From: Chromatiales bacterium | GTDB lineage: Bacteria; Pseudomonadota; Gammaproteobacteria; JAGRGH01 | Reading direction: 5' to 3' | Assembly (NCBI GenBank): GCA_020445605.1 | Contig: JAGRGH010000051.1 | Location: 1-64,000 of the forward strand | Length of the DNA stretch: 64,000 bases | Shown here: positions 1 to 64,000 of the stretch, piece by piece | Layout of the letters: each line of letters starts with the position of its first letter | Position numbering within the stretch: position 1 is the stretch's first letter | Notes under the pieces: model-generated | Told to the model about the DNA's origin: nothing | The model's database searches: none | What the model saw: only the letters and a program-made list of their open reading frames with translations | Position numbers and translations under genes: made by a program

Positions 1-287
1 AAGGGGTGACCAGCAGCCGGCGCATCGAGCGGCTGTGCCGCGAGAACATCGTGTTCATGGCGCTCGGCGCCGATCTGCAACCCGACCACAGCACGATTGC
101 CGATTTCATCTCGCGCTCGCCTGAAACCATCGGCGGGCTGTTCACCCAGATCGTCATGACCTGCGACAAGCTGGGCCTGATCGGCAAGGAGATGTTCGCC
201 ATCGACGGCTGCAAGCTGCCCTCCAATGCCTCGAAGCAGTGGAGCGGCACACACGAAGCGGAGTTAAAGGGGTCAGAGCCCTTTTAG
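1..287 (+). pseudogene. Transposase fragment (IS1182-like), cut by window edge and truncated at C-terminus
   Basis: The reading frame is open to the left edge, so the true start lies outside the window. The visible part contains the stretch HSTIADFISRSPETIGGLF followed by FAIDGCKLPSNASKQWSGTH, typical of the N-terminal half of IS1182/IS5-like DDE transposases (the DG of FAIDG is the conserved acidic position). Such proteins normally continue for several hundred residues after SNASK.WSGTH. Here the frame ends 9 residues later, inside an unrelated palindromic motif at 266-285, so the gene is broken and probably inactive. Family is inferred from motif memory; IS5 versus IS1182 cannot be decided from this fragment. 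Confidence 0.75.
266..285. repeat. Palindromic AAAGGG-GTCAGAG-CCCTTTT element
   Basis: AAAGGG (266-271) and CCCTTT (279-284) form an inverted repeat around GTCAGAG. The element supplies the stop codon that ends the transposase fragment, so it marks the junction where the insertion sequence was lost or replaced. I recall similar GGGGTCAGAGCCC motifs dispersed in other gammaproteobacterial genomes, but a genome search is needed to call it a family. Confidence 0.5.
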
Positions 288-655
288 GCGTCTACCCCGA
301 GTGCCAGGCGGTGCGCGGTGCGCACCCTACATTGCGGATGATGTCCACTGCCCGCGCCCCGTCCAAGATCACCCGGTGCGAGCCAGCCGATCGCGGTGGC
401 TTCCGGCAGCTCTGAACGAATCGTTGATCCGGCGCGGCGTTTCGTCGGATTTTTACAACATCCCCCGCGCGCTGCCGTCGGCCCGGCTCATGTTGTCAGG
501 TTTTTTTACACCCCGCCCCCGCCGCGGATCGGAAGGCCGGCGTACGCCGCGCCAAGCCATTGAATTTGCTCGGAACAGGAAACAAGGCACGAATCGTGCT
601 TGCTGTTCGATAATCAGGCGCAAGCCACCCCAAATCAACCGGACCGCGAAGCTGC
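288..655. other. Intergenic region with a REP-like hairpin
   Basis: No gene is supported here. A perfect hairpin GGTGCGC-GGT-GCGCACC lies at 310-326 and is followed by CTACA. This resembles dispersed GTAGGGTGCGC...GCGCACC elements known from many proteobacteria. A T-run (TTTTTTT) lies near 501-507 without a convincing stem. The promoter of the downstream secreted protein should be here, but I cannot place it. Confidence 0.4.
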
Positions 656-1198
656 ATGAACACTCCGAAACGCCGACTCCTGCCACTCGCCATCGCCACG
701 GCCCTGTTCGGCGGCAAGGCCTGGGCGGCGCCGATTCTGGATATCGAACCCAATGGCGACTGGGCGAGCGCAATCCCGGTCAACATCCCGTCGTTCGAGG
801 GTTCGGTGGGGCCGTTCAATTTCGACCGCGACTTCTACCGCGTGACCTTGGTGCCGGGGTCCAGCTTCGACATCACGACCGAATCGCTGACAGCTTCCGT
901 GCCCGGCGACAGCCTGCGGGTGTTCGACCCGGCCTTCTACGTCGGCCCGGATACGATCGCACCCGGTGGGCTTCTGGCAATAATCGGCTGGAACACCACT
1001 GCCCTGAACATGACCGTTCCTGTAGGCGGCGTGGTCGGCCTGCGCGTAGCCGGCGGTGGCTCCAATCAGCTGGAGGGCTACCGCATCACCATCGACCCGC
1101 CGCCGATTCCGGCGCCGGCCACCATCGCACTGACCATGGTGGGCGCCGCCGCGCTCGCCGGCCTGCGGCGACGCCAAAAGCGCAAGCCCAGCCGTTGA
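656..1198 (+). CDS. Small secreted protein with PEP-CTERM-like sorting signal
   Basis: Protein of 180 residues. Residues 1-24 form a Sec signal peptide (KRR, a hydrophobic stretch, then a KAWA-A cleavage site). The middle is a beta-rich exported domain with no catalytic motif that I recognise; its FDRDFYRVTLVPG segment recalls pre-peptidase C-terminal (PPC-like) domains. The last 30 residues hold IPAPATIALTMVGAAALAG followed by RRRQKRK: a Pro-containing motif, a transmembrane helix and a basic tail, the architecture of PEP-CTERM signals processed by exosortase, with PAP in place of PEP. No exosortase gene is in the window. It converges on the RND gene 15 bp away. Confidence 0.75.
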   Translation: MNTPKRRLLPLAIATALFGGKAWAAPILDIEPNGDWASAIPVNIPSFEGSVGPFNFDRDFYRVTLVPGSSFDITTESLTASVPGDSLRVFDPAFYVGPDTIAPGGLLAIIGWNTTALNMTVPVGGVVGLRVAGGGSNQLEGYRITIDPPPIPAPATIALTMVGAAALAGLRRRQKRKPSR

Positions 1199-1213
1199 AC
1201 CGATCGCAGCGCG

Positions 1214-4200
1214 TCAGACGGACGCGGGGCGTTCGTCGATGCTGCAATGCGGGGCGATGATTTCCTGTTCTAGATCCTCGCGTCCGAACATGCGAAACGC
1301 ACGCGTGCGCAGGTCATCGGCAATCAGGTAGAAACTCGGCACCGCGACGAGGATCAGCACGGTCGAGAACAGCAGTCCAAAGCCGAGGCTTACGGCCATG
1401 GGCGAAAGGAATGCCGTCTGCCCGGATGCGAAGAAGATCAGCGGTGAGACGCTCAGGAACGTCGTGATCGAGGTCAGCAGGATCGGGCGGATGCGCACCC
1501 TGCCCGCCTCCACAACGGCTTCGATCCGCTCATAGCCTTCCGCACGCCGCTTCTTGGCGAAGTCCACGAGGATCAGCGAGTCGTTGACGACGATGCCGGT
1601 CAGCGCCAGAAAGCCGATGCCGGACAGAAACTGCAGGTTGAAGCCGAAGATGACGTGGCCGACGACGACGCCGATGAACCCGAACGGGATCGCGGCCATG
1701 ACCACGAGCGGATCGAGCAGCGAACGGAACAGCCAGGCCAGGATGAAAAAGATCACGGCCAGCGCCATGATCAGCGCACCGGAAAGGCTCGCGAACGATT
1801 CGTTGGCTTCCTTCTTCTCGCCCAGAAACACCAGCGTATAGCCCGGATGGGTCTGCGCGAAGTCCGCGAACTCACGCTGAAACTGCTCGATCACGTCATT
1901 GGGCGTCGTGACCTTGTCGTCCACATCGGCCGTGACCGCAACCAGCCGGCGCAGGTTGCGGTGCTGCACGGTGGCCGGTGAGCGCTCGACCTCGAAGTCC
2001 GCGATCTCATGCAGATACACGGTGCGGCCGTCGCCGGTCGTGAGCCTGAGGTTGGCGAGCGCGGCACTGTCTTCGCGCAGGGACTCGGGGTAGATCACGC
2101 GCACGGGAATGCGTTCGTTGCGCCAGTTGACGTGCGTGACCTCGCGACCGACGAACCCCGTGCGTACGACCCGCGCCAGCTGCTCCTGCGTCAACCCGAG
2201 TTCGCGCCCGGCCGCGTTCAGGCGGTAACGGTACTCGAGCTTGCCGGGGTCGGCGTCGTGGCGTACGTCATGCACGCCGGGAATGCGTACAAGCCAGTCG
2301 CGGATCTCGACGGCGGCGGCACGCAGGTTGTCGATGCGATCGCCGATGATGCCGATCTCGACATCCGCGCCGGCCGGGCCGCCCTGCGGCCGCAGGATGG
2401 CCAGACGCGTGACACCGGGCACGCGCGAGAGTGATTCGCGCACGACATTGATCACATCCTCGGAGCGGCGCTCGCGCTCGCCGGGCGCATCGAAGCGCAG
2501 ACTCACGAGCGGATTCACGTAACGCTCGATGAAGCCGCGCGGCTTTTCCCGCGTCAGGTCGATGATGAGCTGAATGTACTGGCTGCCAAGCCGGAAACGC
2601 TGAAAATCCACGAACTCCACGCCGACGTTGGTGAGCAGGGATTTCAGCTCGTGCGGTTCAACGACGTCGTAAACCACCGCCTCCAGCCGTTTCGCCAGCG
2701 CCTCGGAATCTTCCAGCGAATAGGTGTTCGGCGCCTCCACGTTCACGAAGAACTGACCGACGTCGACCGATCCAAACAGATTGAACGGTACGCGCGTCGC
2801 CGCGAACGCCACCGCCAGAACGAGCGTGCCGATCGCAAACGCGGCGGTGATGTAGCGGTTCACCAGCGTCCAGCGCAGCAGGCCAGTGTAGCGGCGCAGG
2901 GCCGCCGACCAGTCGATCAATCGTTTGCGCGTGCGCGTCTTCGCGACCCGCAGCCAGTCATGCGCATGCGAGGGCAGCACCGCGAACGCCTCGAACAGCG
3001 AGCCGACCAGCGCGGCACTCACGACGGCCGGAATCACGGAAATGAATGCGCCCATGGTGCCGGTCACCGCGAACATGGGCAGGAACGCGGCGATGGTGGT
3101 GGAGGTCGCCGCGATCACGGGCCAGAACACCTCGCGCGCGCCCGCCAGCGCGGCCTCGCGCGGCGGCGCGCCCTCCTCCAGGTGCCGGTAGACGTTCTCG
3201 GTGACGATGATGGCGTCGTCGACGATCAGGCCCAGCGCGATCAGGAACGCAAACAGCGAGACCATGTTGATCGTGTAGCCGGCGTAGTGGATCACCATCA
3301 CGGCAAACAGGAAGGACACCGGAATACCGAGCGCGGTGATCAGGGCCACGCGCCCGTTGAGCAACAGATACAGCGAGCCGAGCAACAGACCCAGCCCGAT
3401 CAGCCCCGAGGACTTGACGGTCTCCAGACGCGTGCGCACGTATACCGAAAGATCGTTGAACGAACTGGCGTGGATGCCAGGCGGCAGAGTTCCGTCGAAC
3501 TCACGGACCAGTTCATGCACGGCCTCGGCAATCGCGATGGTGGACGCGGTGGCCGTCTTGTTGATGACGAGGTTGATCGAGCGTTCGCCGTTGAACCGCC
3601 CCAGCGTGCGCGGTTCTTCCAGTCGCACGTCGACCTTCGCGATTTCACGCAACCGCAGCACGCCGCCCGTCGCATTGGTGCGCAGCGCGATCGCGCCGAC
3701 CGATTCGGGATCGGGTGGAACGCCGACACCGCGCAGCAGCACATCGCCCTCGGCGCCCGCGATGGAACCGCCCGGCAGATCGCGCAGGTTCGAACGCAGC
3801 GCGGTCTCGATGGTTTCCAGCGCGATGCCGCGCGCGGCGAGCTCGCCCGGATCGACCGTGACCCACAGCTCCCACTCGCGATCGCCGGCGATGCCGACGC
3901 TGCCGATCCCATCCATTGCCTCGACCTTGCGGCGCAGGCGCTCGGCGATGTCGCGCAGCCGCCCGGCCTCGGCGTTGCCATACAACGCGATGCTGATGAC
4001 GGGAAAGCGGGTCTTCAACCGCTTGATGACGGGTTCTTCCGCCTCTTCGGGCAGATCCTGGATCTGGTCGATCGCCGCCTCAGTCTCGCGCAGGAAGTCG
4101 TCCACGTCCGCGCCCGGCTTGAGCTTGACGACGATGCGCGAGACACCCTCGTCGCTGGTCGAGGTGATCTCGTCGATGTCGGAGAGCCCGTCCAGTTCCT

Positions 4201-4405
4201 GCTCGATCGCGACGGTGATCTGGCGCTCGACCTCGACCGGCGAGGCGCCCTCGAACAGGGTCGTGACCTGCACCTTGTCGGTCTCGATGACCGGGAACAT
4301 TTCCTGCGGCATGGCGCGCCAGGACAGCACGCCGCCGAGCAGGACGAGCGCCAGCACGAGGTTGACGACCAGCGGGTTGTCGACGGAAAAGCGCACGAGG
4401 CCCAT
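1214..4405 (-). CDS. RND-family efflux permease (inner-membrane pump subunit)
   Basis: Protein of 1063 residues, full length for the AcrB/MexB-like HAE family. A transmembrane helix near residues 12-30 is followed by the first periplasmic porter loop (FEGASPVEVERQITVAIEQ). The TM4 motif LIVDDAIIVTENVY carries the paired proton-relay aspartates at about 396-397, and the equivalent second-half motif is GIVVNDSLILVDF. Such pumps export drugs, lipophilic compounds or fatty acids as trimers, with a periplasmic adaptor and an outer-membrane channel. The likely adaptor gene is on the same strand at 13535-14698, about 9 kb upstream, with unrelated genes between. No TolC-like gene is visible. Substrate cannot be read from the sequence. 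Confidence 0.93.
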   Translation of the reverse strand: MGLVRFSVDNPLVVNLVLALVLLGGVLSWRAMPQEMFPVIETDKVQVTTLFEGASPVEVERQITVAIEQELDGLSDIDEITSTSDEGVSRIVVKLKPGADVDDFLRETEAAIDQIQDLPEEAEEPVIKRLKTRFPVISIALYGNAEAGRLRDIAERLRRKVEAMDGIGSVGIAGDREWELWVTVDPGELAARGIALETIETALRSNLRDLPGGSIAGAEGDVLLRGVGVPPDPESVGAIALRTNATGGVLRLREIAKVDVRLEEPRTLGRFNGERSINLVINKTATASTIAIAEAVHELVREFDGTLPPGIHASSFNDLSVYVRTRLETVKSSGLIGLGLLLGSLYLLLNGRVALITALGIPVSFLFAVMVIHYAGYTINMVSLFAFLIALGLIVDDAIIVTENVYRHLEEGAPPREAALAGAREVFWPVIAATSTTIAAFLPMFAVTGTMGAFISVIPAVVSAALVGSLFEAFAVLPSHAHDWLRVAKTRTRKRLIDWSAALRRYTGLLRWTLVNRYITAAFAIGTLVLAVAFAATRVPFNLFGSVDVGQFFVNVEAPNTYSLEDSEALAKRLEAVVYDVVEPHELKSLLTNVGVEFVDFQRFRLGSQYIQLIIDLTREKPRGFIERYVNPLVSLRFDAPGERERRSEDVINVVRESLSRVPGVTRLAILRPQGGPAGADVEIGIIGDRIDNLRAAAVEIRDWLVRIPGVHDVRHDADPGKLEYRYRLNAAGRELGLTQEQLARVVRTGFVGREVTHVNWRNERIPVRVIYPESLREDSAALANLRLTTGDGRTVYLHEIADFEVERSPATVQHRNLRRLVAVTADVDDKVTTPNDVIEQFQREFADFAQTHPGYTLVFLGEKKEANESFASLSGALIMALAVIFFILAWLFRSLLDPLVVMAAIPFGFIGVVVGHVIFGFNLQFLSGIGFLALTGIVVNDSLILVDFAKKRRAEGYERIEAVVEAGRVRIRPILLTSITTFLSVSPLIFFASGQTAFLSPMAVSLGFGLLFSTVLILVAVPSFYLIADDLRTRAFRMFGREDLEQEIIAPHCSIDERPASV

Positions 4406-4463
4406 GCGCGGCGATGGTAAACTCCTGCGGCATGCTTCTCCACCGCGCGCCGCGCGGCCGACG

Positions 4464-4919
4464 ATGCCCCAGCTGCTGCGCCGCTATTTCGCCCTGCCCC
4501 GCGAGGTCCGCTCGGCCTACTGGACGCTTGCGGCCTCCGTGCCGCGCATGGCGCGCGCCCTGAAACGCAAGGGCCTGCGCGAACTGCTCGACCGCACGCG
4601 CGAAACCACGCAACCCCAGTCGCAGCCCCACGACGTGCCGGCGTTCGCACGTGCCGCCGCGCGTGCCCTGGCGATCGTTCAACACTTCGGGCCGTACCGC
4701 GGCGCCTGCCTGTCGCGCTCAATGGCGCTGTGGGCCTACCTGCTGGAACACGGGATCGAGTCGGAGATCCGCATCGGCTCGCGGATCACTGACGGCGCCT
4801 ACGATGGGCACGCCTGGGTGGAACTGGATGGCCGCGTGCTCAACGACGCGGCAGATGTCGCCGATCGATACCGGCCGTTCGACCGGGCCGTGGGCGGGCC
4901 AGGCTCACCCACGGCCTGA
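4464..4919 (+). CDS. Lasso-peptide B2-like transglutaminase-fold cysteine peptidase
   Basis: Protein of 151 residues. RGACLSRSMALWAYLLEHGI gives the catalytic cysteine, and GHAWVELDGRVLND the catalytic histidine with a following Asp/Asn, as in the Transglut_core3 family (lasso peptide biosynthesis protein B2, leader peptidase). B2 normally works with a PqqD-like B1 and an asparagine-synthetase-like cyclase. Neither, nor an obvious precursor peptide, is seen nearby, so this may be an orphan or belong to a different peptide or capsule pathway. The ATG at 4464 lies 58 bp from the divergent RND start. An open frame extends far upstream, but it is antisense to the RND gene and not credible. Confidence 0.8.
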   Translation: MPQLLRRYFALPREVRSAYWTLAASVPRMARALKRKGLRELLDRTRETTQPQSQPHDVPAFARAAARALAIVQHFGPYRGACLSRSMALWAYLLEHGIESEIRIGSRITDGAYDGHAWVELDGRVLNDAADVADRYRPFDRAVGGPGSPTA

Positions 4920-4974
4920 GCCACTCAGGCGGCAATCCGGGATGGATTGCCCGGCGTTTCCCGATCAGCGCACG

Positions 4975-7900
4975 CTAGCGCGCGTGCCGGGCGCTTTTCA
5001 CCTCGCCGGAGTCCCGGCCCTGCACCCGCGCGATGCTGCCGGTGGCTTGGTCGATGCGATAACGAACATTCGCGGCGAGGTTTTCAAACCGCGAGGTCGT
5101 CCCGTTCGGCCATTCGACAATGATGCTCGCCTCGGTCGCATCCCCCAGCCCAACGTGCTGTTCCTTCGGGTGCATGGTCAGATAACCGACGCTGCCATGG
5201 ATCTCGCGCCAGCGACGCGGCCCGGCAGCGGTTTCCACGAGCACGCGCGCACCGATCGCATCGCGCGTGACACCCTGGGCCGGGTCACCTTGCAGGCTGA
5301 CCTTCAACCAATGGTGTTTTCGCGATTCGGCGTTGTTGCGATAGACGACCGCTGGTCCGGCGAAATTGTTCAGGATCATGTCGAGGTCACCGTCGTCATC
5401 CATATCCAGATACACGACCGCACGCGTGTTGCCGAGCAGATCCGCACCGCTGGCGCGCGAAGCGTTCACGAGTCGCCCGTCACGGTTTTCGTAAAACACA
5501 TTCGCATCGCGATGGCTGTCTGCGAACAGGGCCTCGCGCGTATTTCCCCGGGGATCGGAGTAGTACGGATTCTCCGCTGAATACACGGCGAAGTCGTTCA
5601 TGCCGTTTCCGACGTACAGGTCATCATCACCGTCGTTGTCGAAATCCAGAAAATCCGCGCCCCAGGCCCAGCCGGTGGCCTCAAGCCCGCGACCGATGGC
5701 ATCGGACTGTTTGTAATGCAGGGCGCCACTGGAATCGCGACCGGAGACGAACAGGTCGTTGGCCTCGATCACGCGCATCCGCGACATGGTCTTGGCATCG
5801 AATTTCATCGGCGTGTTTTCATCCGGCAGAACGTATTTCTGATCCTTGTCCATGGTGACGATGTTCGAGATGTACACGTCCGGATGCAGGTCACCGTTGA
5901 GGTCGCTCAGGCCGATGCCCATGGTGAATGACGGTTTGCCGGTGCCAATCACCGTGGAAATATCCTCGAACGTACCGTCACCACGGTTGCGATAGTAGGC
6001 GTTGACGCCGAAGTCGTTGCCGACGATCAGGTCCTGCCAGCCATCGCGGTCGATGTCGGTGTGCGACAGCGCCTGTGTCCAACCGGTGTTGTCGAGCCCG
6101 CTTCCGTCGGTCACGTTCTCGAAGCGCAGACCGCCCACGTTGCGAAACAGTCGATTGGGCAGTCCATTGTCGTTGCGGCGCGCAAGCGTGGGAATCGTGC
6201 CCTCGGTATACTGGCCGAAGTAGCCGATGTAGAGATCGAGACGTCCGTCGCGGTCATAGTCGAACGCGGTTGCCGGACCGCCGACCAGTCCCTTGCCGCC
6301 GAGCCCCGTCGTGGCCGTCACGTCCACGAAACGTGCATTGCCGACGTTGCGGTACATCCGATGGTCGTCGTCGGCATAACTGATGAAAACATCGGGCAGG
6401 CCATCGTTGTCGAAATCCGCGATGATGGGCTGACGCGGCTCTCCCGGCAGGCCGTCCTCGGGCCTGCGCCAGTCGATTCCAGCTTCGCGCGTGATGTCCT
6501 GAAAACGACCGCCACCAAGGTTGCGGAACAGGCGGTTACCGGCGCCGCCGACCAGCAGCACGTCGGGCCGGCCGTCGGCGTCGATATCCTCGGCCGCTGC
6601 GCCGGAACCACCGAACGCGGGCGGAACGGCGAGCACGGCGACTTCCTGCTTGCGGACCGAGTAGCTGCGGATCGCACGCCCCAGCCAGTCGGCAAGGCGA
6701 TGTTCAAAGACAATGCCGCTCGCGGCGGTGACATCGGAGAAATACGCGCCGACATCGCCCTCGCCGGAGGCAGGCGCGCTGACCAGCGCACTGCTCGAAT
6801 CGGCCGGCGCGGCAATGCGCGCATGCCGGTCGATGAGTGATTGAATCCGACGCAGGCTCTGATCGATGTCGTCGGCCGACAGCGCAACATGCCCCAGCTG
6901 TGCCGAGAGTTCACCGGCCACACGCAGGACCAGCACCCCGATCTGCGCAATGCTCTCGACCACGAGTTCCAGCGCAAACGGATCGGGCTCGAGCTTCGGC
7001 GCGAAGTCCGCTGCGTTGATCACGGCCTCGAGATAACGCCAGTGCAGACCGCCGTCGCGAAACGCGTCCATGTCGTAGGCCTCGAGCACAATGCGCTCCG
7101 CGCGCGACAGTCGCGGGAAAAAGATTGCGTCCTCGTACTCGTTCATCTCGTAGGGCACGAAGGCCTTGGAGTACTCGCCGATATCCTCCACCCGGATCGC
7201 GGACTCGCCGCGCGCGAGCGCACGCCGTTCGGCGCCATGCAGCAGCTGCGCGGCAATCTGGATCATGGCCTCGGTGAAACTGATCTTCAGTGCGTTGCTC
7301 TGCGCCTCATCGACCGGCCATCGGTGACGCGAGAAATACACCTGGATATTGCGCAGGAATACGGCATTGGAGACATGGTTGTATGCCTCGTAGGACGCAA
7401 ACTTTTGCGCGATGATGTTGCGGGTCATCGCGTAGTTCGGCGGTGAGACACGGTCGGTCGGCGCCGCCGGTTTTTCGGCCAGATGAACCTTGTCGCCGAA
7501 GAGGTTTTCCCACGCCGCCTGTAGCGCGCGATCGGTCAGTTGGTGGGCGCCCTGCAGACGCGCACCTAGATCGGCGGTCTGCAACACGACAAGGGTTGCA
7601 AGTTCGACATCACGCTTGAGTCGCGCGACCGCATCATCGGCGAGCGCCAGACGATCGCCATTCGCGGCAATCAGCGCATCGTGCTGCACCGCCAGCAGGG
7701 CGCGCAGGCCGTAGGCCACGGTCGCATACTGGCGATGGTCATCGGAACGGATCTCAAACCCCGGTCGGCCCGCGACGGAAACCAGAAAGCCGCCGTCCGC
7801 GCGCGGATCGACCTGCATCAGTGCGGCGGTCGCAAGATCCACATCGGCCTGTTCGATCCGCGCAGCACCATGCTCACGGGCAATCACCTCCGCACGATCG

Positions 7901-8214
7901 AGCAGATCATGCGCCAGCCGCTTCTGCATCGCCAGCTTCGCGTAGCGCGCGGCATCGGTCAGCGGCGTGCCGTACATGAAATCCTCGAGCCGCGACGCGG
8001 TGGCGTGGCACTTCGGGTCGCGCCGGTCCTCGAGCGTTCCGATTGCGCGAATCGTGTCCTGCACCTCGGAAAGCAGCCTTGTGCCGCCCGGGCCGGTCGT
8101 CGCGGGTTCCGATGCGCTCGCAGCAAACGCGACGGAAGCGAAAACGAGCACTGCGAAAGCGCCCGCCATTCTCGTACGGACGGCGATTGCAGGTTGGCTA
8201 CAAAGCAATTTCAT
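4975..8214 (-). CDS. Large secreted FG-GAP/VCBS-repeat protein with C-terminal ASPIC/UnbV domain and novel helical N-terminus
   Basis: Protein of 1079 residues with a signal peptide (about 1-35; ATG at 8214, alternative ATG at 8169). Residues about 490-960 hold FG-GAP repeats with calcium-type loops (DIDADGRPD, DFDNDGLPD, DYDRDGRLD, DIDRDGWQD, DFDNDGDDD, DMDDDGDLD), forming a beta-propeller. Residues about 985-1065 match the ASPIC/UnbV domain (IGARVLVETAAG, GYLTMHPKEQHVGLG, VEWPNG) of the CRTAC1-like group. Residues 36-485 are mainly helical and carry three related segments (see findings). Function is unknown; the family is extracellular. It is last in a run of exported-protein genes on this strand, 183 bp after the fibre gene. 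Confidence 0.85.
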   Translation of the reverse strand: MKLLCSQPAIAVRTRMAGAFAVLVFASVAFAASASEPATTGPGGTRLLSEVQDTIRAIGTLEDRRDPKCHATASRLEDFMYGTPLTDAARYAKLAMQKRLAHDLLDRAEVIAREHGAARIEQADVDLATAALMQVDPRADGGFLVSVAGRPGFEIRSDDHRQYATVAYGLRALLAVQHDALIAANGDRLALADDAVARLKRDVELATLVVLQTADLGARLQGAHQLTDRALQAAWENLFGDKVHLAEKPAAPTDRVSPPNYAMTRNIIAQKFASYEAYNHVSNAVFLRNIQVYFSRHRWPVDEAQSNALKISFTEAMIQIAAQLLHGAERRALARGESAIRVEDIGEYSKAFVPYEMNEYEDAIFFPRLSRAERIVLEAYDMDAFRDGGLHWRYLEAVINAADFAPKLEPDPFALELVVESIAQIGVLVLRVAGELSAQLGHVALSADDIDQSLRRIQSLIDRHARIAAPADSSSALVSAPASGEGDVGAYFSDVTAASGIVFEHRLADWLGRAIRSYSVRKQEVAVLAVPPAFGGSGAAAEDIDADGRPDVLLVGGAGNRLFRNLGGGRFQDITREAGIDWRRPEDGLPGEPRQPIIADFDNDGLPDVFISYADDDHRMYRNVGNARFVDVTATTGLGGKGLVGGPATAFDYDRDGRLDLYIGYFGQYTEGTIPTLARRNDNGLPNRLFRNVGGLRFENVTDGSGLDNTGWTQALSHTDIDRDGWQDLIVGNDFGVNAYYRNRGDGTFEDISTVIGTGKPSFTMGIGLSDLNGDLHPDVYISNIVTMDKDQKYVLPDENTPMKFDAKTMSRMRVIEANDLFVSGRDSSGALHYKQSDAIGRGLEATGWAWGADFLDFDNDGDDDLYVGNGMNDFAVYSAENPYYSDPRGNTREALFADSHRDANVFYENRDGRLVNASRASGADLLGNTRAVVYLDMDDDGDLDMILNNFAGPAVVYRNNAESRKHHWLKVSLQGDPAQGVTRDAIGARVLVETAAGPRRWREIHGSVGYLTMHPKEQHVGLGDATEASIIVEWPNGTTSRFENLAANVRYRIDQATGSIARVQGRDSGEVKSARHAR

Positions 8215-8397
8215 CGGCGAGAACCCAGAGTGCCGGAACTGAACAGGGTCGTTCGCGTTCCGAGGAAACTGTATGGAACCCGGCCTGCATCACGCGCCGA
8301 CAGTGGTCAAAGCGCGAACGGTCGGATGACAGGGCGGCGTGAGCAACCCGACCGGGGGGCGCAAGAGCGCGCGCCCCCGGTGCAAGCTGCGGAGGTA

Positions 8398-9678
8398 TTA
8401 CGGAGCGGAGGTGGCGATGCGCGCTTCGAGGGCGGCGAGTCGATCGAGCAGCGCCGAGAGTTCGCGATCGCGTTGCGCAAGCTGATCCTTCAGCTGTTGA
8501 AGCTCGGCGTCACGAGACTGGTCGTTGTGATGCAGCGCCTTGATCGCGGCGAGTGCAACACCGTCCGAGTCCACCGTCGAGATGTGTCGGTCATCACGGC
8601 CGACACCGAACGCGGCGTGGAAGTCCTCGGCAACCGGGCCGATATGGCGCACGCCGCGATCCGACTTGAAGCTCCAGCTCGACACGTCCATATCGGCAAC
8701 CGCAAGCAGAATCGCCTGCTCGTCGACGGGCTCGAAGCCCTCCTTGACCGCACGGCTCGAGGTCGGCGTGAACGTAACGGCAGTCACGTCGTCGTGGAAA
8801 ATCGCATCGCCGTCGGGCGTGATGAGCATCGACGTGAATTGTCCGGGCTTGTTCAGCGTGAACGTGCCGTCGCCGCCAAGCTGCATGAAGTCGCTGCCGT
8901 TGGTATCGGAAATCGACAGCGTCGCCCCGGTGATGCCGCCGACGGTATTCAGGCGGATATCCCATGTGCCTGCGTTGGTTGCGTTCGTGTTCTGCAGCCG
9001 GATTGCCGGCGCGCCCGCCGTGGCACTGGACGAGTTCAGATGAAGCAGCTGCGCCGGTGACGCCGTCGCAAGCCCGACATTACCGGTGGAATCGAGATAC
9101 ACGGTGTTGGTCGGCGTGTTCGGTTCGATCTTGAACGGCAGCTTGCTGCCGTTGGTCACATCACGCACGAAAAACACCGTTTCGTTGCCGGCGAGGTCCC
9201 AGGACTGTGGTGTAAAGCCGGACGATCCATCCTGCTCGAGGCGCAGCCCGGGACTATTGCCGTCGACCGCGTGTACGTTGAGCACCGGTGACGAGGTGCT
9301 CATGCCGATGTTTCCGCTGGAATCAATGTACAGGGCATTGTTAGGCGAGGCCGCCTCAACCGTAAACGGCGTACGGTTGCCGTCAACGTCATCAATCGAA
9401 AACTTGTTTGCGCCACCGTTCGCCGAGTCGTTGGCGGTGAGCTGCCAGTCGTTGCTCGGGAACGATCCTGAGCTCGACGTATCCTGAAACTTGATGCGCA
9501 GATTGTTTTCTTTCAGGCGAATGGTATCGAAACCGAAATTTTCGCCGTTCACGCAATCCACCCCAACGCAGGCGCTGCCGTCAACAATGAGGTCATCTAC
9601 GAACACCTGATCGGCGTGGGCGGGGGTCGTCGCGAAAACCGAGACGATGGCCGCTGTGAGAATCCTGTTTGCCTTCAT
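8398..9678 (-). CDS. Secreted fibre-like protein with S74-type intramolecular chaperone
   Basis: Protein of 426 residues. A signal peptide ending THA-HA-D (about 1-22) is followed by beta-rich repeated segments: IDSSGNIGMSTSSPVLNVHA and LDSTGNVGLATASPAQLLHL are repeats of one unit. The C-terminal 120 residues resemble the peptidase S74 / endosialidase chaperone domain (SSRAVKEGFEPVD, GVRHIGPVAEDF, DGVALAAIKAL), ending in a coiled coil (about 385-420). S74 domains drive trimerisation of phage tail fibres and cleave themselves at a Ser near the domain start. Here the protein has a Sec signal and no phage neighbours. A strong ribosome site, GGAGGG, lies 7 nt before the ATG. Confidence 0.85.
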   Translation of the reverse strand: MKANRILTAAIVSVFATTPAHADQVFVDDLIVDGSACVGVDCVNGENFGFDTIRLKENNLRIKFQDTSSSGSFPSNDWQLTANDSANGGANKFSIDDVDGNRTPFTVEAASPNNALYIDSSGNIGMSTSSPVLNVHAVDGNSPGLRLEQDGSSGFTPQSWDLAGNETVFFVRDVTNGSKLPFKIEPNTPTNTVYLDSTGNVGLATASPAQLLHLNSSSATAGAPAIRLQNTNATNAGTWDIRLNTVGGITGATLSISDTNGSDFMQLGGDGTFTLNKPGQFTSMLITPDGDAIFHDDVTAVTFTPTSSRAVKEGFEPVDEQAILLAVADMDVSSWSFKSDRGVRHIGPVAEDFHAAFGVGRDDRHISTVDSDGVALAAIKALHHNDQSRDAELQQLKDQLAQRDRELSALLDRLAALEARIATSAP

Positions 9679-9699
9679 GGTCCAACCCTCCGGGAGCAG

Positions 9700-10125
9700 T
9701 TATTTCAATACAGACTGGGGCGGCGGTTCCTTCACGTCATCGACGACCACATGGCCGCCGCTGATCCGGAAATGGCCGGTTTCGATCACCCCTACCGGTT
9801 CAAGTGTCGGGGCAGCGCCGGGGCCACGCCCGTTGTCCAGGCGCGCCTTGGCCTGCGAGCGTGTGATCGCGGAGGACGCCAGGACCCCGCGAATTTCAAA
9901 CTGGTAAACGCCGTCTTCCAGCCCTTTCGCTGGAATTGCCGCACTGATCGCAGCTTCGTGAACGACGGAGTTCGGACCCTGGATCGTCCAGGACACGGCG
10001 GTGGACGGCGCGTCGGAAACCTCCAACCCGTCCACGCCACCGCGAACGTGCGCCGCGGCAAGCGCCGTACCCAGGCAGCTCAGCGGCACGAAGAACAGAA
10101 ATGCGAGTGCTGCGCGCGATTTCAT
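9700..10125 (-). CDS. Small exported protein of unknown function
   Basis: Protein of 141 residues when started at the ATG at 10125, giving a good signal peptide (MKSRAALAFLFFVPLSCLG then ALA-AAH). An upstream extension to 10215 is possible but would bury the signal. The mature part looks like an all-beta domain (SWTIQGPNSVVHEA, GVYQFEIRGVLAS) and ends with GHFRISGGHVVVDD. The gene lies 21 bp before the S74 fibre gene in the same direction, so the two are probably cotranscribed, and the product may assist or decorate the fibre. I do not recognise a family. Confidence 0.65.
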   Translation of the reverse strand: MKSRAALAFLFFVPLSCLGTALAAAHVRGGVDGLEVSDAPSTAVSWTIQGPNSVVHEAAISAAIPAKGLEDGVYQFEIRGVLASSAITRSQAKARLDNGRGPGAAPTLEPVGVIETGHFRISGGHVVVDDVKEPPPQSVLK

Positions 10126-10168
10126 GCCACTGTGCACGCTGAAGTGTCTCTGAAACACCGGGGCGCGG

Positions 10169-11029
10169 TCACTGAATCCAGGCAACGTAGCGCCCCTCGT
10201 GCGCGGCCACGCCAATCGCCCTCGCGGCCGGATCGATCATGGCCCGATGATGCGCAGGTGAGGCGAACCAGCGTCGAAACGCCTGCTCGCCATCGCGACA
10301 CTTTCGCGCCAGCAATTCGGCGCGCACCGGCGTTCGACATGCGCTCGCCCGCAACGCAAGCGAGCCGGAGCCATCGCGCGGATCCGCATGCGCGAAATAC
10401 CCCCCCGCCCGCATGCGCCGTAACTGATCGTTTGCACAACGGGCTAGTTCGCTTCGCGCGCTCAGTTCGGACAGACCAAGCGCCGCACGGAACTCGTTGA
10501 TCGCCTGTGCCACCGGTTGCAGGCCCGCTAGTGGCGGTGAGAACCGCTCGTCGTTCGCCAAGCGAGCGGCACGCCACACGGCCTGAATGTCGGCGTTCGG
10601 TTCGGCAACCGAAAGGCCGCGCATGTGCAGAGACGCAGCGCTCAACCGGTACTGATCGGCCGTTTCGGTCCAGCCGCGATCCACTGCAGCGGAATCGAAC
10701 GGTGGCCATAGCAGCATCCGCAGTTCGGTGTAGACCGCCCAGGCCTGACGCAGATTGCCGAGATCGAGCGCAATCGTGATCGCTGAACGCAGCGCGGAAA
10801 TAGGGTTGCCGTCCGGCTGCCAGGAACGATGTAGTCGCCGAGCGTGTGCGAGCAGATCCGCACGCAAACGCTTGTGCTCGGCGAGCCACGCATGCGCGGT
10901 CCCCAACTCTGCATGGACGGCGGCGGGCTCGCTCGCGCTGGATATGGACCAAGGCGCTTCCCATAGCAGTGCGGCTGCCAGCGTCCAGCGCCATGCCCTA
11001 GATCGCAACGCCCGGGGCACAGCCCGCAT
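10169..11029 (-). CDS. Exported CAP-domain (SCP/PR1-like) protein
   Basis: Protein of 286 residues with the ATG at 11029, which overlaps the end of the upstream gene by 32 bp and starts a signal peptide with an arginine-rich n-region (RALRSRAWRW, then LAAALLWEA). The C-terminal 130 residues match the CAP superfamily: INEFRAALGL, ARCANDQLRRM, YFAHADPRDGSG, then ELLARKC, AFRRWFASPAHHRAMI and AIGVAAHEGRYVAW. The conserved His/Glu cavity residues appear present (FAH, E of AELLA, SPAHH). CAP domains bind lipids or act in the extracellular space; their bacterial role is poorly known. The N-terminal 130 residues are a helical region of unknown function. Confidence 0.8.
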   Translation of the reverse strand: MRAVPRALRSRAWRWTLAAALLWEAPWSISSASEPAAVHAELGTAHAWLAEHKRLRADLLAHARRLHRSWQPDGNPISALRSAITIALDLGNLRQAWAVYTELRMLLWPPFDSAAVDRGWTETADQYRLSAASLHMRGLSVAEPNADIQAVWRAARLANDERFSPPLAGLQPVAQAINEFRAALGLSELSARSELARCANDQLRRMRAGGYFAHADPRDGSGSLALRASACRTPVRAELLARKCRDGEQAFRRWFASPAHHRAMIDPAARAIGVAAHEGRYVAWIQ

Positions 11030-13082
11030 CACGCCCGACGGTCTCGCACGGTTCACCCGTGACCTGGATATTGATCGTCGCAGCATCCAGGTTGACTCCA
11101 TCGTCCAGCGTGTAGCTGAAGCTGTCTGGCCCGAAGTAGGTCGGATTCGGCACATAGACGACCTTCGAACCGGGCACGAGTCCGCTCGGCGGAACCGGCG
11201 CCCCGTTGCCGTCGATCAGGGTGCCATGCAGCGGAAACGCGGTGATCGTGATCACCGGCCCGCCGACCGTTCCGGCGGTCGTGACCGACAGCTTCGGTTC
11301 TTTCAGCGCCGAGAGATTTCCGTTCGCCGTCGTGCGCATCTGCAGACCGCGCTTGGAGCCGCCGCCGCTGAGTGACTCGTCGACCTGAGCGCGGATGCCG
11401 AACACCGTGGCGCCCGAGGTGATCGCCGCCTGGAGCGGACTGAGTACGTCGAAGCTGAATGTCCCCTCAGTGCCTATGGCGCCGGCCGGTACGGGCATGG
11501 TCGCCAGAATGCCGCCCGTGGCGGGCGTGCCATATTCGCTTGCCAGCAATTGGAAACCGATCTCGCCGGGCGGCGAAACCGACACACTGTAGAAATTGGT
11601 GTCCAGCAGGTCCACGGAGCCCTTCAGCGTGTGAATCACGACTTCGGCCGACTGTACGTCGCCCGGCGAGGTCAGACTGGAAATATCCCACTTCATCAGA
11701 AAACGAACGGTGCCGTTTGAACCCGGTCCACCGCTGGAATCTACCGCCGCCGAGGCCAGCAACGGCGCGCTGCCCGGGAGTACGTTTGCGTTGTCGCCGA
11801 AGTTGTCGCCGTTCGAATCGGCGACCGCCCCGGCCACTCCGGCGCCAATCACCAGCGCGGCCTGGGTCAGCCCCAGATCGATCGTCACGGGGACGTTCTG
11901 CTGGGTCTCGACGTTCTGATCACCGATACCGGCGGCGACGCTGACGGTGGCCGTCGCGCTCGCGCAGGTCAGCACGCTGGCGATCTCACCACAGGCCTCG
12001 AAGCTGAAGCTGTCGGCGCCCGTGAACCCGGCGTTCGGCGTGTAGTCGACCGTCGCTGAGCGCTGCGGAACCGCACTGCCCTGGGTCAGGTTCGAGAGCA
12101 CGCCGTTGGTCGGCGATGTCGTCGTCGCGAAACTGAGCGATACATCCTCACCCAAGCCGTCGCAGGGATTGGCTTCCCCGTCCGCGAGCTCGCACGGAGC
12201 CTCGCCCAGGAGCATGACCGTGATCGCCTGATCCGCCAGGGTTTCGGCGCTGGTATCAAACGCCTCGACGGTAGCGACCGGATTGTCCGGCGGGGTCGAA
12301 GGATCGACCGGGTTGATCGTCACGATTGCGGTATCGGAGACCGTCGGGTTCGTGGCCAGTGACGCGGCAAACTCGAAGGCGTCGTCAGCCGGCGTGCCGG
12401 AGGTCGGTGAGTAGGTCACAAGCGCGCTCAGGGTCGGCGGCTGGGTGACGTCACAGGTTTCACCAATCGGACAGTCGCCGTCGGTCACACAACTCTGCGT
12501 GGTCGTGAGCGAACACAGACTGAGCGGCGCCGGTACCACCGGCGTGATGGCACCAAGCGTGCCCTGCACCGGCGGCGTAACGATCGAGAAATCGAGACTG
12601 CTGCCCGCTGGCGCGCTGCCAGTCAGGGTGATCTGCACCGCGCCGGTGGTGGTCACGGTCTGCGGATCGGCCATGACCAGCGGTGTGTTGATGCACCCGC
12701 CCTGCGCGGCGTCGCAGGCATCCAGCGTGTTGGGATCCCCGTCATCGCAATTGAGCTGCGGCGGATCGGCTATGCAGATCGTCGTGCCGGGTTCGCAGGT
12801 CTCGATCGTGCAGGGGTTGTTGTCCTCGCAGACCTCCTGGCAGGTCGGGCCGGCAGGCACACAGGGGCCAAGATAGTCGCCGTGGCCCAGGTGCGCGGGA
12901 ACCGCGCTTTCGCTCACCGAAAGCGTCTGGGCATTGCCGGGATTGCCGGGTGGAATGTGGCAGAGTTCGACCTTGGTGTTCTTCGCCGCAACGGCCCCGC
13001 TCAGCCCGAAGAGCAACGCGAACGCTGCAATGCGCACGGCACCAAAGGCGCTCGCGTCGCGTGTTTCGCTCCAGTAGCCCAT
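10998..13082 (-). CDS. Large secreted protein with cysteine-rich N-terminus and tandem Ig-like (cadherin-like) domains
   Basis: Protein of 694 residues from the ATG at 13082, chosen because GGAGGGG lies 6 nt upstream; an ATG at 13106 is also in frame. A signal peptide (about 1-33) is followed by a CHIPPGNPGNAQTL segment ending PAHLGHGDYLGPC. Next is a Cys-rich region similar to extracellular DNNPCTIETC / DGDPNTLDAC repeats. Several Ig-like units of the Big_9/VCBS type follow, marked by YTPNAGFTGADSFSFEACG and YVPNPTYFGPDSFSYTLDDG, and there is a beta-sandwich near 400-560. It is probably a surface or extracellular adhesion protein, and is first in the five-gene exported-protein block. Confidence 0.8.
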   Translation of the reverse strand: MGYWSETRDASAFGAVRIAAFALLFGLSGAVAAKNTKVELCHIPPGNPGNAQTLSVSESAVPAHLGHGDYLGPCVPAGPTCQEVCEDNNPCTIETCEPGTTICIADPPQLNCDDGDPNTLDACDAAQGGCINTPLVMADPQTVTTTGAVQITLTGSAPAGSSLDFSIVTPPVQGTLGAITPVVPAPLSLCSLTTTQSCVTDGDCPIGETCDVTQPPTLSALVTYSPTSGTPADDAFEFAASLATNPTVSDTAIVTINPVDPSTPPDNPVATVEAFDTSAETLADQAITVMLLGEAPCELADGEANPCDGLGEDVSLSFATTTSPTNGVLSNLTQGSAVPQRSATVDYTPNAGFTGADSFSFEACGEIASVLTCASATATVSVAAGIGDQNVETQQNVPVTIDLGLTQAALVIGAGVAGAVADSNGDNFGDNANVLPGSAPLLASAAVDSSGGPGSNGTVRFLMKWDISSLTSPGDVQSAEVVIHTLKGSVDLLDTNFYSVSVSPPGEIGFQLLASEYGTPATGGILATMPVPAGAIGTEGTFSFDVLSPLQAAITSGATVFGIRAQVDESLSGGGSKRGLQMRTTANGNLSALKEPKLSVTTAGTVGGPVITITAFPLHGTLIDGNGAPVPPSGLVPGSKVVYVPNPTYFGPDSFSYTLDDGVNLDAATINIQVTGEPCETVGRDAGCAPGVAI

Positions 13083-13534
13083 CACTGACCCCTCCGGCAT
13101 TTCCAAGTGTTACGACCCGTTGCCGGGCGCAGCGATTGCACCCAGCCTCCAAACAACCCGCCCGCCATTGCCATCGATACCACAACGGAACCCGCGCCGA
13201 CGCGCCAACGGAGATATTGAACAGACGAACGCGCCCGACCAACCTGCGTCGGATTTCGCGGTTTGACCATCTACCAAACAGTCGGTCACAACCACGGCGA
13301 CCCGGCCGCAGTTGTGTAACGGGACGCCGCGTTGCGCGGCACCCCAGATGTCCCGGCCTCTATTCGGGCCTGCGGCGAGCGCATCTGCTCACCAGGATCA
13401 TCGATGTATGAATCTCCAAGTTGCCGATGTTCGGAATCAGCCGCTAGCCCAACGGCCAACTCCGACGGTCAACTGTATCTAACACTAGCACAGATTTTGA
13501 ACAATAGTGTTACCGAATCCTTCCGGCCGATCGA
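13083..13534. other. Intergenic region, 452 bp, with one GC-rich hairpin
   Basis: No gene is supported. GCCGCG-TTG-CGCGGC at 13326-13340 is a perfect hairpin, downstream (minus strand) of the membrane fusion gene and without a T-tract. It could be a factor-dependent terminator or a REP-like element. The part nearest 13083 must hold the promoter of the secreted Ig-like gene, but I could not identify -35/-10 boxes with confidence. Confidence 0.35.
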
Positions 13535-14698
13535 TCATTCGAGCACCCGCACGCTCTGCCCATCGGCCAGTGCGGCGACGTTGGCGGCCACGATGCGATC
13601 GCCGGCCGCAAGCCCGTCATCGACGACCTGCACGCCGCCGACCCGGCGGCCGGTCTCGACCTGCCGCCGTTCGATGCGGTTGTCGGCCACGACAAACACC
13701 GCAGTACCCGTGGAATCCGTCACCAGTGCCTCGAGCGGCACGACGATCTCGGCAGCCACGCGCGGCAGCGGCACACGAAGGCGCGCCAGTTCACCGGCAC
13801 GCAGGCCCGCGCCGGGCACACGCACGCGCAGGGCGTAAGTCAGCGTGCGGGGATCGGGAGCAACGGCAAGCGCCAGCACCCGGCCTTCGGCCTGCCGCTC
13901 GCCGACCGCGACGACCATCGGCGTGCCGGTTTCGATCGCGCCAAGGTCAGCGCCGGCCAGTTCCAGGTAGGCATCCAGCTCGTCGATCCGCACGAGTTCG
14001 ACGGCCGTGGCCTGCGTCGTCGCCAGATCACCGACCTCATACTCCACCGCGTTCACCACGCCAGCGAACGGCGCCTCGAGCCGCGCGCGCTCCAGCGCGC
14101 GGCGGGCCTGGTCGCGCTCGGCCTCGAGCAGCGTGCGACGGGCCGCGGCGGTCTCGACTGCGTAGCGAAGGCGCGCGACTTCGGCATCGAGTTGCAGCTG
14201 GCGCTGTTCAGCGTCCTCGCGCGCAGACGGCGCGACAAGCTTGTCACGTCCGAGCGCCCGCAGACGTTCGACCTCCGCGGCCTGCAGCCTGACCTGCTCG
14301 ATGGCGATGTCGAGCAGTCGGCGGTCGCGCTCGATCGCGGCAAGCTCCTGCGCGAGCCGCGCGCTCGCCGCGGACAGCCGCGCCTGGTAATCAGCCGTGT
14401 CGACGGCGATCAGGCTAGCGCCGGCCTCGACCATATCGCCGGGTTCGACGCTGCGCGTCGTCACGCGACCGGACACCTCGAAGCGCAGCGTGGCGCGCTG
14501 GGCCGGTTGCAGCCGACCGGTGCGTTCGACGACTGGGTCCAGATCGCGCGGCGCGACGACCAATGTGCGAACGGCGACCGGTTCGGCCGCGGATTTGCGC
14601 GCCTGCGGCTCGGGCGCATTGGCGACCAGCGCGACGCTGCCGGCCACCGCCGCAGCGAGCACGCCCAGTGCGATCACGAATTGCAGACCCTTCGACAT
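13535..14698 (-). CDS. RND efflux membrane fusion protein (periplasmic adaptor)
   Basis: Protein of 387 residues. An N-terminal membrane anchor (about 5-25) leads to a lipoyl-type half (RFEVSGRVTTRSVEPGDMVEAG) and a long alpha-helical hairpin (about 105-200, ARLAQELAAIERDRRLL). The second lipoyl half (ARLEAPFAGVVNAVEYEVGD) follows, then beta-barrel and membrane-proximal domains. This is the HlyD/AcrA-like adaptor that joins an RND pump to an outer-membrane channel. The natural partner is the RND gene at 1214-4405 on the same strand; the two usually adjoin, but here 9 kb separates them. It is divergent from lptD, with a shared 198 bp upstream region. Confidence 0.9.
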   Translation of the reverse strand: MSKGLQFVIALGVLAAAVAGSVALVANAPEPQARKSAAEPVAVRTLVVAPRDLDPVVERTGRLQPAQRATLRFEVSGRVTTRSVEPGDMVEAGASLIAVDTADYQARLSAASARLAQELAAIERDRRLLDIAIEQVRLQAAEVERLRALGRDKLVAPSAREDAEQRQLQLDAEVARLRYAVETAAARRTLLEAERDQARRALERARLEAPFAGVVNAVEYEVGDLATTQATAVELVRIDELDAYLELAGADLGAIETGTPMVVAVGERQAEGRVLALAVAPDPRTLTYALRVRVPGAGLRAGELARLRVPLPRVAAEIVVPLEALVTDSTGTAVFVVADNRIERRQVETGRRVGGVQVVDDGLAAGDRIVAANVAALADGQSVRVLE

Positions 14699-14896
14699 GA
14701 ACCTGGGGTTTACCGCTGAGGAAACTTGTATTCAGGTGGCGAAACCGACCCGCCCCTGCAACCAATTCGGGACGGAAAATCGCGTGTTATGCTACCGCCG
14801 CTTTTCGCCCGCCGCGCGTCGGCGGCCCGCCGTTGCGCATGCACCGTGCCGCGTGCCGGCGCCGTCGTACGGTACTGAATTTTTGCACCGCACACC

Positions 14897-17776
14897 ATGA
14901 AGCTCAGCAGACTGCTTGCGTTCGGAATCGGGTGGATTGCCGTCACGAGCGGTCGCGTCTGGGCCGCGCCGGACTGGGACTGCGCCCAGAATGCCCAGGG
15001 CCGCTGGGATTGCCGCGCCGCGGCAGCACCGCCGCCGGGCAGCGCGCCACCCGCGAGCCGCGTGCCGCGCGACGACCGGACCGCGGACACCGCGGACGAA
15101 ACCTCCGCCGCGGAATCCCCCGCGCGATCACAGCCGGCCTGGCCGGTGGCGCGGCCGGCCACACGATCGACCTTCCGCGGCCCGACCCCGCAGTTCGAGT
15201 CGCTGGCGGACGACGCCGAACCGGCGCGCGCCGAACCCGTCGACCGCACACCGCCACCACCGCCCGTGCGACGTGCACCACTGGTCGCAGCGACGCCGCC
15301 GACACCCAGCACACCGCCGACGGCGCCGCCCGCAGTGCGCGAACCGCCGGCCGCAGTCGCACCGCCGGTGGCCGCAGTCAAGCCGGCGCCACCCGCGCCC
15401 ACCGAGCCCATGCCGTCACCGGTTGCCGAGCCTGCGACTGTGGTCGCGCCGCCGCCCGCAACGCTGCCGGATTCCGCGACCACCGCCGTTCCGCCATCCC
15501 CGACCGCCGCGGAGACGCTCGCCCCCCTGGCGGCCGTCGAGACGCCGCTGATCGCGCAGGCCGGCCCCGAAACGGCACCCGTCGAGCTGATCGAGACTCA
15601 GCCGACCGTTGACGCACCCCGCCCCGATCCGCTGGCGCTCGAATCCGCGCCCTGGAATGCCTGCGGACCGGTGCGTGGTGTGAAACTGCCGAAGGTCGAC
15701 GAGCAGGCGCGCGCGAACGCGCCGCTGCGCCTGAGCGCAAACGCGACCCAGCGCGATGCGGCCGGACGCACGGAGTTCGAAGGTGCCGTACGCGGCGAAC
15801 GCGCCGATCAGACCATCGCCGCCGACCGCGCCGTGTACGACCCGGTCAGCGGACGCATCGATGCGTCGGGCAACGTGCAGTATCGCGACGCCATCGTCGT
15901 GATCGATGGCGCGACCGCGAACATGGATCTAGGCGCCGACCGCGGCGCGATCGAATCGGCCACCTACCGGCTGTTCGGCCAGAACACCCGCGGCGAGGCG
16001 AGCCGCGCCGAACTGCAAAGCCGCACCCAGAGCCGTTACGAGAACTTCACCTACACGAGCTGCCGCCCCGGCAACGAAGACTGGGTGCTGCGCGCGGACG
16101 AACTCGAGATCGACACCGAAACCGGTATCGGTGTCGCGCGCCGCGCCAAGGTCGAGTTTCTTGGCGTGCCGATGATCTACGCGCCGTATGCAAGTTTCCC
16201 GATCGACGACCGTCGCAAGAGCGGCGTGCTGCTGCCATCGATCGCCTACAGCGATCGCAACGGCGTCGACATCACGGTTCCCTACTATCTGAACCTCGCA
16301 CCGAACTACGACGCGACGCTGTACCCGCGCGTGCTCAGCGAGCGTGGTGCGATGCTCGGCGCGGAGTTCCGTTATCTCGGCCGGTCCTACGAGGGCGAGC
16401 TCGCCGGCGAAATCCTGCCCAGCGACAACGATCACAACAACGACACCCGCGGACAGATCGCACTGCGGCACAAGCAGAACTTCCTGCCGAACCTGCGCCT
16501 GAACATCGATGCCGCGAATGTCTCGGACGACGACTACGTCGACGACTTCGGCGATTCGCTTTCGGTCGCAAGCGAACGCCTGATCTCGCGGCGCGCGAGC
16601 CTGACCTATCTCGGCAATGGTTTTACCGCACTGGCACGCGTTGACGACTATCAGACCGTCGACCCGACCAACACACTGGTCGACCCCTACAGCAAACTGC
16701 CACAGGTGCGTTTCGAACTGGCCGACCATGCAACGCCGTGGATGCTGCATTTCGGCGGACATGCCGACTGGACCGCATTCGATCACCCGGATTTCGTGAC
16801 CGGCAAGCGTCTGGATGTCGCCCCGTGGATCGCGCTGCCGTACGAGAGGCCCTGGGGCTGGGTCACGCCGAAACTCGCCGGGCGCTATACCGCCTACGAT
16901 CTCACCGATCAGGCGCCTGGCCTTGACGACAACCCGGACCGGACGCTGTTCACGGCAAGCCTCGATTCGGGGCTGATCTTCGAGCGCGATACCAACTGGT
17001 TCGGCAGCGCCTACACGCAGACGCTCGAACCACGCGCCTTCTATCTGTACACGCCGTATCGCGACCAGACCGACATTCCGGACTTTGATGCCGCCCTGCT
17101 CGACTTCTCGTTCCCGGCGCTGTTCGCCGAGAACCGCTTTGCCGGCACCGACCGCATCGGCGACGCAAACCAGGTGTCACTCGGCATCACCTCGCGTCTG
17201 ATCGACCCACGCGACGGTGCCGAGCGCCTGCGACTGGCCCTGGGCGAGATCATCTACTTCGCCGACCGTCGTGTGCAGTTGCCCGGTGTCGCCGAGGTCG
17301 AAGACTCCACCTCCGACACGGTCGCCGAACTCAGCGCACGCATCACCAACGAGGTCAGCGTGCGTTCCGCCCTGCAATGGAACAACGACGACAGCGAGTT
17401 CTATCGCGCCGCCGCCGCCGTGCACTACCGTGACGACGACGGACTGCTCCTGAACGCCGCCTATCGATACCGCCGCGACCTGCTCGACCAGGCCGATTTC
17501 TCGGCGCGCGTGCCGGTCGGCCAGCGCTGGAACCTCGTCGGCCGCGGCTACTGGTCGTTCGACGACGATGACTGGCTCGAGGTATTCGGCGGCCTTGAAT
17601 ACGACGCCTGTTGCTGGCGCACCCGCGTGGTCGTGCGGCGTTATGTCACCGACGATGGCGCCGATCACAACCTTGGCGTGATGCTGCAGCTGGAACTCAA
17701 GGGCCTGAGCAGCATCGGAGAACGTATTGACCACTTCCTTGAAAAAGGCATCTATGGCTATGAAGTCGAGCAGTAG
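14897..17776 (+). CDS. lptD: LPS-assembly outer-membrane protein LptD
   Basis: Protein of 959 residues. After a signal peptide (about 1-24) come Cys29 and Cys39. A Pro/Ala/Thr-rich low-complexity stretch of roughly 190 residues follows (about 42-235), absent from typical LptD of about 780 residues. Then come the LptA-like beta-jellyroll (about 275-400, EGAVRGERADQTIAADRAVY) and the C-terminal beta-barrel. The tandem cysteines of ACCWR at about 905-906 are the barrel partners of the conserved inter-domain disulfides; additional Cys in WNACGPV and YTSCRPG match the N-terminal partners. LptD with LptE inserts lipopolysaccharide in the outer leaflet. First gene of the lptD-surA-pdxA run. Confidence 0.95.
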   Translation: MKLSRLLAFGIGWIAVTSGRVWAAPDWDCAQNAQGRWDCRAAAAPPPGSAPPASRVPRDDRTADTADETSAAESPARSQPAWPVARPATRSTFRGPTPQFESLADDAEPARAEPVDRTPPPPPVRRAPLVAATPPTPSTPPTAPPAVREPPAAVAPPVAAVKPAPPAPTEPMPSPVAEPATVVAPPPATLPDSATTAVPPSPTAAETLAPLAAVETPLIAQAGPETAPVELIETQPTVDAPRPDPLALESAPWNACGPVRGVKLPKVDEQARANAPLRLSANATQRDAAGRTEFEGAVRGERADQTIAADRAVYDPVSGRIDASGNVQYRDAIVVIDGATANMDLGADRGAIESATYRLFGQNTRGEASRAELQSRTQSRYENFTYTSCRPGNEDWVLRADELEIDTETGIGVARRAKVEFLGVPMIYAPYASFPIDDRRKSGVLLPSIAYSDRNGVDITVPYYLNLAPNYDATLYPRVLSERGAMLGAEFRYLGRSYEGELAGEILPSDNDHNNDTRGQIALRHKQNFLPNLRLNIDAANVSDDDYVDDFGDSLSVASERLISRRASLTYLGNGFTALARVDDYQTVDPTNTLVDPYSKLPQVRFELADHATPWMLHFGGHADWTAFDHPDFVTGKRLDVAPWIALPYERPWGWVTPKLAGRYTAYDLTDQAPGLDDNPDRTLFTASLDSGLIFERDTNWFGSAYTQTLEPRAFYLYTPYRDQTDIPDFDAALLDFSFPALFAENRFAGTDRIGDANQVSLGITSRLIDPRDGAERLRLALGEIIYFADRRVQLPGVAEVEDSTSDTVAELSARITNEVSVRSALQWNNDDSEFYRAAAAVHYRDDDGLLLNAAYRYRRDLLDQADFSARVPVGQRWNLVGRGYWSFDDDDWLEVFGGLEYDACCWRTRVVVRRYVTDDGADHNLGVMLQLELKGLSSIGERIDHFLEKGIYGYEVEQ

Positions 17777-19046
17777 GCTGCGCCGGGCCGCGTTCGCCCT
17801 GCTGGCACTGAGCGCCACCCTGCGGGCCGAGCCGGAGCCGATCGATGCGATTGCCGCCGTCGTCAACGACAGCGTGATTCTCGAAAGCGACGTCGAGCAG
17901 CGCCTGCGCCAGACCGCCGAACAGCTGCAGGCCAGCGGCACGGGTCTACCCCCACTCGACGTGCTGCGCCGCCAGGTGCTCGAACGCCTCATTCTCGGCG
18001 AGCTGCAGGTACAGATCGCACAGCAGAGCGGCGTGCAGGTCGACGACGAACAGCTCGCGCGCGCCATCCGCAACATCGCCCAGGGCAATAATCTCAGCGT
18101 TCCGGAATTCCGTCGCGCCATTGCCGCGGAGGGCATGGATTACGAGGTGTTCCGCGAGGACCTGCGCCGGCAGCTGATCATCACGCGGCTGAAGGCGCAG
18201 CGCGTGACGAATTCCGTGCGCGTGACCGACGAAGAGATCGAGCGCTTTCTCGCGCAGCAGGCCGGCGCGGTGAGCGGTCGGGAATCGTTCCATCTGCGGC
18301 ACATCCTCATCGCCACGCCCGATGGCGCATCAAGCGAAGAGATCGAACAGGCCCGCACCCGTGCTGAAGAGATACTTGCGCGGCTGCGTGGCGGAGCGGA
18401 TTTCGCCGAGGTCGCGGTGAGCGAATCCGACAGCCAGACCGCGCTCGACGGCGGCGATCTGGGCTGGCTCGAATCCGCCCGCGTGCCCACGCTGTTTTCG
18501 AGCATGGTCAACCAGCTCGAGCGCGGCCAGCTTGGCGACCTGATCCGCAGCCCGAGCGGTTTCCACATCGTTCTGCTCGAGGACTACCGCGGTGGCGATC
18601 GGCAGATCGTGGTGCAGAACCACGTGCGCCAGATCCTGATCCGCACCAACGAGCTCGTCTCCGATGACGACGCCCGCAACGCCCTTGAACAGCTGCGTCT
18701 GCGCGCCCTGGGCGGCGAGGACTTCGGCGCGCTCGCGCGTGCACATTCCGACGACAGCGCCACAGCGATCGCCGGCGGCGATCTGGGCTGGCGCAATCCG
18801 GCCGACCTGCTGCCGGAGTTTCTCGCACAGGTCAACAACCTCGAGCCCGGCGACGTCTCCGAGCCGTTCAGGACCGGTCTGGGCTGGCAACTCGTCGAAC
18901 TGCTCGGCCGGCGTGATTTCGACAACACCGTCGAGGCGACGCGCGAAATCGCGCGCCGCGCGATCCTCGAGCGCAAGGGCGAGGAAGCACTCGAACGCTG
19001 GCTTCGGGAACTACGCGACGAGGCCTACGTCGAGGTCCGAATTTAG
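17754..19046 (+). CDS. surA: Periplasmic chaperone/peptidyl-prolyl isomerase SurA
   Basis: Protein of about 430 residues. The start at 17754 is chosen because AAAAAGG lies 5-6 nt upstream; ATG 17760 and TTG 17727 are alternatives. It overlaps the end of lptD by 23 bp. A signal peptide ends at LRA-EPEPIDAIAAVVNDSVI, the conserved SurA N-terminus. Two parvulin domains follow (about 160-270, FHLRHILIATP...GGDLGWLES; and about 280-380, VRQILIRTNE...GGDLGWRNP). SurA helps outer-membrane proteins, including LptD, to fold, which fits the operon position. Confidence 0.95.
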   Translation: MAMKSSSRLRRAAFALLALSATLRAEPEPIDAIAAVVNDSVILESDVEQRLRQTAEQLQASGTGLPPLDVLRRQVLERLILGELQVQIAQQSGVQVDDEQLARAIRNIAQGNNLSVPEFRRAIAAEGMDYEVFREDLRRQLIITRLKAQRVTNSVRVTDEEIERFLAQQAGAVSGRESFHLRHILIATPDGASSEEIEQARTRAEEILARLRGGADFAEVAVSESDSQTALDGGDLGWLESARVPTLFSSMVNQLERGQLGDLIRSPSGFHIVLLEDYRGGDRQIVVQNHVRQILIRTNELVSDDDARNALEQLRLRALGGEDFGALARAHSDDSATAIAGGDLGWRNPADLLPEFLAQVNNLEPGDVSEPFRTGLGWQLVELLGRRDFDNTVEATREIARRAILERKGEEALERWLRELRDEAYVEVRI

Positions 19047-20044
19047 TGGCCCGTGTCACGGGCACCGGGCCGGCGCTTGCGTACACGCCCGGGGAGCCCG
19101 CCGGCATCGGGCCGGACCTGATCCTGACGCTGGCGGCCAGCGGCGATGCCCCGCCGGTCATCGTCTACGCCGATCCCGACCTGCTGGAACAGCGCGCCGA
19201 GCGCCTGGGCCTGGACGTGCGCGTCGTGCCGGCCGATCCCGAGCATCCCGCGCCGGCACCGGCCGGTTCGCTCGCCGTGTGGCCGGTGCCGTTGTTCGCG
19301 CCGGTCGAAGCCGGCGTGCTGAACCCCGCGAATGCGCCGTACGTCATTGAAACGCTGCGGCGTGCCGTGGCCTGTTGCGTCAGCGGCCGCATTGCCGGGC
19401 TCGTCACGGGGCCGGTGCACAAGGGTGTGATCAACGACGCCGGCATCGGCTTTACCGGGCACACCGAATATCTGGCCGCGCTGACCGACAGCACGCCGGT
19501 AATGCTGCTGGCGGCCGGCGAACTGCGCGTCGCGCTCGCCACCACGCACCTGCCGCTGGCGGCCGTGCCGAGCGCGATTGCCGCCGAATCGCTGGGGCAG
19601 ACGCTCGACATCCTGGCCCGCGACCTGCGATCACGGCTGGGCATCGCCGAACCGCGCATTGCCGTACTCGGCCTGAACCCGCACGCCGGCGAAGGTGGAC
19701 ACCTCGGGCGCGAAGAGATCGAGCTCATCGCGCCGGCAATCGAAGCGGCACGCGAACGCGGGATTGACGCACGCGGGCCGGCTCCGGCCGACACCGCATT
19801 CACGCCCGCCCAGCTGGCCGGCGTGGATGCAGTCCTCGCGATGTATCACGATCAGGGACTGCCGGTGCTCAAATACGCCGGTTTCGGACATGCGGTGAAC
19901 GTCACGCTCGGTCTGCCCATCGTGCGGACTTCAGTCGACCACGGCACGGCACTTGAGCTTGCCGGCACGGGCCGTGCCGACACCGGATCGCTGCGAACCG
20001 CGATCGACTACGCGCGGGCCATGGTGGCGCGGTCGCAGTTATAG
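19046..20044 (+). CDS. pdxA: 4-hydroxythreonine-4-phosphate dehydrogenase PdxA
   Basis: Protein of 332 residues, pyridoxal phosphate biosynthesis. It oxidises 4-phosphohydroxy-L-threonine using NAD. Motifs: YTPGEPAGIGPDL at the N-terminus; VTGPVHKGVINDAG and FTGHTEYLA (first metal-binding His); MYHDQGLPVLKY (second His); and RTSVDHGTALELAGTG (third His, substrate loop). The GTG start at 19046 shares a base with the surA stop (TAGTG), so translation is coupled. In relatives rsmA follows directly; here a hairpin-rich segment and about 10 kb of other genes intervene. Confidence 0.95.
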   Translation: MARVTGTGPALAYTPGEPAGIGPDLILTLAASGDAPPVIVYADPDLLEQRAERLGLDVRVVPADPEHPAPAPAGSLAVWPVPLFAPVEAGVLNPANAPYVIETLRRAVACCVSGRIAGLVTGPVHKGVINDAGIGFTGHTEYLAALTDSTPVMLLAAGELRVALATTHLPLAAVPSAIAAESLGQTLDILARDLRSRLGIAEPRIAVLGLNPHAGEGGHLGREEIELIAPAIEAARERGIDARGPAPADTAFTPAQLAGVDAVLAMYHDQGLPVLKYAGFGHAVNVTLGLPIVRTSVDHGTALELAGTGRADTGSLRTAIDYARAMVARSQL

Positions 20045-20188
20045 GAGCGACAGGGACGACCCTGTCGCGGCTGCGTTACGAAACGAAAAAGTGTGATTTT
20101 TCGTTCTCTCTCATTTTCAACGGCTTGCAGCCGTGGTTGTGGCGGCACGTCCATGTGCTGCGGGAAACTCTGACAATTCAGAGTTTCC
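20045..20188. repeat. Cluster of four hairpins after pdxA, including a REP-like unit
   Basis: Four inverted repeats stand in series: GCGACAGGG-ACGA-CCCTGTCGC at 20047-20068 (with flanking TAGGAGCG...GTCGCGGC, similar to gammaproteobacterial REP elements); AACGAAAAA-GTGTGA-TTTTTCGTT at 20082-20105; ACGGCT-TGC-AGCCGT at 20120-20134; and GGAAACTCTGA-CAAT-TCAGAGTTTCC at 20163-20188. The second could act as a terminator in both directions (A/T-rich stem). The last abuts the stop codon of the minus-strand mddA gene. The stretch 20111-20187 is partly repeated at 30231-30326 (see findings). Confidence 0.75.
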
Positions 20189-20953
20189 TTAGATGGCGCT
20201 CGCCGGCGCATCGGTGTCGGCGCGATTGCCCAAACGCGGGATGAACATCGGAACTTCCCTGCGATACTGCGCGTATCCGGGAAGCGCAGCCTCCAGATCA
20301 CGCTCCTCCAGCCGGGCGCCGATCGCGATATAGGCGGTCGAGAGCAAGGCAAACACGAGGTGCGCCACCGTCATCGTCGGTGCTGCCCACAGGCCGAGCA
20401 GCATGCCGACGTACAGCGGATGGCGAACATGGCGATACAGTGATGGCGTGACGAACCCGAGCGGTTCATAGCGCTTGCCGACGAGGTTCATCCAGACCTG
20501 GCGCAGACCGAACAGATCAAAATGGTTGATCAGAAAGGTCGACACAAACAGCAAGGCCCAGCCGAACACGAACACGGCATACAGCACGGCTACCGCGAAT
20601 TCGTCCTCGACCTGCCAGACGATCCCGCCCAACGGCTGCCAGAACCAGACCAGTGCAGCAAGCGCGAGGCTGGAAGCCAGCACATACGTACTGCGTTCCG
20701 CCGACGGCGGGATGATCCGGGTCCACAGGCGCTTGAATGCCGGGCGAGCCATGACGCTGTGCTGGACCGCGAAAAGGCTGAGCAGGCCGAGATCGACCAG
20801 AAGTGCCGTTGCCAGATCGCCGTCCGCGACAGTGTCGAGCGACCGGCTCACGCCGATGTTGCCGATGAACAGGATCGTGTATCCGAATACCCCGACGAAC
20901 AGGGCATAGGACATCAGTCCGTACACAAAGATCAGGGTGCGGTTGCTCATCAT
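20189..20953 (-). CDS. mddA: Methanethiol S-methyltransferase (MddA-like, NnrU/isoprenylcysteine methyltransferase fold)
   Basis: Integral membrane protein of 254 residues. The start at 20953 is chosen because GAGGAG lies 6 nt upstream of tandem ATGs. Five or six helices are visible. LFAVQHSVMARPAFKRLW and PPSAERSTYVLASSLAL near the middle, with RHVRHPLYVGMLLGLWAAP in the C-terminal half, match the MddA family, which methylates methanethiol with S-adenosylmethionine to give dimethyl sulfide. The C-terminal RHPLY / EERDL motif is the cofactor-binding part shared with isoprenylcysteine methyltransferases. A divergent HxlR regulator gene lies upstream. Confidence 0.82.
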   Translation of the reverse strand: MMSNRTLIFVYGLMSYALFVGVFGYTILFIGNIGVSRSLDTVADGDLATALLVDLGLLSLFAVQHSVMARPAFKRLWTRIIPPSAERSTYVLASSLALAALVWFWQPLGGIVWQVEDEFAVAVLYAVFVFGWALLFVSTFLINHFDLFGLRQVWMNLVGKRYEPLGFVTPSLYRHVRHPLYVGMLLGLWAAPTMTVAHLVFALLSTAYIAIGARLEERDLEAALPGYAQYRREVPMFIPRLGNRADTDAPASAI

Positions 20954-21279
20954 GGTTCTCCTCGTCAAGGTCGTGAAGGGGGTCAGGCCGCGTTCCAGCA
21001 AAGGCCGGCCAACAGTTCGAGCCAGAGGCGCCGAAGATCACCCCGCCCGGCGCGGGCCGGCACGCAGCTGCCGCCAGCGGAAACGGCCTTTGCAAAGATC
21101 GGGGGTTGCATGTCGGGTTCTCCGAGGTTGCCTGTATGGGATGTCTCGAGCCGGCAGTCCGTCTCGCTGGTGAACAGGCTAGATCAACCCGGGACTCCTC
21201 TAAACTCGCAAATCCGTAGCAACCAGCTACACATTCCGTAGTAACCTGATTTGGATTCCGGACCCGTGGGAGCGAAAAA
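20954..21279. other. Divergent intergenic region between mddA and the HxlR regulator, 326 bp
   Basis: No gene is supported. It should hold the promoters of both divergent genes. The only clear structure is the repeat pair at 21213-21246, listed separately. The HxlR gene is preceded by GGGAG 7 nt before its GTG start. Confidence 0.5.
21213..21246. promoter_or_regulatory. Candidate operator for the HxlR regulator
   Basis: TCCGTAGCAACC (21213-21224) and TCCGTAGTAACC (21235-21246) match at 11 of 12 positions and are spaced 22 bp apart, two helical turns. The first copy overlaps a perfect inverted repeat GTAGC-AACCA-GCTAC (21216-21230). HxlR-family dimers often bind such GTA...TAC sites, frequently in tandem. 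The location, 34 bp before the regulator start and between divergent genes, suggests autoregulation and control of mddA. Binding itself is inference. Confidence 0.55.
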
Positions 21280-21963
21280 GTGGAGTACGGCCAGTTCTGC
21301 CCGATCGCGAAGGCGATGGAGATTCTCGGCGAGCGCTGGACGCTCCTGATCGTGCGCGAGTTGCTGATGGGTGCGCGTCGCTTCAACGAGCTTCAACGCG
21401 GTCTGAACCTGATCTCTCCTACCATCCTGACTAAGCGCCTGAATGACCTCGCCGACAACGGCGTGATCCTGCGCCGGCGCATTGCCGGTCAGCGCGGCTT
21501 TGAATACCTGCCGACCGAAATGTGCCAGCAGCTTCTACCGGTCCTGCTCCAGCTCGGCGAATGGGGCATGCGCTGGGCGCGCGGCGGCATGGACGAGGGC
21601 GATCTGGACGTGGAACTGCTGATGCTCTACCTCGAGCGCAGCATCAAGCCCGACATGCTCCCGGGCGGCCAGGCCGTGGTGCGGTTCACGTTCACCGACC
21701 TCGAGAAGTTCCGCGACTGGTGGCTGATCGTCGCCGAAGCGAAAACCGAGCTGTGCATACGCGATCCCGGGAAGGAAATCGATATTTACTTCACCGTCGA
21801 CCTCAGAACGATGATCGAGGTCTGGATGGGCGACACCTCCTATCGCGAGGCCACCCAGACCGGCCGACTGAAAATCATCGGGCCGAGCGTACTCACGCGA
21901 GACATCAAAAGCTGGCTGACACCGAGTGTGTTCGCCGGGATTCCATCAGCGGCGGGAATCTGA
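21280..21963 (+). CDS. HxlR-family transcriptional regulator with C-terminal SCP2-like domain
   Basis: Protein of 227 residues with a GTG start preceded by GGGAG. Residues 1-105 are a winged helix of the HxlR type (FCPIAKAMEILGERWTLLIVRELL, RRFNELQRGLNLISPTILTKRL, GFEYLPTEMCQQLLPVLLQLGEW); the single Cys7 is the conserved position used for redox or electrophile sensing in some members. The C-terminal 100 residues look like an SCP2/sterol-carrier ligand-binding domain (FTFTDLEKFRDWWLI), a known extension in this family. Divergent from mddA, so a link to methanethiol or sulfide stress is plausible but inferred. Confidence 0.85.
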   Translation: MEYGQFCPIAKAMEILGERWTLLIVRELLMGARRFNELQRGLNLISPTILTKRLNDLADNGVILRRRIAGQRGFEYLPTEMCQQLLPVLLQLGEWGMRWARGGMDEGDLDVELLMLYLERSIKPDMLPGGQAVVRFTFTDLEKFRDWWLIVAEAKTELCIRDPGKEIDIYFTVDLRTMIEVWMGDTSYREATQTGRLKIIGPSVLTRDIKSWLTPSVFAGIPSAAGI

Positions 21964-21973
21964 CCCGGATGGG

Positions 21974-24241
21974 TCAGTGGAAAAAGGCCGCGACCCCCAG
22001 CTCCGCGTAGGCGCTGTGCATCGGCGCATTGGCGACCCGTTCCAGGGTCCGACGGTAACCCGCCCCAAGGGAAACAGCGCCGTTTTTGAGACCTGCGATC
22101 CTGTGCTGGTAACCAATATCCAGGGATCCGAACCACGCCCCGTCGCGCACAGTCTCGCCCATCGTGCCTCCGGGGGCACGATTCCCGTCCGGATCGATAA
22201 AGGTCAATGTGCTCTTGTCCTTGATCCGGACCGTCGCATACCCAAGCCCGGCACCGACCGTCAGCGGCAACCCGTCCCTGAGCCCACGCGATGCGCCAAC
22301 CTCGAATCCGGTAATGTCAGTCCTTGACGTGACGCCCAGCTCGAAGCGATTGCCGGCCGCAGCGTCACCGTCGATTTTCCCGCGTCGCGTACCCGCGTCC
22401 TCGGCAAAGGCCACCGCCGTCAGCCTGTAGTCGCCGACCCGGTGACTCACCCCCACGCGTATTCCCACGCCGTTCGACGCGGTATCGGCGCCGCCGGCGG
22501 CATTTGCAAAGCCGGGCGTTGCATTGATCTGCGGGATGGTGTTTTTAACGTTTCGTCGTGTGCCGTCAAACCACGTCCTCACCGCCGCGATGCCGATGAA
22601 CACCTCGGTGTCAGGCGACACCCGCATCGACTGCTGCCGGTCAATCTCGATCCTGTCACCGGTCCAGTCCAGCGTGCCGTGCGTATGGCCGTCTATTGAG
22701 AGTTTGTATTTACCCTGGCGCAGCTGTTCCGGAATCTCGACGTCCCCGTGCTCTCCTGTCTCCAGTGTGTCAATCAGCTTGTCATTCTGGCGCAGTTCAA
22801 GTTTCTTGCCCTTGAGCAACACACCGCCTGCGTCCTTCACGACCACGGTGTTGCCGCCGAAGGTACTGATGCGCAGAAGGTGTTCGCCGGTTCCCGAGAT
22901 AGGAGCGGGCCCCGACTCCCGTACAACCGGACGATGAGCCTTTGGCGGCGGCGGTTCGCGCGTGGCATCGATCAGCGCCCCGACGCTCACGCGATAGGGT
23001 ACGTCAAGCGCGTGATCCTCCAGCCAGGCTGAAACATCCAGCCCTGCGTCGACCCGCCGTAGACGACCCGTCCCCGGCACGGTGAGGTCGCGGATGGCCT
23101 TGAAGGCAATGGTCGCCGAATCGGTTCTGTCCAGCGCAAACTCGGTTCTCAACAGATGTTCGGAAACTCCATGGGTCTGGCAGATTGCCTGCAGTTGCTT
23201 CAGGTACGCATCGCGGTCGCTCCAGTAGTTCTCCGCGCCGGAATCCGGATCGCCGTAGGCCCCCGCCTCCAGGCGCTGAAAGAATCTGAGCGAAGCGGAC
23301 TGGCGGACCGCGTACAGCGCCTTGAGCCCGGCAGCGGTGCTTGCGGACCCGGTTTCCGACTTTGCATCGTCCGGCGTATCGGCGACCGGTGCGGCAGGCC
23401 CGTCCTTGCTGTTTGTCCCCAGCGCAACTGCCATTTCGATGTCGGCATCGTTGTCGAACGGCTCGCCGAGAATCCACCCGTCCTTGTTGAGCTGGTTCAA
23501 TACCGCCTGCGCCGTGACGAATTTCGCGCCCCCCTCACGCGAGGTCTGCACGGCAGACACGACAGCCTCCGTCAGGGTTGTGGTGAATGCGCCGTCGGTC
23601 GGGCACTGCGAGAATGGGGCGATCAGCCGAAGGTTTGCCTTCTGTTTCAGGTCGGCGCCGCCGCCGACGAAACCGCCCGCGTAACAGGCGTCCATGATCA
23701 ATGTGACGCCACCACCGGCTGGCGGACCCGGCCAGAGTGTCGCGAAATAGTCATCCTCGAGCACCTCAAGGCCAGTGGCTCCTATCTCGCCATCGCCATC
23801 CTGATCATTAAGCCAGATCGTCTCGTTGTAAGGCTCGTCGCTCGTCTGCGTCGCCAGATTGCGAACGCCCTTCGCCTTGCCGCCCATGCCATGGCCCGAG
23901 TAGTAAAAGGTGATTTGTTCCCCGGGTCTGGCGCTTGCGGCCACTGCGGCAATCGTGGCACTCAGCTTCTTGATGGTTGGCTGGTTCAGCGTGACGCTGG
24001 TGCTGCCGGCAGCTTGATTGCCCGGTTTCTCGATCTCCGCTTTCAGTTCCCCGAGATCGTCGTTCCAGTGACTGATCTCCGAACGGGTTCCAGCGCCTAT
24101 TACGTAGATTCGATGAAAGACGCGATCGGAATCGACGATGACCGAGTCATTGACTGGGTTCGCGGCCGCACACGGCACGAGCAGCGCACCTGCCAGGAGC
24201 CCAAAAACCAGGGCTACAGGCGGGATTGTCGATTGTTGCAT
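21974..24241 (-). CDS. Caspase-like peptidase fused to a C-terminal beta-barrel
   Basis: Protein of about 755 residues from the ATG at 24241; an in-frame ATG at 24274 would add 11 residues across a run of nine Gs. Signal peptide about 1-27. The peptidase domain has the caspase/gingipain dyad: His117 in FYYSGHGMGG and Cys186 in TLIMDACYAGGF. DGDGEIG near 149 recalls a calcium loop. Residues about 480-560 look like a beta-sandwich (LELRQNDKLIDTLETGEHGD). Residues about 565-755 alternate in a way typical of an outer-membrane barrel (FELGVTSRTDITGFEVGASR, GSLDIGYQHRI) and end AAFFH. Substrate unknown. It converges on the HxlR gene, 10 bp apart. Confidence 0.8.
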   Translation of the reverse strand: MQQSTIPPVALVFGLLAGALLVPCAAANPVNDSVIVDSDRVFHRIYVIGAGTRSEISHWNDDLGELKAEIEKPGNQAAGSTSVTLNQPTIKKLSATIAAVAASARPGEQITFYYSGHGMGGKAKGVRNLATQTSDEPYNETIWLNDQDGDGEIGATGLEVLEDDYFATLWPGPPAGGGVTLIMDACYAGGFVGGGADLKQKANLRLIAPFSQCPTDGAFTTTLTEAVVSAVQTSREGGAKFVTAQAVLNQLNKDGWILGEPFDNDADIEMAVALGTNSKDGPAAPVADTPDDAKSETGSASTAAGLKALYAVRQSASLRFFQRLEAGAYGDPDSGAENYWSDRDAYLKQLQAICQTHGVSEHLLRTEFALDRTDSATIAFKAIRDLTVPGTGRLRRVDAGLDVSAWLEDHALDVPYRVSVGALIDATREPPPPKAHRPVVRESGPAPISGTGEHLLRISTFGGNTVVVKDAGGVLLKGKKLELRQNDKLIDTLETGEHGDVEIPEQLRQGKYKLSIDGHTHGTLDWTGDRIEIDRQQSMRVSPDTEVFIGIAAVRTWFDGTRRNVKNTIPQINATPGFANAAGGADTASNGVGIRVGVSHRVGDYRLTAVAFAEDAGTRRGKIDGDAAAGNRFELGVTSRTDITGFEVGASRGLRDGLPLTVGAGLGYATVRIKDKSTLTFIDPDGNRAPGGTMGETVRDGAWFGSLDIGYQHRIAGLKNGAVSLGAGYRRTLERVANAPMHSAYAELGVAAFFH

Positions 24242-24249
24242 CGGCTGCG

Positions 24250-24258
24250 CCCCCCCCC
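24250..24258 (-). repeat. Homopolymeric run of nine G (minus strand) just upstream of the caspase-like gene start
   Basis: The plus strand has nine consecutive C at 24250-24258, which read as a G run ending about 8 nt before the ATG at 24241, where a ribosome binding site would sit. Such runs slip in replication. A length change would alter ribosome-site spacing, or shift frame if the ATG at 24274 is the true start. Confidence 0.7.
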
Positions 24259-24302
24259 ATAACGAGCATGACACCTGCTTTCGAACCTAGCACACCTGCA
24301 AT

Positions 24303-24352
24303 GGCGGCGATCCGATCTGGATCACCGCCCGGTGAGCCGAAGTGAGCCGAAA
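24303..24352. terminator. Hairpin and tandem decamer downstream of the CNNM-type gene
   Basis: GGCGGCGATCC (24303-24313) pairs with GGATCACCGCC (24319-24329), 10 of 11 bases, loop GATCT. It lies downstream of the minus-strand gene ending at 24363 and is a plausible terminator stem, though without a T-tract. Next to it GTGAGCCGAA is repeated twice in tandem (24333-24352). Confidence 0.45.
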
Positions 24353-24362
24353 CGCGCTCGTA

Positions 24363-25790
24363 TCAGACCGCTGCGGGCGGCGTTTCCGCTTCCGGCCCAG
24401 AGCCCGCGGCGGTCTCAGCGGCATCCGAAACCTCAACCGGCTGAATTCGCTCGATCGAAGTCAGGCCGACGCGATGCGCCTCCAGCCCGAGTACGCGCAG
24501 CCGGTACTCGCCTTCGACGATTTCGTCGCCGATCTCGGGCATGCGCGCAAGACGCTCGAGAAACAGCCCCGAGAGCGTGTTCGCGTCGAGTTCGTGTGAA
24601 ATGATCAATCCCGTCGCCCGCACGACATCGCCAAGCGAGATGAGCCCGTCGGCTTCCCAGTGATGTTCACCCACCGAGTGAATAGGAATAGTCGATTCTT
24701 CATCGTCGGTTTCGTCATGGATCTCGCCGACGATCTCCTCGATGAGATCTTCCAGCGTGACCAGCCCGATGAAGACCCCGTATTCATCCACCACGAACGC
24801 CATGTGCGCACGTTTCTGGCGCATCAGTTCGAACAGCTTCGAAACCCGCTGGGTCTCCGGCACGATCAGTGGTGTTCTCGACAGTCCGCGCAGGTCACGC
24901 CACGGCTCGGGTTCGCCGTTCAGCAATGCGCGGTGCAGGTCGCTGGCCAGCAGAATGCCGACGATGGTGTCGTTCGCGGCACTGTCGACGACCGGAAAGC
25001 GTGAATGCTCGGTCGTTCGGATGATCTCGAGATTGGCATCGGGTGACGCGCTCACATCCAGACAATGCATGGTGTTGCGTGGAATCATGACCCGGCCGAC
25101 CTGACGCTTGTCGAATTCGAACAGGTTGTGCAGCATCTCGGCCTTTTCCTGCTGCAATTCGCCGGCCTCCTTCGAGGTCGCGACCATGTCCTTCAGTTCC
25201 TCACCGCTGAACACCTCCGCGTGTGAGGCCTCCTGCACGCCGAACATCGACAGCAGGGAGCGCGAAGCCTTGTTCAGCAGCCAGTTCAGGGGCCAGACCG
25301 CAAGGTAGGTCGCGTGCAGCGGATAGGCGACCCACAGCGAGACCGGCTCCGGCTTGCGAATGGCAAAGGTCTTCGGCACCTGCTCGCCGACCACGATGTG
25401 CAGGGAAGAGAAGATCAGGAACCCGACGATGAAGGCGGTCGTATGCAGAATCTCCTCGGGCATGCCCAGCGTTTGGAACAACGGCTCCAGCAGCGCGGCA
25501 ACCGCCGGCTCCCCGACCCAGCCGAGACCCAGCGAAGCCATGGTGATACCAAGCTGACAGGCCGCAAGGTAGGCCTCGAGGTTGGACTGGATGCGCGTGG
25601 TCAGTCGCGCCGCGGAGCTGCCCTCCTGCGCCAGGCTTTCGATGCGGAACCGCCGCGCCTTGACGAGCGCAAACTCGGCGGCGACAAAAAAGCCGTTGGC
25701 AATCAGCAAAAGCACAACGGCGACCAGACTCGCGCTAGTGTTCAATTCGGAAAACCCCAATTCGTTCGATGACAGGCCACCTTGGCGCAC
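24363..25790 (-). CDS. CNNM/CorC-type membrane protein with CBS pair (HlyC/CorC family)
   Basis: Protein of about 475 residues. The N-terminal DUF21/CNNM membrane domain (about 18-200: LLLIANGFFVAAEFALVKAR, LAACQLGITMASLGLGWVGEP, HIVVGEQVPKTFAIR) is followed by a CBS pair (about 215-340: RVMIPRNTMHCLD, FVVDEYGVFIGLVTLEDLIE) and a CorC_HlyC FAD-like C-terminal domain (about 360-455). The family is implicated in magnesium/cobalt efflux or membrane homeostasis. The start is uncertain: GTG at 25790 or TTG at 25745, the latter beginning directly before the first helix. Stands alone between the caspase-like and kelch-like genes. Confidence 0.88.
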   Translation of the reverse strand: MRQGGLSSNELGFSELNTSASLVAVVLLLIANGFFVAAEFALVKARRFRIESLAQEGSSAARLTTRIQSNLEAYLAACQLGITMASLGLGWVGEPAVAALLEPLFQTLGMPEEILHTTAFIVGFLIFSSLHIVVGEQVPKTFAIRKPEPVSLWVAYPLHATYLAVWPLNWLLNKASRSLLSMFGVQEASHAEVFSGEELKDMVATSKEAGELQQEKAEMLHNLFEFDKRQVGRVMIPRNTMHCLDVSASPDANLEIIRTTEHSRFPVVDSAANDTIVGILLASDLHRALLNGEPEPWRDLRGLSRTPLIVPETQRVSKLFELMRQKRAHMAFVVDEYGVFIGLVTLEDLIEEIVGEIHDETDDEESTIPIHSVGEHHWEADGLISLGDVVRATGLIISHELDANTLSGLFLERLARMPEIGDEIVEGEYRLRVLGLEAHRVGLTSIERIQPVEVSDAAETAAGSGPEAETPPAAV

Positions 25791-26063
25791 CCCCGGTGCG
25801 GACCTGACCGACAGTCGTCAGAGCGTTGCAGCTGCGCGGGCGCGGTTTTTTTGCCCCCGTTCGGCCGCTGATCCAGCGTGGCGCGCACATTTTACCGGTT
25901 ATGGCGCGGCGCGACCGTAACGCCCTGCGGCGTGCCGTCCCCGCCGGGTTCTACACCGCGTGCGGTCTGCACCAGCCCCGCGGTCTCGCGCGCGGTTGAG
26001 CGAGCCCCAGGAAGCTTCCATAATCCGCCCAAAAGGGGAATGGCCTGAACTAGGGGAGACAAG

Positions 26064-27659
26064 ATGTTGCGTAGATTCCTGTGCCCGGCGCTTCTCGTCG
26101 GCGCGCTCCAGACCTCGGTGGTCAACGCAGTTCCAATGCTTTCGGAGGTCCTCGCGGTCGTACCGGAGCAGCATTGGGCCGTCGTGAACACCAACACCTT
26201 CCAGTCGGCCTGGCCAGCCCCGGCGCTTCGCGACTTCGAAACGGCCCGCGGCACGCCAGGTCCGCTCGCGGTGATGCAGGCGTTCAGCTCATTTGGTTGG
26301 GATACCCGGCGTCAACAGTTCTATCTCTACGGTGGCGGTCACGGCAACTACCCCGGAAACGAGATCTACATCTGGGACGCCAAGACGCTTGAGTGGCGTC
26401 GCGGTTCGCTTCCAAGCCAGGTCCAGCAGCTCGGCAGCACCTTCACCTATGTCGCAGTGGACGGCGCCGACAACGCACCAACTGCAGCGCATACTTACGA
26501 CAACAACGAGTATCTGCCGATCGCCGATCGATTCATCGTCTTCGGCGGTGCCGCATGGGACAGCGGAGGCCCCCTGCAGGACGCCGCGTTCAACCGGGTG
26601 GGCCCGTATCTATGGGACCCATCCCTGGCTGATCCGAACATGGTTGGCGGCACCACCGGCTCGCACACCAACGCCACCCCGGGCGACGGCATCCTTGGCG
26701 GCGAAATGTGGGAGAACCGCAATCTGCCCCTGCTACCGAACTATCTGAACGATCCAACGCAGTTCCGGATCGACGACTACTACTCCATTGAGGGCGCAAC
26801 GGATGTAGTCTCGCGCGATGGCCACGACCTGGTCTATCTGTCGACGCGGCACTGGCTGTGGGAATACCACATCGTCGATGTGAACGACCCAAGCCAGGAC
26901 TTCTGGCGGGTCGTGGGCAACGGCCGCATCGGCAGCAGCGGCGTGTGGGGTCAGGGGCCTGGCGCCTACGACGAGGCCAACAATCTGTTTGTGCGTATCG
27001 CGGAGCCGCGTAACAACAGCAATCGTCTATACGATTTCTATTACTTTGATCTGGAAACCCCGGGATTCAGCAACCCGGTCGTACCGTTCGAGCCGACGCT
27101 GCCTGACGGCAGTCCGCTGTTCGGCGGCGGACTGGACAGCAATTTATTCAACTTCAAGGCGCGAAGTGCATGGGGTCTGGACTACGACCCGGTCCGCGAA
27201 CAGATCGTACTGTGGGACGGCGCTGGCAACCTCTGGGCGCTTACGCCGCCGGATATGCTTGGCGCGAACGGCTGGATCGCCACACCAATCGATGTATTCG
27301 CACTTGCCGAGTTTGGCCTGCCGAATGCAAACGACAACGGCTACGAAATCAACGGGGTAACGCCAGCGGCGGATACCGGCGTTCTCGGCAAGTTCAAGTA
27401 CATTCCGGAGTTCGACATCTACCTGACCACCTACCACACGCAAACCGGCGACATCTGGATCTACAAACCGGAAGGCTGGACCCCCAACGCAGAACTGTTT
27501 CCGTTCCTGTTTGTTCCGGCCCCTGCAAGTCCGTTCCTGCTGCTGATCGGGGGAATCGGGTGGTCAATCGCGCGCGCCCGGTATTCATTCACTGTCGCCG
27601 GTCGCACATCGCCTACGAAACGTGCTTCCGGTCGCCGCTCTGTTTATCGGCACGCATGA
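26064..27659 (+). CDS. Secreted kelch/beta-propeller-like protein with a PEP-CTERM-like tail
   Basis: Protein of 531 residues; GGGGAG lies 6 nt before the ATG. Signal peptide about 1-22. The body has kelch-type repeats (FYLYGGGHGNYPGNEIYIWD, RFIVFGGAAWDSGGP, GLDYDPVREQIVLWDGAGNL). Residues about 485-515 read VPAPASPFLLLIGGIGWS then RARYS: a sorting-signal-like motif plus helix and Arg, similar in plan to the protein at 656-1198. Unusually, about 25 further residues follow the basic cluster, so the signal is not strictly terminal; a late frameshift or weaker signal is possible. Function unknown. Confidence 0.75.
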   Translation: MLRRFLCPALLVGALQTSVVNAVPMLSEVLAVVPEQHWAVVNTNTFQSAWPAPALRDFETARGTPGPLAVMQAFSSFGWDTRRQQFYLYGGGHGNYPGNEIYIWDAKTLEWRRGSLPSQVQQLGSTFTYVAVDGADNAPTAAHTYDNNEYLPIADRFIVFGGAAWDSGGPLQDAAFNRVGPYLWDPSLADPNMVGGTTGSHTNATPGDGILGGEMWENRNLPLLPNYLNDPTQFRIDDYYSIEGATDVVSRDGHDLVYLSTRHWLWEYHIVDVNDPSQDFWRVVGNGRIGSSGVWGQGPGAYDEANNLFVRIAEPRNNSNRLYDFYYFDLETPGFSNPVVPFEPTLPDGSPLFGGGLDSNLFNFKARSAWGLDYDPVREQIVLWDGAGNLWALTPPDMLGANGWIATPIDVFALAEFGLPNANDNGYEINGVTPAADTGVLGKFKYIPEFDIYLTTYHTQTGDIWIYKPEGWTPNAELFPFLFVPAPASPFLLLIGGIGWSIARARYSFTVAGRTSPTKRASGRRSVYRHA

Positions 27660-27915
27660 TCAAACGTCTTCGCCTACCTGAGCCACTAAAACGAACACAC
27701 TTGACCCTCGGTTCCGCGGGAGGATCAACGGCATGTTGAACCGCGTCGTGGATGCAGTCGAACCACACCCCGTGACGAACCCTGCCTGCGCGTCAAAGTG
27801 AGGCCCAGACGCGCGGCAACTACAACGGGAGGTGCTCGCGATTGGTATGGCGGGTGTGGCTGAACAATCGTTCCAGAACACGACCGCGACAACGCAAGCG
27901 CGCCCCGTTGAGACA
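27660..27915. other. Intergenic region, nothing recognised
   Basis: 256 bp between convergent genes. No gene, clear hairpin or repeat was seen. Confidence 0.4.
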
Positions 27916-28581
27916 CTACCGACGCTGACGAATTCCCGAGATATAGTTTGGCGCCTTGGTTACCGTAACGCCCGCCCCCTTCAGCCAACATACATGCCGT
28001 TTGGCGTCGACAGGATGAGCGGCCTCTGCCAGCGTGAAGTACTCGCAGCCCGCCTGCCCCAGACAGGCCGCCGCACAGTGTTGAGCCGCCTCCGCATCGG
28101 TGGATCCGATCACCCGCAGGGCTTTGATGTTGGGTTCCCCAAAATCGACGTTTTTGAGAAACACAATGTCTTGACTCGAATGAAGCGCGGGTGCGTCGCT
28201 GCAGCCACCCGCACAACCGACGTCGCTGACCAGCAGAAATGCCGCCAGGTACACAAGAAGTTCCGAGCGAAGATGCTGCCAGCCCGCGAAATCCATCACC
28301 GGTTCGGCTTTCGCGAGCTCGCCCATTCGATGCATGTCCAGCCGACCCCGGATCAGCAGGCCACGCTGCTGCAATTCCTGTAACGCGTCGTTATAGCTTT
28401 TGATCTGCGGAAACAGGTCGCGAAGCCCTGAGAACGTCGGATCATAGAAGCGCAGCAGGACCCTTTCGGTATCGCTGTCAAGGAACGACGAATCAACACT
28501 CAGCCATCGATTCAGACCGGAACTCATCGCCGCCCCGACGGAGAACAAACCCGCTCCGATTAGAAAATCACGTCGTTTCAT
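27916..28581 (-). CDS. Tat-exported small partner of a GMC dehydrogenase, fused to a PAN/Apple domain
   Basis: Protein of 221 residues. The N-terminus KRRDFLIGAGLFSVGAA is a twin-arginine signal. Residues 30-125 are helical (LLRFYDPTFSGLRDLFPQIK, RGRLDMHRMGELAK, WQHLRSELLVYLAAFLL) and occupy the place of the small subunit of gluconate/fructose-type membrane dehydrogenases. Residues about 145-220 are a PAN-like domain with paired cysteines (HCAAACLGQAGCEYFTLAEA, RHVCWLKG). The ATG overlaps the stop of the upstream GMC gene by 4 nt (ATGA), so the two are coupled. By analogy it carries the flavin subunit to the periplasm through Tat; this is inference. Confidence 0.7.
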   Translation of the reverse strand: MKRRDFLIGAGLFSVGAAMSSGLNRWLSVDSSFLDSDTERVLLRFYDPTFSGLRDLFPQIKSYNDALQELQQRGLLIRGRLDMHRMGELAKAEPVMDFAGWQHLRSELLVYLAAFLLVSDVGCAGGCSDAPALHSSQDIVFLKNVDFGEPNIKALRVIGSTDAEAAQHCAAACLGQAGCEYFTLAEAAHPVDAKRHVCWLKGAGVTVTKAPNYISGIRQRR

Positions 28582-29900
28582 TTAGATAACTGCTGGTCAA
28601 GGTGTTCGGCAAGCCGAAGCGCCAAAGCGACAATACTGAAGGTCGGGTTTGCAGCACCGCCGGCCGGAAAAACCGACGATCCCGCCATGTACAGATTCCG
28701 CAAACCATGCACCCGGCAATCCCCGTTGACAACGCTGTCATTCGCCGACAACCCCATTCGGGTTGTGCCGATCATGTGTCCGCCACCGGTGATGACAAGC
28801 GGCTCACGGTAACTGGTGACGCGGCCCAGACCACTACGCAACAGGCTCTCGCCAAACTGCAACCACGATTTCCTGAATAGATCGTCGTATGCGAACCGGA
28901 ACCTGATGTCCGCCAACGGTTGACCAAGCGCATCCAGTTCGGCGGATAGTGATACCCGATTTTCTGACACTGGATCCATTTCGGCACGGACGGTGACTCC
29001 GGCCCGCAACATTCCACCTTCCGCGCTGGGCAGGCCATTGGCATCCCGGGCCTCGTCAATGCCAACACTAAAGGAAAGCAGCCCCAAATCCTGACAAAGC
29101 TCATCGCTCAGCTGCAGCGCATCAACTCGTCGCCCGCTGGTCTTGCGGCTGGCGTCGATCACCGGCGTACCCAGCATGATTTTTCCGTAGCCGATCAGGT
29201 GCGGGTGTTCCATGAGATGGCGACCAGCGTTGTCATTGCCGAGACCCGAAAGCCGGAGCAGACGCGCATTCTGGATACCGCCGGCCGCGAGAACGACGTG
29301 CTCTGCCCTGATCTCAAGGATTTCGCCGGCAGCGTCGGCCACCAGCAGCGTCAGGGCGCGTTCATCGTGACTTTGAATCCGCGTAAGCGTGTGCGCGAGC
29401 AACAGCGAAATTTGATTGCTGTCCCGAATCTCGCCGAGAAACCGTTGCCCGAAACGGACCGGCGGGCTCAGGTAGAAGGGACGGTAGACCAGCTCATCGG
29501 TCCCATCAATCGGAACAGATGGCATTTTCCACGCGCTCTCGGGCAGATCGAGCACGCTGGCCGCCTCAGGATAAAACCGCGCCAACTCCTCGAACGCAAT
29601 GGGCCATCTGCCAGCCCGAAATGCGCGTTCCTCCAGCATTGCGCAGAACCCGCCCCAGACCGCTGAGACGCCGCCAAACATCCTGAAATTATGCTGCTGG
29701 AAATAGGCAGACGTAAGGTCACCCTGCGCGACGATCTTTCCAAGCGCATTCTGCGCAGGGTCGTATTCAACTCGCCCCGCCTCAATAAGCAGAATTTCAC
29801 GCTGGCCAAGCTCGGCCAGCCGTCGGGCAACCGTTATGCCCGCAGGACCAGTACCCACAATTACAACCGGGTAGCTGGACTTCGGAGTTTCGATGATCAA
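28578..29900 (-). CDS. GMC-family flavin oxidoreductase (sugar/alcohol dehydrogenase large subunit)
   Basis: Protein of 440 residues starting with TTG at 29900, supported by AAAGGA 8-9 nt upstream. The FAD motif VVIVGTGPAGITVARRLAE is at 11-30, then FRMFGGVSAVWGG (flavin-binding), VVLAAGGIQNARLLRLSG in the middle, and the GMC C-terminal signature GGGHMIGTTRMG plus GLRNLYMAGSSVFPAGGAANP with the catalytic-region His. No Tat signal of its own, so export probably depends on the overlapping partner gene downstream. Substrate cannot be named. A separate cytochrome subunit, usual in these complexes, was not found. Confidence 0.85.
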   Translation of the reverse strand: MIIETPKSSYPVVIVGTGPAGITVARRLAELGQREILLIEAGRVEYDPAQNALGKIVAQGDLTSAYFQQHNFRMFGGVSAVWGGFCAMLEERAFRAGRWPIAFEELARFYPEAASVLDLPESAWKMPSVPIDGTDELVYRPFYLSPPVRFGQRFLGEIRDSNQISLLLAHTLTRIQSHDERALTLLVADAAGEILEIRAEHVVLAAGGIQNARLLRLSGLGNDNAGRHLMEHPHLIGYGKIMLGTPVIDASRKTSGRRVDALQLSDELCQDLGLLSFSVGIDEARDANGLPSAEGGMLRAGVTVRAEMDPVSENRVSLSAELDALGQPLADIRFRFAYDDLFRKSWLQFGESLLRSGLGRVTSYREPLVITGGGHMIGTTRMGLSANDSVVNGDCRVHGLRNLYMAGSSVFPAGGAANPTFSIVALALRLAEHLDQQLSK

Positions 29901-30410
29901 GGCGCTTTTCCTTTCGCAACAGCGGTAGGTTCGGACGCTTCACGACCGCGGCCAGCAAAGGCCCGCTCCCACCCCAGCACGCGCCACAGCCGCGGTCGCC
30001 GAGCCAGGAGGTTTCGAAGCCAAACCCAGCAAACCCGTCTCGTTCGGCAAGGATAGCCGACTTGCACCTTCCAGACCGACGGAAAGGCATCCTCGCCTAC
30101 CAGCCTGAACGCCGTTGCGAGGGACCCGGCGCCCAAGCGATTGCCACGCAATCGCGGTGCGGCAGCACATTCACGGCTAAGCTCTGATCAATCCGTTCCG
30201 GATTGTCAGGGCGGCTAAAGCACCAAAGTCTCATTTTCATCCGCCCCCAGTTTCAACGGCTTGCAGCCGTCGAACGGAGCGAAACGTTCCGGGGCCGCGG
30301 GACGCCCCGTATCGTTTCAGAGTTTCAATAGGATCAAAAGGTTGTTGAAATTCTCCTCTCAACAGCCCGATATTGCCCGCAGCACCCTGTATCGCGGCCG
30401 GCAAGATCGA
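29901..30410. repeat. Hairpin-rich intergenic region before rsmA with a second copy of the post-pdxA element
   Basis: 510 bp without a supported gene. CGACCGCGG (29943-29951) and CCGCGGTCG (29990-29998) are inverted copies; between them is a REP-like stem (GGCC...GGCC). GCGATTG-CCACG-CAATCGC lies at 30137-30155. TCATTTTCA at 30231-30239, TTTCAACGGCTTGCAGCCGT at 30251-30270 and TTCAGAGTTTC at 30316-30326 repeat, in the same order and orientation, elements found after pdxA. An upstream in-frame extension of rsmA into this region is not convincing. Confidence 0.6.
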
Positions 30411-31175
30411 ATGCAACACCAGCCCAGAAGACGCTTCGGCCAGAATTTTCTGCACGAGCGCGGCGTGATCGACCGCATCGTGGATGCCGTCGATCCACGC
30501 CCCGGGCAGTCGATCGTGGAGATCGGCCCGGGTCTCGGTGCGTTGACGATTCCACTGCTCGCCCGCTCGGGGTCGATGCGGGCCATCGAACTCGACCGCG
30601 ACCTGTTCGAGCCCCTGCGCGCCGCGACTGCCGCGGTTGGCAGGCTGGACCTGATCGAGTCCGATGTCTTGCAGGTCGATTTTCGCGCGCTGGCCGCGGG
30701 GGGAATGCTGCGGGTAGTCGGCAACCTGCCCTACAACCTCTCAACTCCGATCCTGTTTCACCTGATTGCACAGCGCGCGGCGATCACCGACATGCACCTG
30801 ATGCTGCAACGCGAAGTCGTCGAGCGCATGGCCGCGGATCCGGGTTCGAAAGTCTACGGCCGGCTGTCGGTGATGACGCAGTTCGCCTGCCGGGTGTTAC
30901 CCCTGTTCGTGATTGGCCCCGGGGCGTTTCGGCCTGCGCCGAAGGTCGAATCGATGATCGTGCGACTGATCCCGCATGCACAACCGCCGTTCCCGACCCA
31001 TCCAGAGCGCTTTGAGGCAATTGTGCGCTCAGCGTTTGGACAGCGGCGCAAGACCCTGCGGAACAGCCTGGAAGGCTTGGTGGACGAGGCACGCTTCAAG
31101 CGTACGGACATCGACCCCGGCCTGCGCGCCGAGGCACTTTCCGTTGAGGAATTCGCGCGGCTCGCGGCGGATTGA
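30411..31175 (+). CDS. rsmA: 16S rRNA (adenine1518-N6/adenine1519-N6)-dimethyltransferase RsmA (KsgA)
   Basis: Protein of 254 residues from the ATG at 30411, giving the family N-terminus RRRFGQNFLHERGVIDRIVD. S-adenosylmethionine motif I is VEIGPGLGALT, the acidic motif II is AIELDRDL, and motif IV is VVGNLPYNLSTPILFHL. The C-terminal helical domain contains AFGQRRKTLRNSLEG. It dimethylates two adenines near the 3' end of 16S rRNA during 30S maturation. Normally cotranscribed after pdxA; here separated from it by about 10 kb and from apaG by about 2.9 kb. Confidence 0.95.
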   Translation: MQHQPRRRFGQNFLHERGVIDRIVDAVDPRPGQSIVEIGPGLGALTIPLLARSGSMRAIELDRDLFEPLRAATAAVGRLDLIESDVLQVDFRALAAGGMLRVVGNLPYNLSTPILFHLIAQRAAITDMHLMLQREVVERMAADPGSKVYGRLSVMTQFACRVLPLFVIGPGAFRPAPKVESMIVRLIPHAQPPFPTHPERFEAIVRSAFGQRRKTLRNSLEGLVDEARFKRTDIDPGLRAEALSVEEFARLAAD

Positions 31176-31206
31176 CGCCGCGAGCCGCGAACGATCGACG
31201 GCCTGA

Positions 31207-31608
31207 TCAGGCCTCGTACAGATAACCGGCGACCGCGCCGATCAGCGCGCCTTCCACCAGACCACCAATGATCCAGTAGACCACCAGCGCCGGCAGCAGC
31301 GGCTGCACCGCGAACATGATCAGCTGCGTGGCGCCGAGCAACGCCCCGAGCGCCAGCCCGAACCTTGCACCGCCACCCATGCTGTCAATTCGGATGTAGC
31401 GGTAGTAGATCCAGACGAAGAAGAACGCGAACAGCAACTGCCCGATGATCAGCCACGCGAAGTAGCCGCCCATCGTGTCCTGCGGGCGCCAAAGTTCAGC
31501 GGTTCGCTCGTAGAGCCCCTCGAGCAGCACCCCATGGAACAGCCACTCGTAGGCGAAGACAACAATGAAGATGACGACCGTCGCTATGGCTAGCTTCTTG
31601 AGATTCAC
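31207..31608 (-). CDS. Small integral membrane protein with about four helices
   Basis: Protein of 133 residues, mostly hydrophobic. Helices are about 5-25 (LAIATVVIFIVVFAYEWLF), 48-68 (FAWLIIGQLLFAFFFVWIYY), 80-100 and 105-130 (VVYWIIGGLVEGALIGAVAG). HGVLLEGLY lies in the first loop. I do not recognise a defined family; similar small proteins are annotated as hypothetical in many proteobacteria. Convergent with rsmA, 31 bp apart. Confidence 0.75.
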   Translation of the reverse strand: MNLKKLAIATVVIFIVVFAYEWLFHGVLLEGLYERTAELWRPQDTMGGYFAWLIIGQLLFAFFFVWIYYRYIRIDSMGGGARFGLALGALLGATQLIMFAVQPLLPALVVYWIIGGLVEGALIGAVAGYLYEA

Positions 31609-31873
31609 TCCGACCTCCTGACGCCACTTGACCGTGGCTTATTGCAGTTTGCATACCGACTGTGCCACGCCCGCAACGCCGCGGCAAGACCGCGGGCCGT
31701 CCGGGCATCGCCCGCTCGAGCAGGCCCGCCGGCCGAACGTCGGCACCCCCAGCTGAGCTTAGCCTACCGTTCTACCCCGTGCGCCGGATTTCGCCGGTGA
31801 CACGCGGGGGTCCACTCTGGGACTGGCTGGCTGGAACCGGTGGTCGACGTCGAACAACCGGTCGGGCGGACCT
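31609..31873. other. Intergenic region, nothing recognised
   Basis: 265 bp between the small membrane protein gene and the aminotransferase gene, both on the minus strand. It presumably contains the promoter of the membrane protein gene; no box was identified. Confidence 0.35.
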
Positions 31874-32989
31874 TCAGGCGGATGCGCGAATGACCCCGGC
31901 AATGCGATCGACGTGCGCGGCCGGCAGGTTCGGATAGATGGGCAGTGACAGCGCCTCGCGCGAGGCCTGCTCGGCAACGGGCAGCGACCCTGCGGAATAT
32001 CCAAGATGCGCGTACACCGCCTGCACGTGCAGCGGCGCGGGGTAGCACAGCGAAGTCGGCACGCCGGCCGCAGTCAGCAGCTCGCGCAGCGCATCACGCC
32101 GCGGCGCACGGATGGTGTAGAGATTGAACACGTGTCTGCCGCGCACGGGCCGCGGCGGCGTCACGACCGCCGTTCCGGCAAGCGCCTCGTCATAGTCGCG
32201 CGCCGCGCCGATGCGGCCGCCGATCGCACCCTCGATCCGGCCCAACTTGATGCGCAGCAGTTCCGCCTGGATCGCGTCCAGCCGGCTGTTCATGCCGACC
32301 GCATCGTGCATGAACGGCGCCGTCGCGCCGTGGTTGCGCAGATGCCGGATGCGCGCGGCGAGCGCTGGGTCGCCGGTCGTCACCAGCCCGCCGTCGCCGT
32401 AACAGCCCAGCACCTTGGTCGGATAGAAGCTGAAACAACCCACGGTCCCGATCGCGCCGACGCGCCGCCCACCAACCTCGGCGCCAAAGGCCTGCGCGCA
32501 GTCCTCGACAATGGCCAGATCGTGGCGCGCGGCCACCGTGGCGAGCCCGTCCATGTCCGCCGGCGCCCCGAACAGATGCACCGGCAGGATTGCGCGCGTG
32601 CGCGGGGTGACTTTCGTCGCCACGCTCTGCGCATCCAGCGTGAAGTCGTCCGCGCGGATGTCGGCGAAAACCGGCGTCGCGCCGACGGCCGAAACCGCCT
32701 CGGCGCTCGCGAAAAAGGTGTACGGGGTGGTGATGACCTCGTCGCCCGCACCGATGCCGAGCGCGCGCAACGCAAGGATCAGCGCGTCCGTGCCATTGGC
32801 GACGCCAACCGCCTGCGAGACGCCGACATATTCGGCCACTTCCTTCTCGAACGCCTCGACCGCCGGTCCGAGGATGAAGGCGCCGCGCGCACCGAGCGAG
32901 CGCACCCGCCGCAGCCATTCGTCACCCAGCGCCGCGAACTCGGCGCCAAGGTCCAGAAACGGGATCGACTCGTTGGTGGCTTCGGTCAT
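31874..32989 (-). CDS. DegT/DnrJ/EryC1 sugar aminotransferase, GnnB-like
   Basis: Protein of 371 residues, ATG at 32989 overlapping the upstream stop by 4 nt (ATGA). PLP-dependent fold: NGTDALILALRALGIGAGDE, the TTPYTFFAS segment, VEDCAQAFGA (Asp to the pyridine), and the cofactor lysine in CFSFYPTKVLGCYGDGG. Together with the adjacent Gfo/Idh dehydrogenase it resembles GnnA/GnnB, which convert UDP-GlcNAc into the 3-amino analogue used for lipid A with amide-linked acyl chains. WbpE-like enzymes for diacetamido sugars are the main alternative. Pathway choice is inference. Confidence 0.88.
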   Translation of the reverse strand: MTEATNESIPFLDLGAEFAALGDEWLRRVRSLGARGAFILGPAVEAFEKEVAEYVGVSQAVGVANGTDALILALRALGIGAGDEVITTPYTFFASAEAVSAVGATPVFADIRADDFTLDAQSVATKVTPRTRAILPVHLFGAPADMDGLATVAARHDLAIVEDCAQAFGAEVGGRRVGAIGTVGCFSFYPTKVLGCYGDGGLVTTGDPALAARIRHLRNHGATAPFMHDAVGMNSRLDAIQAELLRIKLGRIEGAIGGRIGAARDYDEALAGTAVVTPPRPVRGRHVFNLYTIRAPRRDALRELLTAAGVPTSLCYPAPLHVQAVYAHLGYSAGSLPVAEQASREALSLPIYPNLPAAHVDRIAGVIRASA

Positions 32990-33942
32990 TCGGCCTCCTC
33001 CAGCGTGCGGGAGATTTCGGCGCGCACCTCGATGGCGATGCGCAGCGCCTCGCGGCCCTGGTCGCCGCCGACCAGCGGCGCGCGGCCATGACGCACGCAA
33101 TCGGCGAACGCGGCGAGTTCGGCATCCAGCGGACGCACGGCGGCGATGTCCAGCCGCTGGCGCTCGATCTTTGGCCACTTCTCGCCGTCGATCGGCCTGA
33201 CCCGCAGCGTGTCGATGGTCTGCTCGATGAAATCCAGTGAATCGTAATGATGCTGTTCGAACACGCGGATGCGCCGCAGTTTGGATTCCGAGACCCGGCT
33301 GGCGATGATGTTCGCGACGCAGCCGCCCTCGAACTCCAGCCGCGCGTTCGCGATATCCACCTCGTCGGTCAGCACGCGCGTGCCCACGGCCTGGATCTGA
33401 CGCACGGGACGGCGCACCAGGGCGGTCACGATGTCGATGTCGTGGATCATCAGATCGGTCACCACATCGACGTCCGTGGCACGGTCGACGAATGCGCCCA
33501 TGCGGTGCGCCTCGATGAACCGCGGCCGGCGAATGCGCTCCGCGAGCGCCATGACCCCGGCGTTGAAGCGTTCAACGTGGCCGATCTGCAGCATTGCGCC
33601 GCCCGCGCGCGCCGCGGCGATGATGCGGTCCGCGTCCGCGAGGTCCGGCGCGATGGGCTTTTCCAGCAGCACCGGAATGCCGGCGGCCAGCAGCGGCTCG
33701 GCGACCTCGGCGTGCGCAGTGGTCGGCACGACCACGCTGACGGCGTCCACGCGACCGGGCAGCGTGCGAAAGTCCTCGATCACCGCGCAGCCGTATTCCG
33801 CGGCCACCGCGGCAGCGCGCGCGGCGTCGCGGTCGCACACGCCGACCAGCTCCACGTCGGGCAGATCGCGGTAGATTCGGGCATGGAAACGGCCCAGATA
33901 GCCGACGCCGACAACGGCAACCCGCAGCAAGGATTCCGACAT
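32986..33942 (-). CDS. Gfo/Idh/MocA-family dehydrogenase, GnnA-like
   Basis: Protein of 318 residues. Rossmann motif [17 protein letters not shown] at the N-terminus, the EKP motif in [14 protein letters not shown], and the substrate-domain segment [11 protein letters not shown]. The stretch [13 protein letters not shown] and [17 protein letters not shown] closely follow the lipid-A-locus GnnA pattern as I recall it, more than the WbpB pattern. Predicted to oxidise C3 of UDP-GlcNAc with NAD. Translationally coupled to the aminotransferase. Divergent from apaG, 84 bp apart. Confidence 0.87.
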
Positions 33943-34026
33943 GGTTCCACACAGAATTGGAAGTCGGCATTGTACCGCCCGCGCGCGGCTTTACAGCCAC
34001 TGCGCGCGGCAGCGAAACTAGCGCGC

Positions 34027-34410
34027 ATGAATCTTTCCGAGCCGCACCAGATCGACATCAAGGTCGAGACCCGCTACCTGCCCGACCAGTCGGAGCCCGA
34101 GTCCAGCCGCTACGCGTTCGCCTATACGATCACGATCCGCAACGCCGGAAACCGCCCCGCGCAGCTCCTGACCCGGCACTGGATCATCACCCACGCCAAC
34201 GGCAAGACCGAAGAGGTCCGCGGCGAGGGGGTGGTCGGCGAACAGCCGTACCTGCGGCCGGGCGAGGCGTTCCGTTACACCTCGGGCACCCTGCTGGAAA
34301 CGCCCGTCGGCACCATGCATGGCAGCTACCAGATGCAGGCCGAGGACGGGACCAGTTTCGACGCGCCGATCGCGCCGTTCTCCCTGCGCACCCCCGGCAC
34401 CGTGCACTGA
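34027..34410 (+). CDS. apaG: ApaG protein (Co2+/Mg2+ efflux-linked, fibronectin-III-like fold)
   Basis: Protein of 127 residues, the usual ApaG length, starting at the ATG at 34027. Conserved core: [47 protein letters not shown] and the C-terminal [14 protein letters not shown]. Single immunoglobulin-like beta-sandwich; the exact role is unsettled. It precedes apaH by 57 bp as in many gammaproteobacteria, but rsmA no longer adjoins it. Confidence 0.95.
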
Positions 34411-34467
34411 ACCCGCACCCGCGCGGGCCCTGTGGCCCCGCCGCACCCTGACCGCATCCGTACGAAC

Positions 34468-35298
34468 ATGGCCACCTACGCAATCGGTGATCTGCAGGGC
34501 TGTCGCGAGCCCTTTGAGCGTCTACTCGAGGCCATCGCCTTCGATCCGGCGCGCGACCGGCTGTGGCTGGTCGGCGACCTGGTCAACCGCGGGCCGGACT
34601 CGCTCGGCGCCCTGCGCGCGGTACGCGCGCTCGGCGACGCCGCGGTCTGCGTGCTCGGCAACCACGACCTGAACCTGCTCGCCGTGGCCGCGGGGGTGCG
34701 CCGCAGCAAGCCGCAGGACACGCTGGACGATATCCTCGGAGCACCCGACCGCGACGAACTGCTGGCTTGGCTGCGCACGCGGCCGGCACTGGTGCACGAC
34801 GCCGGGCTGGATGCGACGCTGGTGCACGCCGGCCTCGCACCGCAGTGGACCATCGCCGACGCCATCGCCCGCGCCGATGAACTCGCCGCGCTGTGTGCCG
34901 ACGAACGCGCATTCGGCGAATTCCTGCACGAGATGTACGGCGACGAACCGGCCCGCTGGTCCGATGAACTCAGCGGCCATGCCCGACTGCGCTGCATCAC
35001 CAATGCCTTCACCCGTCTGCGATTCTGCGCACCGAACGGACGCATGGATTTTCGTGACAAGGGGCCGCCGGGCACCCAGCGCGAGGGACTGCTGCCCTGG
35101 TTCGAGGTGCCGGGTCGGCGCAGCGCGGGCCATACCATCGTGTTCGGGCACTGGTCCACGCTCGGCGCGCGCGAGTCGCTCGGCGCCTGGGGGCTGGATA
35201 CAGGTTGCGTCTGGGGCGGCGCCCTCACCGCCCTGCGGCTCGACGACCGACGCCACTTCTCCGTGCCCTGCATGCCCATGCAGCGCGTAAGTGACTAA
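34468..35298 (+). CDS. apaH: Symmetrical diadenosine-tetraphosphate hydrolase ApaH
   Basis: Protein of 276 residues from the ATG at 34468, so that the N-terminus is MATYAIGDLQGCREPFERLL. Metallophosphatase motifs: GDLQGC, GDLVNRGPDS, GNHDLNLL, and a C-terminal FGHWSTLG with the last metal His. It cleaves Ap4A into two ADP. An in-frame ATG at 34432 is less likely since it would extend past the conserved start. Confidence 0.95.
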   Translation: MATYAIGDLQGCREPFERLLEAIAFDPARDRLWLVGDLVNRGPDSLGALRAVRALGDAAVCVLGNHDLNLLAVAAGVRRSKPQDTLDDILGAPDRDELLAWLRTRPALVHDAGLDATLVHAGLAPQWTIADAIARADELAALCADERAFGEFLHEMYGDEPARWSDELSGHARLRCITNAFTRLRFCAPNGRMDFRDKGPPGTQREGLLPWFEVPGRRSAGHTIVFGHWSTLGARESLGAWGLDTGCVWGGALTALRLDDRRHFSVPCMPMQRVSD

Positions 35299-35309
35299 AT
35301 TGGAAAATC

Positions 35310-36029
35310 ATGAACGCCACGCCTGATCCAACCAGCGCGCCGGCCGCATTCGAGCTCAAGGCCACCGGCTTCACGCTGCCCCTGCTGCGCGTGCTCGCGA
35401 ACGACCCGGACGCGATCGTGCGCGAACTGGAGGCGAAGATCGCGCAGGCGCCGGATTTCTTCCGCCAGGCACCGGTGGTCGTGGACCTGTCGGCCCTGCC
35501 ACCGCAGCAACGCTCGCCGGACCTCGCACGACTGGTCGGACTGCTGCGTGCGCACGGGCTCGTGCCGATCGGGCTGCGCGGTGCCGGTGACGAGGCGCGC
35601 GCGCTGGCGGAGGTGCTGGAACTCGCCGTGCTGCCGGAACCGCGGGCGACCGCGCGTGCCGCGCGCGAAACACCCGCAACGTCGAACGGCGCACAGCGCA
35701 GCCAGCTCGTGGAGCGCACCATCCGCTCCGGGCAGCGCATCTATGCGCGTGGCGCCGACCTGATCGTGCGTGGCGCGGTCAGCGCGGGTGCCGAGGTGCT
35801 GGCCGACGGCAATGTGCACATCTACGGCGCGCTGCGCGGGCGCGCGCTCGCCGGTGTCGGTGGCGATGGCGCGGCACGTATTTTCTGTCAGGCGCTGGAT
35901 GCGGAACTCGTGTCCATCGCCGGACACTACCGGGTCAGCGACGACCTGACCACGGCCGTGCGCGGCCGCCCGATCGAGGTCGCGCTCGAAGGCATGCGGC
36001 TGGTGTTCCGCAGTCTCGCCGCAGGCTGA
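35310..36029 (+). CDS. minC: Septum site-determining protein MinC
   Basis: Protein of 239 residues. The N-terminal domain (about 12-105) has the FELKATGFTLPLLRVL start and VVVDLSALP. A short linker is followed by the C-terminal beta-helix domain (about 130-235: LVERTIRSGQRIYARGADLI, VLADGNVHIYGALRGRA, ARIFCQALDAELVSIAG). MinC blocks FtsZ assembly away from midcell when bound to MinD. Begins 11 bp after apaH, so it may share that transcript. Confidence 0.95.
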   Translation: MNATPDPTSAPAAFELKATGFTLPLLRVLANDPDAIVRELEAKIAQAPDFFRQAPVVVDLSALPPQQRSPDLARLVGLLRAHGLVPIGLRGAGDEARALAEVLELAVLPEPRATARAARETPATSNGAQRSQLVERTIRSGQRIYARGADLIVRGAVSAGAEVLADGNVHIYGALRGRALAGVGGDGAARIFCQALDAELVSIAGHYRVSDDLTTAVRGRPIEVALEGMRLVFRSLAAG

Positions 36030-36145
36030 AACACCCGGGCCGATCCCGATCACATGCATTCAGGCGCTTCGTCGCGGCGGCAAAGACACCCGCCCCGCGC
36101 GAACCCCGCCAGTCAACTCAACCGAATCTGCACAGGAACTCTGAA

Positions 36146-36955
36146 GTGGCAAGAATCATCGTTGTGACCTCCGGCAAAGGCGGCGTGGGCAAGACCACGA
36201 CCAGCGCGGCGCTGGCCATGGGGCTTGCGATGCGCGGCCAGCGCGTCGCGGTCATTGATTTCGATGTCGGGCTGCGCAATCTCGATCTGGTCATGGGCTG
36301 CGAACGCCGCGTCGTCTACGATTTCGTGAACGTGATCCAGGGCGAGGCGAAGCTGAACCAGGCGCTGATCCGCGACAAGCGCAACGAGCGGCTGTACGTG
36401 CTGCCGGCCTCGCAGACCCGCGACAAGGAAGCACTGACGCGCGACGGCGTCGAGCGCGTGCTGAACGAACTTGGCGAAACCTTCGATTACATCCTGTGCG
36501 ATTCGCCGGCCGGCATTGAACATGGCGCGCTTATGGCGCTCTACTTCGCCGATGAGGCCATCGTCGTGACCAACCCCGAGGTGTCCTCGGTGCGCGATTC
36601 CGATCGTATCGTCGGCATCCTGCAGAGCAAGTCGCGGCGAGCGGAACTGAACCTGGAACCGGTGCGCGAACACCTGCTGCTGACACGCTATTCACCGCGC
36701 CGCGTGGCGGCCGGCGAGATGCTCAGTGTCGGCGACGTCGAGGAGATCCTCGCGCTGCCCCTGCTGGGGGTCGTGCCGGAGTCGCCCGATGTCTTGCAGG
36801 CATCGAACGAAGGCGTGCCGGTGGTGCTGAACGAAGCCAGCGAGGCCGGTCAGGCCTACCTGGACGCGGTCGGCCGCCTGCTCGGCGAGACCCTGCCGCT
36901 GCGGTTCCTGCAGGTGCCGAAAAAAGGCCTGCTCGGTCGACTGTTCGGAGGCTGA
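36146..36955 (+). CDS. minD: Septum site-determining ATPase MinD
   Basis: Protein of 269 residues with a GTG start. Deviant Walker A SGKGGVGKTTTSAAL at 9-23, switch region DFDVGLRNLDLVMGCERRVVYD, and DYILCDSPAGIEHGA. The C-terminal amphipathic membrane-targeting helix is KKGLLGRLFGG. It oscillates on the membrane with MinE and recruits MinC. A 116 bp gap after minC may hold a promoter. Confidence 0.97.
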   Translation: MARIIVVTSGKGGVGKTTTSAALAMGLAMRGQRVAVIDFDVGLRNLDLVMGCERRVVYDFVNVIQGEAKLNQALIRDKRNERLYVLPASQTRDKEALTRDGVERVLNELGETFDYILCDSPAGIEHGALMALYFADEAIVVTNPEVSSVRDSDRIVGILQSKSRRAELNLEPVREHLLLTRYSPRRVAAGEMLSVGDVEEILALPLLGVVPESPDVLQASNEGVPVVLNEASEAGQAYLDAVGRLLGETLPLRFLQVPKKGLLGRLFGG

Positions 36956-36956
36956 C

Positions 36957-37220
36957 ATGGGATTGCTGAGCCTGTTCCGCAGCCAGCGGCCACCGAGCGC
37001 GCAGCGCGCGAAGGAACGCCTGCAGGTCATCGTCGCGCATGAGCGCAGCAGCCGTGGACGTCCGTCCTACCTGCCGCAACTCCAGCAGGAAATTCTCGAA
37101 GTCATCCGCCGCTACGTCGACGTGTCGCCGGAAGACGTGCAGATCAACGTCGAAAGCGACGATGGCTGCGAAGTGCTGGCGCTGAACGTCACGCTGCCCG
37201 AGCGCCCGCACGCGGCCTGA
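36957..37220 (+). CDS. minE: Cell-division topological specificity factor MinE
   Basis: Protein of 87 residues. The N-terminal membrane-targeting and anti-MinCD region (LLSLFRSQRPPSAQRAKERL, then VIVAHER) precedes the topological domain (LPQLQQEILEVIRRYVDVSP, VLALNVTLPE). One base separates its ATG from the minD stop. It stimulates MinD ATPase and sets the midcell position. Confidence 0.96.
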   Translation: MGLLSLFRSQRPPSAQRAKERLQVIVAHERSSRGRPSYLPQLQQEILEVIRRYVDVSPEDVQINVESDDGCEVLALNVTLPERPHAA

Positions 37221-37240
37221 AGCCAAGGCACGAACGGCCC

Positions 37241-38035
37241 ATGCGCGTCGTCAGCTTTCGCTCGCTGCGGATCGTGGTCCTGCTCGTGATTCTCGCGGCC
37301 GCCGCGATCTATACGCAGGGCCAGCGTCTTTCGACCCGCGGCTGGTACGAGCCGCTCGAGATGCAGCTGTTTCCGATTGCCGGCGACACCTCGCCGGCGA
37401 CGGGGACTTACATCGAATCCCTGGACGAATCGCGCTTTGCCGCAATCGAGCGCTTCTTCAAATCCGAGGGCGCAGGCTATCGGCTGGTCGCGAATCGCCC
37501 CGTCAGTGTCCGCATCGGCCCCACGATCGATGCGGAACCACCAGACCCGCCGGGGCCGGACGGCGGCGTCCTGTCGGCCGTCTGGTACAGCCTGAAGCTG
37601 CGCGTATGGGCCTGGCGGGTGACGCCGGCCGGCTGGGGTCAAGGCGACGTGGTGCGCATGTATCTGGTCTACCGGCAGGGCGAACCGAATGCGGCGCTGC
37701 CGCACTCGCTCGGCATCGAAAAGGGTTTGCTCGGCGTCGTGCACCTCTACGCCGATTCGACCCAGGACGCGCAGAACACGGTGATCGTCGCGCACGAGTT
37801 GCTGCATACCGTTGGTGCAACGGACAAGTACGATGCGCGCGGCGAACCGCGCTGGCCCGATGGCTACGCGGATCCGACGGCTTCACCGCGCTGGCCGCAG
37901 AAACGCTGCGAGATCATGGCCGTGCGCATTCCGGATTCACCCGAGCGTTCTCTTATGCCCGAGAACCTGCGCGCCTGCACGGTAGGGCGCTACACGGCCG
38001 CCGAAATCGGCTGGATCGGCGATGCCACGCCTTAG
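37241..38035 (+). CDS. Membrane-anchored zinc-protease-like protein
   Basis: Protein of 264 residues. An N-terminal signal anchor (about 8-26, LRIVVLLVILAAAAIYTQG) is followed by a domain with the zinc motif VIVAHELLHTVGATDKYD (HExxH at about 187-191; the downstream His/Asp ligand is not certain). The C-terminal EIMAVRIP and RACTVGRYTAAEIGW are conserved-looking. Starts 20 bp after minE and is probably cotranscribed. Resembles conserved hypothetical proteins of proteobacteria; substrate unknown. Confidence 0.75.
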   Translation: MRVVSFRSLRIVVLLVILAAAAIYTQGQRLSTRGWYEPLEMQLFPIAGDTSPATGTYIESLDESRFAAIERFFKSEGAGYRLVANRPVSVRIGPTIDAEPPDPPGPDGGVLSAVWYSLKLRVWAWRVTPAGWGQGDVVRMYLVYRQGEPNAALPHSLGIEKGLLGVVHLYADSTQDAQNTVIVAHELLHTVGATDKYDARGEPRWPDGYADPTASPRWPQKRCEIMAVRIPDSPERSLMPENLRACTVGRYTAAEIGWIGDATP

Positions 38036-38165
38036 TCGGGGCCGACCATAGTCCGGAGATACAGCCCTCCAGCCGCGCGTAGCGTTTCACAATCGATTGC
38101 CACCCGGCGGGAATCGCCATGTGCCGGAACTCATGAACACAACTCTCAAAGCGGAGAATTTCAAA

Positions 38166-38573
38166 TTGAACCCCCTGAAGATGCGCGCTTTGGTCCTGTG
38201 CATCAGCATCGGAATCTCGGCGTCCGCCTGCCAAACCCCGGAATACTCTGAGGCCGATTTCAGACAAAAGATCGAAACGCTTATGGCAGTGTCCCCACCG
38301 CCATCTCAGAGCCGGCTGGAAGTGCTCCGCAGTTACGGTTCGGAGAAGGACAAGGCGGAATTCATGAACCGGGACGAATTCGCGTTTCCGGGTACGCTGG
38401 AAGACATCTACCAGGCATCCAGTGGACGCCCCATCCTGTCACAGGGAAGTCACTGCCCACGTTATTGCAGAGTGGTTCCCTGTAAACCGCCTTATCTGAC
38501 CGAATGCGGCTTGATCTGCGGACCGGACCAAAACTGCCCGGACCCACAGTGCAAACCGGGACACGCCTGCTGA
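38166..38573 (+). CDS. Small cysteine-rich lipoprotein of unknown function
   Basis: Protein of 135 residues if started at the TTG at 38166 (GGAG lies 9 nt upstream and the leader then has a Lys and an Arg); ATG at 38181 or 38133 are alternatives. The signal ends SASAC, a lipobox, so the Cys is predicted to be acylated. The last 45 residues have eight cysteines in short spacings (CPRYCRVVPC, ECGLICGPDQNC, PQCKPGHAC), suggesting a disulfide knot or metal site. No family recognised. Confidence 0.65.
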   Translation: MNPLKMRALVLCISIGISASACQTPEYSEADFRQKIETLMAVSPPPSQSRLEVLRSYGSEKDKAEFMNRDEFAFPGTLEDIYQASSGRPILSQGSHCPRYCRVVPCKPPYLTECGLICGPDQNCPDPQCKPGHAC

Positions 38574-38614
38574 GCGCAAGGATCGACCGATCCTGCGCCC
38601 TGGGCGGCGGGGCG

Positions 38615-41239
38615 TCAGGTCAACCAGGTCATGTGCCCGGTTTCGTAGACATGGGTCAGCGAACGGTTGAACGGGAACACGCGCACGCGATAGCACAGCC
38701 GACCGCACCACTCGGGCTGCATGTCGAGCACAAAGCGCTGCTCTCCATGACTGTCCAGGCCATCGATGGGCTGGAACCGGTAGGACGCAAGGCGCTCCGG
38801 TTCGTCCTTGTGGCGGCGGCTGCGAATCGCCTCCAGCGCATTGAAGCCGCCGGCCATGCGTGACTGTGGATCCGGACGCTCGCACAGCAACAGTTCCACG
38901 GCCAGATCGTCGACCGACAGACCGTTCATCCGCACCGCGACCTCGACCCGCAGGCTCTGTTCGAATTCGATCCGGTTGACCGGTTCATGAATCTGGCGAA
39001 TGGTGACATTCGGCCAGGCCTGGTGGACTCTGCTCTTCCACTGCGCAAGCTCGCGCGCCCGTGCGTGGTTGTTCTCCGTCAGCGCACGGCCCTGACGCGC
39101 CGCGGGCTTGTAGAACCCCGTGGCGTAGTCGTTGAGCACGCGCTCCATGTTGAACCGCGGCAGGATGGTCGCCATGGATCGTTTGGCCATCGCGACCCAG
39201 CCCGGCGAGTAGCCCTGCTTGTTGCGGTCGTAGTAGAGCGGCACGACCTGGTCCTGCAACAGCTCATAGAGCGTGCGCGCGTCCTCGCGGTCGCGGCGCG
39301 ACGGGTCGTGCTCGTGCGGCGATGGCTTGATCGCCCAGCCGTTGTGTCCGTCGTAGCCCTCGGCCCACCAGCCGTCGAGCACGCTGAGGTTGATCGTGCC
39401 GTTCATCGCGGCCTTCATGCCCGAGGTGCCGCTGGCCTCCTGCGGATAGACCGGCGTGTTCAGCCATACGTCCACGCCCGGCAGCAGCCGGCGCGCGAGC
39501 CCGAGGTCGTAGCCCTCGATCAGCAGCACCTTGCCGACGAACTCCGGCATGTTCGAGATTCGATGAATGCTGCGGATCATCTCCTGGCCGGGCTGGTCCG
39601 CCGGGTGCGCCTTGCCCGCGAAGACGAACACGATCGGACGCTGTTCGTCCGAAGCGATCTGGCGGAACCAGTCCAGATCGTTGAACAGCAACGTTGCGCG
39701 CTTGTAGGTCGCAAAACGCCGCGCGAATCCGACCGTGAGTACATTCGGGTTCGCCGGATCGAGATGCTGAAGGATGCGATCCAGATGCGCCTCACTGACC
39801 TGGTTGCGCAGGTGCTGGTACATCAGCGTCTCGCGCAGCGAATACAGCATCTGCGACTTGATGGACTGGTTCACCGACCAGAACAGGTGGTCGGGAATCT
39901 CGTCGAGACGCTCCCAGAAGCCGATGTCCTTGATGTGATTGCGCCACTCGGCGCCGACGAAGCGGTCGAACAGCAGCACCCAGTCCTTGGCCAGCACGCT
40001 GGTCACGTGCACGCCGTTGGTGACGTAACGCATCGGGTTTTCATTGGTCGGCACCTGCGGCCAGCAGGGCGCGCAGATCTCGGCCGATACATCGCCATGG
40101 ATGCGGCTCACGCCGTTGTGGTGGCGCGAGGTCCGCACCGCCAGCACGGTCATATTGAAGTCTTCGCCCATGCGCGAGACATGCCCCATGCCGGTCAGAT
40201 GCGACAGATCGATGCCCATGGCGGACGCATAACGCTCGAAGTACGCGCGCATCATCGGCTCGGGAAAGTGGTCGTGTCCGGCCGGCACGGGCGTGTGGGT
40301 CGTGAACACGGTCGCGCCCGAAACGGCCTCCAGCGCGGTGTCGAAGTCCAGGCCCTGTTCGATGTATTCGCGGATGCGTTCCAGCCCCTGGAACGCGGCA
40401 TGCCCTTCGTTGACATGCCACACCGTGGGAGCGAGCCCCACCGCGCGCAGCGCGCGCACGCCGCCGATGCCCAGCACGATCTCCTGGCGCATGCGCATGT
40501 CGCGGTCGCCGCCGTAGAGCACGTGCGTGATCTCGCGGTCCTCGGGACGGTTCGCCTGCAAGTTCGTGTCGAGCAGCACGAGCTGCGCGCGACCGAGCTT
40601 CGCGCGCCACACGGCCACGCGCACATCGCGCTCGGCCATCGGCACGTCGATGTCGATCGGGTTGCCATCGGCATCGAGTGCGCGGGTCACGGGCAGGTCG
40701 GAGAAGTTCGAATCCGCGTAGTGCGCGACCTGGTTGCCCTCGCCGTCGATGGTCTGCTGAAAATAGCCCTGCCGATACAGCAGCCCCACGCCCACGAACG
40801 GCAGACACAGGTCGCTGGCGGTCTTGCAGTGATGCCCGGCCAGAATGCCCAGGCCGCCCGAGTAGATCGGGAAACTCTCGTGGAAACCGAACTCGGCGCT
40901 GAAATAGGCGACCAGATCGGGCGGGTCCATGAGGCGCTCGATTTCGGGCCCGCCGCGTTCGCCGTGATAGGTATCGAAATCCGTGACCACGCGGTTGTAG
41001 TTCGCCATGAACACCGGGTCGGCGGCCGCGTTGGCGAGCGCGCCCTCGTCGATGCAGCGCAGGAACACCTTCGGATTGTGGCCGCAGCGCCGCCACAGCT
41101 CGGGATCCAGCGGTCCGAACAGCTCGCGGGCCGAGCGGTTCCAGCTGTACCAGAGGTCCTCGGCAAGCTCGGACAGTCGCCCGAGTTCGGGCGGCACGCG
41201 CGGGTTGACCTCGAGCTGGAATCGTTTGGCGTCACTCAT
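38615..41239 (-). CDS. glgP: Alpha-glucan (glycogen/maltodextrin) phosphorylase
   Basis: Protein of 874 residues, the short bacterial/archaeal type with an N-terminal DUF3417 region (LSELAEDLWYSWNRSARELF). Phosphorylase motifs: FSAEFGFHESFPIYSGGLG, HVNEGHAAFQGLERI, TTHTPVPAGHDHFP, FARRFATYKRATLLF (phosphate-binding), and the PLP lysine in EASGTSGMKAAMNG. It releases glucose-1-phosphate from alpha-1,4-glucans. No other glycogen genes are adjacent. Confidence 0.95.
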   Translation of the reverse strand: MSDAKRFQLEVNPRVPPELGRLSELAEDLWYSWNRSARELFGPLDPELWRRCGHNPKVFLRCIDEGALANAAADPVFMANYNRVVTDFDTYHGERGGPEIERLMDPPDLVAYFSAEFGFHESFPIYSGGLGILAGHHCKTASDLCLPFVGVGLLYRQGYFQQTIDGEGNQVAHYADSNFSDLPVTRALDADGNPIDIDVPMAERDVRVAVWRAKLGRAQLVLLDTNLQANRPEDREITHVLYGGDRDMRMRQEIVLGIGGVRALRAVGLAPTVWHVNEGHAAFQGLERIREYIEQGLDFDTALEAVSGATVFTTHTPVPAGHDHFPEPMMRAYFERYASAMGIDLSHLTGMGHVSRMGEDFNMTVLAVRTSRHHNGVSRIHGDVSAEICAPCWPQVPTNENPMRYVTNGVHVTSVLAKDWVLLFDRFVGAEWRNHIKDIGFWERLDEIPDHLFWSVNQSIKSQMLYSLRETLMYQHLRNQVSEAHLDRILQHLDPANPNVLTVGFARRFATYKRATLLFNDLDWFRQIASDEQRPIVFVFAGKAHPADQPGQEMIRSIHRISNMPEFVGKVLLIEGYDLGLARRLLPGVDVWLNTPVYPQEASGTSGMKAAMNGTINLSVLDGWWAEGYDGHNGWAIKPSPHEHDPSRRDREDARTLYELLQDQVVPLYYDRNKQGYSPGWVAMAKRSMATILPRFNMERVLNDYATGFYKPAARQGRALTENNHARARELAQWKSRVHQAWPNVTIRQIHEPVNRIEFEQSLRVEVAVRMNGLSVDDLAVELLLCERPDPQSRMAGGFNALEAIRSRRHKDEPERLASYRFQPIDGLDSHGEQRFVLDMQPEWCGRLCYRVRVFPFNRSLTHVYETGHMTWLT

Positions 41240-41552
41240 CGATGTTGGTCCGGTTTGTTCAGTCGTTGAAGTGGGTGCGGAGCACGCGCCAGAGCGGCAC
41301 CGCGCCCACGAATGGTGCGTAAACGGCGCGCCGCCCCCCCTGCCATGGTACGAAATGCGCCAGGAAAGTGCCCGTGCGACGATTCCGCGTCACGTTACAG
41401 TTTCACAAGCACGGAACATGCCATGCCCGACCAACCGCGGCGTTAGGACGGACGGGGCGGCGCACATGGGTAAAATATCGTTTCCTGCGCGGACCCGGGC
41501 AGGCTCCGGCGTTAGTATGAGCGGATTGCACCCACGGCTGAATGAGGTAGCC
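41240..41552. other. Intergenic region, 313 bp, divergent promoters
   Basis: Lies between glgP (minus) and the repeat lipoprotein gene (plus). TAAAAT at 41471-41476 could be a -10 box for the lipoprotein gene, but no matching -35 was identified. GAGGT lies 4 nt before the lipoprotein ATG. No gene is supported. Confidence 0.35.
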
Positions 41553-42080
41553 ATGAAACATCTTTCCCATGCCCTGCTGCTCGGCGTCGCCCTGAGCGTC
41601 ACCGGCTGCGGCGACCAGAACAGTTCACAGCAGGCCGCCTCGGCCGGTGGCAGCGGCGCGTCCGGCAATACCGAGCCCTCGTCCTGGGACCGCGCCAAGA
41701 CCGCCGCCGGCGAGGCCTACGGCAAGAGCAAGGAGGCCGCTTCGGCCGCCTGGGACGCGACCAAGGAGAAGTCCGGCGAGGTCTGGGACGCCACCAAGCA
41801 GCAGTCCGCGGAGACCTGGGACAAGACCAAGACCGCGACCAGCGAGGCCTGGGACGCCACGAAACAGAAATCCGGCGAGGTCTGGGACGCCACCAAGCAG
41901 CAGACGGCCGAGTCGTGGGAGTCCACCAAGCAGGCCACCGGCGAGACCTGGGACAAGACCAAGGATGCAGCCAATCGAGTGGTTGAAGCGGGAAGCGAGG
42001 CCTATGATTCCGCCAAGGCGAAGCTGTCGACCGAAAGCGATGCCGCGGACATACCTCCCGCCAGCACCAGCGCGAACTGA
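41553..42080 (+). CDS. Lipoprotein built of tandem 11-residue tryptophan repeats (LEA-like)
   Basis: Protein of 175 residues. The signal ends LSVTGC, a lipobox. From about residue 45 it is a run of 11-residue units of the form W-D-x-T-K-x-x-S/T-x-E-x (WDATKEKSGEV, WDATKQQSAET, WDKTKTATSEA and so on), predicted to be continuous amphipathic helix like LEA/apolipoprotein repeats. At DNA level a 33 bp identical copy occurs at 41772-41804 and 41871-41903, so the array evolves by unit duplication. A related non-lipidated protein is encoded at 45320-45802. Role unknown; desiccation or envelope-stress protection is a guess from the LEA-like pattern. Confidence 0.75.
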   Translation: MKHLSHALLLGVALSVTGCGDQNSSQQAASAGGSGASGNTEPSSWDRAKTAAGEAYGKSKEAASAAWDATKEKSGEVWDATKQQSAETWDKTKTATSEAWDATKQKSGEVWDATKQQTAESWESTKQATGETWDKTKDAANRVVEAGSEAYDSAKAKLSTESDAADIPPASTSAN

Positions 42081-42147
42081 ACCCCCGGCTCAACCGGCAC
42101 CGTGAGCGGGTCCGCGCCCATGGCGTCGCCCCGCAGACCGCGCTCGC

Positions 42148-43800
42148 GTGACTGCGAGACCCACGCTTGAGTCGGGCGCCGAATGGGGCCTCGGCGAGGT
42201 CCGCCGTTTACCGGTCAGATGCCGCAGCAAGCGCCGCACTCCGGCACTCGCACTGCTTGCCTGCATCGCGCTGATGGCTGGCTGCGCCAGCGCTCCACCG
42301 GCATCCGATACCGCAATCGCGCTAGAGGGACAGTTCGACGGCATCGGCGCCACGGCGGTGCTGGATCCCAAGAGCCGATTTACGGGCAGTCCCTACGCGG
42401 ACGTCGCGCGAAGCGGCTTGTTTGCGGTGCGCGGTCTTGACGATTGCGAACTCGCCGTACTCGCCGGCGGCGAGGACTCGTTCGCGGTCCGCATGGCGGC
42501 GTTAGGCGCGGCGCAGCATTCCATCCGGATTCAGGCGCTGGTGTTCAATGGAGACGAATCGGGCTTGCGCGTCGCCGAGGTGCTGAAGCAGAAGAAGGCC
42601 GCCGGACTCGACGTACGCATCATCGTCGATGCGTTTTCCAACCCCGCCTTGCAATCGCAGTGGATGTATTTTGACCTCAAGCAGCACGGCATCGAGGTCG
42701 AGGGCTACGAGGCCATGGCACTGCAGTGGCTCAACGAGGTGCCGATCCCGAACCTCACACCCCACTACGACCCGGAACAACTCGACAAGCGCTTCCACGA
42801 AAAGCTCTGGATCATCGACGGCGAGACCGATCATGGCATCGCGGTGACGGGTGGTATGAACATCGGCAACGAATACTTTCGCGCCAATCCGGAAGACCCG
42901 GATCGCACCTGGCGTGACCAGGACGTCGTGGTCCGTGGCACAATCCTCAACGACCTCGTCGATGCCTTTGACCGCAACTTCGACTACTTCGTGGAGGTCA
43001 AGAAAAGTCGCGGCATCTTCAATACGAATCTGTACTGGGATGCGACTCGCGCGGTACTCGACGAGACCGGCATGCTACCGATCAGCTACACGACCGATCC
43101 CGCGATCGAGGCGAATGTCACACGAATGGAGGCGCGTCGACCGACGCTGGATTACCGTCCCGCAACCTGTCGCTTCCTGCAGAACCGCCCGCGGCTGAAG
43201 GAAACCTATATCCAGCAGGCCTATCTCAAACTGATTGAACGGGCCAAGCGGGAGATCCTGATCGCGAACGCGTACTTCGTACCGACCCCGACGCTCGCCC
43301 GCGCGCTGAAGGCTGCCGCCCAGCGTTGCGTGTCGGTCCGGTTGATTTCAAACAGCCCGGACACGAACGACCTTCCTGAGATCAGCCTGGTCGGACGTGG
43401 TCACTACGGCGATCTGCTGTCCGTCAATGAAACCGCGGTAGTCCAGGCGTGCGCGAACCCGGATGCGGGAATTCGTATCTGGGAGTGGGTCGGTCAGTCG
43501 CCCGACGAACCGGCGCGCAGCCAGGGCACCATGCACTCGAAGTTCGCTGTATTCGACGGCGAGCGCAGCCTAGTCGGCTCCTATAATCTCGATCCGCGAA
43601 GCGAGCGCCTGAACAGCGAATCCGCGCTCGTATTCAGGCAACCCCGATTGGCAAAACAGCTACGCGCAGCGTTTCTGGATCACGACCTGCGATTCAGCCG
43701 CGAAGTCACGCCAAAGCTCGCCGCCAGTTTCGAGGCGCCCGAGGATGTCATCCAGCGTTTCCGGAAATCCCTCGCAGAACTCTTTCGCGACGAACTGTAG
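42148..43800 (+). CDS. Phospholipase D-family lipoprotein (cardiolipin-synthase-like)
   Basis: Protein of 550 residues. The lipobox LMAGC (Cys46) follows a hydrophobic stretch. Two HKD motifs: HEKLWIID (H217, K219, D224) with GGMNIGNEYF, and MHSKFAVFD (H463) with GSYNLDPRS. The family hydrolyses or transfers phosphatidyl groups; periplasmic lipoprotein versions are common in proteobacteria. The GTG start at 42148 is the only reasonable candidate but lacks a clear ribosome site, and the 30 residues before the hydrophobic core are unusually long. Converges with the LssY_C gene, 10 bp apart. Confidence 0.85.
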   Translation: MTARPTLESGAEWGLGEVRRLPVRCRSKRRTPALALLACIALMAGCASAPPASDTAIALEGQFDGIGATAVLDPKSRFTGSPYADVARSGLFAVRGLDDCELAVLAGGEDSFAVRMAALGAAQHSIRIQALVFNGDESGLRVAEVLKQKKAAGLDVRIIVDAFSNPALQSQWMYFDLKQHGIEVEGYEAMALQWLNEVPIPNLTPHYDPEQLDKRFHEKLWIIDGETDHGIAVTGGMNIGNEYFRANPEDPDRTWRDQDVVVRGTILNDLVDAFDRNFDYFVEVKKSRGIFNTNLYWDATRAVLDETGMLPISYTTDPAIEANVTRMEARRPTLDYRPATCRFLQNRPRLKETYIQQAYLKLIERAKREILIANAYFVPTPTLARALKAAAQRCVSVRLISNSPDTNDLPEISLVGRGHYGDLLSVNETAVVQACANPDAGIRIWEWVGQSPDEPARSQGTMHSKFAVFDGERSLVGSYNLDPRSERLNSESALVFRQPRLAKQLRAAFLDHDLRFSREVTPKLAASFEAPEDVIQRFRKSLAELFRDEL

Positions 43801-43810
43801 CGCCCACGCG

Positions 43811-45184
43811 CTACCGAATATCGCGAACGTTCCCGGTCGCGGCCTCGGACTGCCCCTCCTTCACCGGCGCATCGGCCTGATCCCAGAGCAGGCTGCGTAT
43901 GGCAGCGTAGGGCACGGGGTTATTCGGAATGAACACGACCAGGCGCAGTCCATCGCTGAAATACGGATCACTCGTGAGGTTCTGCGCCGGCTGATCACGC
44001 GATGCACGTCGCGCACCCCGAATAAAGCCGAAGCGTTCGACCAATCCCTCCGCGAGGAGGCTGTGCAACACGTACTCTCGGGCAAGATCCACCTGCGGGT
44101 CGATGACGTGTGTGGTCAGGGTCGGCGATTCCGTGGTGAGCTTGACGCCGATGTCGCGGCTCACCTGCGCGATCCAGACCTGCCGACCCTCAACCAGATA
44201 CGGCGCAAGCCACAGGCGCATGTGATTGCGGCGCGAAATATCGGTGCGCGCTCTCTGTAAAGCGAAATCCTGCTTGCGGCCGAACACGTAGAGGCTGCTG
44301 ACCGGCGCGACTGGATAGGCTTCGCCCGACAGAGCGGCACCCACCAACCTTTGCACGGTTTTCAGGGAGATGCGGTGGGTGAACGACCAGCCGCTGCGCG
44401 AGAGCGCGGTCAGCACCGCCGCCGAATCACCCACGAACACAAGATTGAGCGGATCGCCGTCGCGCGTGCCGTCTTCATTCGTCACGCAGCACGGCAGGCG
44501 CTCGAGTTGCGCACGCAGCAGTTCGCCATCCAGATTCGGCAGCACCGCGCCCGCATAGGTATGCGCGGTGTCCATGCGTTCGAAGTCGAAATCACCGTCC
44601 GGGAGGGGCATCGCGAAGCCAAATCGCAGCTCGGCGAGCTCGTCGTTCCATGTGCCGCCCGGCAGACTCAGCGCGGCCTCACGATCCACCGCCGTCTCGT
44701 AGACATCCGCGCCCAGTCGTATGTCCAGATAACGCCCGCCCTCGATGCGCGGCAGGTAGATGAATCCCTCGGTAATCGTCATCGGATTCAGCAGCAGACG
44801 CATGGCTTGGTCGCGCAGGGACTGGCGCATGCGATCAAAATCCGCGGCCGGAACGTCCGGCTCCAGCAGGAGCGCGAGTTCATCCGGTGAATACAGGTCA
44901 GGATCGATCTGGTTGCGGATCAGCCAGAGGTTTCGCCAGGTGGCATTGCGCACCCGAAGCCACATCGCCTGCACGCCATGCGCGCCGAGATCCGCGCCGA
45001 ACTGGCTGCGGGCCTCGTCGTCGGTCAGGATCGTCGTCGAAACCGTGACGTCGTGCTGGGTCTGCGACTGGACCCGCGGCGAATCGCCGATCGATTCCAG
45101 CGGCACGGGCGCATACACCGTTGCGCACCCGCTGAGCAGCGCCCCTGCGGCCACCACCAGTAGTGCGTGTTTCAGATCCGGCAT
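43811..45184 (-). CDS. Lipoprotein with LssY_C domain
   Basis: Protein of 457 residues. The lipobox LLSGC is near residue 20. The first half is unassigned (LWLRVRNATWRNLWLIRNQI-type segment, then ITEGFIYLPRIEGG). The second half, about 245-405, matches the LssY C-terminal domain: LNLVFVGDSAAVLTALSRSG, PVSSLYVFGRKQDFALQRA, NHMRLWLAPYLVEGRQVW and AREYVLHSLLAEGLVERF. LssY_C proteins often accompany PAP2-type phosphatases or envelope lipid enzymes; here the neighbour is a PLD-family lipoprotein. Function unknown. Confidence 0.75.
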   Translation of the reverse strand: MPDLKHALLVVAAGALLSGCATVYAPVPLESIGDSPRVQSQTQHDVTVSTTILTDDEARSQFGADLGAHGVQAMWLRVRNATWRNLWLIRNQIDPDLYSPDELALLLEPDVPAADFDRMRQSLRDQAMRLLLNPMTITEGFIYLPRIEGGRYLDIRLGADVYETAVDREAALSLPGGTWNDELAELRFGFAMPLPDGDFDFERMDTAHTYAGAVLPNLDGELLRAQLERLPCCVTNEDGTRDGDPLNLVFVGDSAAVLTALSRSGWSFTHRISLKTVQRLVGAALSGEAYPVAPVSSLYVFGRKQDFALQRARTDISRRNHMRLWLAPYLVEGRQVWIAQVSRDIGVKLTTESPTLTTHVIDPQVDLAREYVLHSLLAEGLVERFGFIRGARRASRDQPAQNLTSDPYFSDGLRLVVFIPNNPVPYAAIRSLLWDQADAPVKEGQSEAATGNVRDIR

Positions 45185-45232
45185 ATCAACATGCGGATCA
45201 GACGGTACGCTCGACGCCAGCCAGACGCACGA

Positions 45233-45256
45233 GCAGGCACGATACGTCGTGCCTGC
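45233..45256. terminator. Hairpin between the LEA-like gene and the LssY_C gene
   Basis: GCAGGCACG-ATACGT-CGTGCCTGC is a perfect 9 bp stem. It sits downstream of the minus-strand gene ending at 45320 and upstream of the one starting at 45184. No T-tract follows, so it may be an attenuator, a factor-dependent terminator or an mRNA stabiliser. Confidence 0.45.
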
Positions 45257-45319
45257 CCCGCGGCGGTCTTCGGTCGCTGGCAGGGTATGTGCCGCGTGTC
45301 CAGCCCGGACTCATCGGCT

Positions 45320-45802
45320 TCAGTTCGACTTGTGGACCGCAGCCTTGGCCGTCTCCCACTGACGGTACGAATAGTCTCGCGCATCGTCCCAGTGTTTCTG
45401 CGACGTCTCGCGCGCCTCAGCCCAGGCCTGATGCGATTCGTCCTTCGCCTTCAGCCAAAGTTCGTGCGATTTCTCCTTCGCCGCCCGCCAGCTCTCATCG
45501 TCGGTTACCTTGTCCCAGGCGGCCTGCGACTCGCTCTTGGCGGAGCCCCACGCGGAGGCGGATTTGGCACGCGCCTTCTCCCAGACTTCCGACGAGCTCT
45601 GGCGTGCACGGTCCCAGGCGGCCTGGCTGGCATCCTTGGCGCTGTCCCATACCTCAACGGCTACGTCCTTGCCGGCGGCATAGGCTTCGGCGGTTTTCTG
45701 CTTGGCATTGTCCATCGCCGGTCCGGCCGCGACCGAACCGACCAGCGCGGCCAGCACGCCGGCCAGCAGCCAGCGCGCCGTCTGTTTCACATTTACTTTC
45801 AT
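45320..45802 (-). CDS. Exported protein with tandem 11-residue tryptophan repeats (LEA-like)
   Basis: Protein of 160 residues. Signal peptide about 1-27 (WLLAGVLAALVGSVAA-G), no lipobox Cys. The rest is 11-residue units with Trp at the first position (WDRARQSSSEV, WEKARAKSASA, WGSAKSESQAA, WLKAKDESHQA, WAEARETSQKH), with one shortened unit in the middle. Same repeat plan as the lipoprotein at 41553-42080, so the two probably share origin and function, one membrane-attached and one soluble in the periplasm. Confidence 0.75.
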   Translation of the reverse strand: MKVNVKQTARWLLAGVLAALVGSVAAGPAMDNAKQKTAEAYAAGKDVAVEVWDSAKDASQAAWDRARQSSSEVWEKARAKSASAWGSAKSESQAAWDKVTDDESWRAAKEKSHELWLKAKDESHQAWAEARETSQKHWDDARDYSYRQWETAKAAVHKSN

Positions 45803-46001
45803 GTGGATTTGCCGTTCTCGTCTTCAGGGGAGCTGAATTGTAGCGTCATGCGGTTCTCCACAGCACCGACGCCCAGTTAGACCCCATCGCTGGAACCGAT
45901 TGCAACGATTGGTCTCCGATGGAACTCCGGCGCCAAATTCGAAGCCTTATGACGAAGAAATTTCGACCGCGAAACCCGGCAGTTGAGGTGCCATTCGAAG
46001 C

Positions 46002-46655
46002 ATGAAGACCTGGACGATCTGGATTGTGGCCGCCGCGGCGGCCTGGGCCGGCCCGGTGGCGGCCGACTGGCGTGAGGCCAGCTGCGACATCTACCCGAAG
46101 GGCGAGGATCACTCGAACAAGTCGATCCACTGCACCTTCGCGCAACGGCAGGGCTACATCACCATCACGCGTGAGGACGGCATCAGCCACGATCTCACAC
46201 CGAAGGGTGACCGGGTCGGCAACTTCCTCGACCAGGACGGCCACACGGTCTACCGCCAGAGCGGCCTCGGCGATCAGGGGGTGATCTTTCGTTTCCCCAC
46301 CGAGAGTGTGTTCGTCTACTGGAACGCCGGGCGGCTGGAACCTGCGGACCCGAGCAACCCTACGTGGCCCTTCACCACGAAGGGCTACCATGCCACCACG
46401 CTGCTGCGTTGCCGCGGTGTTGCCGATGCCGAGTTTGAACAATGTCCGGCCGGCATCCTCCGCATGGAAAACCGTCAGGCATCCGTCGTGATACAGAACC
46501 AGGCCGGTGAACAGTTCACGATCAATTTCATGACGGACTACGTCAACGCGACAAACCGCAAGGCCGAAGCCAAGCTGAACGGCGACACTTGGAGCGTAAC
46601 CATCGACGACAAGGAGATCTACGAGGTTCCGCTGGCCGCGATCGAGGGAGGCTGA
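46002..46655 (+). CDS. Periplasmic protein of unknown function
   Basis: Protein of 217 residues with a signal peptide (about 1-21, WIVAAAAAWAGPVAA-D). The mature part is beta-rich with CDIYPKGEDHSNKSIHCTF and a later Cys pair (LLRCRG, EQCPAG), possibly two disulfides. RQGYITITREDGISHDLTPK is the most conserved-looking segment. It is followed after 4 nt by the META-domain gene in the same direction, so the two are likely cotranscribed and may act together. No family named. Confidence 0.7.
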   Translation: MKTWTIWIVAAAAAWAGPVAADWREASCDIYPKGEDHSNKSIHCTFAQRQGYITITREDGISHDLTPKGDRVGNFLDQDGHTVYRQSGLGDQGVIFRFPTESVFVYWNAGRLEPADPSNPTWPFTTKGYHATTLLRCRGVADAEFEQCPAGILRMENRQASVVIQNQAGEQFTINFMTDYVNATNRKAEAKLNGDTWSVTIDDKEIYEVPLAAIEGG

Positions 46656-46659
46656 TCAG

Positions 46660-47745
46660 ATGATGCGACGGAACGCGCGGACCGTCGTGGCAACGGCACT
46701 GGCGCTGACAATTACGGCGCATGCCGCCGAACTGGACGGCACGTCCTGGCAACTGGTGAAGATCACGTCCATGGACGACCGCGTGTTCGACCCGGACGAC
46801 CCCGCGCGCTACACGCTGACACTGGATGCAGACGGTACCGCGCGCATGCTCGCCGACTGCAACCGCGGATTCGGCCCGTGGACGTCGGCGTCAGCCGAGC
46901 AGCTTCAGTTTGGCCCGGTCACATCGACCCGCGCCCTGTGTCCCCAGGCTTCCCTGTCAGAGAAGTACCTTGCGCAGTTCGAGTGGGTACGCAGCTACGT
47001 GCTGACCGACGGGCACCTGTTCCTCGCGACCATGGCCGATGGCGCGATCATTGAATTCTCACCACTCGGTGTGCCGGCGCCCGCTGCCACGGTGCTCGGC
47101 GAGGCGCTCGATTCGGCGGCTGCCGAAGAGATTCAGGCCACGATCCTCGCCCGGCTGTTCGATCGCTATGCCATGGAGCAGGGTCTCGACGCGCAGCCGC
47201 TGGAGATTGACACGCTGGTTGCTGACATCCAGCGCGACATGACCGAAAAGGGCATGACGGCGGGTGCCGACCTGACACCGGACGAACCCGCCGAGGTGGA
47301 TGTGATGCGCCGGAACATGGCGCAGGCACTGATTCGCCAGTGGAAAATCAATCGTTCGCTGTACGGGCGCTACGGCGGTCGCATCATCTACCAGCAGTTC
47401 GGCCCGGAACCCATCGATGCCTTTCGGCGCTTTCTGATGGAGCGCGAAGCGAACGGTGCGTTCGCGATCAACGATCCGGCTGTGGCGGCGCGGTTCTGGG
47501 AATACTTCACGGATGATTCAAAACACGAGATCGTGCCGGCGGGCAGTCCGGATGATGCGGATGCATTTTCGGTTCCGCCATGGCGGCAGCTCGGTAGCCG
47601 CCCGAAAAACCCAGGCTTCCATCAGCGCCGTCGAAGTTCATACGCCGCCGGCGTGAATGAGTTCGTAGTAGAGCTTCTCGAGCTCGGCTTTGTGCTGCGT
47701 CTCTTCGTTCGCAAGAAACTCGAACACCCGGCGCAGCTCGTCTGA
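46660..47745 (+). CDS. Exported META (HslJ-like) domain protein with an additional C-terminal domain
   Basis: Protein of 361 residues. Signal peptide about 1-22. Residues 23-135 are a META/HslJ domain (LDGTSWQLVKITSMDDRVF, YTLTLDADGTARMLADCNRG, STRALCPQASLSEKYL). Residues about 145-300 form a second, mainly helical domain containing IIYQQFGPEPIDAFRRFL and FWEYFTDDSKHEI. The last 36 residues are antisense to the end of the ferritin-like gene (108 bp overlap) and rich in basic and hydrophobic residues unlike the rest, so the native C-terminus is probably shorter and a recent frameshift or stop loss near 47550-47640 is possible. Confidence 0.7.
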   Translation: MMRRNARTVVATALALTITAHAAELDGTSWQLVKITSMDDRVFDPDDPARYTLTLDADGTARMLADCNRGFGPWTSASAEQLQFGPVTSTRALCPQASLSEKYLAQFEWVRSYVLTDGHLFLATMADGAIIEFSPLGVPAPAATVLGEALDSAAAEEIQATILARLFDRYAMEQGLDAQPLEIDTLVADIQRDMTEKGMTAGADLTPDEPAEVDVMRRNMAQALIRQWKINRSLYGRYGGRIIYQQFGPEPIDAFRRFLMEREANGAFAINDPAVAARFWEYFTDDSKHEIVPAGSPDDADAFSVPPWRQLGSRPKNPGFHQRRRSSYAAGVNEFVVELLELGFVLRLFVRKKLEHPAQLV

Positions 47746-48141
47746 CGGGCTTACCTCGGCCAGCGCGCGGTACTGTTCCATGGCCGCGTGCTCGCGGCCC
47801 AGCGCGTACTGCAGCACGGCCTGATCGTCCGGGGCATCGCCGAGGTCCGGCAGCTGGATGCAGTCGGAGAACCGCGCGTCACTGGCGGGACGCGCCAGTG
47901 CTTCGTCCATGTGCGCCATGGCATCGACCCGCCCGGCGAGTTCCGAAAACAGCTCGAAGTGCGTCTGTTCTTCGGCCGCCAGTTCATCGACCAGCCAGCG
48001 GATGCGCTTGCTGACGCGCGGCGCCAGATCGCGATAGAAATCCCGCGCCGTGCGTTCGAATTCGGTCGCGACCGTCAGCGCCTCGCGCAGCGTCGTCGTG
48101 GCCTCAAGACGTGCGCGCCCGCTTTGGTGTCCCTCGGTCAT
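47638..48141 (-). CDS. Ferritin-like (rubrerythrin-type) di-iron protein
   Basis: Protein of 167 residues with the four-helix di-iron pattern: Glu in ATEFERTARDFY, ExxH in LAAEEQTHFELF, Glu in GREHAAMEQYRAL, and ExxH in ANEETQHKAELEK. No rubredoxin tail. Members detoxify peroxide or store/handle iron. The ATG overlaps the upstream oxidoreductase stop by 4 nt, so it is the last gene of the long minus-strand operon, consistent with protecting oxygen-sensitive iron-sulfur enzymes. That role is inference. Confidence 0.85.
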   Translation of the reverse strand: MTEGHQSGRARLEATTTLREALTVATEFERTARDFYRDLAPRVSKRIRWLVDELAAEEQTHFELFSELAGRVDAMAHMDEALARPASDARFSDCIQLPDLGDAPDDQAVLQYALGREHAAMEQYRALAEVSPSDELRRVFEFLANEETQHKAELEKLYYELIHAGGV

Positions 48142-49967
48142 GTCACCAGCTCCGCGGTCTCAAAGGCGGCGTGGATCGCGCTCGCGACCGTGTGACCATT
48201 CGCGACGGCACTGACGACATCCGGTCCGCGCACCGCATCGCCGGCGGCCCACAGCCATGGCTCCGAGGTGCGCAGATTCGCGTCCACACGCAGGCGCCCG
48301 CGATCCCACTCCAGTTGTTCGGTCAGTTCCGCACCGAGCAGCGACCAGTCGCTCATCTGGCCGATGGCCTCGACAATCAACGTACCCGGATGGATGCGTT
48401 CGTCGTCGGAATCGTAACTCGGCGCGAAGCGCCCGTTCGCATCGAAGATCGAACGCACGGCCCACGTCTTCAGCCCCACGGCGCGGCCGTCTCCAGCGAC
48501 GATCTCCTGCGGTCCGCGCGCGGGAAGATACTCAATGCCCTCCTCAACCGCCTCGCGCAGCTCCTCGGGATCGGCCAACAGATGCGCGCGATCTTCCAGT
48601 GCCGTGATGGTGACGGCACCGCGACCGTAGCGCTGGAGCTGGACGCGCACCAGCGAGCGCGCGATGTCCATCGCGACATTGCCGCCGCCGATGACGATCG
48701 CCTGCTCCGGCACCTCGATGGACTCGCCAGCGACGATGGCACGCAGCAGATCGATCGCGCGCGCGACACCGGGCAGATCGCTGCCGGGCACGCGCGTGGA
48801 ACGTCCGAGTTGCAGACCCAGCGCGAGCACGACCGCATCGTAGTCGGCTTTGAGCGAATCGAACGTGATATCCGTGCCGACACGCATGTTGCAGCGAATC
48901 TCCACGCCGAGCGATTCGACGACCGCGACGTCGCGATCGAGCATGGGCTGCGGCAGCCGGTAATCCGGGATGCCCCAGCGCGGCATGCCGCCGGCCAGCG
49001 GCTGCGCCTCGAAGACCGTCACGGCGTGCCCCTTGCGCGCAAGGTCGAACGCAGTGCTGAGACCCGCGGGACCGGCGCCAACGATCGCCACCCGGCGGCC
49101 GCTGGCCTTCGTGACACGGCCCTGCTTCGCGATGGCCTGCACGCGCTCGGGGCTGACCTGATCCATGGCATAGCGCTTCAGCCAGCGGATCGCGATCGGC
49201 TCTCCGCGATGTCCGACCGAACACGCCGTCTCGCAGCGATGCGTGCATACCCGTCCGCAGGTGTGCGCGAACGGATTGGTCTTGTAGATCTCGGCGACGG
49301 CCGCTTCGGCGTCACCACGCCAGATCGCGCGGATGTATTCCGGTGCGTGCATGTGCGTCGGGCAGGCGTCGAAACACATACCGCACTGCACGCATCGCGA
49401 CGCCTCGATCAGCGCCTGGTCATGCGTGAAGCCGGCGACGATTTCATCGAATCCAGTTGCCCGTTCATCGGCTGCCAGCTCATTCATGGGCTGGCGCTTG
49501 TGATCGATCAGATCGGATTCGCCGTCCTTCGACCAGCCGCGCTCAAACACCCTGCCATGGATGCCTTTGGAATCGGGCAGGATGAAATAGCTGCCGAGTT
49601 CGTCGTCGCGACAGACATGCACATACTCGCGCGACAGCGAGATCGAGCCGGTCGGACAGACATCCACGCACAGCGCGCACCAGCAGCAGCGGCCGTAGTC
49701 GATGGCCGGGCGCAGGTTGCGCACGCCACGCGCGGGGTCGTCTGTCAGCGCGGGGATCTGCACCATGCTGATCGCGGCGTTGTCACAGACCTTCTGGCAG
49801 GTCGAGCAGCCGATGCAGGCCTCCCAGTCGTTGACATGAAAACCGCGGTAGCGCTCGCTCGCCGGGCGCGGCCCGAGCGGTTCGGTCACCGGTCGCCGGC
49901 CGAGAAACTTCAGGTTCGTCAGCGGCGCGAGCAGGCTGCCGCGCGCCTGCGGATCAATTCGCTTCAC
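48138..49967 (-). CDS. NuoI-like ferredoxin subunit fused to a GltD-like NAD(P)H/FAD oxidoreductase (MbxN-equivalent fusion)
   Basis: Protein of 609 residues. Residues about 45-110 carry two 4Fe-4S sites (Cys51, 54, 57, 61 and Cys94/95, 97, 100, 104), as in NuoI/MbxN. A third site is at Cys192, 195, 198, 202. Residues 237-249 (CGRVCTHRCETAC) begin the GltD module, with FAD motif VAIVGAGPAGLSTAFD (about 293-308) and NAD(P) motif VIGGGNVAMDIARSL. GltD-type modules pass electrons between NAD(P)H and iron-sulfur clusters (NfnB, DsrL, glutamate synthase). Position after nuoD-like equals that of nuoI/mbxN. It could link ferredoxin or the complex to NAD(P). Confidence 0.88.
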   Translation of the reverse strand: MKRIDPQARGSLLAPLTNLKFLGRRPVTEPLGPRPASERYRGFHVNDWEACIGCSTCQKVCDNAAISMVQIPALTDDPARGVRNLRPAIDYGRCCWCALCVDVCPTGSISLSREYVHVCRDDELGSYFILPDSKGIHGRVFERGWSKDGESDLIDHKRQPMNELAADERATGFDEIVAGFTHDQALIEASRCVQCGMCFDACPTHMHAPEYIRAIWRGDAEAAVAEIYKTNPFAHTCGRVCTHRCETACSVGHRGEPIAIRWLKRYAMDQVSPERVQAIAKQGRVTKASGRRVAIVGAGPAGLSTAFDLARKGHAVTVFEAQPLAGGMPRWGIPDYRLPQPMLDRDVAVVESLGVEIRCNMRVGTDITFDSLKADYDAVVLALGLQLGRSTRVPGSDLPGVARAIDLLRAIVAGESIEVPEQAIVIGGGNVAMDIARSLVRVQLQRYGRGAVTITALEDRAHLLADPEELREAVEEGIEYLPARGPQEIVAGDGRAVGLKTWAVRSIFDANGRFAPSYDSDDERIHPGTLIVEAIGQMSDWSLLGAELTEQLEWDRGRLRVDANLRTSEPWLWAAGDAVRGPDVVSAVANGHTVASAIHAAFETAELVT

Positions 49968-51106
49968 CGGTCGACCTCCGGCGGACAGGCATCCAGCGAG
50001 AACAGGATCTGTGCGACGTCTTCCAGTCGCGCACCGACCGCGAGCTGTTCGAGCACCTGCACGGCGTGGGTCTGCGACGGCCCGCGGATATGCGTGCGAT
50101 ACGGCCGTTCACCGCCGTTGGACACGACATACCAGCCCAGCTCACCCTTCGACGATTCGATGCGGATGTAGCATTCACCGGCCGGCACGTTCCAGGCGAG
50201 CGGGTTTGGAATCGGACAGCGGATCGTGCCCGGCATGCCGTCCAGTCGCCGCACGACCTGGCGAACGATGGAGATGCTTTCGGCGAGTTCCGAACGTCGC
50301 ACCAGCGTACGCGCCCAGCAGTCCCCGGCGGATTCGGTGGGGATGTCGAAGTCGAGCTGGTCATAGACCAGATACGGGTCGTCCCGGCGCACGTCGAACG
50401 CCAGGCCCGTTGCACGCAGGTTCGGGCCCGTCACGCCGAGCGCGAGGGCCTGCTCCTGGGTCAGCACCCCGATCCCGCTCGCCCGCTGGATGAACACCTG
50501 GTTTTCGAACAGCAGTGCGTCATAGTCCGGCAGCCGCGATTCGAGATAGTCCATGGTCTCGAGAATGCGCGCACCCAGACCCGGCGGCAGGTCGCGGCGC
50601 ACCCCGCCCGGGATGTTGTAGATGTGATAGACGCGCCCGCCGCACAGAATCTCGAACAGATCGAGGATCAGGTCGCGATCCGCCACACCCCAGAACGACG
50701 GCGTGTACATGCCAGTGGTCGCGGCATGTCCGCCGAAATAGAACAGATGGGCGGCGATGCGCGACAGTTCGAGTTGCAGCACGCGCAGCCACTTCGCGCG
50801 CTCGGGCACCTCCAGTCCGCACAGCTGCTCGACGGCCAGGCTGTAGGCGACCTCCATCGGCACGGGATCGGGCACGCAGATGCGCGGCGTGATCGCGAGG
50901 TTCTGGATCCACAGCCGGCCTTCCATGAGTTTTTCGAAACCGCGATGCAGGTAGCCGGCGTCGGCGTGCGCCCACTCGACCCGGTCGCCATGCAGTCGCA
51001 GGCGCAGCGCGTAGTTGCCCTCGATCCCCGGATGATTGGGGCCGATGTTGAGCTCGTACTCGTGGCTCGGCGGGTGCTGCTGAGGACGGTAGTTTTCGGG
51101 GCGCAT
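49964..51106 (-). CDS. NuoD/MbxL-like catalytic-core large subunit lacking the [NiFe] ligand set
   Basis: Protein of 380 residues of the complex I 49 kDa / group 4 hydrogenase large-subunit family: IGPNHPGIEGNYALRLRL, DAGYLHRGFEKLMEGR, FYFGGHAATTGMYTPSFWG, LFENQVFIQRASGIGVL. Where hydrogenases have RICGxC, this has RICVPD (Cys77, Asp80); where they have DPCxxC at the end, this has DACPPE (Cys374, Glu377). One cysteine of each pair is thus retained, so a [NiFe] site is not expected. Couples redox chemistry to the membrane arm. Starts 2 nt after the nuoC-like stop. Confidence 0.9.
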   Translation of the reverse strand: MRPENYRPQQHPPSHEYELNIGPNHPGIEGNYALRLRLHGDRVEWAHADAGYLHRGFEKLMEGRLWIQNLAITPRICVPDPVPMEVAYSLAVEQLCGLEVPERAKWLRVLQLELSRIAAHLFYFGGHAATTGMYTPSFWGVADRDLILDLFEILCGGRVYHIYNIPGGVRRDLPPGLGARILETMDYLESRLPDYDALLFENQVFIQRASGIGVLTQEQALALGVTGPNLRATGLAFDVRRDDPYLVYDQLDFDIPTESAGDCWARTLVRRSELAESISIVRQVVRRLDGMPGTIRCPIPNPLAWNVPAGECYIRIESSKGELGWYVVSNGGERPYRTHIRGPSQTHAVQVLEQLAVGARLEDVAQILFSLDACPPEVDR

Positions 51107-51108
51107 GA

Positions 51109-51696
51109 CTATCGCCTCGGCGTGCGGCCGGGCTTGCGGCTGAAACGCTGCTCGTCGGGACGGATGACGACCCCGCCGCCCTCGCGTTCAATGGACTCCA
51201 GCCAGTCCGGCCGGTAGTCCTGCCAGTCGAAGTGCTCGTTGACCCAGGCCTCGGCGTCGAAATCCTTGCGCATGGGCGGCGGGCCGTCCCACTCGGTCAG
51301 GATGAACCGCTCCATGTCCGGGCTGCCCTCGAAGTACACGCCATACATCTCATGGATGTCGCGCTCGTAAAAGGCCGCCGGCGTGTAGATGTCATAGACC
51401 GACACGTAGCGTCCGGGCGAGCGCGCAATCCGGGTGTGCGCCGAAACCAGCGCCCGCTGCTCATATGACCACAGGTGGTAGACCAGCTCGAACTCGCCGT
51501 CGTCGATCCAGTCCACGCAGGAAATGGCCGACAGATGCACGTATGAGGCGCGGCCCTTGAGCAGCGCGAGCAGGGTCGGCAGCGCATCGGAAGCGACGTC
51601 GACCCGCACCCGCCGCTCGTCACGGCGGCGCACATCGATGCCTTCGACCTCGTGCAGCAGGTTCGCGAGCCAGGGCGCGAGTTCGCCGGCGTTCAT
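51109..51696 (-). CDS. NuoC/MbxK-like subunit (30 kDa family)
   Basis: Protein of 195 residues. Core of the 30 kDa family: YVHLSAISCVDWIDDGEFEL, VYHLWSY, then AAFYERDIHEMYGVYFEGSP, equivalent to the RExxDxFG signature. It bridges the NuoD- and NuoB-like subunits in the peripheral arm. Overlaps the nuoB-like stop by 4 nt. Confidence 0.9.
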   Translation of the reverse strand: MNAGELAPWLANLLHEVEGIDVRRRDERRVRVDVASDALPTLLALLKGRASYVHLSAISCVDWIDDGEFELVYHLWSYEQRALVSAHTRIARSPGRYVSVYDIYTPAAFYERDIHEMYGVYFEGSPDMERFILTEWDGPPPMRKDFDAEAWVNEHFDWQDYRPDWLESIEREGGGVVIRPDEQRFSRKPGRTPRR

Positions 51697-52409
51697 GATT
51701 TCGAACGTTCCACGTCAGCAATATCGATCCGCATGCGCAGCGGCTCCAGCGGATGCTGGTGCTGTTCGAGCAGCGCGGTGTGTTCCCCAAGGGTTTCTGA
51801 TCCGAACAGCTGGTACTCGCGCGCCTCGCCGACGATGTCCGTGGGGGTCTGCCAGTTCGGGCCGAACAGACGCTGCTGGTGGCCGAGGTAGTGGTCGTAG
51901 CGACGGTAGTAGTCCTCCCAGCCGTTCGCACGCCCGTCACGGACGTCCCGCATCAGTTCACGCAGACCCTCGATCACGGCTTCCGGCCGCGGCATGCAGC
52001 CCGCGATATAGATGTCGACCGGCAGATAGTCGTTGAGCTTCTTGGCAGTCGCATAGCTCTGCCAGTACATGCCACCGTTGACCGTGCACGAACAGATGCC
52101 GATCACGTACTTCGGCGACGGCATCTGTTCATAAGTCAGGATCACGCGCTTGAGTGTCTTGACCGACACATAACCCGTGATCAGCAGGATGTCGGCCTGG
52201 CGCGGCGTGACCATCGGCTGGATGCCGAGGCGTTCCATGTCGAAGCGCGAGGTCATCGCCGGCGGCAGTTCGATCGCACCGCAACCGGTGCAGTAGTGCA
52301 GCAGAAACAGCGAACGGGAACGACAGAAGTCTACGAACTCGTCGAACACGTTCGCCAGCGGGTTGCTGCGCCCGCGACCGGCCTTGACCGGCACCGGAAA
52401 GTCGCTCAT
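51693..52409 (-). CDS. NuoB/MbxJ-like iron-sulfur subunit
   Basis: Protein of 238 residues from the ATG at 52409, overlapping the nuoH-like stop by 4 nt. Proximal-cluster cysteines: LHYCTGCGAIEL (Cys40, Cys43), GICSC (Cys106, Cys108) and AGCMPRPEAVIEGL (Cys138). The CxxC spacing is the hydrogenase/Mbh type; complex I NuoB has adjacent CC. The C-terminal 80 residues after the cluster fold are an extension of unknown role. Holds the 4Fe-4S cluster next to the active site. Confidence 0.9.
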   Translation of the reverse strand: MSDFPVPVKAGRGRSNPLANVFDEFVDFCRSRSLFLLHYCTGCGAIELPPAMTSRFDMERLGIQPMVTPRQADILLITGYVSVKTLKRVILTYEQMPSPKYVIGICSCTVNGGMYWQSYATAKKLNDYLPVDIYIAGCMPRPEAVIEGLRELMRDVRDGRANGWEDYYRRYDHYLGHQQRLFGPNWQTPTDIVGEAREYQLFGSETLGEHTALLEQHQHPLEPLRMRIDIADVERSKS

Positions 52410-53308
52410 CTCATCACCACCGCGAGTCCGACCAGCGCGATCAACGTCGGCCATTTCCACATCAGGCGCACCATGTCCTCGGTGCGATAGCGTGGGAACA
52501 CGAAGGCCACGCTCATCGGCACGGCCGCGACCACGAATATCTTCACGAGAAACGTGAACCAGTCCCCGCCACCGCCCAGGAACAGGCTCACATACAGCAC
52601 GCTGGCCGTGTAAAGCTGAAAGCACTGCATGACGAACAGGCCGCCGAGGTACTTGCCGCCCATCTCGACCATCGGCCCGGTGGCGATCTCGGCCGGCGCG
52701 ACATAGATCTCGAACGGCTGCTTGCCGAGCATGCCCTGCAATGTGAACAGCCCCGCGAACGCGAGGATCGGCATCTGCACCAGGCCCCAGCCTTGCAGGC
52801 CGCCCGCGCGCTGCGCCGCGATGATGTCGACGAGATTCGTCGTGCCGTAATGCCAGGCAACGGCAAACGCCACGATCACGAACGGAATGTCGTAGGCGAG
52901 CATCGCCGTCAGCGCGCGCGACACGCCAATCGAAGCGTTCGGGTTCGCGCACTGACCGGCGGCCAGCGCCAGACCCAGCGAGGGGATCATCGTCAGATAC
53001 AGCAGCACGATCAGGCCACCCTGTTCCGCGATGCCGTTCATGCCCGGCACCGGCAGCAGGGTTTCGGCGGCCACATAGCCCCCGATCGCGACGACGAGGC
53101 CAAGGTCGTGCAGCAGTCCGTGCGAGACCTGTGCACGCTTGCCGAACAGCTTCACCACGTCATAGAGCGGTTGCAGAAGCGGCGGTCCGACGCGACGCTG
53201 GATGCGCGCTGCGATCCTGCGCATGCACAGCAGCAGAAACAGCCCCGTGACGAACGCCACGAGCGGCATCAGCACAAGCTCGATGAACAGTTCCAGTCCG
53301 GTGGACAT
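52406..53308 (-). CDS. NuoH/MbxM-like membrane subunit
   Basis: Protein of 300 residues with about eight helices. Family signatures: RIAARIQRRVGPPLLQPLYD near the N-terminus (the conserved RxGP loop) and MLGKQPFEIYVAPAEIATGP. It anchors the peripheral arm and lies at the entry of the ion pathway. ATG at 53308, one base shared with the upstream stop (TGATG). Confidence 0.92.
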   Translation of the reverse strand: MSTGLELFIELVLMPLVAFVTGLFLLLCMRRIAARIQRRVGPPLLQPLYDVVKLFGKRAQVSHGLLHDLGLVVAIGGYVAAETLLPVPGMNGIAEQGGLIVLLYLTMIPSLGLALAAGQCANPNASIGVSRALTAMLAYDIPFVIVAFAVAWHYGTTNLVDIIAAQRAGGLQGWGLVQMPILAFAGLFTLQGMLGKQPFEIYVAPAEIATGPMVEMGGKYLGGLFVMQCFQLYTASVLYVSLFLGGGGDWFTFLVKIFVVAAVPMSVAFVFPRYRTEDMVRLMWKWPTLIALVGLAVVMR

Positions 53309-55164
53309 CAGACCACCGCCCAGGCGAGCGCAAGCACGGCGAACGCCAGCCCGTACAGCAGCGGTTGTGCGTTGCGATACCAGCCGCTCATGGCGCGCGC
53401 CACTGTGCCAGTGACCGCCACAACGACCGATTCCAGCCATGCGAAGGTTCCGCGATACCAGGGCCGGATGTGATGCATGAGGCCCGCATAGAAATCCGCG
53501 CTGTACTGATAGCGCACCTGCGCGGTCAGAAAATGCCCGCCCGCGTAATTGTCCAGCGGATGCACACGCCGCGGGCGCGAACCGAACAGATAAAACACCC
53601 CGGCGCCAACGATCAGTCCATAGCCCAGCACCGCGCCGACCCAGAGCATGTTCAGACTGCCGTGCGGCGAATCGATCCCGCCGAGATGGTGAGCGAGGAC
53701 CGGCAGCCCGAGGGCGGCCTGCGCCTGCGCCACCCAGTCGAGCACCAGCCCCGGCGCAATGCCGGTCACGAGCACGACGACGGCAAGCAGCAGCATCGGC
53801 ACGAGCATGGCCAGCGGCGCCTCGCGCACCGTGTCATGTTCAAGCCGCAGCTGGCCGAGGAACAGGTTGTGCAGCAGCTTGAACACGGAAAGGATCGTGC
53901 CGAGCGTGCCGATCACGGCCGCCACGAACAACAGCGGCTGACCCTGTTCGATCAGCGACCGATAGATCAGCCATTTCGAAACGAAGCCGTTCATCGGCGG
54001 CAGGCCGGCCAGGCCGATGATGCCCACCAGCACGACCAGAAAGGTCAGCGGCATGCGCACGACGAGTCCGCCCAGTCGGTTCAGGTCCGCGGTACCCGCA
54101 CGCAGCATCACCGCGAACACGCCCATGAACAGCGCGGCCTGATAGGTGGCGTGGTTGAACACGTGCATCAGTCCACCGGCCGTACCGAGTGCATCGCCGA
54201 GCACGAGCCCGAGCAGCATGTAGCCGCCCTGCCCGATGCCATGCCAGGCCAGCAGCAGGCGGGCGTCGTTCTGCCGCAATGCGGTGAAGGTCGGCAGGAT
54301 GATCGTCGCGGCCGCCACCCAGGCGAACAGATCGAACAGATCGAAGCCGCCGAATATCGTCAGGCCAGCACGCAAGGCATCCAGTCCGATGAACTGCATC
54401 GGCACCACGGCCATCGCGAACAGGCCCATGCGCGAGGAAATCGCGCCGAGAAACGCCGCACCCGGACCCGGCGCATGGGCGTAGGCGCCGGCCTGCCAGA
54501 GATGCAGCGGCAGCAATCCCATCTTTGCGCCGAACCCGGCGACGAACAGCAGCACCAGTGCGAACCGTCCCCCGGTCGACAACGCGGCCCACGCGCTCGG
54601 CAATGCGGAAAAGCCCAGATCGCCGCCAGCGCTCCAGACCAGCGCGATGCCGGCGAGGATCGCCATCGCACCCGCGATGGCATAGGTCAGATAGCGCAGT
54701 GCGGCCGCCGGGGCCGGTCCACCACCGATCGCCATGAACAGGAAGCTCGCCCAGCTGACGAACTCCCAGCCGACGAACAGCGTGAGCAGATCGGCGCTGG
54801 CCACCAGCATCAGCATCGCAAGCACATTCAGCGCCAGTGCGAACTGTACCGGGTGCATCTCGCGACCTTTGCCGATGTAGAGCCCGCCCGCATACAGTGC
54901 GGCGACGAACGCGGCGCCGAGCGTGATCGCCGCGAAGAACCAGCCCAGTGCGTCCAGCCGCCAGCCGAGCGTCTGCCCGAATACCTCGACGCGCAGCGCG
55001 GATGCCAGCGCCTCGCCATGCAGTGCGCCGGTCGCAACCAGCAGCGCGAACTGGGCCGCGAAGGCGGCGGCCGCGATCCAGGCGGTGATCCGGTGCCGAC
55101 CAGCGACGGCCGTGAACACGACCGTGGCCGCGGCCAGCGCGAACAGCCCGTCGAGCGCGTTCAC
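53308..55164 (-). CDS. Proton-conducting antiporter-like subunit 2 (MbxH'/HyfB/NuoL-like)
   Basis: Protein of 618 residues with a GTG start at 55164 overlapping the previous stop by 4 nt; a longer upstream frame is antisense-type noise over the neighbour. About 16 helices. Antiporter motifs: LLTLFVGWEFVSWASFLFM (the TM5-type glutamate in GWE), AGFGAKMGLLPLHLWQAGAY (TM7-type lysine) and FNHATYQAALFMGVFAVML (HxxxK/xA-type late motif). The TM8 segment AHAPGPGAAFLGA differs from the common PTPVSALLH. Second of two adjacent antiporter-like genes, as in MBS. Confidence 0.9.
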   Translation of the reverse strand: MNALDGLFALAAATVVFTAVAGRHRITAWIAAAAFAAQFALLVATGALHGEALASALRVEVFGQTLGWRLDALGWFFAAITLGAAFVAALYAGGLYIGKGREMHPVQFALALNVLAMLMLVASADLLTLFVGWEFVSWASFLFMAIGGGPAPAAALRYLTYAIAGAMAILAGIALVWSAGGDLGFSALPSAWAALSTGGRFALVLLFVAGFGAKMGLLPLHLWQAGAYAHAPGPGAAFLGAISSRMGLFAMAVVPMQFIGLDALRAGLTIFGGFDLFDLFAWVAAATIILPTFTALRQNDARLLLAWHGIGQGGYMLLGLVLGDALGTAGGLMHVFNHATYQAALFMGVFAVMLRAGTADLNRLGGLVVRMPLTFLVVLVGIIGLAGLPPMNGFVSKWLIYRSLIEQGQPLLFVAAVIGTLGTILSVFKLLHNLFLGQLRLEHDTVREAPLAMLVPMLLLAVVVLVTGIAPGLVLDWVAQAQAALGLPVLAHHLGGIDSPHGSLNMLWVGAVLGYGLIVGAGVFYLFGSRPRRVHPLDNYAGGHFLTAQVRYQYSADFYAGLMHHIRPWYRGTFAWLESVVVAVTGTVARAMSGWYRNAQPLLYGLAFAVLALAWAVV

Positions 55165-56615
55165 AATCGGCCCCGACTTTGATGACCGAGCACGTTCGCG
55201 ATGTATCCGCCGCGATCGGCGGCCTGCTGCGCAAGCCTGCCCAGGCGCTCGCCGATCGGTGCGGCCGCAACCGTGCCGACCAGCAGAACGCCACCGAGCA
55301 GTGCCGCCGGAAACGCACGAAACCGCCCCGGTGTCGCGGCCTGCGGTGGGTCGGCGCGATACATCGCCAGGATCAGACGAAACAGGTAGTTGGCCTCGAC
55401 GACCGTCACGGCGAGCAGAACGAACGCCGCCACAAGCGCAACTGTACTGCCGGCATCCATGAGCCCGCGCAGCACGAACAGCTTGGCCCAGAAACCCGGC
55501 AGCGGCGGCAACCCGACCAGCGACAGCGCGAACAGAACGAACAACGCGCCCGCGAGCGGCGAGCGTCGCGCCACGCCAGCCAGTTGGTCCAGTGCGCCGG
55601 ACCATTCGCGCGACAGATCGAACAGCGCGCTCTTGACGACCAGATGATGCAGCGCCGCGATCACGCCCGCGAGCACGCCCGCCGCGCCCGAGATCGAGAA
55701 CGCGACACAGACGAGCCCGAGCTGCGCGATCGACGAACCTGCCAGCATGCGCGGGAAATCGCGCGCATGCCATGCCGCGAGTTCGCCGCTCGCCAGTCCC
55801 AGCACGCCGACCGCGAGCAACAACAGCGCCGCCTCCGGCTGCGTGAACACGAGCAGCAGCAGACGCACGATCACGAGCAGCGCCAGCTTCGACACCAGGC
55901 CCGCGAGCAGCGCCGAGACGCGCGCAGGTGCGGTCGCATAGACCTCCGGCACCCAGCTGTTCACCGGGAAGACCTCGGCCTTTACGCCGAAGCCGACCAG
56001 CAGGCACGCGAACGCCGCGAGTCCGCGCGCGTCGTGCAGGACCGTCGGTGCGCGCTGGGCGAGATGCGCGAGATTCAGCGTGCCGGCCGCGTTGTAGACG
56101 AGCGCGATGCCAACCAGCGCGACCAGCGAACCGAGTGCGCTCAACAGCAGGTAGCGCAGTGCGGCGATTTCGGAACGCGCGTTGTCGTTGACGGCCGCAA
56201 GGCCAAACGATGCAACGGCCGCGAGTTCGTAGAACACATACAGCGTGAACAGGTCGCCGGCCAGCGCCATCCCCGCGCCCGCGGCCGCCAGCAACAGCCA
56301 GAGACTGCGCTCGCGCACATCGGCCGTGTCGGCCCACGGCCAGAACAGCAGGCTCAGGAGCGGGACCGCGAGCGCAAACACCAGCGCGAGCGCATCGCCG
56401 ACCAGCGCAATTCCAAGCGGTGCCGCGAAGCCACCGAGCGCCACGACCATCGTGGTCCCGCCTGCCCCGGCCGCCGCACCAAGCAGGATCGCTACGACTG
56501 CGGTGAGCAGCAGGGGGCCGAGCCAGCTGGCGACCGGCTTCGAGACCCGCGCAAGCGGACGCAAGGCAAACGCGCCCGCCAATGGCAATGCGATCGCCAG
56601 CGGCAGCGTGCTCAC
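55161..56615 (-). CDS. Proton-conducting antiporter-like subunit 1 (MrpD/NuoN-like, MbxH)
   Basis: Protein of 484 residues with about 14 helices. LFTLYVFYELAAVASFGLAA carries the TM5-type glutamate, and GFGVKAEVFPVNSWVPEVYA the TM7-type lysine. ATAPARVSALLAGLVSKLAL is the TM8 segment with its lysine, and ALHHLVVKSALFDLSRE the later one. This is the closest of the two to MrpD. It overlaps both neighbours by 4 nt. Confidence 0.92.
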   Translation of the reverse strand: MSTLPLAIALPLAGAFALRPLARVSKPVASWLGPLLLTAVVAILLGAAAGAGGTTMVVALGGFAAPLGIALVGDALALVFALAVPLLSLLFWPWADTADVRERSLWLLLAAAGAGMALAGDLFTLYVFYELAAVASFGLAAVNDNARSEIAALRYLLLSALGSLVALVGIALVYNAAGTLNLAHLAQRAPTVLHDARGLAAFACLLVGFGVKAEVFPVNSWVPEVYATAPARVSALLAGLVSKLALLVIVRLLLLVFTQPEAALLLLAVGVLGLASGELAAWHARDFPRMLAGSSIAQLGLVCVAFSISGAAGVLAGVIAALHHLVVKSALFDLSREWSGALDQLAGVARRSPLAGALFVLFALSLVGLPPLPGFWAKLFVLRGLMDAGSTVALVAAFVLLAVTVVEANYLFRLILAMYRADPPQAATPGRFRAFPAALLGGVLLVGTVAAAPIGERLGRLAQQAADRGGYIANVLGHQSRGRL

Positions 56616-57046
56616 GGGTCTCTCACCAGATCATCGCGACGTGGCGCGTCGGCACTGGCGGCCGGTCCGAGCCCGGCCGCGCGATCAATCCCGCGTTCGA
56701 GCCGCTCGCGCAGCGCGCGCATCGACAGCGTCCCGACCCGCGCGTGCACGCGCACGACCAGCGCAATCGCGAGCGCCTGCACGCCCACACCGATGACGAT
56801 TGCGGTCAGGACCAGCGCCTGAGGAACCGGGTCGACCATCGGCAGACTGCCGCCCGTGACGATCGGCGCAACGGCTTGCGGCCGGTAGCCGGCCAGCACC
56901 AGCAGCAGATTCGCGCCGGCCTCGGCAATCACCAGCCCGAGCAGGACCCGCAGCAGGTGGTCGGACAGCACCAGTCCGGCAATGCCGATGCCGATCAGAC
57001 CGATCGCGCCGACATACATCACGACGACCAGATCCGGCGCACTCAT
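56612..57046 (-). CDS. MrpC/NuoK-like subunit (MbxG)
   Basis: Protein of 144 residues from the ATG at 57046. Three helices (about 8-28, 31-52, 72-98) with GLIGIGIAGLVLSDHLLRVL and LGLVIAEAGANLLLV, the NuoK-type glutamate in the second helix. A C-terminal tail of about 40 hydrophilic residues (RERLERGIDRAAG) is longer than usual for MrpC. 4 nt overlaps on both sides. Confidence 0.87.
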   Translation of the reverse strand: MSAPDLVVVMYVGAIGLIGIGIAGLVLSDHLLRVLLGLVIAEAGANLLLVLAGYRPQAVAPIVTGGSLPMVDPVPQALVLTAIVIGVGVQALAIALVVRVHARVGTLSMRALRERLERGIDRAAGLGPAASADAPRRDDLVRDP

Positions 57047-57741
57047 GCGGAGGCGCCCGCCCCGGCCGCGAGGTCCGCCATGAGCCCCGCGAGCTCGGCA
57101 CCGACCTTCACGCCGACCGCGCACGACAGCAGCGGCAGGCTGCCGGCGGATACCAGCGCGCCGGTCTGCCCCGTGCCGAACAGCGGCGCGAGGAATTCCC
57201 GATCCAGCGCGAATGCGCCGACCGCGACGCCGACGAAGGCCAGCCCGGCGAGGCCCTCGAGCCAGGCAATCGCCGCATGCGCGAGCGGGCGATCCGCGCG
57301 CGCAAGCACGCCGAGAAAAAACGCCGCCGCGAGAATCACGCCACCCTGAAAGCCGCCACCGGGCGTCAGATGTCCATGCGCGACGATGAACAGCCCGACG
57401 ACCGCGAGAAACGGGAACAGCACATCGGCGCCCGTGCGCAGCACGAAACCGGCACGCGCGTGGTGGCCGCCGGGGCCGTTCGCCGCACGCCCCCGACTCA
57501 GCACGAGACCGACGGCGGTTGCCGCCGCGAACAGGATCGAGACCTCGCCGAGCGTGTCGAGCCCGCGATACGCGAACAGCACCGCCGTGACGACATTGGT
57601 GCCGCCGACGACCGCCGGCCCCTGCGCAGCGATGGGCCCGCCAACCGTCGTCAGCTGGCCCGGCGTGCTCAGACGCGCACCGAGCGCAAACAGCAGCGCG
57701 ACGAGTCCGAGCGAAAAGATCAGCGAAGCGAACCTATGCAT
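57043..57741 (-). CDS. MrpB-type subunit (MnhB domain, MbxF-like)
   Basis: Protein of 232 residues from the ATG at 57741. The N-terminal 90 residues include a GLDTLGEVSILFAAATAVGL helix like the C-terminal end of MrpA (MbhE type). The remaining 140 hold the MnhB signature GHLTPGGGFQGGVILAAAFF with four helices. So it appears to combine the MbhE- and MbhF-like parts in one polypeptide. Overlaps the DUF4040 gene by 8 nt. Confidence 0.87.
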   Translation of the reverse strand: MHRFASLIFSLGLVALLFALGARLSTPGQLTTVGGPIAAQGPAVVGGTNVVTAVLFAYRGLDTLGEVSILFAAATAVGLVLSRGRAANGPGGHHARAGFVLRTGADVLFPFLAVVGLFIVAHGHLTPGGGFQGGVILAAAFFLGVLARADRPLAHAAIAWLEGLAGLAFVGVAVGAFALDREFLAPLFGTGQTGALVSAGSLPLLSCAVGVKVGAELAGLMADLAAGAGASA

Positions 57742-58003
57742 CGCGATGCCCGCTGTCGCTGTCGACACGCGCGAGGCCCAGGCGTTTCAATCCGAGCGCC
57801 AGAACGATCGCGCTGAGCCCCGCGCCCACCGCCGCCTCGGTCATCGCGACATCCGGCGCACGCAGCAGCGCAAACAGCACGGCGACCGCCAGCGAGACGA
57901 CCGACACACTCGCGACGGCCGCAACGAAATTGCGCACGAACAGCGTCACGAGTGCGGCGACCAGCGCCATGACGACGAGCACCAGCGCAATCCAGCCCTC
58001 CAT
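57734..58003 (-). CDS. DUF4040 / MbhD-like hydrogen-carbon membrane subunit
   Basis: Protein of 89 residues. The ATG at 58003 is preferred because it shares one base with the upstream stop (TGATG), in line with the coupling pattern of this operon; an ATG at 58018 is possible. Three helices; signature APDVAMTEAAVGAGLSAIVL, as in MbhD and the C-terminal part of MrpA. Part of the sodium/proton-translocating module. Confidence 0.85.
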   Translation of the reverse strand: MEGWIALVLVVMALVAALVTLFVRNFVAAVASVSVVSLAVAVLFALLRAPDVAMTEAAVGAGLSAIVLALGLKRLGLARVDSDSGHRDA

Positions 58004-58290
58004 CAGGGCGCCCGCCATGGCGCCACGCCGCGCCGGAACAGCGCGCGCGCGATCGTCGACGAGCCGACCGGATTGGTCAGCAGCAGAAACAGCCCGATCG
58101 CGAGCAGTCGCGGCCACCAGTCCGGCCGCAGCAACGCCGTGCCGGCAAGCAGCGCGAGCGCCCCCAGCGTCGCGGCCTTGGTGCCGGCCTGGATGCGGTT
58201 GTAGACATCGGGCATGCGCAACAGGCCCAGCGCAGCAAGAAACGCAAACACCGCACCCAGCAAGAGCAGGACGTCGCCGGCAATCCTCAC
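58003..58290 (-). CDS. MrpG-like subunit (MbxC)
   Basis: Protein of 95 residues with a GTG start at 58290, overlapping the upstream stop by 4 nt (GTGA). Signature GLLRMPDVYNRIQAGTKAAT, with three helices, typical of MnhG/MrpG. Confidence 0.9.
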   Translation of the reverse strand: MRIAGDVLLLLGAVFAFLAALGLLRMPDVYNRIQAGTKAATLGALALLAGTALLRPDWWPRLLAIGLFLLLTNPVGSSTIARALFRRGVAPWRAP

Positions 58291-58553
58291 GATGCATTGC
58301 CCTCCAGCGCGTGCGCGAGCGCGACGACACCGATGAACGCGAGCACGCCGTAGACCAGCGCGACATCGAGCACAAACACGCTGTCGATGACGATCGCGAG
58401 CGGGGCGAGTGCCGCGGTGAGGATCACGGCCAGCGTGTCCGCGGCAACGATGCGGTCGCCGGCGCCCGGTCCGCGCACCAGCCGGACCAGCGCCAGCAGC
58501 ACCGCCAGGCCCAGCAGCGCCAATGCCGTCAGCTCGGCAAGATTGAGGTTCAC
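58287..58553 (-). CDS. MrpF-like subunit (MbxB)
   Basis: Protein of 88 residues with three helices. RLVRGPGAGDRIVAADTLAV is the MnhF/MrpF signature. 4 nt overlap with MrpE-like upstream. Confidence 0.9.
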   Translation of the reverse strand: MNLNLAELTALALLGLAVLLALVRLVRGPGAGDRIVAADTLAVILTAALAPLAIVIDSVFVLDVALVYGVLAFIGVVALAHALEGNAS

Positions 58554-59092
58554 TGCAGGAATCCGGCCAGATGCCGTTCGAAGTCCGCGGCGATCCGCTC
58601 GGTTGCGGCCTGCATGTCCAGGCCCGGCGGCGCATCGATCCAGTGTATGCGCAGGCGCGAACCTTCCATGTCAACCGTCAGCGTGCCGGGCGTCAGCGTG
58701 ATGGCGTTGGCGAGCAGCAGGCGCGCGAGCGGCGAATGCAGCGCCGTTTCGATTTCGACGATTGCGGGATCAAGCGGCAACGACGGCGACAACACACGCC
58801 GCGCAACATCTAGATTGGCGCGTACGAGCGCCAGCATGAACCGGCCGACGAACGCCAGCAGTGCAATCGGCATGCCGGGCGTCGCGCGCAGTCCCGCGAA
58901 TGCGGCGAGCCGTTCACCGGACAGCGCCGTGACGAGCAGCGCCGCGAGCGCACCCGCGACGAGTTCATCGACGCGCCACTCGCCCGCCAGCAGCATCCAC
59001 AGCAGCAGGCACAGGAAAAACACCGCGACACGGCGCGCGAGCGGCACACGCGACTCACGCTCAGCGCGCAACACGGGGGCGGAATCCGTCAC
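58550..59092 (-). CDS. MrpE-like subunit (MbxA)
   Basis: Protein of 180 residues. Two N-terminal helices (about 20-60) precede the soluble MnhE part: LALVRANLDVARRVLSPSLP, LLANAITLTPGTLTVDMEGS and RLRIHWIDAP. First of the thirteen complex genes in transcription order. 4 nt overlap with the kinase-like gene. Confidence 0.9.
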   Translation of the reverse strand: MTDSAPVLRAERESRVPLARRVAVFFLCLLLWMLLAGEWRVDELVAGALAALLVTALSGERLAAFAGLRATPGMPIALLAFVGRFMLALVRANLDVARRVLSPSLPLDPAIVEIETALHSPLARLLLANAITLTPGTLTVDMEGSRLRIHWIDAPPGLDMQAATERIAADFERHLAGFLQ

Positions 59093-59817
59093 GGCAGGAC
59101 GTAGTTCGTCGGTGCGCTCACGCTGCGTTCAACATAGGCCGCGCGTGCGGCAAGCACGAGCTTGACCACGGACTGTTCGTCGAAATGATCGGTGTTCACG
59201 GTGAAGTCGTAGGCGGCCGGTTCGTTGATGTCGCGGCCGAACAGCTCCTGCACGAACTTCGCACGCTCCGCGTCGATGCGCTCGGTCATGGAACGCGCCT
59301 GCTGGGCCTCGAGTCCGTGACGCCCGGCGATGCGTGCATAGCGCATCGCGGCGGACCCCGTCACACGCAGACGCAGCACCGGCCGGCCTCCGATCGGACG
59401 ACCGCCGAGAATGAAGTTCGCCCCGCGGCCGATGATCACGCCGCCGGTCGTCGCGATGCCAAGCACGGCGTTGATCAAGGCGCGTCGATAACGGCTGGAA
59501 TAGGTGCCGCGACCGCTGATGACCGCCTGCAACCACTCGGTACGGCTGCTCGCGACGTGTTCGTCGAGCCGCTCGAGCATCTCGGTGCTGACGTCGGTTT
59601 CGCGGCCCATGAGTTCGATCAGCTCACGATCGAAGAACGGCACCTCGAGCGCCTCGGCCAGCAAGTGACCGATGTGCTCGCCGCCCGACCCGCAGTCGCG
59701 CGACAGCGTCACGACGCAGCCCGGACATTTCGCCGTGCGGGCCCGGCCATCCATGCCGGCGAGGAATTCGGATTTCAGGATCGCGTCGAGCGCGCGGTGT
59801 ACATCGATGCGCGACAT
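59089..59817 (-). CDS. Cytidylate kinase-like family protein
   Basis: Protein of 242 residues of the cytidylate_kin2 group. VVTLSRDCGSGGEHIGHLLA is the P-loop region (SGGxxI rather than GxGK), followed by VPFFDRELIELMG and later VIIGRGANFILGG and RVTGSAAMRYARI. Such proteins bind a nucleotide and may be kinases of unknown substrate; they are not the essential Cmk. Overlaps the MrpE-like start by 4 nt and starts 3 nt after the GltD-like gene, between the POR and membrane modules. Its role there is unknown. Confidence 0.85.
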   Translation of the reverse strand: MSRIDVHRALDAILKSEFLAGMDGRARTAKCPGCVVTLSRDCGSGGEHIGHLLAEALEVPFFDRELIELMGRETDVSTEMLERLDEHVASSRTEWLQAVISGRGTYSSRYRRALINAVLGIATTGGVIIGRGANFILGGRPIGGRPVLRLRVTGSAAMRYARIAGRHGLEAQQARSMTERIDAERAKFVQELFGRDINEPAAYDFTVNTDHFDEQSVVKLVLAARAAYVERSVSAPTNYVLP

Positions 59818-59820
59818 GCG

Positions 59821-61515
59821 TCAGTCCTCAGGCGTCATCTGGATATAGCCGCAGGGGCATTCATGCGCGCACAGCCCGCAGCCCTTGCAATAGTCGTAGT
59901 CGAAAACATAGCCGCCCGCCCCGGCATCCGCAGCGGCGGTCTTGAGCACGGCGCTGTCCGGGCACAGGGTCCAGCAGTTGTCGCAGGCGAAGCATTCGCC
60001 GCAGGAAAAACAGCGCTGCGCCTCGGCCTGGGCCTCGCGGCGATCGATGCCGAGTTCGATCTCCACGCCCACACCGCGGTCGGCAACCGGCACCACGCGC
60101 TCCGCCGGGCGCTGCCCGGCCTCGTAATAGTTCAGGTTCAGCGCCTCGAGCGGTATCGGCTCCAACGCCGGCTCAGCCACATGGGCCCGCCCCTGAAGTT
60201 CGGCCCAGAGTGCCTCAGCGGCCCGGCGACCGTCGCCAATGGCCGCGCTGACCGTGCCATTGACGCCGAGCGCATCACCGCCCGCGAACACGCGCCTGCG
60301 ACCGGCCAGCCGCCCGTCGTCAGCAGTCGCCAGATACCCGCGCGCATTCAGCATCGCGGCGAAGCCGTCCGGGTCCACGCGCTGACCGACCGCCGGAATG
60401 ACCTGGTCGACCTCGAGCACCGATTCGGTGCCCTCGAACCCGACGCGGTGCAGCCGCCCGTCGCTGCCACGCAGCTTCTTCATGTGCACGATCTCTACCC
60501 CGACCACGCGCTCGCCGCGCAGGATCAGCCGCTGCACGCCGCGGTGCTCGTGGATGCGCACGCCCTCTTCGAGCGCCTGCCTGATCTCGCGCAGGATCGC
60601 CGGCATCGCATCCTCGGGCGCGACCCCGGGCCCCGGAATCGCCTTGTGCGAGATCACCCGCACCTCGGCCACACCGGCGGCCTTCAGTACCCGCGCGAGA
60701 TCGATCGCCGTGTTGCCCGCACCGACCACCGCGGCACTGCGCCAGGTCGGCGCGGCACCGACGGTCAGCAGTTCCTCGAGCAGTTCCAGCCCGTTGTGCA
60801 GATCGGCCGGGGTGGCGCCCTGCACGTTCCACTCCGCGGCGTGATGCGTGCCGGGCGCGACGAACACGCCGTCGAACTGCGCGCGGAGTTCATCGAGCGA
60901 AAAGTGCCGGCCCAGCTGCTGGCCAGTGGCAAGCTCGATCCCGGTGCCGAGCAGGCGATCGATCTCGGCGTCCAGCACATCGCGCGCGAGGCGGTATGGC
61001 GGAATCGCCGTGCGCAACAGTCCGCCCGTGACGGCGAGCCGCTCGAAAACCGTCACGGCCGCGCCGAGCCGACGCAGATGCCAGGCCGCCGAAAGACCGG
61101 CCGGACCCGCGCCGACAACGGCGACGCGCGGCGTATCGGCCGCTAGTGGCGCGCAGGGGTAGGCCCAGCCCGCTGCGATGGCCTGCTCGCCGAGCTGGCG
61201 TTCGACGTGATGGATCGCGATCGGTGCGTCGAACCGGCCACGATTGCAGGCGCTCTCGCAGGGATGGTGACAGACCCGCCCGGTGATCGCCGGCAGCGGG
61301 TTGACCCGGACCAGGGTCTCCCACGCCCCCTGCGCATCGCCGGCATCGATGCGCGCCAACCAGGCCTGCGCGTCCTCGCCGGCCGGACAGGCCGCATGGC
61401 AGGGCGCTGCGCGATGCCGGTGCACGGGTCGTTCGTTGCGCCAGTCACCGGTCTTGAACGCGAGCGAGCTGGCCGGCGTCGCCCAGCCGCCGCGATGGAT
61501 GCGCGTCACGCCCAT
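59821..61515 (-). CDS. GltD-like NAD(P)H/FAD oxidoreductase with C-terminal 4Fe-4S ferredoxin domain (POR-associated)
   Basis: Protein of 564 residues; ATG at 61515 chosen since GGAGG lies 6 nt upstream (GTG 61509 is an alternative). N-terminal cluster domain with Cys39, Cys43, Cys82, Cys86, Cys90, then FAD motif VAVVGAGPAGLSAAWHL (about 131-147) and a second nucleotide motif AAVVGAGNTAIDLARVL. The C-terminus has FSCGECFACDNC plus CKGCGLCAHECPCGY, a POR-delta-like 2[4Fe-4S] pair. It probably accepts electrons from the oxidoreductase encoded next and exchanges them with NAD(P) or a soluble ferredoxin. Confidence 0.88.
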   Translation of the reverse strand: MGVTRIHRGGWATPASSLAFKTGDWRNERPVHRHRAAPCHAACPAGEDAQAWLARIDAGDAQGAWETLVRVNPLPAITGRVCHHPCESACNRGRFDAPIAIHHVERQLGEQAIAAGWAYPCAPLAADTPRVAVVGAGPAGLSAAWHLRRLGAAVTVFERLAVTGGLLRTAIPPYRLARDVLDAEIDRLLGTGIELATGQQLGRHFSLDELRAQFDGVFVAPGTHHAAEWNVQGATPADLHNGLELLEELLTVGAAPTWRSAAVVGAGNTAIDLARVLKAAGVAEVRVISHKAIPGPGVAPEDAMPAILREIRQALEEGVRIHEHRGVQRLILRGERVVGVEIVHMKKLRGSDGRLHRVGFEGTESVLEVDQVIPAVGQRVDPDGFAAMLNARGYLATADDGRLAGRRRVFAGGDALGVNGTVSAAIGDGRRAAEALWAELQGRAHVAEPALEPIPLEALNLNYYEAGQRPAERVVPVADRGVGVEIELGIDRREAQAEAQRCFSCGECFACDNCWTLCPDSAVLKTAAADAGAGGYVFDYDYCKGCGLCAHECPCGYIQMTPED

Positions 61516-62498
61516 CGGCCGCCTCCACGCGCGACGCGGTCGGCGCCGTCGGAATCGTGCGCACCGGCCGGCTGGCCGCCCAGCCCGTAGCGCTCGATGT
61601 TGCGGTCGGCCAGTGCCTGCAGGTGCGCGAGTTCCTCCTGCGCACGTGGGTCGTCCGCAAACAGGTGCGCGAAGCGCTTCTGCGCACGCAGATAGTCGGT
61701 CACCGGAAGCTGGGTGCGGATCGGCATCGCACCGGCGACATAGCCGCGTTCGAGTTCGACCAGCGGGTAGAGCCCGGTCTGCACCGCGAGTCGCGCGACC
61801 TCGATGGTGCGCTCGCTGCCGTGCCCCCAGCCGAGCGGACACGGCGAATGCACCTGGATGAAGGTCGGCCCCTCCACGGCCATCGCGCGGCGGACCTTCT
61901 TGCGCAGGTCCGACGGGTACGCGACGCTGGCGGTCGCCGCATACGGAATGTGGTGCGCGGCGACGATCGAGACCATGTCCTTTTTCAGATGCCGCTTGCC
62001 CATGCGCTCGCGGCCGGCCGGCGAGGTCGTCGTCGACGCGGCGTGCGGGGTCGACGACGAGCGCTGGATGCCGGTGTTCATGTAGGCCTCGTTGTCATAG
62101 CAGACATACAGCACGTTGTGGCCGCGTTCGAGCATGCCCGACAGCGCCTGCAGGCCGATGTCGAAGGTGCCGCCGTCGCCACCGAACGCGAGCACCTTGG
62201 TCGGCCGGCCCTGGGCCTTGAGCGCCGCTTCCATCCCGGCGGCGATCGCCGCGGCGTTCTCGAACAGGGAGTGCATCCACGGCACGCGCCATGCGGACTG
62301 CGGCCAGGCGGTCGTGAAGACCTCGAGACAACCCGTCGCGTTCGCGATCATGACATCCGGCCCCGCGGCTTCGGTGACAAGCCTTGCGGCCAGCGCCTCG
62401 CCACAGCCCTGACAGGCGCGGTGTCCGGCCTCGATGCCCTGAAAGCGCGGCTGTGCACGACGCAAGGCTGCGGTGTCCGCGGGAATCTCCACCGCCAT
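61506..62498 (-). CDS. 2-oxoacid:ferredoxin oxidoreductase beta subunit (PorB-like)
   Basis: Protein of 330 residues. Thiamine-diphosphate motif FGGDGGTFDIGLQALSGMLE, then VLYVCYDNEAYMNTGIQRSS. Cluster cysteines in HRACQGCGEAL near the N-terminus and a later Cys in HSPCPLGWG. Oxidises pyruvate or a related 2-oxoacid with CoA, reducing ferredoxin; strongly oxygen sensitive in most organisms. Shares one base with the alpha gene (TGATG). Substrate cannot be assigned. Confidence 0.92.
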   Translation of the reverse strand: MAVEIPADTAALRRAQPRFQGIEAGHRACQGCGEALAARLVTEAAGPDVMIANATGCLEVFTTAWPQSAWRVPWMHSLFENAAAIAAGMEAALKAQGRPTKVLAFGGDGGTFDIGLQALSGMLERGHNVLYVCYDNEAYMNTGIQRSSSTPHAASTTTSPAGRERMGKRHLKKDMVSIVAAHHIPYAATASVAYPSDLRKKVRRAMAVEGPTFIQVHSPCPLGWGHGSERTIEVARLAVQTGLYPLVELERGYVAGAMPIRTQLPVTDYLRAQKRFAHLFADDPRAQEELAHLQALADRNIERYGLGGQPAGAHDSDGADRVARGGGRWA

Positions 62499-63670
62499 CA
62501 GTGCTCCTCCACGGCAAGCCGCTCGGCCACGAGATCGAGAACCGAGAACCGCGCGGGCGTTGCCGCCTGCGCCTGCTCGATGATGCGTGGGTAGAGTTCC
62601 ACCGGCATGTCGCGGCCGCCGAGACCGATCGCGAAGCCATGCACGCGCGGCGCACCGGCCGCGCCGTACAATGCCGCACGAACCTCGTTCGCGAGGATGC
62701 CACCGGCGCCCGGCGACAAGGCGCGCTCGACGACAATGAGCTCGTCGAGTCCCGCGCAGGCCACATGCAGGGCCTCGAACGGGAACGGCCGGAAGGCGCG
62801 CATGCGCATGAGTCGCACCGGATCGAGGTCCGGGTACGCATCGCGCGCCTCGACCAGCGTGCCAAACACCGAACCGATGGTCAGCACACCGATGCGCGCG
62901 CCCGGCACGTCGTCGACCGCAATCAGCGCCGCATCACCACGACCGGTCAGCTCGCGCCAGTCGGCGAACGCGCTTTCGATCTCGGCCGTGGAACGTTCCA
63001 GCGCGCGATGATGCGCGTGCCGCGCCTCGGAGTAATGTTCGGGACCGACCAGCATGCCGATGCTGCGCGCATGGTTCGGGTCGAGCGCGCGCTGAAAAAC
63101 ATACGGCGGCAGGAATCCGTCGACGAGTTCGCGATCGGGCAGATCGATCGGCTCGAGGGTGTGGGTCAGGGTGAAGCCGTCCACACAGACCATCACCGGC
63201 AGTTCGCAGCGCTCGGCGATCCGAAAGGCCTGGATCGTCGCATCCACGGCCTCCTGGTTGTCCTGACAGTACAGCTGAATCCAGCCCGCATCTCGCACGG
63301 CCATGGAATCCTGCTGGTCGTTCCAGATCGACAGCGGCGCGGACACGGCTCGATTCGCGCAGGTCAGCACCAGCGGCACGCGCATGCCGGCGATGTCGAA
63401 CAGCACCTCGGCCATCAGCAGCAGGCCCTGCGAGGAACTTGCGGTATAGGCACGCGCGCCGGCCGCGGCGGCACCGAGCACGACCGAGGCCGCGGAAAAC
63501 TCGCTCTCGACACTGACGAGTTCGCAGGCGAACTCGCCATCGGCGACCAGGCTCGCGATGTTTTCGACGATGTGGGTCTGCGGGGTGATCGGGTACGCGG
63601 CGACGACCTGCGGCCGGCACAGCCCGACCGCGCGTGCGATCGCCTGCGACCCCTCAAGCGCCAGACGCAT
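62498..63670 (-). CDS. 2-oxoacid:ferredoxin oxidoreductase alpha subunit (PorA-like)
   Basis: Protein of 390 residues from the ATG at 63670, giving the family N-terminus RLALEGSQAIARAVGLCRPQ. Motifs: VVAAYPITPQTHIVENIASL, SVESEFSAASVVLGAAAAGA, RAYTASSSQGLLLMAEVL, and domain II with IGVLTIGSVFGTL and RMRAFRPFPFEAL. The start overlaps the gamma gene by 17 nt. Confidence 0.92.
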   Translation of the reverse strand: MRLALEGSQAIARAVGLCRPQVVAAYPITPQTHIVENIASLVADGEFACELVSVESEFSAASVVLGAAAAGARAYTASSSQGLLLMAEVLFDIAGMRVPLVLTCANRAVSAPLSIWNDQQDSMAVRDAGWIQLYCQDNQEAVDATIQAFRIAERCELPVMVCVDGFTLTHTLEPIDLPDRELVDGFLPPYVFQRALDPNHARSIGMLVGPEHYSEARHAHHRALERSTAEIESAFADWRELTGRGDAALIAVDDVPGARIGVLTIGSVFGTLVEARDAYPDLDPVRLMRMRAFRPFPFEALHVACAGLDELIVVERALSPGAGGILANEVRAALYGAAGAPRVHGFAIGLGGRDMPVELYPRIIEQAQAATPARFSVLDLVAERLAVEEH

Positions 63671-64000
63671 CGATCTTCTCCCGCCAGAGTCCCGCCGGCA
63701 CCTCGTTCGCGGCCTCGGCAACGACCGCGCGATTGCGCTCCAGCAGGGTTTCGCTGAAGCGCCCGACCATCGCCTGATCGAGTCCGTCCACGGACACCAC
63801 GCCCGTCAGGCTCAGGAGCATCGCGAGCAGTGCCGTGTTCGGCACCGGGCGGCCCAGATGACGTTGGGCGATCTCGCCGGCCGGCGCGGCGATCACATCA
63901 CAACCGAGGCGCTGCGACAGTTCAGCGGTGTCCGCGCTGCCGTTGATGAGTACGCCGCCACCGGCACGGATGCCGTCGAGCACCCCGGCGGTGTGCAGCA
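63654..64000 (-). CDS. 2-oxoacid:ferredoxin oxidoreductase gamma subunit (PorG-like), partial at window edge
   Basis: The frame is open through the right window edge, so the N-terminus is missing. The visible 115 residues contain GGGVLINGSADTAELSQRLG, PVPNTALLAMLLSLTGVVSV and LERNRAVVAEAANEVPAG, matching the C-terminal half of POR/KOR gamma subunits. First visible gene of the operon; its promoter lies outside the window. Confidence 0.85.
   Translation of the reverse strand, partial: LHTAGVLDGIRAGGGVLINGSADTAELSQRLGCDVIAAPAGEIAQRHLGRPVPNTALLAMLLSLTGVVSVDGLDQAMVGRFSETLLERNRAVVAEAANEVPAGLWREKIDASGA

Follow-up and report, generated by a model that had tools for sequence, protein, structure and literature searches.

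Two genes for tryptophan-repeat proteins, here W1 and W2, bracket two genes for envelope lipoproteins in the window analysed (a 64,000-nucleotide stretch of a Chromatiales bacterium contig, JAGRGH010000051.1), which raises the question of what kind of protein the pair represents and whether it acts together with the lipoproteins between. The initial annotation described W1 and W2 as helical, LEA-like proteins, one lipidated and one soluble, and proposed membrane-surface binding or desiccation/osmotic protection. The features of the locus are as follows.

41553-42080, forward strand: W1, predicted outer-membrane lipoprotein of 175 aa with 8 Trp and seven tandem W-first 11-mers
41598-41609, forward strand: W1 lipobox VTGC, with Cys19 as the predicted lipidated residue and Gly next
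41682-42044, forward strand: predicted single helix of W1, residues 44-164 (121 residues, ~18 nm if straight)
41748-41965, forward strand: 33/66/99 bp tandem DNA array within W1, from TRF
42148-43800, forward strand: PLD-superfamily lipoprotein, cardiolipin-synthase-like, with two intact HKD motifs, 67 bp after W1
43811-45184, reverse strand: LssY_C-domain lipoprotein, convergent with the PLD gene and 10 bp from it
45320-45802, reverse strand: W2, exported, non-lipidated protein of 160 aa with a Trp ladder in two arms
45488-45517, reverse strand: W2 hinge WDKVTDDESW, residues 96-105, with the single 9-residue Trp spacing and a predicted turn at 98-101

The two proteins and their modelled folds

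The pair of 11-residue Trp-repeat proteins is real. Within the helical regions, the W-W spacings of W1 run 22 (with a Tyr midway) and then six times 11, and those of W2 four times 11, 9 and again four times 11; these six and eight 11-residue gaps lie beyond all 20,000 shuffles per region, the most reached by any shuffle being four. With export signals called by eye or pattern, the lipidated member stands by virtue of its lipobox, and its placement at the outer membrane is one that we take from general lipoprotein and +2 sorting rules. The description of W2 as soluble does not stand: its N-terminus is signal-like by eye and without a lipobox, as in an exported, non-lipidated protein. The bracketed genes are likewise lipoproteins as described, one of the PLD family. 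The PLD protein retains both HxKxxxxD motifs (H217, H463) and matches PF13091 (PLDc_2) at 1.7e-35, the LssY_C protein matches PF14067 at 3.2e-46 (157.8 bits against a cut-off of 25), and both have a lipobox. The former lies below the NCBIfam cut-offs of TIGR04265 (131.4 bits versus 290), ClsB (118.8 versus 281) and PRK12452 (81.9 versus 787), and presumably carries a ClsC-like motif. A search for PDB sequence relatives of either lipoprotein returned none at 0.001, and a viral-contig scan with P0003 confirmed none. Unusual codon adaptation of the W genes was ruled out, the values for W1 (0.746) and W2 (0.707) falling inside the 0.49-0.78 range of the other nine scored window genes.

The helical nature of both proteins was supported by AlphaFold2 models. 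Both also show weak amphipathicity beyond shuffles, with a hydrophobic moment at 98.2 degrees of 0.28-0.32 in W1 and each W2 arm (P 0.000-0.003, 1000 shuffles) and GRAVY values of -0.9 to -1.6. Modelled from the single sequence, W1 forms one long helix (pLDDT 93-97 at residues 51-150, pTM 0.43), a result from which, given the charged repeat, a stable rod cannot be deduced. W2 is modelled as a two-helix hairpin, with helices of 72 and 58 residues, a helix break at the hinge and block-mean pLDDT of 94-98 over residues 51-150. Its Trp residues lie at matching distances on either side of the hinge (the pairs 52/149, 63/138, 74/127, 85/116 and 96/105 each sum to 201), and if the whole mature protein is treated as one straight helix, the Trp stripe is lost (moment 0.033 at 98.2 degrees). 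Among 21 tabulated proteins the 9-residue break, overlooked in the initial annotation, is common to W2 and its five closest relatives and present in none of the other 15. In these W2-type proteins the arm after the hinge is better conserved per unit (0.53-0.77 versus 0.21-0.53 before it), and the preceding arm is variable, with 5-10 Trp. Together, the hinge and the high-confidence hairpin model suggest that W2 may be a folded protein with buried Trp as opposed to a disordered LEA protein.

Such models could also point to a structural role, in which rigid rods and hairpins would serve as Lpp-like envelope spacers or scaffolds, the outer-membrane-anchored ~18 nm helix of W1 setting or bridging a periplasmic distance and the Trp-zippered hairpin of W2 capping or bundling. 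The modelled helices, the Trp pairing about the hinge, the unequal conservation of the arms, and two proteins (in genomes G397 and G418) in which a short module stretch heads a larger, by eye helix-rich protein, are consistent with this role. However, Lpp carries a C-terminal Lys for which W1 and W2 have no counterpart, and the Lpp/OprI alanine-zipper model (NF040598) lists neither protein at E<=1 and matches only one of 15 family members (set A3), weakly, at E 0.019. Further, a core of one Trp with Ser/Thr would be unusual in a coiled coil, the lengths of W proteins differ widely from genome to genome, and the above-mentioned caveat on single-sequence helices applies. A structural role appears unlikely, though it retains some weight.

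Register, LEA-like pattern and unit duplication

The LEA-like character noted for the pair is supported in part: the group-3 LEA class pattern, as given in the accessible text of PMC10295645, fits in a single register. Across 184 windows from the 21 proteins, in which 156 of 175 W-W gaps are of 11 residues, this register places Trp at apolar position 2 and scores 0.574, as against 0.357 for the next register and 0.339 for the best of 300 within-unit shuffles. Most windows agree with the pattern at six of the nine constrained positions, among them the Trp position, which is fixed by construction; agreement is in the minority at positions 5, 8 and 9 (0.38, 0.19 and 0.08 of windows), and position 9, apolar in the pattern, is mainly Ser. 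The tabulated set excludes the W protein of G152 (too few Lys for the filter), those of G371 and G382 and a second G379 copy (lost in ORF picking), and the later W proteins of G239, G397, G418, G448, G459, G469, G538, G558 and G716.

The 11-residue period characteristic of group-3 LEA proteins is present in both W1 and W2; membership of LEA_4 is nonetheless ruled out by the absence of PF02987 and by the Trp content. PF02987 leaves both proteins, and their whole genome, unmatched even at E<=1, does not appear in the list of families for the 15 A3 members (E<=1), and gives matches far below its cut-off in two of 17 genomes, one of them (G558, E 0.30) in the frame of the W match. Trp makes up 4.6% of W1 and 6.9% of W2, as against LEA proteins, which the accessible text of PMC7215670 describes as poor in Trp and other bulky residues.

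At the DNA level, TRF reports arrays of 6.3 x 33 bp (69%), 3.3 x 66 bp (69%) and 2.1 x 99 bp (81%) in W1 and none at W2. Units of W1 reuse the same codon at a rate of 0.795, compared with 0.533 under the background usage of six window genes (0 of 2000 draws), but the observed rate is only slightly above that of a within-gene synonymous shuffle (0.686, P 0.037); W2 has no significant excess between units (0.523; P 0.098 and 0.079). As the excess is slight and confined to W1, the ongoing unit duplication previously read from the tandem copies holds weakly for W1 and fails for W2. These data also bear on whether the repeats are low-complexity filler, that is, slippage-prone sequence with no specific role. 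The W1 array, the variable unit number and the sporadic distribution would fit such an origin; against it, W2 units are only ~0.42-0.51 identical in DNA with the register nonetheless kept, W2 and the five proteins most closely related to it all retain the hinge, and all 21 tabulated proteins have, by eye, a signal-like start. Filler is very improbable.

Relatives and gene neighbourhoods

The W-x10-W repeat recurs in other genomes: an order other than that of the source genome carries the exported Trp-11-mer module in 17 of 24 genomes, and elsewhere its occurrence is sporadic. W1 and W2 are members of an unnamed exported envelope protein family, scattered across Proteobacteria. In a class-level set of 18 genomes, at least three W-W 11-gaps are present in seven (the source genome, G289, G239, G152, G033, G116, G217), one or two in five (G157, G268, G362, G263, G356) and none in six; three of these six (G122, G195, G347) were perhaps read in the wrong frame. 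A phylum-level set of 11 genomes has at least three in eight, the source genome included, two in G418 and none in G749 and G767. When contigs were scanned with the W2 alignment, a single locus was confirmed, on JAHXIV010000056.1 (gamma proteobacterium symbiont of Taylorina), whose W gene is the same as in G217. W2 had no tblastn match against plasmids at 1e-3; three named plasmid records list W-family relatives as hypothetical or uncharacterised proteins. Among the neighbourhoods listed, W-gene contexts differ by lineage and most are without an adjacent stress gene. An MscS-type channel gene lies directly behind the W gene of G152, and an ion-channel gene directly before that of G217.

At the present locus, each W gene is followed on the same strand by a lipoprotein gene, the LssY_C gene starting 135 bp past the W2 stop, and no terminator-like site was found in either intervening gap, the only two such sites lying within the PLD gene. 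This arrangement, along with the retention of both HKD motifs, could indicate a lipid-remodelling unit of co-transcribed W1-PLD and W2-LssY_C pairs, in which the W proteins would bring in or activate the adjacent lipoprotein enzymes on the membrane. Additionally, G116 holds a PLD-family gene ~2.1 kb from its W gene on the opposite strand (phmmer 7e-18 against P0003, yet, in a discrepancy, no genome-search match at 1e-10), G152 contains both W and LssY_C genes, and G263, of the same genus, contains a one-gap W match and LssY_C. Against such a unit, no promoter-like site was found at the locus, and, some of the contigs being short, none of the 23 W loci of a first set has PLD or LssY_C alongside, only that of G116 having a PLD-family gene nearby, and none of the 17 of a second set has a P0003 or P0004 match at 1e-3. 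Six LssY_C loci that were fetched include no W gene. The five other genomes with hinge proteins have no LssY_C and no P0003-like PLD at E<=1e-10, and their W2 genes lie, among the neighbourhoods listed, in other surroundings. Outside the source genome, a W match occurs in two of five LssY_C genomes, with any consensus match in 17 of 368 (P 0.019), both overlapping genomes belonging to one genus; counting only real arrays with at least three 11-gaps, the overlap is one of five among six of 368 (P ~0.08, hand-calculated). Thus, coupling to PLD and LssY_C is not borne out, an obligate link is rejected as a general rule, and the two are probably local envelope-lipid genes as opposed to obligate partners; a lipid-remodelling unit is decidedly improbable. 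A word common to the regions upstream of W1 and W2 was also ruled out, none rising above chance (59 of 60 shuffles did equally well).

Proposed role and comparison with known systems

In our estimate there is about an even chance that W1 and W2 are envelope-targeted, Trp-substituted LEA-like amphipathic helices with a weak, reversible action on membranes or proteins under water or osmotic stress; by analogy, they might confer desiccation or osmotic protection. Each 11-mer would make three helical turns and therefore set Trp in one narrow stripe, with Lys on one flank, Ser/Thr on the other and Glu opposite. A weakly amphipathic, very hydrophilic helix of this kind could lie on lipid or on an exposed apolar protein surface and then release. 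W1 would be kept at the outer membrane by its own lipid and W2 would be mobile in the periplasm as a hairpin, the two jointly coating and steadying the envelope as water activity drops through osmotic shift, drying or cold. In favour of this reading are the Trp register and the hydrophobic moments beyond shuffles, the single-register fit of the LEA pattern, the signal-like starts, and the precedents of BilRI, HeLEA1 and isolated 11-mers described below, with the channel genes next to the W genes of G152 and G217 as weak context. Several of the above observations count against an LEA-like protectant, namely the absence of PF02987, the abundance of Trp, the Ser at position 9, the hinge and hairpin model, the want of a common upstream word and the scarcity of adjacent stress genes.

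A variant of the protectant reading, which we consider rather improbable, would make W2 an analogue of an exchangeable apolipoprotein: its arms would zip via the equidistant Trp pairs, opening at a hinge of the form WDxVTD[DE]x[ST]W onto lipid under membrane stress, with the Trp rod of W1 docking it. If so, the family would constitute a Trp-ladder envelope protectant distinct from LEA_4. Most known LEA-like proteins come from plants, animals or the cytoplasm of bacteria, BilRI being an exported exception. An exported family with a Trp probe in each repeat would allow the action of 11-mers on membranes versus proteins to be measured by Trp fluorescence, and the W2 hinge offers a clean mutation target. 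The literature searched, with most subscription journals outside its scope, shows no description of the family among the matches listed, no occurrence of WDATKE, WDKTKE, WEATKE or WDKAKE, and only unrelated papers on LssY_C.

In comparative terms, group-3 LEA proteins (TAQAAKEKAXE repeats, HeLEA1, DosH) resemble W1 and W2 in the 11-residue period, helix propensity, hydrophilicity and Lys/Glu in the same register. W1 and W2 differ in lacking PF02987, in having one Trp per unit and Ser at an apolar position, in being exported and, for W2, in being modelled as a folded hairpin. According to the accessible parts of the respective reports, HeLEA1 folds reversibly into a helix at anionic membranes, which stabilises these membranes and makes yeast more tolerant of hyperosmotic conditions, and 11-mers alone raise desiccation survival of E. 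coli.

In Pfam and NCBIfam no model reaches its cut-off for W1 or W2. The weak matches of the 15 A3 members, tempered by the tendency of such charged helices to match many models, include (E<=0.1) the sll1863 stress-response family (6/15, best 4.3e-5), DivIVA/Wag31 (4/15, best 2.9e-4), XAC1346 (3/15, best 0.0015), synuclein (2/15, best 0.01) and LEA_1 (1/15, 0.025), besides apolipophorin-III (1/15, 0.12); BefA (7rfq) reaches E 0.025 only against the family profile. Foldseek gave no match for W2 at E<=0.001, and a PDB fold search returned, among the families listed, only generic helical hairpins. In its two long helices W2 is like T7 chain 8e4g_a (Z 10.6, 2.4 A over 125 residues, such Z being common for long helices), the phasin PhaP (5ip0) and flounder Maxi antifreeze protein (4ke2), which we take to be an 11-residue-periodic hairpin; at 3-18% identity homology is not claimed.

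Closer in cellular setting, BilRI of Aggregatibacter is an exported outer-membrane lipoprotein with eleven LEA_4-type 11-mers, and both it and the Ag473-type lipoproteins (NF047840) are, like W1, lipid-anchored envelope proteins of charged repeats. Unlike those of W1 and W2, however, the repeats of BilRI contain no bulky hydrophobic residues. W1 and W2 score 14.4 and 10.4 bits against NF047840, below the curated cut-off of 100, and nine of the 15 members match at E<=0.1 (best 1.2e-4). Finally, the Klebsiella aerogenes protein NCTC10006_04173 (P0005), annotated 'Uncharacterised protein', differs from W1 and W2 in having neither hinge nor lipobox, an array confined to its C-terminal half and other neighbours, but is likewise exported, with five Trp at 11-residue spacing in units of the WDKTKEG type.

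Gene arrangement around the Trp-ladder proteins

The two exported Trp-ladder proteins, W1 (a predicted lipoprotein) and W2 (non-lipidated), enclose a PLD and an LssY_C gene, a layout which the initial annotation had described and which stands:

38615-41239, reverse strand, carbohydrate phosphorylase gene (PF00343)
41553-42080, forward strand, W1, followed by PLD after a 67 bp gap
42148-43800, forward strand, PLD, between W1 and W2
45184-43811, reverse strand, LssY_C, between W1 and W2
45802-45320, reverse strand, W2, followed by LssY_C after a 135 bp gap

The W1-PLD and W2-LssY_C pairs are convergent, with the ends of PLD and LssY_C only 10 bp apart, and the start of W1 is divergent from the phosphorylase gene. 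In E. coli, the residue after the lipobox cysteine guides outer-membrane targeting. Since the lipoboxes of W1, PLD and LssY_C are each followed by Gly or Ala, this rule points to a predicted outer-membrane location for all three; signal peptides and lipoboxes were judged by eye or pattern. Elsewhere in the window, two more exported-looking proteins adjoin W2 (46002-47745), one without a Pfam match and the other with a META domain, and a 531 aa exported-looking protein without a Pfam match (26064-27659) has a PEP-CTERM-like tail by eye.

As a general rule, the proposed co-occurrence of the repeat with PLD and LssY_C is not supported beyond the window. Neither partner was found in the five other genomes with the hinge, a 9-residue Trp spacing described below (0/5 with PF14067; 0/5 matching P0003, the PLD protein of the window, at E<=1e-10), among 38 selected genomes of which 7 have PF14067 and 7 have P0003 matches at that threshold. 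At the W loci examined outside the window (23 in a first set, 17 in a second), LssY_C is absent throughout, and a PLD-family gene is close to the W gene only in G116, at a distance of about 2.1 kb and on the opposite strand. LssY_C itself (query P0004, the window's protein; E<=1e-10) is present in 6/369 class genomes, own included. Outside the own genome, matches to the W-unit consensus occur in 2/5 LssY_C genomes vs 17/368 overall (P 0.019), the two being of one genus with the genes on different contigs; counting real arrays only, the figures are 1/5 vs 6/368 (P about 0.08 by hand arithmetic). We regard the proposal that W1 and W2 are helpers of a lipid enzyme as improbable.

In the f98 family, a recurrent W gene has two neighbors, each in 10 loci, which by their sequence are a decarboxylase-like and a SEC-C-motif gene; W-gene neighbors therefore vary by lineage. 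Elsewhere, an MscS-type mechanosensitive channel gene directly follows a W-11mer gene (G152 L015, 322-2566), a hint of an osmotic context, and a Ysc84/SYLF lipoprotein lies near another (G538 L148, 5585-7371).

Spread and composition of the family

The W-x10-W repeat recurs in other genomes: in the order of G217, the source of a close W2 relative, 17/24 genomes match, all 17 with a run of at least five Trp in register, and its presence is sporadic in the wider samples. W2 matches 6/369 class genomes and the consensus of the W units (W-first 11-mers) 18/369 (both own included, E<=1e-6), with arrays of at least three W-W 11-residue gaps in 7 of the 18; in the phylum sample the consensus matches 11/398 (own included, E<=1e-8), with such arrays in 8 of the 11. 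Within the own genome, W2 retrieves only itself and W1 (E<=0.001), and no genomes of the host's genus, family or order were listed in the search for relatives.

Across 21 tabulated proteins, W1 and W2 among them, 156/175 W-W gaps are exactly 11, the unit consensus is W-[DE]-[AK]-[TA]-K-[E]-x-S-x-[E]-[A], and all 21 have a hydrophobic signal-like N-terminal stretch by eye. The lipobox pattern picks out W1 and the G289 protein, while G383 has a second gene that reads NSGC. The Trp spacing of W1 and W2 exceeds 20,000/20,000 shuffles. That the repeats are filler appears very improbable to us. No Pfam or NCBIfam model scores above its cut-off on W1 or W2 and none is convincingly common to 15 family members, the broadest being Ag473 lipoprotein, which reaches 9/15 with E<=0.1 (1.2e-4 for the strongest). 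BefA (7rfq) has a marginal match to the family profile (E 0.025). The W module is also present in a Klebsiella aerogenes record, in a protein annotated 'Uncharacterised protein'.

A two-Trp relative is found in 43 records of enterobacterial plasmids, with near-identical DNA in 31/5426 E. coli genomes, on plasmids only; in one E. coli plasmid record (NZ_CP134806.1; L111, 2663-4109) this exported LEA-like protein is flanked by CsbD/YqjD-like and holin/YqjK genes. Fusions, judged by eye, include a short W 11-mer stretch heading a long helix-rich protein in G418 (L078) and in G397 (L145, 6852-8772), where a stand-alone W-11mer gene immediately precedes it, both fused proteins without Pfam match, and in G157 a short stretch placed after another exported domain. 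As for the duplication of units, which the initial annotation took to be ongoing in the window, recent duplication has a stronger case in an exported G239 protein (L135, 7740-8378) than in the gene of the window: twelve of its W-W gaps are of 11 residues, and its units, of the WDSTKQGASET type, barely differ from one another.

The hinge subtype and predicted structure

Five proteins match W2 at over 100 bits (G217, G373, G374, G375, G379), and in each of these and in W2 exactly one Trp spacing is of 9 residues (W-D-x-V-T-D-[DE]-x-[ST]-W), a spacing absent from the remaining 15 of the 21. These hinge proteins have 5-10 Trp before the hinge and 5-6 after it (excluding Trp11 of W2, in the signal), and the arm after it is better conserved (mean non-Trp identity 0.53-0.77 per unit vs 0.21-0.53). 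In W2, five Trp per arm are equidistant from the hinge, with all pair sums 201. Its AlphaFold2 model, built from only two sequences, has helices at 26-97 and 102-159 (pTM 0.64; block-mean pLDDT 94-98 over residues 51-150), whereas W1, without a hinge, is modeled from a single sequence as one helix, 44-164. In structure comparison, both arms of the W2 model can be laid over helical hairpins. Of these 8e4g_a ranks first, with 125 residues aligned at 2.4 A and a Z of 10.6, a value of the kind often reached by long helices, and Foldseek returned no significant E-value. A structural role as a rod or hairpin is doubtful, if less so than the other alternatives.

Helical surface and comparison with LEA proteins

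On a helix wheel of 98.2 degrees per residue (arithmetic from the consensus), Trp lies mid-way on a narrow face, flanked by Lys on one side (+33 degrees) and Ser on the other (-33 degrees), with Glu opposite. The class pattern of group-3 LEA 11-mers, as given in PMC10295645, agrees with the W units in a single register, scoring 0.574 over 184 windows in the 21 proteins against 0.357 in the second-best register and at most 0.339 in 300 within-unit shuffles. Trp occupies the second apolar position of the pattern; the positions failing in most windows are the second basic one (0.19) and the apolar ones that are mainly Ser (0.08) or mainly Thr (0.38). Unlike the W units, LEA proteins are Trp-poor by the description in PMC7215670, and PF02987 (LEA_4) finds no match; the W proteins may well work in the manner of LEA proteins, but we do not class them under LEA_4.

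W1 and each W2 arm have hydrophobic moments of 0.28-0.32, GRAVY of -0.9 to -1.6 and net charges of -1 to -3, a profile that resembles the weak and reversible surface binding which PMC10808001 describes for HeLEA1. Their helices would similarly bind surfaces weakly and reversibly via the narrow Trp face, and lipid-anchored repeats could do so at the outer membrane, for which BilRI (PMC8096337) offers a precedent that such anchoring of repeats is possible in bacteria. On account of these two likenesses, we favor W1 and W2 as putative envelope protectants, a reading to which we give an even chance.

Follow-up and report, generated by a model that had tools for sequence, protein, structure and literature searches.

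The MBS complex of the archaeon Pyrococcus furiosus comprises 13 subunits, and cleavage of polysulfide at its three-cysteine cluster has been demonstrated (PMC7684303). Bacterial relatives have been described from Thermotoga maritima (MBX; PMC9431562) and Zhurongbacter 3DAC (MBS; PMC10356935), in both of which S0 increases mbx/mbs expression, and an account of the gammaproteobacterial Riftia symbiont names a "putative Mrp-Mbx complex" (PMC11636981). These reports contradict the statement, made in an earlier sequence-only reading of the DNA considered here, that its author knew of no described bacterial system of such composition. The present study examined this system in a Chromatiales bacterium, within a 64,000-nucleotide stretch (the window) of contig JAGRGH010000051.1.

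The thirteen genes listed in the sequence-only reading were all recovered in the same order on the reverse strand (48138-59092), each with a Pfam match above cut-off. The run begins with mbxA (58550..59092; MrpE-like, MNHE, 128 bits), mbxB (58287..58553; MrpF-like, MrpF_PhaF, 49 bits), mbxC (58003..58290; MrpG-like, PhaG_MnhG_YufB, 86 bits), mbxD (57734..58003; DUF4040, MbhD, 60 bits), mbxE (57043..57741), whose single product joins an N-terminal MbhE (31 bits) to MnhB (MrpB; 74 bits) as in MbsE, and mbxG (56612..57046; MrpC/NuoK-like, Oxidored_q2, 72 bits). These are followed by the genes of two antiporter-like subunits with Proton_antipo_M domains, mbxH (55161..56615) and mbxH' (53308..55164), the NuoH-like membrane anchor mbxM (52406..53308; NADHdh), the NuoB-like mbxJ (51693..52409; Oxidored_q6), which carries the proximal [4Fe-4S] cluster, the NuoC-like mbxK (51109..51696; Complex1_30kDa, 97 bits), the NuoD-like former [NiFe] subunit mbxL (49964..51106; Complex1_49kDa), and mbxN (48138..49967; Fer4, Fer4_20, and Pyr_redox_2). 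Adjacent mbx genes overlap by 1-8 bp, with the exception of a 2-bp gap between mbxK and mbxL, and our survey of other genomes found the same order in loci of many phyla, which rules out a chance arrangement.

The operon extends in both directions, and all of the flanking genes placed in the window lie on the same strand. Past 48138, a fourteenth, rubrerythrin-like gene (47638..48141; Pfam Rubrerythrin, 38 bits, cut-off 22.8) overlaps mbxN by 4 bp. Upstream of mbxA, a cytidylate-kinase-like gene (59089..59817; Cytidylate_kin2, 131 bits) overlaps mbxA by 4 bp and is followed by a gene for a GltD-like NAD(P) subunit with a C-terminal PorD ferredoxin domain (59821..61509; NCBIfam PRK12771, 498 bits; PorD, 62-63 bits), porB for the TPP subunit of a 2-oxoacid oxidoreductase (61506..62498; NCBIfam PorB, 393 bits), porA for its alpha subunit (62498..63670; NCBIfam PorA_Arch, 401 bits), and then porC, ppsA, and the gene of a class I aldolase, the series passing the end of the window. 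The 2-oxoacid oxidoreductase had thus been correctly assigned to the gene run. As a conserved partner of mbx it was dropped, since Por genes were absent from the other gammaproteobacterial loci examined (the named loci mostly covered only about 1.5 kb upstream, and some loci taken from genomes covered several kb); outer-membrane efflux, phosphonate-binding, and GGDEF/EAL genes were likewise rejected as conserved neighbours, being restricted to a few loci, mainly of the Thiodiazotropha type. Together, porABC, ppsA, and the aldolase gene have a gluconeogenic look. Scans for Rfam families, tRNAs, and promoters or terminators returned nothing useful.

Judged on sequence, the thirteen-gene complex almost certainly belongs to the MBS/Mbx type with the archaeal subunit order (A B C D E G H H' M J K L N), an assignment that the sequence-only reading had made and that gene order, structure matches, trees, and residues all uphold. 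The P. furiosus MBS (6u8y) was the top solved structure for each of the five subunits searched whole: MbxL (MbsL 6u8y_L, 395 bits, versus 275 for Nqo4 and 120 for MbhL), MbxJ (MbsJ 6u8y_J, 217 bits), MbxM (MbsM 6u8y_M, 196 bits, versus 62 for NdhA and 53 for MbhM), MbxH (MbsH 6u8y_H, 185 bits), and MbxH' (MbsH' 6u8y_X, 185 bits). The NuoI part of MbxN (residues 9-131) also matched the MBS N subunit best (6u8y_N, 82 bits). The phylogeny that had been proposed as a check grouped L, J, and M with MBS and outside complex I: in the L tree the Mbx clade including MbsL had support of 100/100, with complex I separate and group-4 hydrogenases also outside, and in quick trees of J and M branches of 100% support split them from complex I. 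Two antiporter-like subunits, an Mrp-like Na+ module, and the fusion of MbhE to MnhB give the membrane arm the character of MBS/Mbx. MbxJ aligns with MbsJ free of gaps, retaining the short loop and the equivalents of C25, C28, C93, and C123, the last three of which hold the proximal cluster in MbsJ and are conserved in practically every Mbx row aligned. MbxH keeps the equivalents of MbsH E138, K250, and K393, and MbxH' those of MbsH' E128, K217, H336, and K399; other charge-axis residues are changed (MbsH H330 to A, MbsM E104 to M and E193 to Q).

The same evidence bears on two other origins. A complex I variant passing electrons from NADH to quinone would account for the shared superfamily, the NuoB, NuoC, NuoD, and NuoH homologues, and the NAD module, but is very improbable and was rejected as a class assignment, given the trees, the replacement of the Nqo4 quinone residues H38 and Y87 by E and V in MbxL, the lack of tandem cysteines in MbxJ across the gammaproteobacterial clade in the family alignment, the presence of two rather than three antiporter subunits, and the host's own complex I genes elsewhere in the genome. 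Descent from a degraded group-4 [NiFe] hydrogenase is scarcely credible and was likewise rejected. Ancestry is shared, and apart from mbxL and complex I the only NuoD-superfamily match in the genome is the large subunit of a different, group-1-like [NiFe] hydrogenase at another locus, so nickel maturation is probably present; however, MbxL keeps just two of the four [NiFe] cysteines (C85 and C385, one per motif), the other two are missing in close homologues as well, the MbhL score falls far below that of MbsL, and the L tree places the protein outside group 4. The complex is therefore distinct from complex I and its large subunit is not a hydrogenase, in keeping with the sequence-only reading; neither of the two outcomes which that reading had named as refuting it came about.

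The electron-entry subunit is fused, as had been noticed, and is more than NuoI-like: MbxN (609 aa, versus 208 aa for MbsN) joins a NuoI domain to a full NfnL/GltD flavin-NAD module. Its Fer4_20 and Pyr_redox_2 domains with an NfnL fold mark it as an NfnL/GltD flavoprotein, and residues about 155-605 of the model match the large subunit of NfnI with a TM of 0.89, scaled to target length. The fold is that of NfnL, GltD, and the dihydropyrimidine dehydrogenase domain; MbxN departs from NfnL/GltD in the fused NuoI domain, in an extra cysteine ahead of GRVC (CGRVC), and, in a clade shared by Gammaproteobacteria and spirochaetes, in the replacement of the NADP-type YRRR motif by LED. The fusion was found in many bacterial phyla, and the NADP-type motif is retained in most Thermotogota MbxN examined. 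Loss of YRRR predicts that MbxN of the gammaproteobacterial and spirochaete clade prefers NADH.

The fourteenth gene, absent from the earlier list and new in this analysis, directly follows mbxN in 30/30 named gammaproteobacterial loci covering that position. By its sequence the 167-aa product is erythrin-like, with no Pfam match to a rubredoxin domain such as would stand at the C-terminus, and its diiron ligands (E29, E58, H61, E117, E147, and H150) are invariant among 13 sequences. It shares with rubrerythrin and erythrin the ferritin-like four-helix fold and the six ligands, and differs from them in being genetically tied to mbxN; in spirochaetes a rubrerythrin-like domain is fused to MbxN and the ligands are absent. 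The partner probably removes O2 or peroxide close to the exposed cluster.

The source bacterium is a sulfur oxidiser; its genome is non-phototrophic and contains two RuBisCO genes, dsrA, and a separate ordinary complex I. Most named gammaproteobacterial carriers of mbx are known sulfur oxidisers or symbionts of this kind. Among 369 sampled genomes, dsrA was present in all 16 that carried mbx (p=5e-9), and mbx occurred in only 16/117 dsr+ genomes, which shows that sulfur oxidisers do not carry it as a rule. Autotrophy was discarded as a correlate: RuBisCO was weakly enriched and added nothing beyond dsr, as mbx was found in 13/100 dsr+ and 0/76 dsr- genomes with RuBisCO and showed no association with RuBisCO among dsr+ genomes (p=0.82).

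From the fused NAD(H)-exchanging module and the polysulfide-cleaving cluster we infer, with a probability of about 0.5, that the complex acts as an NAD(H):polysulfide oxidoreductase that can run in either direction and moves ions as it does so, its likeliest use being the respiration of stored sulfur in anoxia. Electrons would enter at MbxN, where the NfnL/GltD module would exchange with NAD(H), and possibly also with ferredoxin through the NuoI domain, and the peripheral arm (J, K, L, and N) on anchor M would lead them to the proximal cluster, predicted to have just three cysteine ligands and to lie where a cavity ends, the place at which the archaeal counterpart cleaves polysulfide chains. 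In the membrane arm, A-E and G would form an Mrp-like Na+/H+ module, and H and H' would pump protons. On textbook values NADH has a potential of about -320 mV and polysulfide of about -260 mV, and this gap would supply too little energy to drive two pumps if ferredoxin were not a donor as well. A sulfur oxidiser could use the complex to respire stored sulfur once oxygen and nitrate run out; Beggiatoa respires stored sulfur, and Beggiatoaceae are reported to reduce it in anoxia, for which the available part of the account names no enzyme (PMC4959497). In favour of such a use we count the co-occurrence of mbx with dsrA, the sulfur-oxidising carriers, and the response of the T. maritima and 3DAC genes to S0. 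Against sulfur respiration we count the co-expression of the Riftia symbiont Mbx with the reductive TCA cycle rather than a sulfur-reduction programme (PMC11636981), the gluconeogenic-looking neighbours, the small share of dsr+ genomes with mbx, and the altered charge-axis residues.

Several of these points would suit the same complex working mostly in reverse, with the ion gradient driving electrons from sulfide or polysulfide up to NAD+ so that NADH is made for CO2 fixation and quinone is bypassed. The non-phototrophic host with its RuBisCO genes and dsrA, the NADH-type module, and the carbon-assimilation genes alongside are consistent with this direction, and on textbook potentials the sulfide/NAD+ gap is small enough for a slight driving force to suffice; the Riftia co-expression neighbours point the same way. 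We nevertheless consider it rather unlikely, as the experiments found for the family deal with the reduction of polysulfide or sulfur (PMC7684303, PMC9431562, PMC10356935), mbx is unlinked to RuBisCO among dsr+ genomes, and the host has an ordinary complex I available for reverse electron flow. A ferredoxin:NAD+ oxidoreductase analogous to Rnf, in which Por-reduced ferredoxin would pass electrons through the NuoI clusters to NAD+ at the fused module while the sulfur site stayed idle, draws on the Por enzyme in the gene run, on both donor-type domains within MbxN, and on early work, cited in PMC6349859, that proposed ferredoxin:NADP+ activity for Mbx. It is distinctly improbable, because the J-L-M arm would be left without an electron acceptor although its catalytic cluster residues are kept almost throughout Mbx, and because the mbx carriers sampled share dsr, whereas the Por linkage is not shared by the other gammaproteobacterial loci examined.

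A broader form of the NAD(H):polysulfide reading is possible, although the odds are against it: the gammaproteobacterial and spirochaete clade would be an NADH-specific, rubrerythrin-guarded, 14-subunit MBS linking stored sulfur, NADH, and an ion gradient in sulfur-storing Gammaproteobacteria, for anoxic sulfur respiration and, reversed, for quinone-free NADH from sulfide. The co-occurrence of mbx with dsr, a module predicted to use NADH, and a rubrerythrin-like partner make the complex a concrete, deletable candidate for anoxic stored-sulfur reduction in relatives such as Parasulfuritortus. If this is true, sulfane cleavage at a three-cysteine cluster, regarded as ancient and studied in archaea, would extend to bacteria at oxic-anoxic boundaries. 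Gammaproteobacterial Mbx also adds points to the evolutionary series of hydrogenase, MBS, and complex I.

Compared with described systems, the complex resembles the P. furiosus MBS in the number (13) and order of its subunits, in having two that are antiporter-like and one that joins MbhE to MnhB, in its three-cysteine proximal cluster, in the two leftover [NiFe] cysteines, and in the absence of the quinone residues; it differs in the additional rubrerythrin-like gene, in the sulfur-oxidiser setting, and in the NfnL/GltD module on MbxN, whereas MbsN has no flavin module and receives electrons from ferredoxin. With the T. maritima MBX and the Zhurongbacter 3DAC MBS it shares a bacterial 13-subunit complex, theirs being S0-induced in sulfur-reducing fermenters for which published accounts take ferredoxin as the donor. 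The Riftia symbiont Mrp-Mbx likewise belongs to a gammaproteobacterial sulfur oxidiser, and the Lamellibrachia and Escarpia symbionts (L030, L035) carry the same gene set, with MbxL 77-78% identical; the available main text on Riftia (PMC11636981) gives a one-line annotation, in which fusion, cofactor motif, and rubrerythrin partner do not appear. New here are the rubrerythrin-like fourteenth gene, the make-up of MbxN as a NuoI-NfnL/GltD fusion with the change from YRRR to LED in Gammaproteobacteria and spirochaetes, and the co-occurrence with dsrA.

ORF calling, Pfam searches and start-codon analysis resolved a compact minus-strand run of thirteen genes that begins with mbxA (59092) and ends with mbxN (48138), with overlaps of 1-8 bp between all adjacent genes except mbxK and mbxL, which lie 2 bp apart. 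The identities assigned to these genes in the sequence-only reading were borne out and could be refined at two points: the MrpB-like protein has an additional MbhE domain, as does MbsE of the archaeal MBS, and MbxN, the last protein (609 aa), joins a NuoI-like dicluster domain to Fer4_20 and an FAD/NAD module. A fourteenth gene (47638-48141, minus strand), overlapping the mbxN stop by 4 bp, encodes a rubrerythrin-like protein of 167 aa. Upstream, in the same direction as mbx, follow a cytidylate-kinase-like gene (59089-59817, minus strand, 4-bp overlap with mbxA), a GltD-PorD fusion gene (59821-61509), porB, porA, porC, and genes for phosphoenolpyruvate synthase and class I fructose-bisphosphate aldolase, with the genes from porC onward lying partly or wholly beyond the window end. 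The fusion gene, which adjoins porABC, joins a PorD ferredoxin domain to a GltD-like NAD(P) protein, giving the 2-oxoacid oxidoreductase its own pyridine-nucleotide subunit; the cytidylate-kinase-like gene places a kinase-family member in an energy operon, and none was seen beside mbx at other loci. Elsewhere in the window are an alpha-glucan phosphorylase gene (38615-41239), for which the Thermococcales maltodextrin phosphorylase model ranks second among NCBIfam matches, and a gene for the methanethiol S-methyltransferase MddA (20189-21001; dimethyl sulfide formation), which exceeds the NCBIfam cut-off.

When the subunits were compared with all solved structures, the Pyrococcus furiosus MBS (PDB 6u8y) was the best match of MbxL (395 bits; complex I Nqo4, 275; MbhL, 120), MbxJ (217 bits), MbxM (196 bits; NdhA, 62), MbxH and MbxH' (185 bits each), and the NuoI part of MbxN (82 bits). 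In a tree of the NuoD superfamily (59 sequences, 371 columns, LG+C20), all Mbx sequences including MbsL formed a single clade (100/100), with complex I in a separate clade (99/91) and the group-4 hydrogenases also apart. Main-type gammaproteobacterial MbxL was monophyletic (100/100) with spirochaetes next (100/99), and a Hydrothermota row fell inside Mbx. MbxJ and MbxM likewise split from complex I in quick trees. Together these results uphold the earlier assignment to the Mbx/MBS type rather than complex I, and we put the probability of membership at about 0.95.

In MBS, the proximal [4Fe-4S] cluster has three cysteine ligands (MbsJ C28, C93 and C123), the two leftover [NiFe] cysteines (MbsL C85 and C385) are dispensable for activity, and H38 and Y87, the quinone residues of complex I, are lost (PMC7684303). 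By alignment, the window MbxJ has all four MbsJ cysteines in a loop without gaps, and MbxL keeps both MbsL cysteines, with E and V where complex I has H and Y. Across ~100 Mbx J rows, C28, C93 and C123 were practically invariant, while at C25 Bacteroidales-type Mbx and certain others have Gly, a pattern consistent with the three-ligand model. Key antiporter residues were mostly kept (equivalents of MbsH E138, K250 and K393; MbsH' E128, K217, H336 and K399; MbsM E203 and E211), the exceptions being MbsH H330 and MbsM E104 and E193.

A divergent second Mbx type occurred in three gammaproteobacterial genomes (L118:5000-11000, L117 and L119; MbxL identity 46-48%). Its MbxL lacks both MbsL cysteine equivalents or keeps just one, MbxJ of L118 has a tandem CC resembling that of complex I, and the type may be intermediate between MBS and complex I. 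MbxN of L119 (17670-19500) appears chimeric, its cluster half resembling the divergent type and its NAD half carrying a motif of gamma-clade type, a mosaic that points to recombination or to a hybrid assembly. Thiomargarita/Parabeggiatoa-type loci (L051-L060) had no mbxN after mbxL (with J and K where seen), and the operon looks scattered in this lineage; one of them, L052, has a Thiotrichaceae-like mbxL, and its contig, which belongs to the MAG SulCav, bears the title Dichelobacter nodosus, probably a misassignment. In Thiodiazotropha (L036:11157-12300), near-identical tandem 23S_rRNA_IVP-family genes (PF05635) lie between mbxL and mbxN.

The AlphaFold2 model of MbxN (mean pLDDT 84; first 39 residues low-confidence) has the NfnL fold (TM 0.89 by target length, 33% identity to the P. 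furiosus NfnI large subunit). In NfnL, YRR after the second Rossmann strand binds the NADPH phosphate. YRRR is kept in MbxN of Bacteroidales, most Thermotogota, WOR-3 and Aminicenantes; the gamma clade, spirochaetes, UBA12178 and one planctomycete instead have a several-residue insertion and an acidic LED/LET/LES-type stretch, from which we infer a preference for NADH. Where NfnL has TGRVC, the MbxN rows inspected have a CG(R/K)VC-type sequence, which may alter a cluster ligand. The fusion of NuoI and NAD module is widespread among bacteria; N is short in P. furiosus, in one Clostridiales locus and in those DHVE2 archaea for which N could be identified.

A rubrerythrin homologue followed mbxN in 30/30 named gamma loci with complete mbxN and downstream sequence, in all ten main-clade loci taken from genome sequences, and in 2/3 divergent loci; its six diiron ligands were invariant in 13 sequences. 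Spirochaete MbxN (n = 5) carries a C-terminal extension of ~146-169 aa that aligned with rubrerythrin in profile comparison (95% probability, E 2e-8, 129 collinear columns). The extension was modelled as a ferritin-like bundle without metal ligands (pLDDT 84; best PDB match 1vjx, probability 1.00, TM 0.73, with a Foldseek E no better than 8e-3). Because the partner is fused in one clade and strictly adjacent in another, we argue that the rubrerythrin-like protein sits on MbxN.

Named hosts of mbx included Thiohalocapsa, Lamprocystis, Parasulfuritortus, Thiodiazotropha, Sedimenticola, Thiolapillus, Parabeggiatoa, Thiomargarita and vent tubeworm symbionts. Among 369 sampled genomes of the class, MbxL (E <= 1e-80) was present in 16, three of them with the divergent type, and dsrA in 117, including all 16 mbx genomes, which represent 15 families (hypergeometric p = 5e-9 by genome and ~1e-7 by family, both ignoring deeper relatedness). 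RuBisCO was present in 176 genomes and 13/16 mbx genomes (p = 0.006). RuBisCO-positive genomes had mbx in 13/100 cases when dsrA was present and in 0/76 when it was absent (p = 4e-4), and RuBisCO contributed no extra link among dsrA-positive genomes (p = 0.82). The window genome carries dsrA and two RuBisCO genes, as well as genes for complex I and for a [NiFe] hydrogenase that has Isp-like neighbours, and no reaction-centre gene, a complement that points to a chemolithoautotrophic sulfur oxidiser. At L106:8196-13522 (C49 of this genome), the hydrogenase large subunit (PF00374, 796 bits) is accompanied by an Isp2/HdrD-like Fe-S protein and HupE, then a DUF1538 pair.

We propose that NADH, perhaps also ferredoxin, would donate electrons to MbxN, from which they would reach the MbxJ cluster with its three cysteines, where polysulfide would be cleaved, with MbxM coupling electron flow to H, H' and the Na+ module. 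This scheme fits the anoxic respiration of stored sulfur, at the expense of H2 or stored carbon, that is reported for Beggiatoaceae (PMC4959497). Sulfane chemistry is the likelier function of the window complex. Because little energy separates NADH from polysulfide, the complex should operate close to equilibrium and could also turn in reverse, making NADH from sulfide; we consider this rival mode unlikely. That the complex serves mainly for net sulfur reduction in the cell has even odds or slightly less.

The sequence-only reading knew of no described bacterial system of this composition, a view that does not hold: MBX is on record in T. maritima (PMC9431562), MBS in Zhurongbacter 3DAC (PMC10356935), and 'Mrp-Mbx' in one line on the Riftia symbiont (PMC11636981). 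Within the open-access literature searched, no publication was found that describes the rubrerythrin partner, the switch of cofactor or the association with dsr. The window complex is thus a variant of a kind of complex already known, as MBS in archaea and as MBX/MBS in bacteria.
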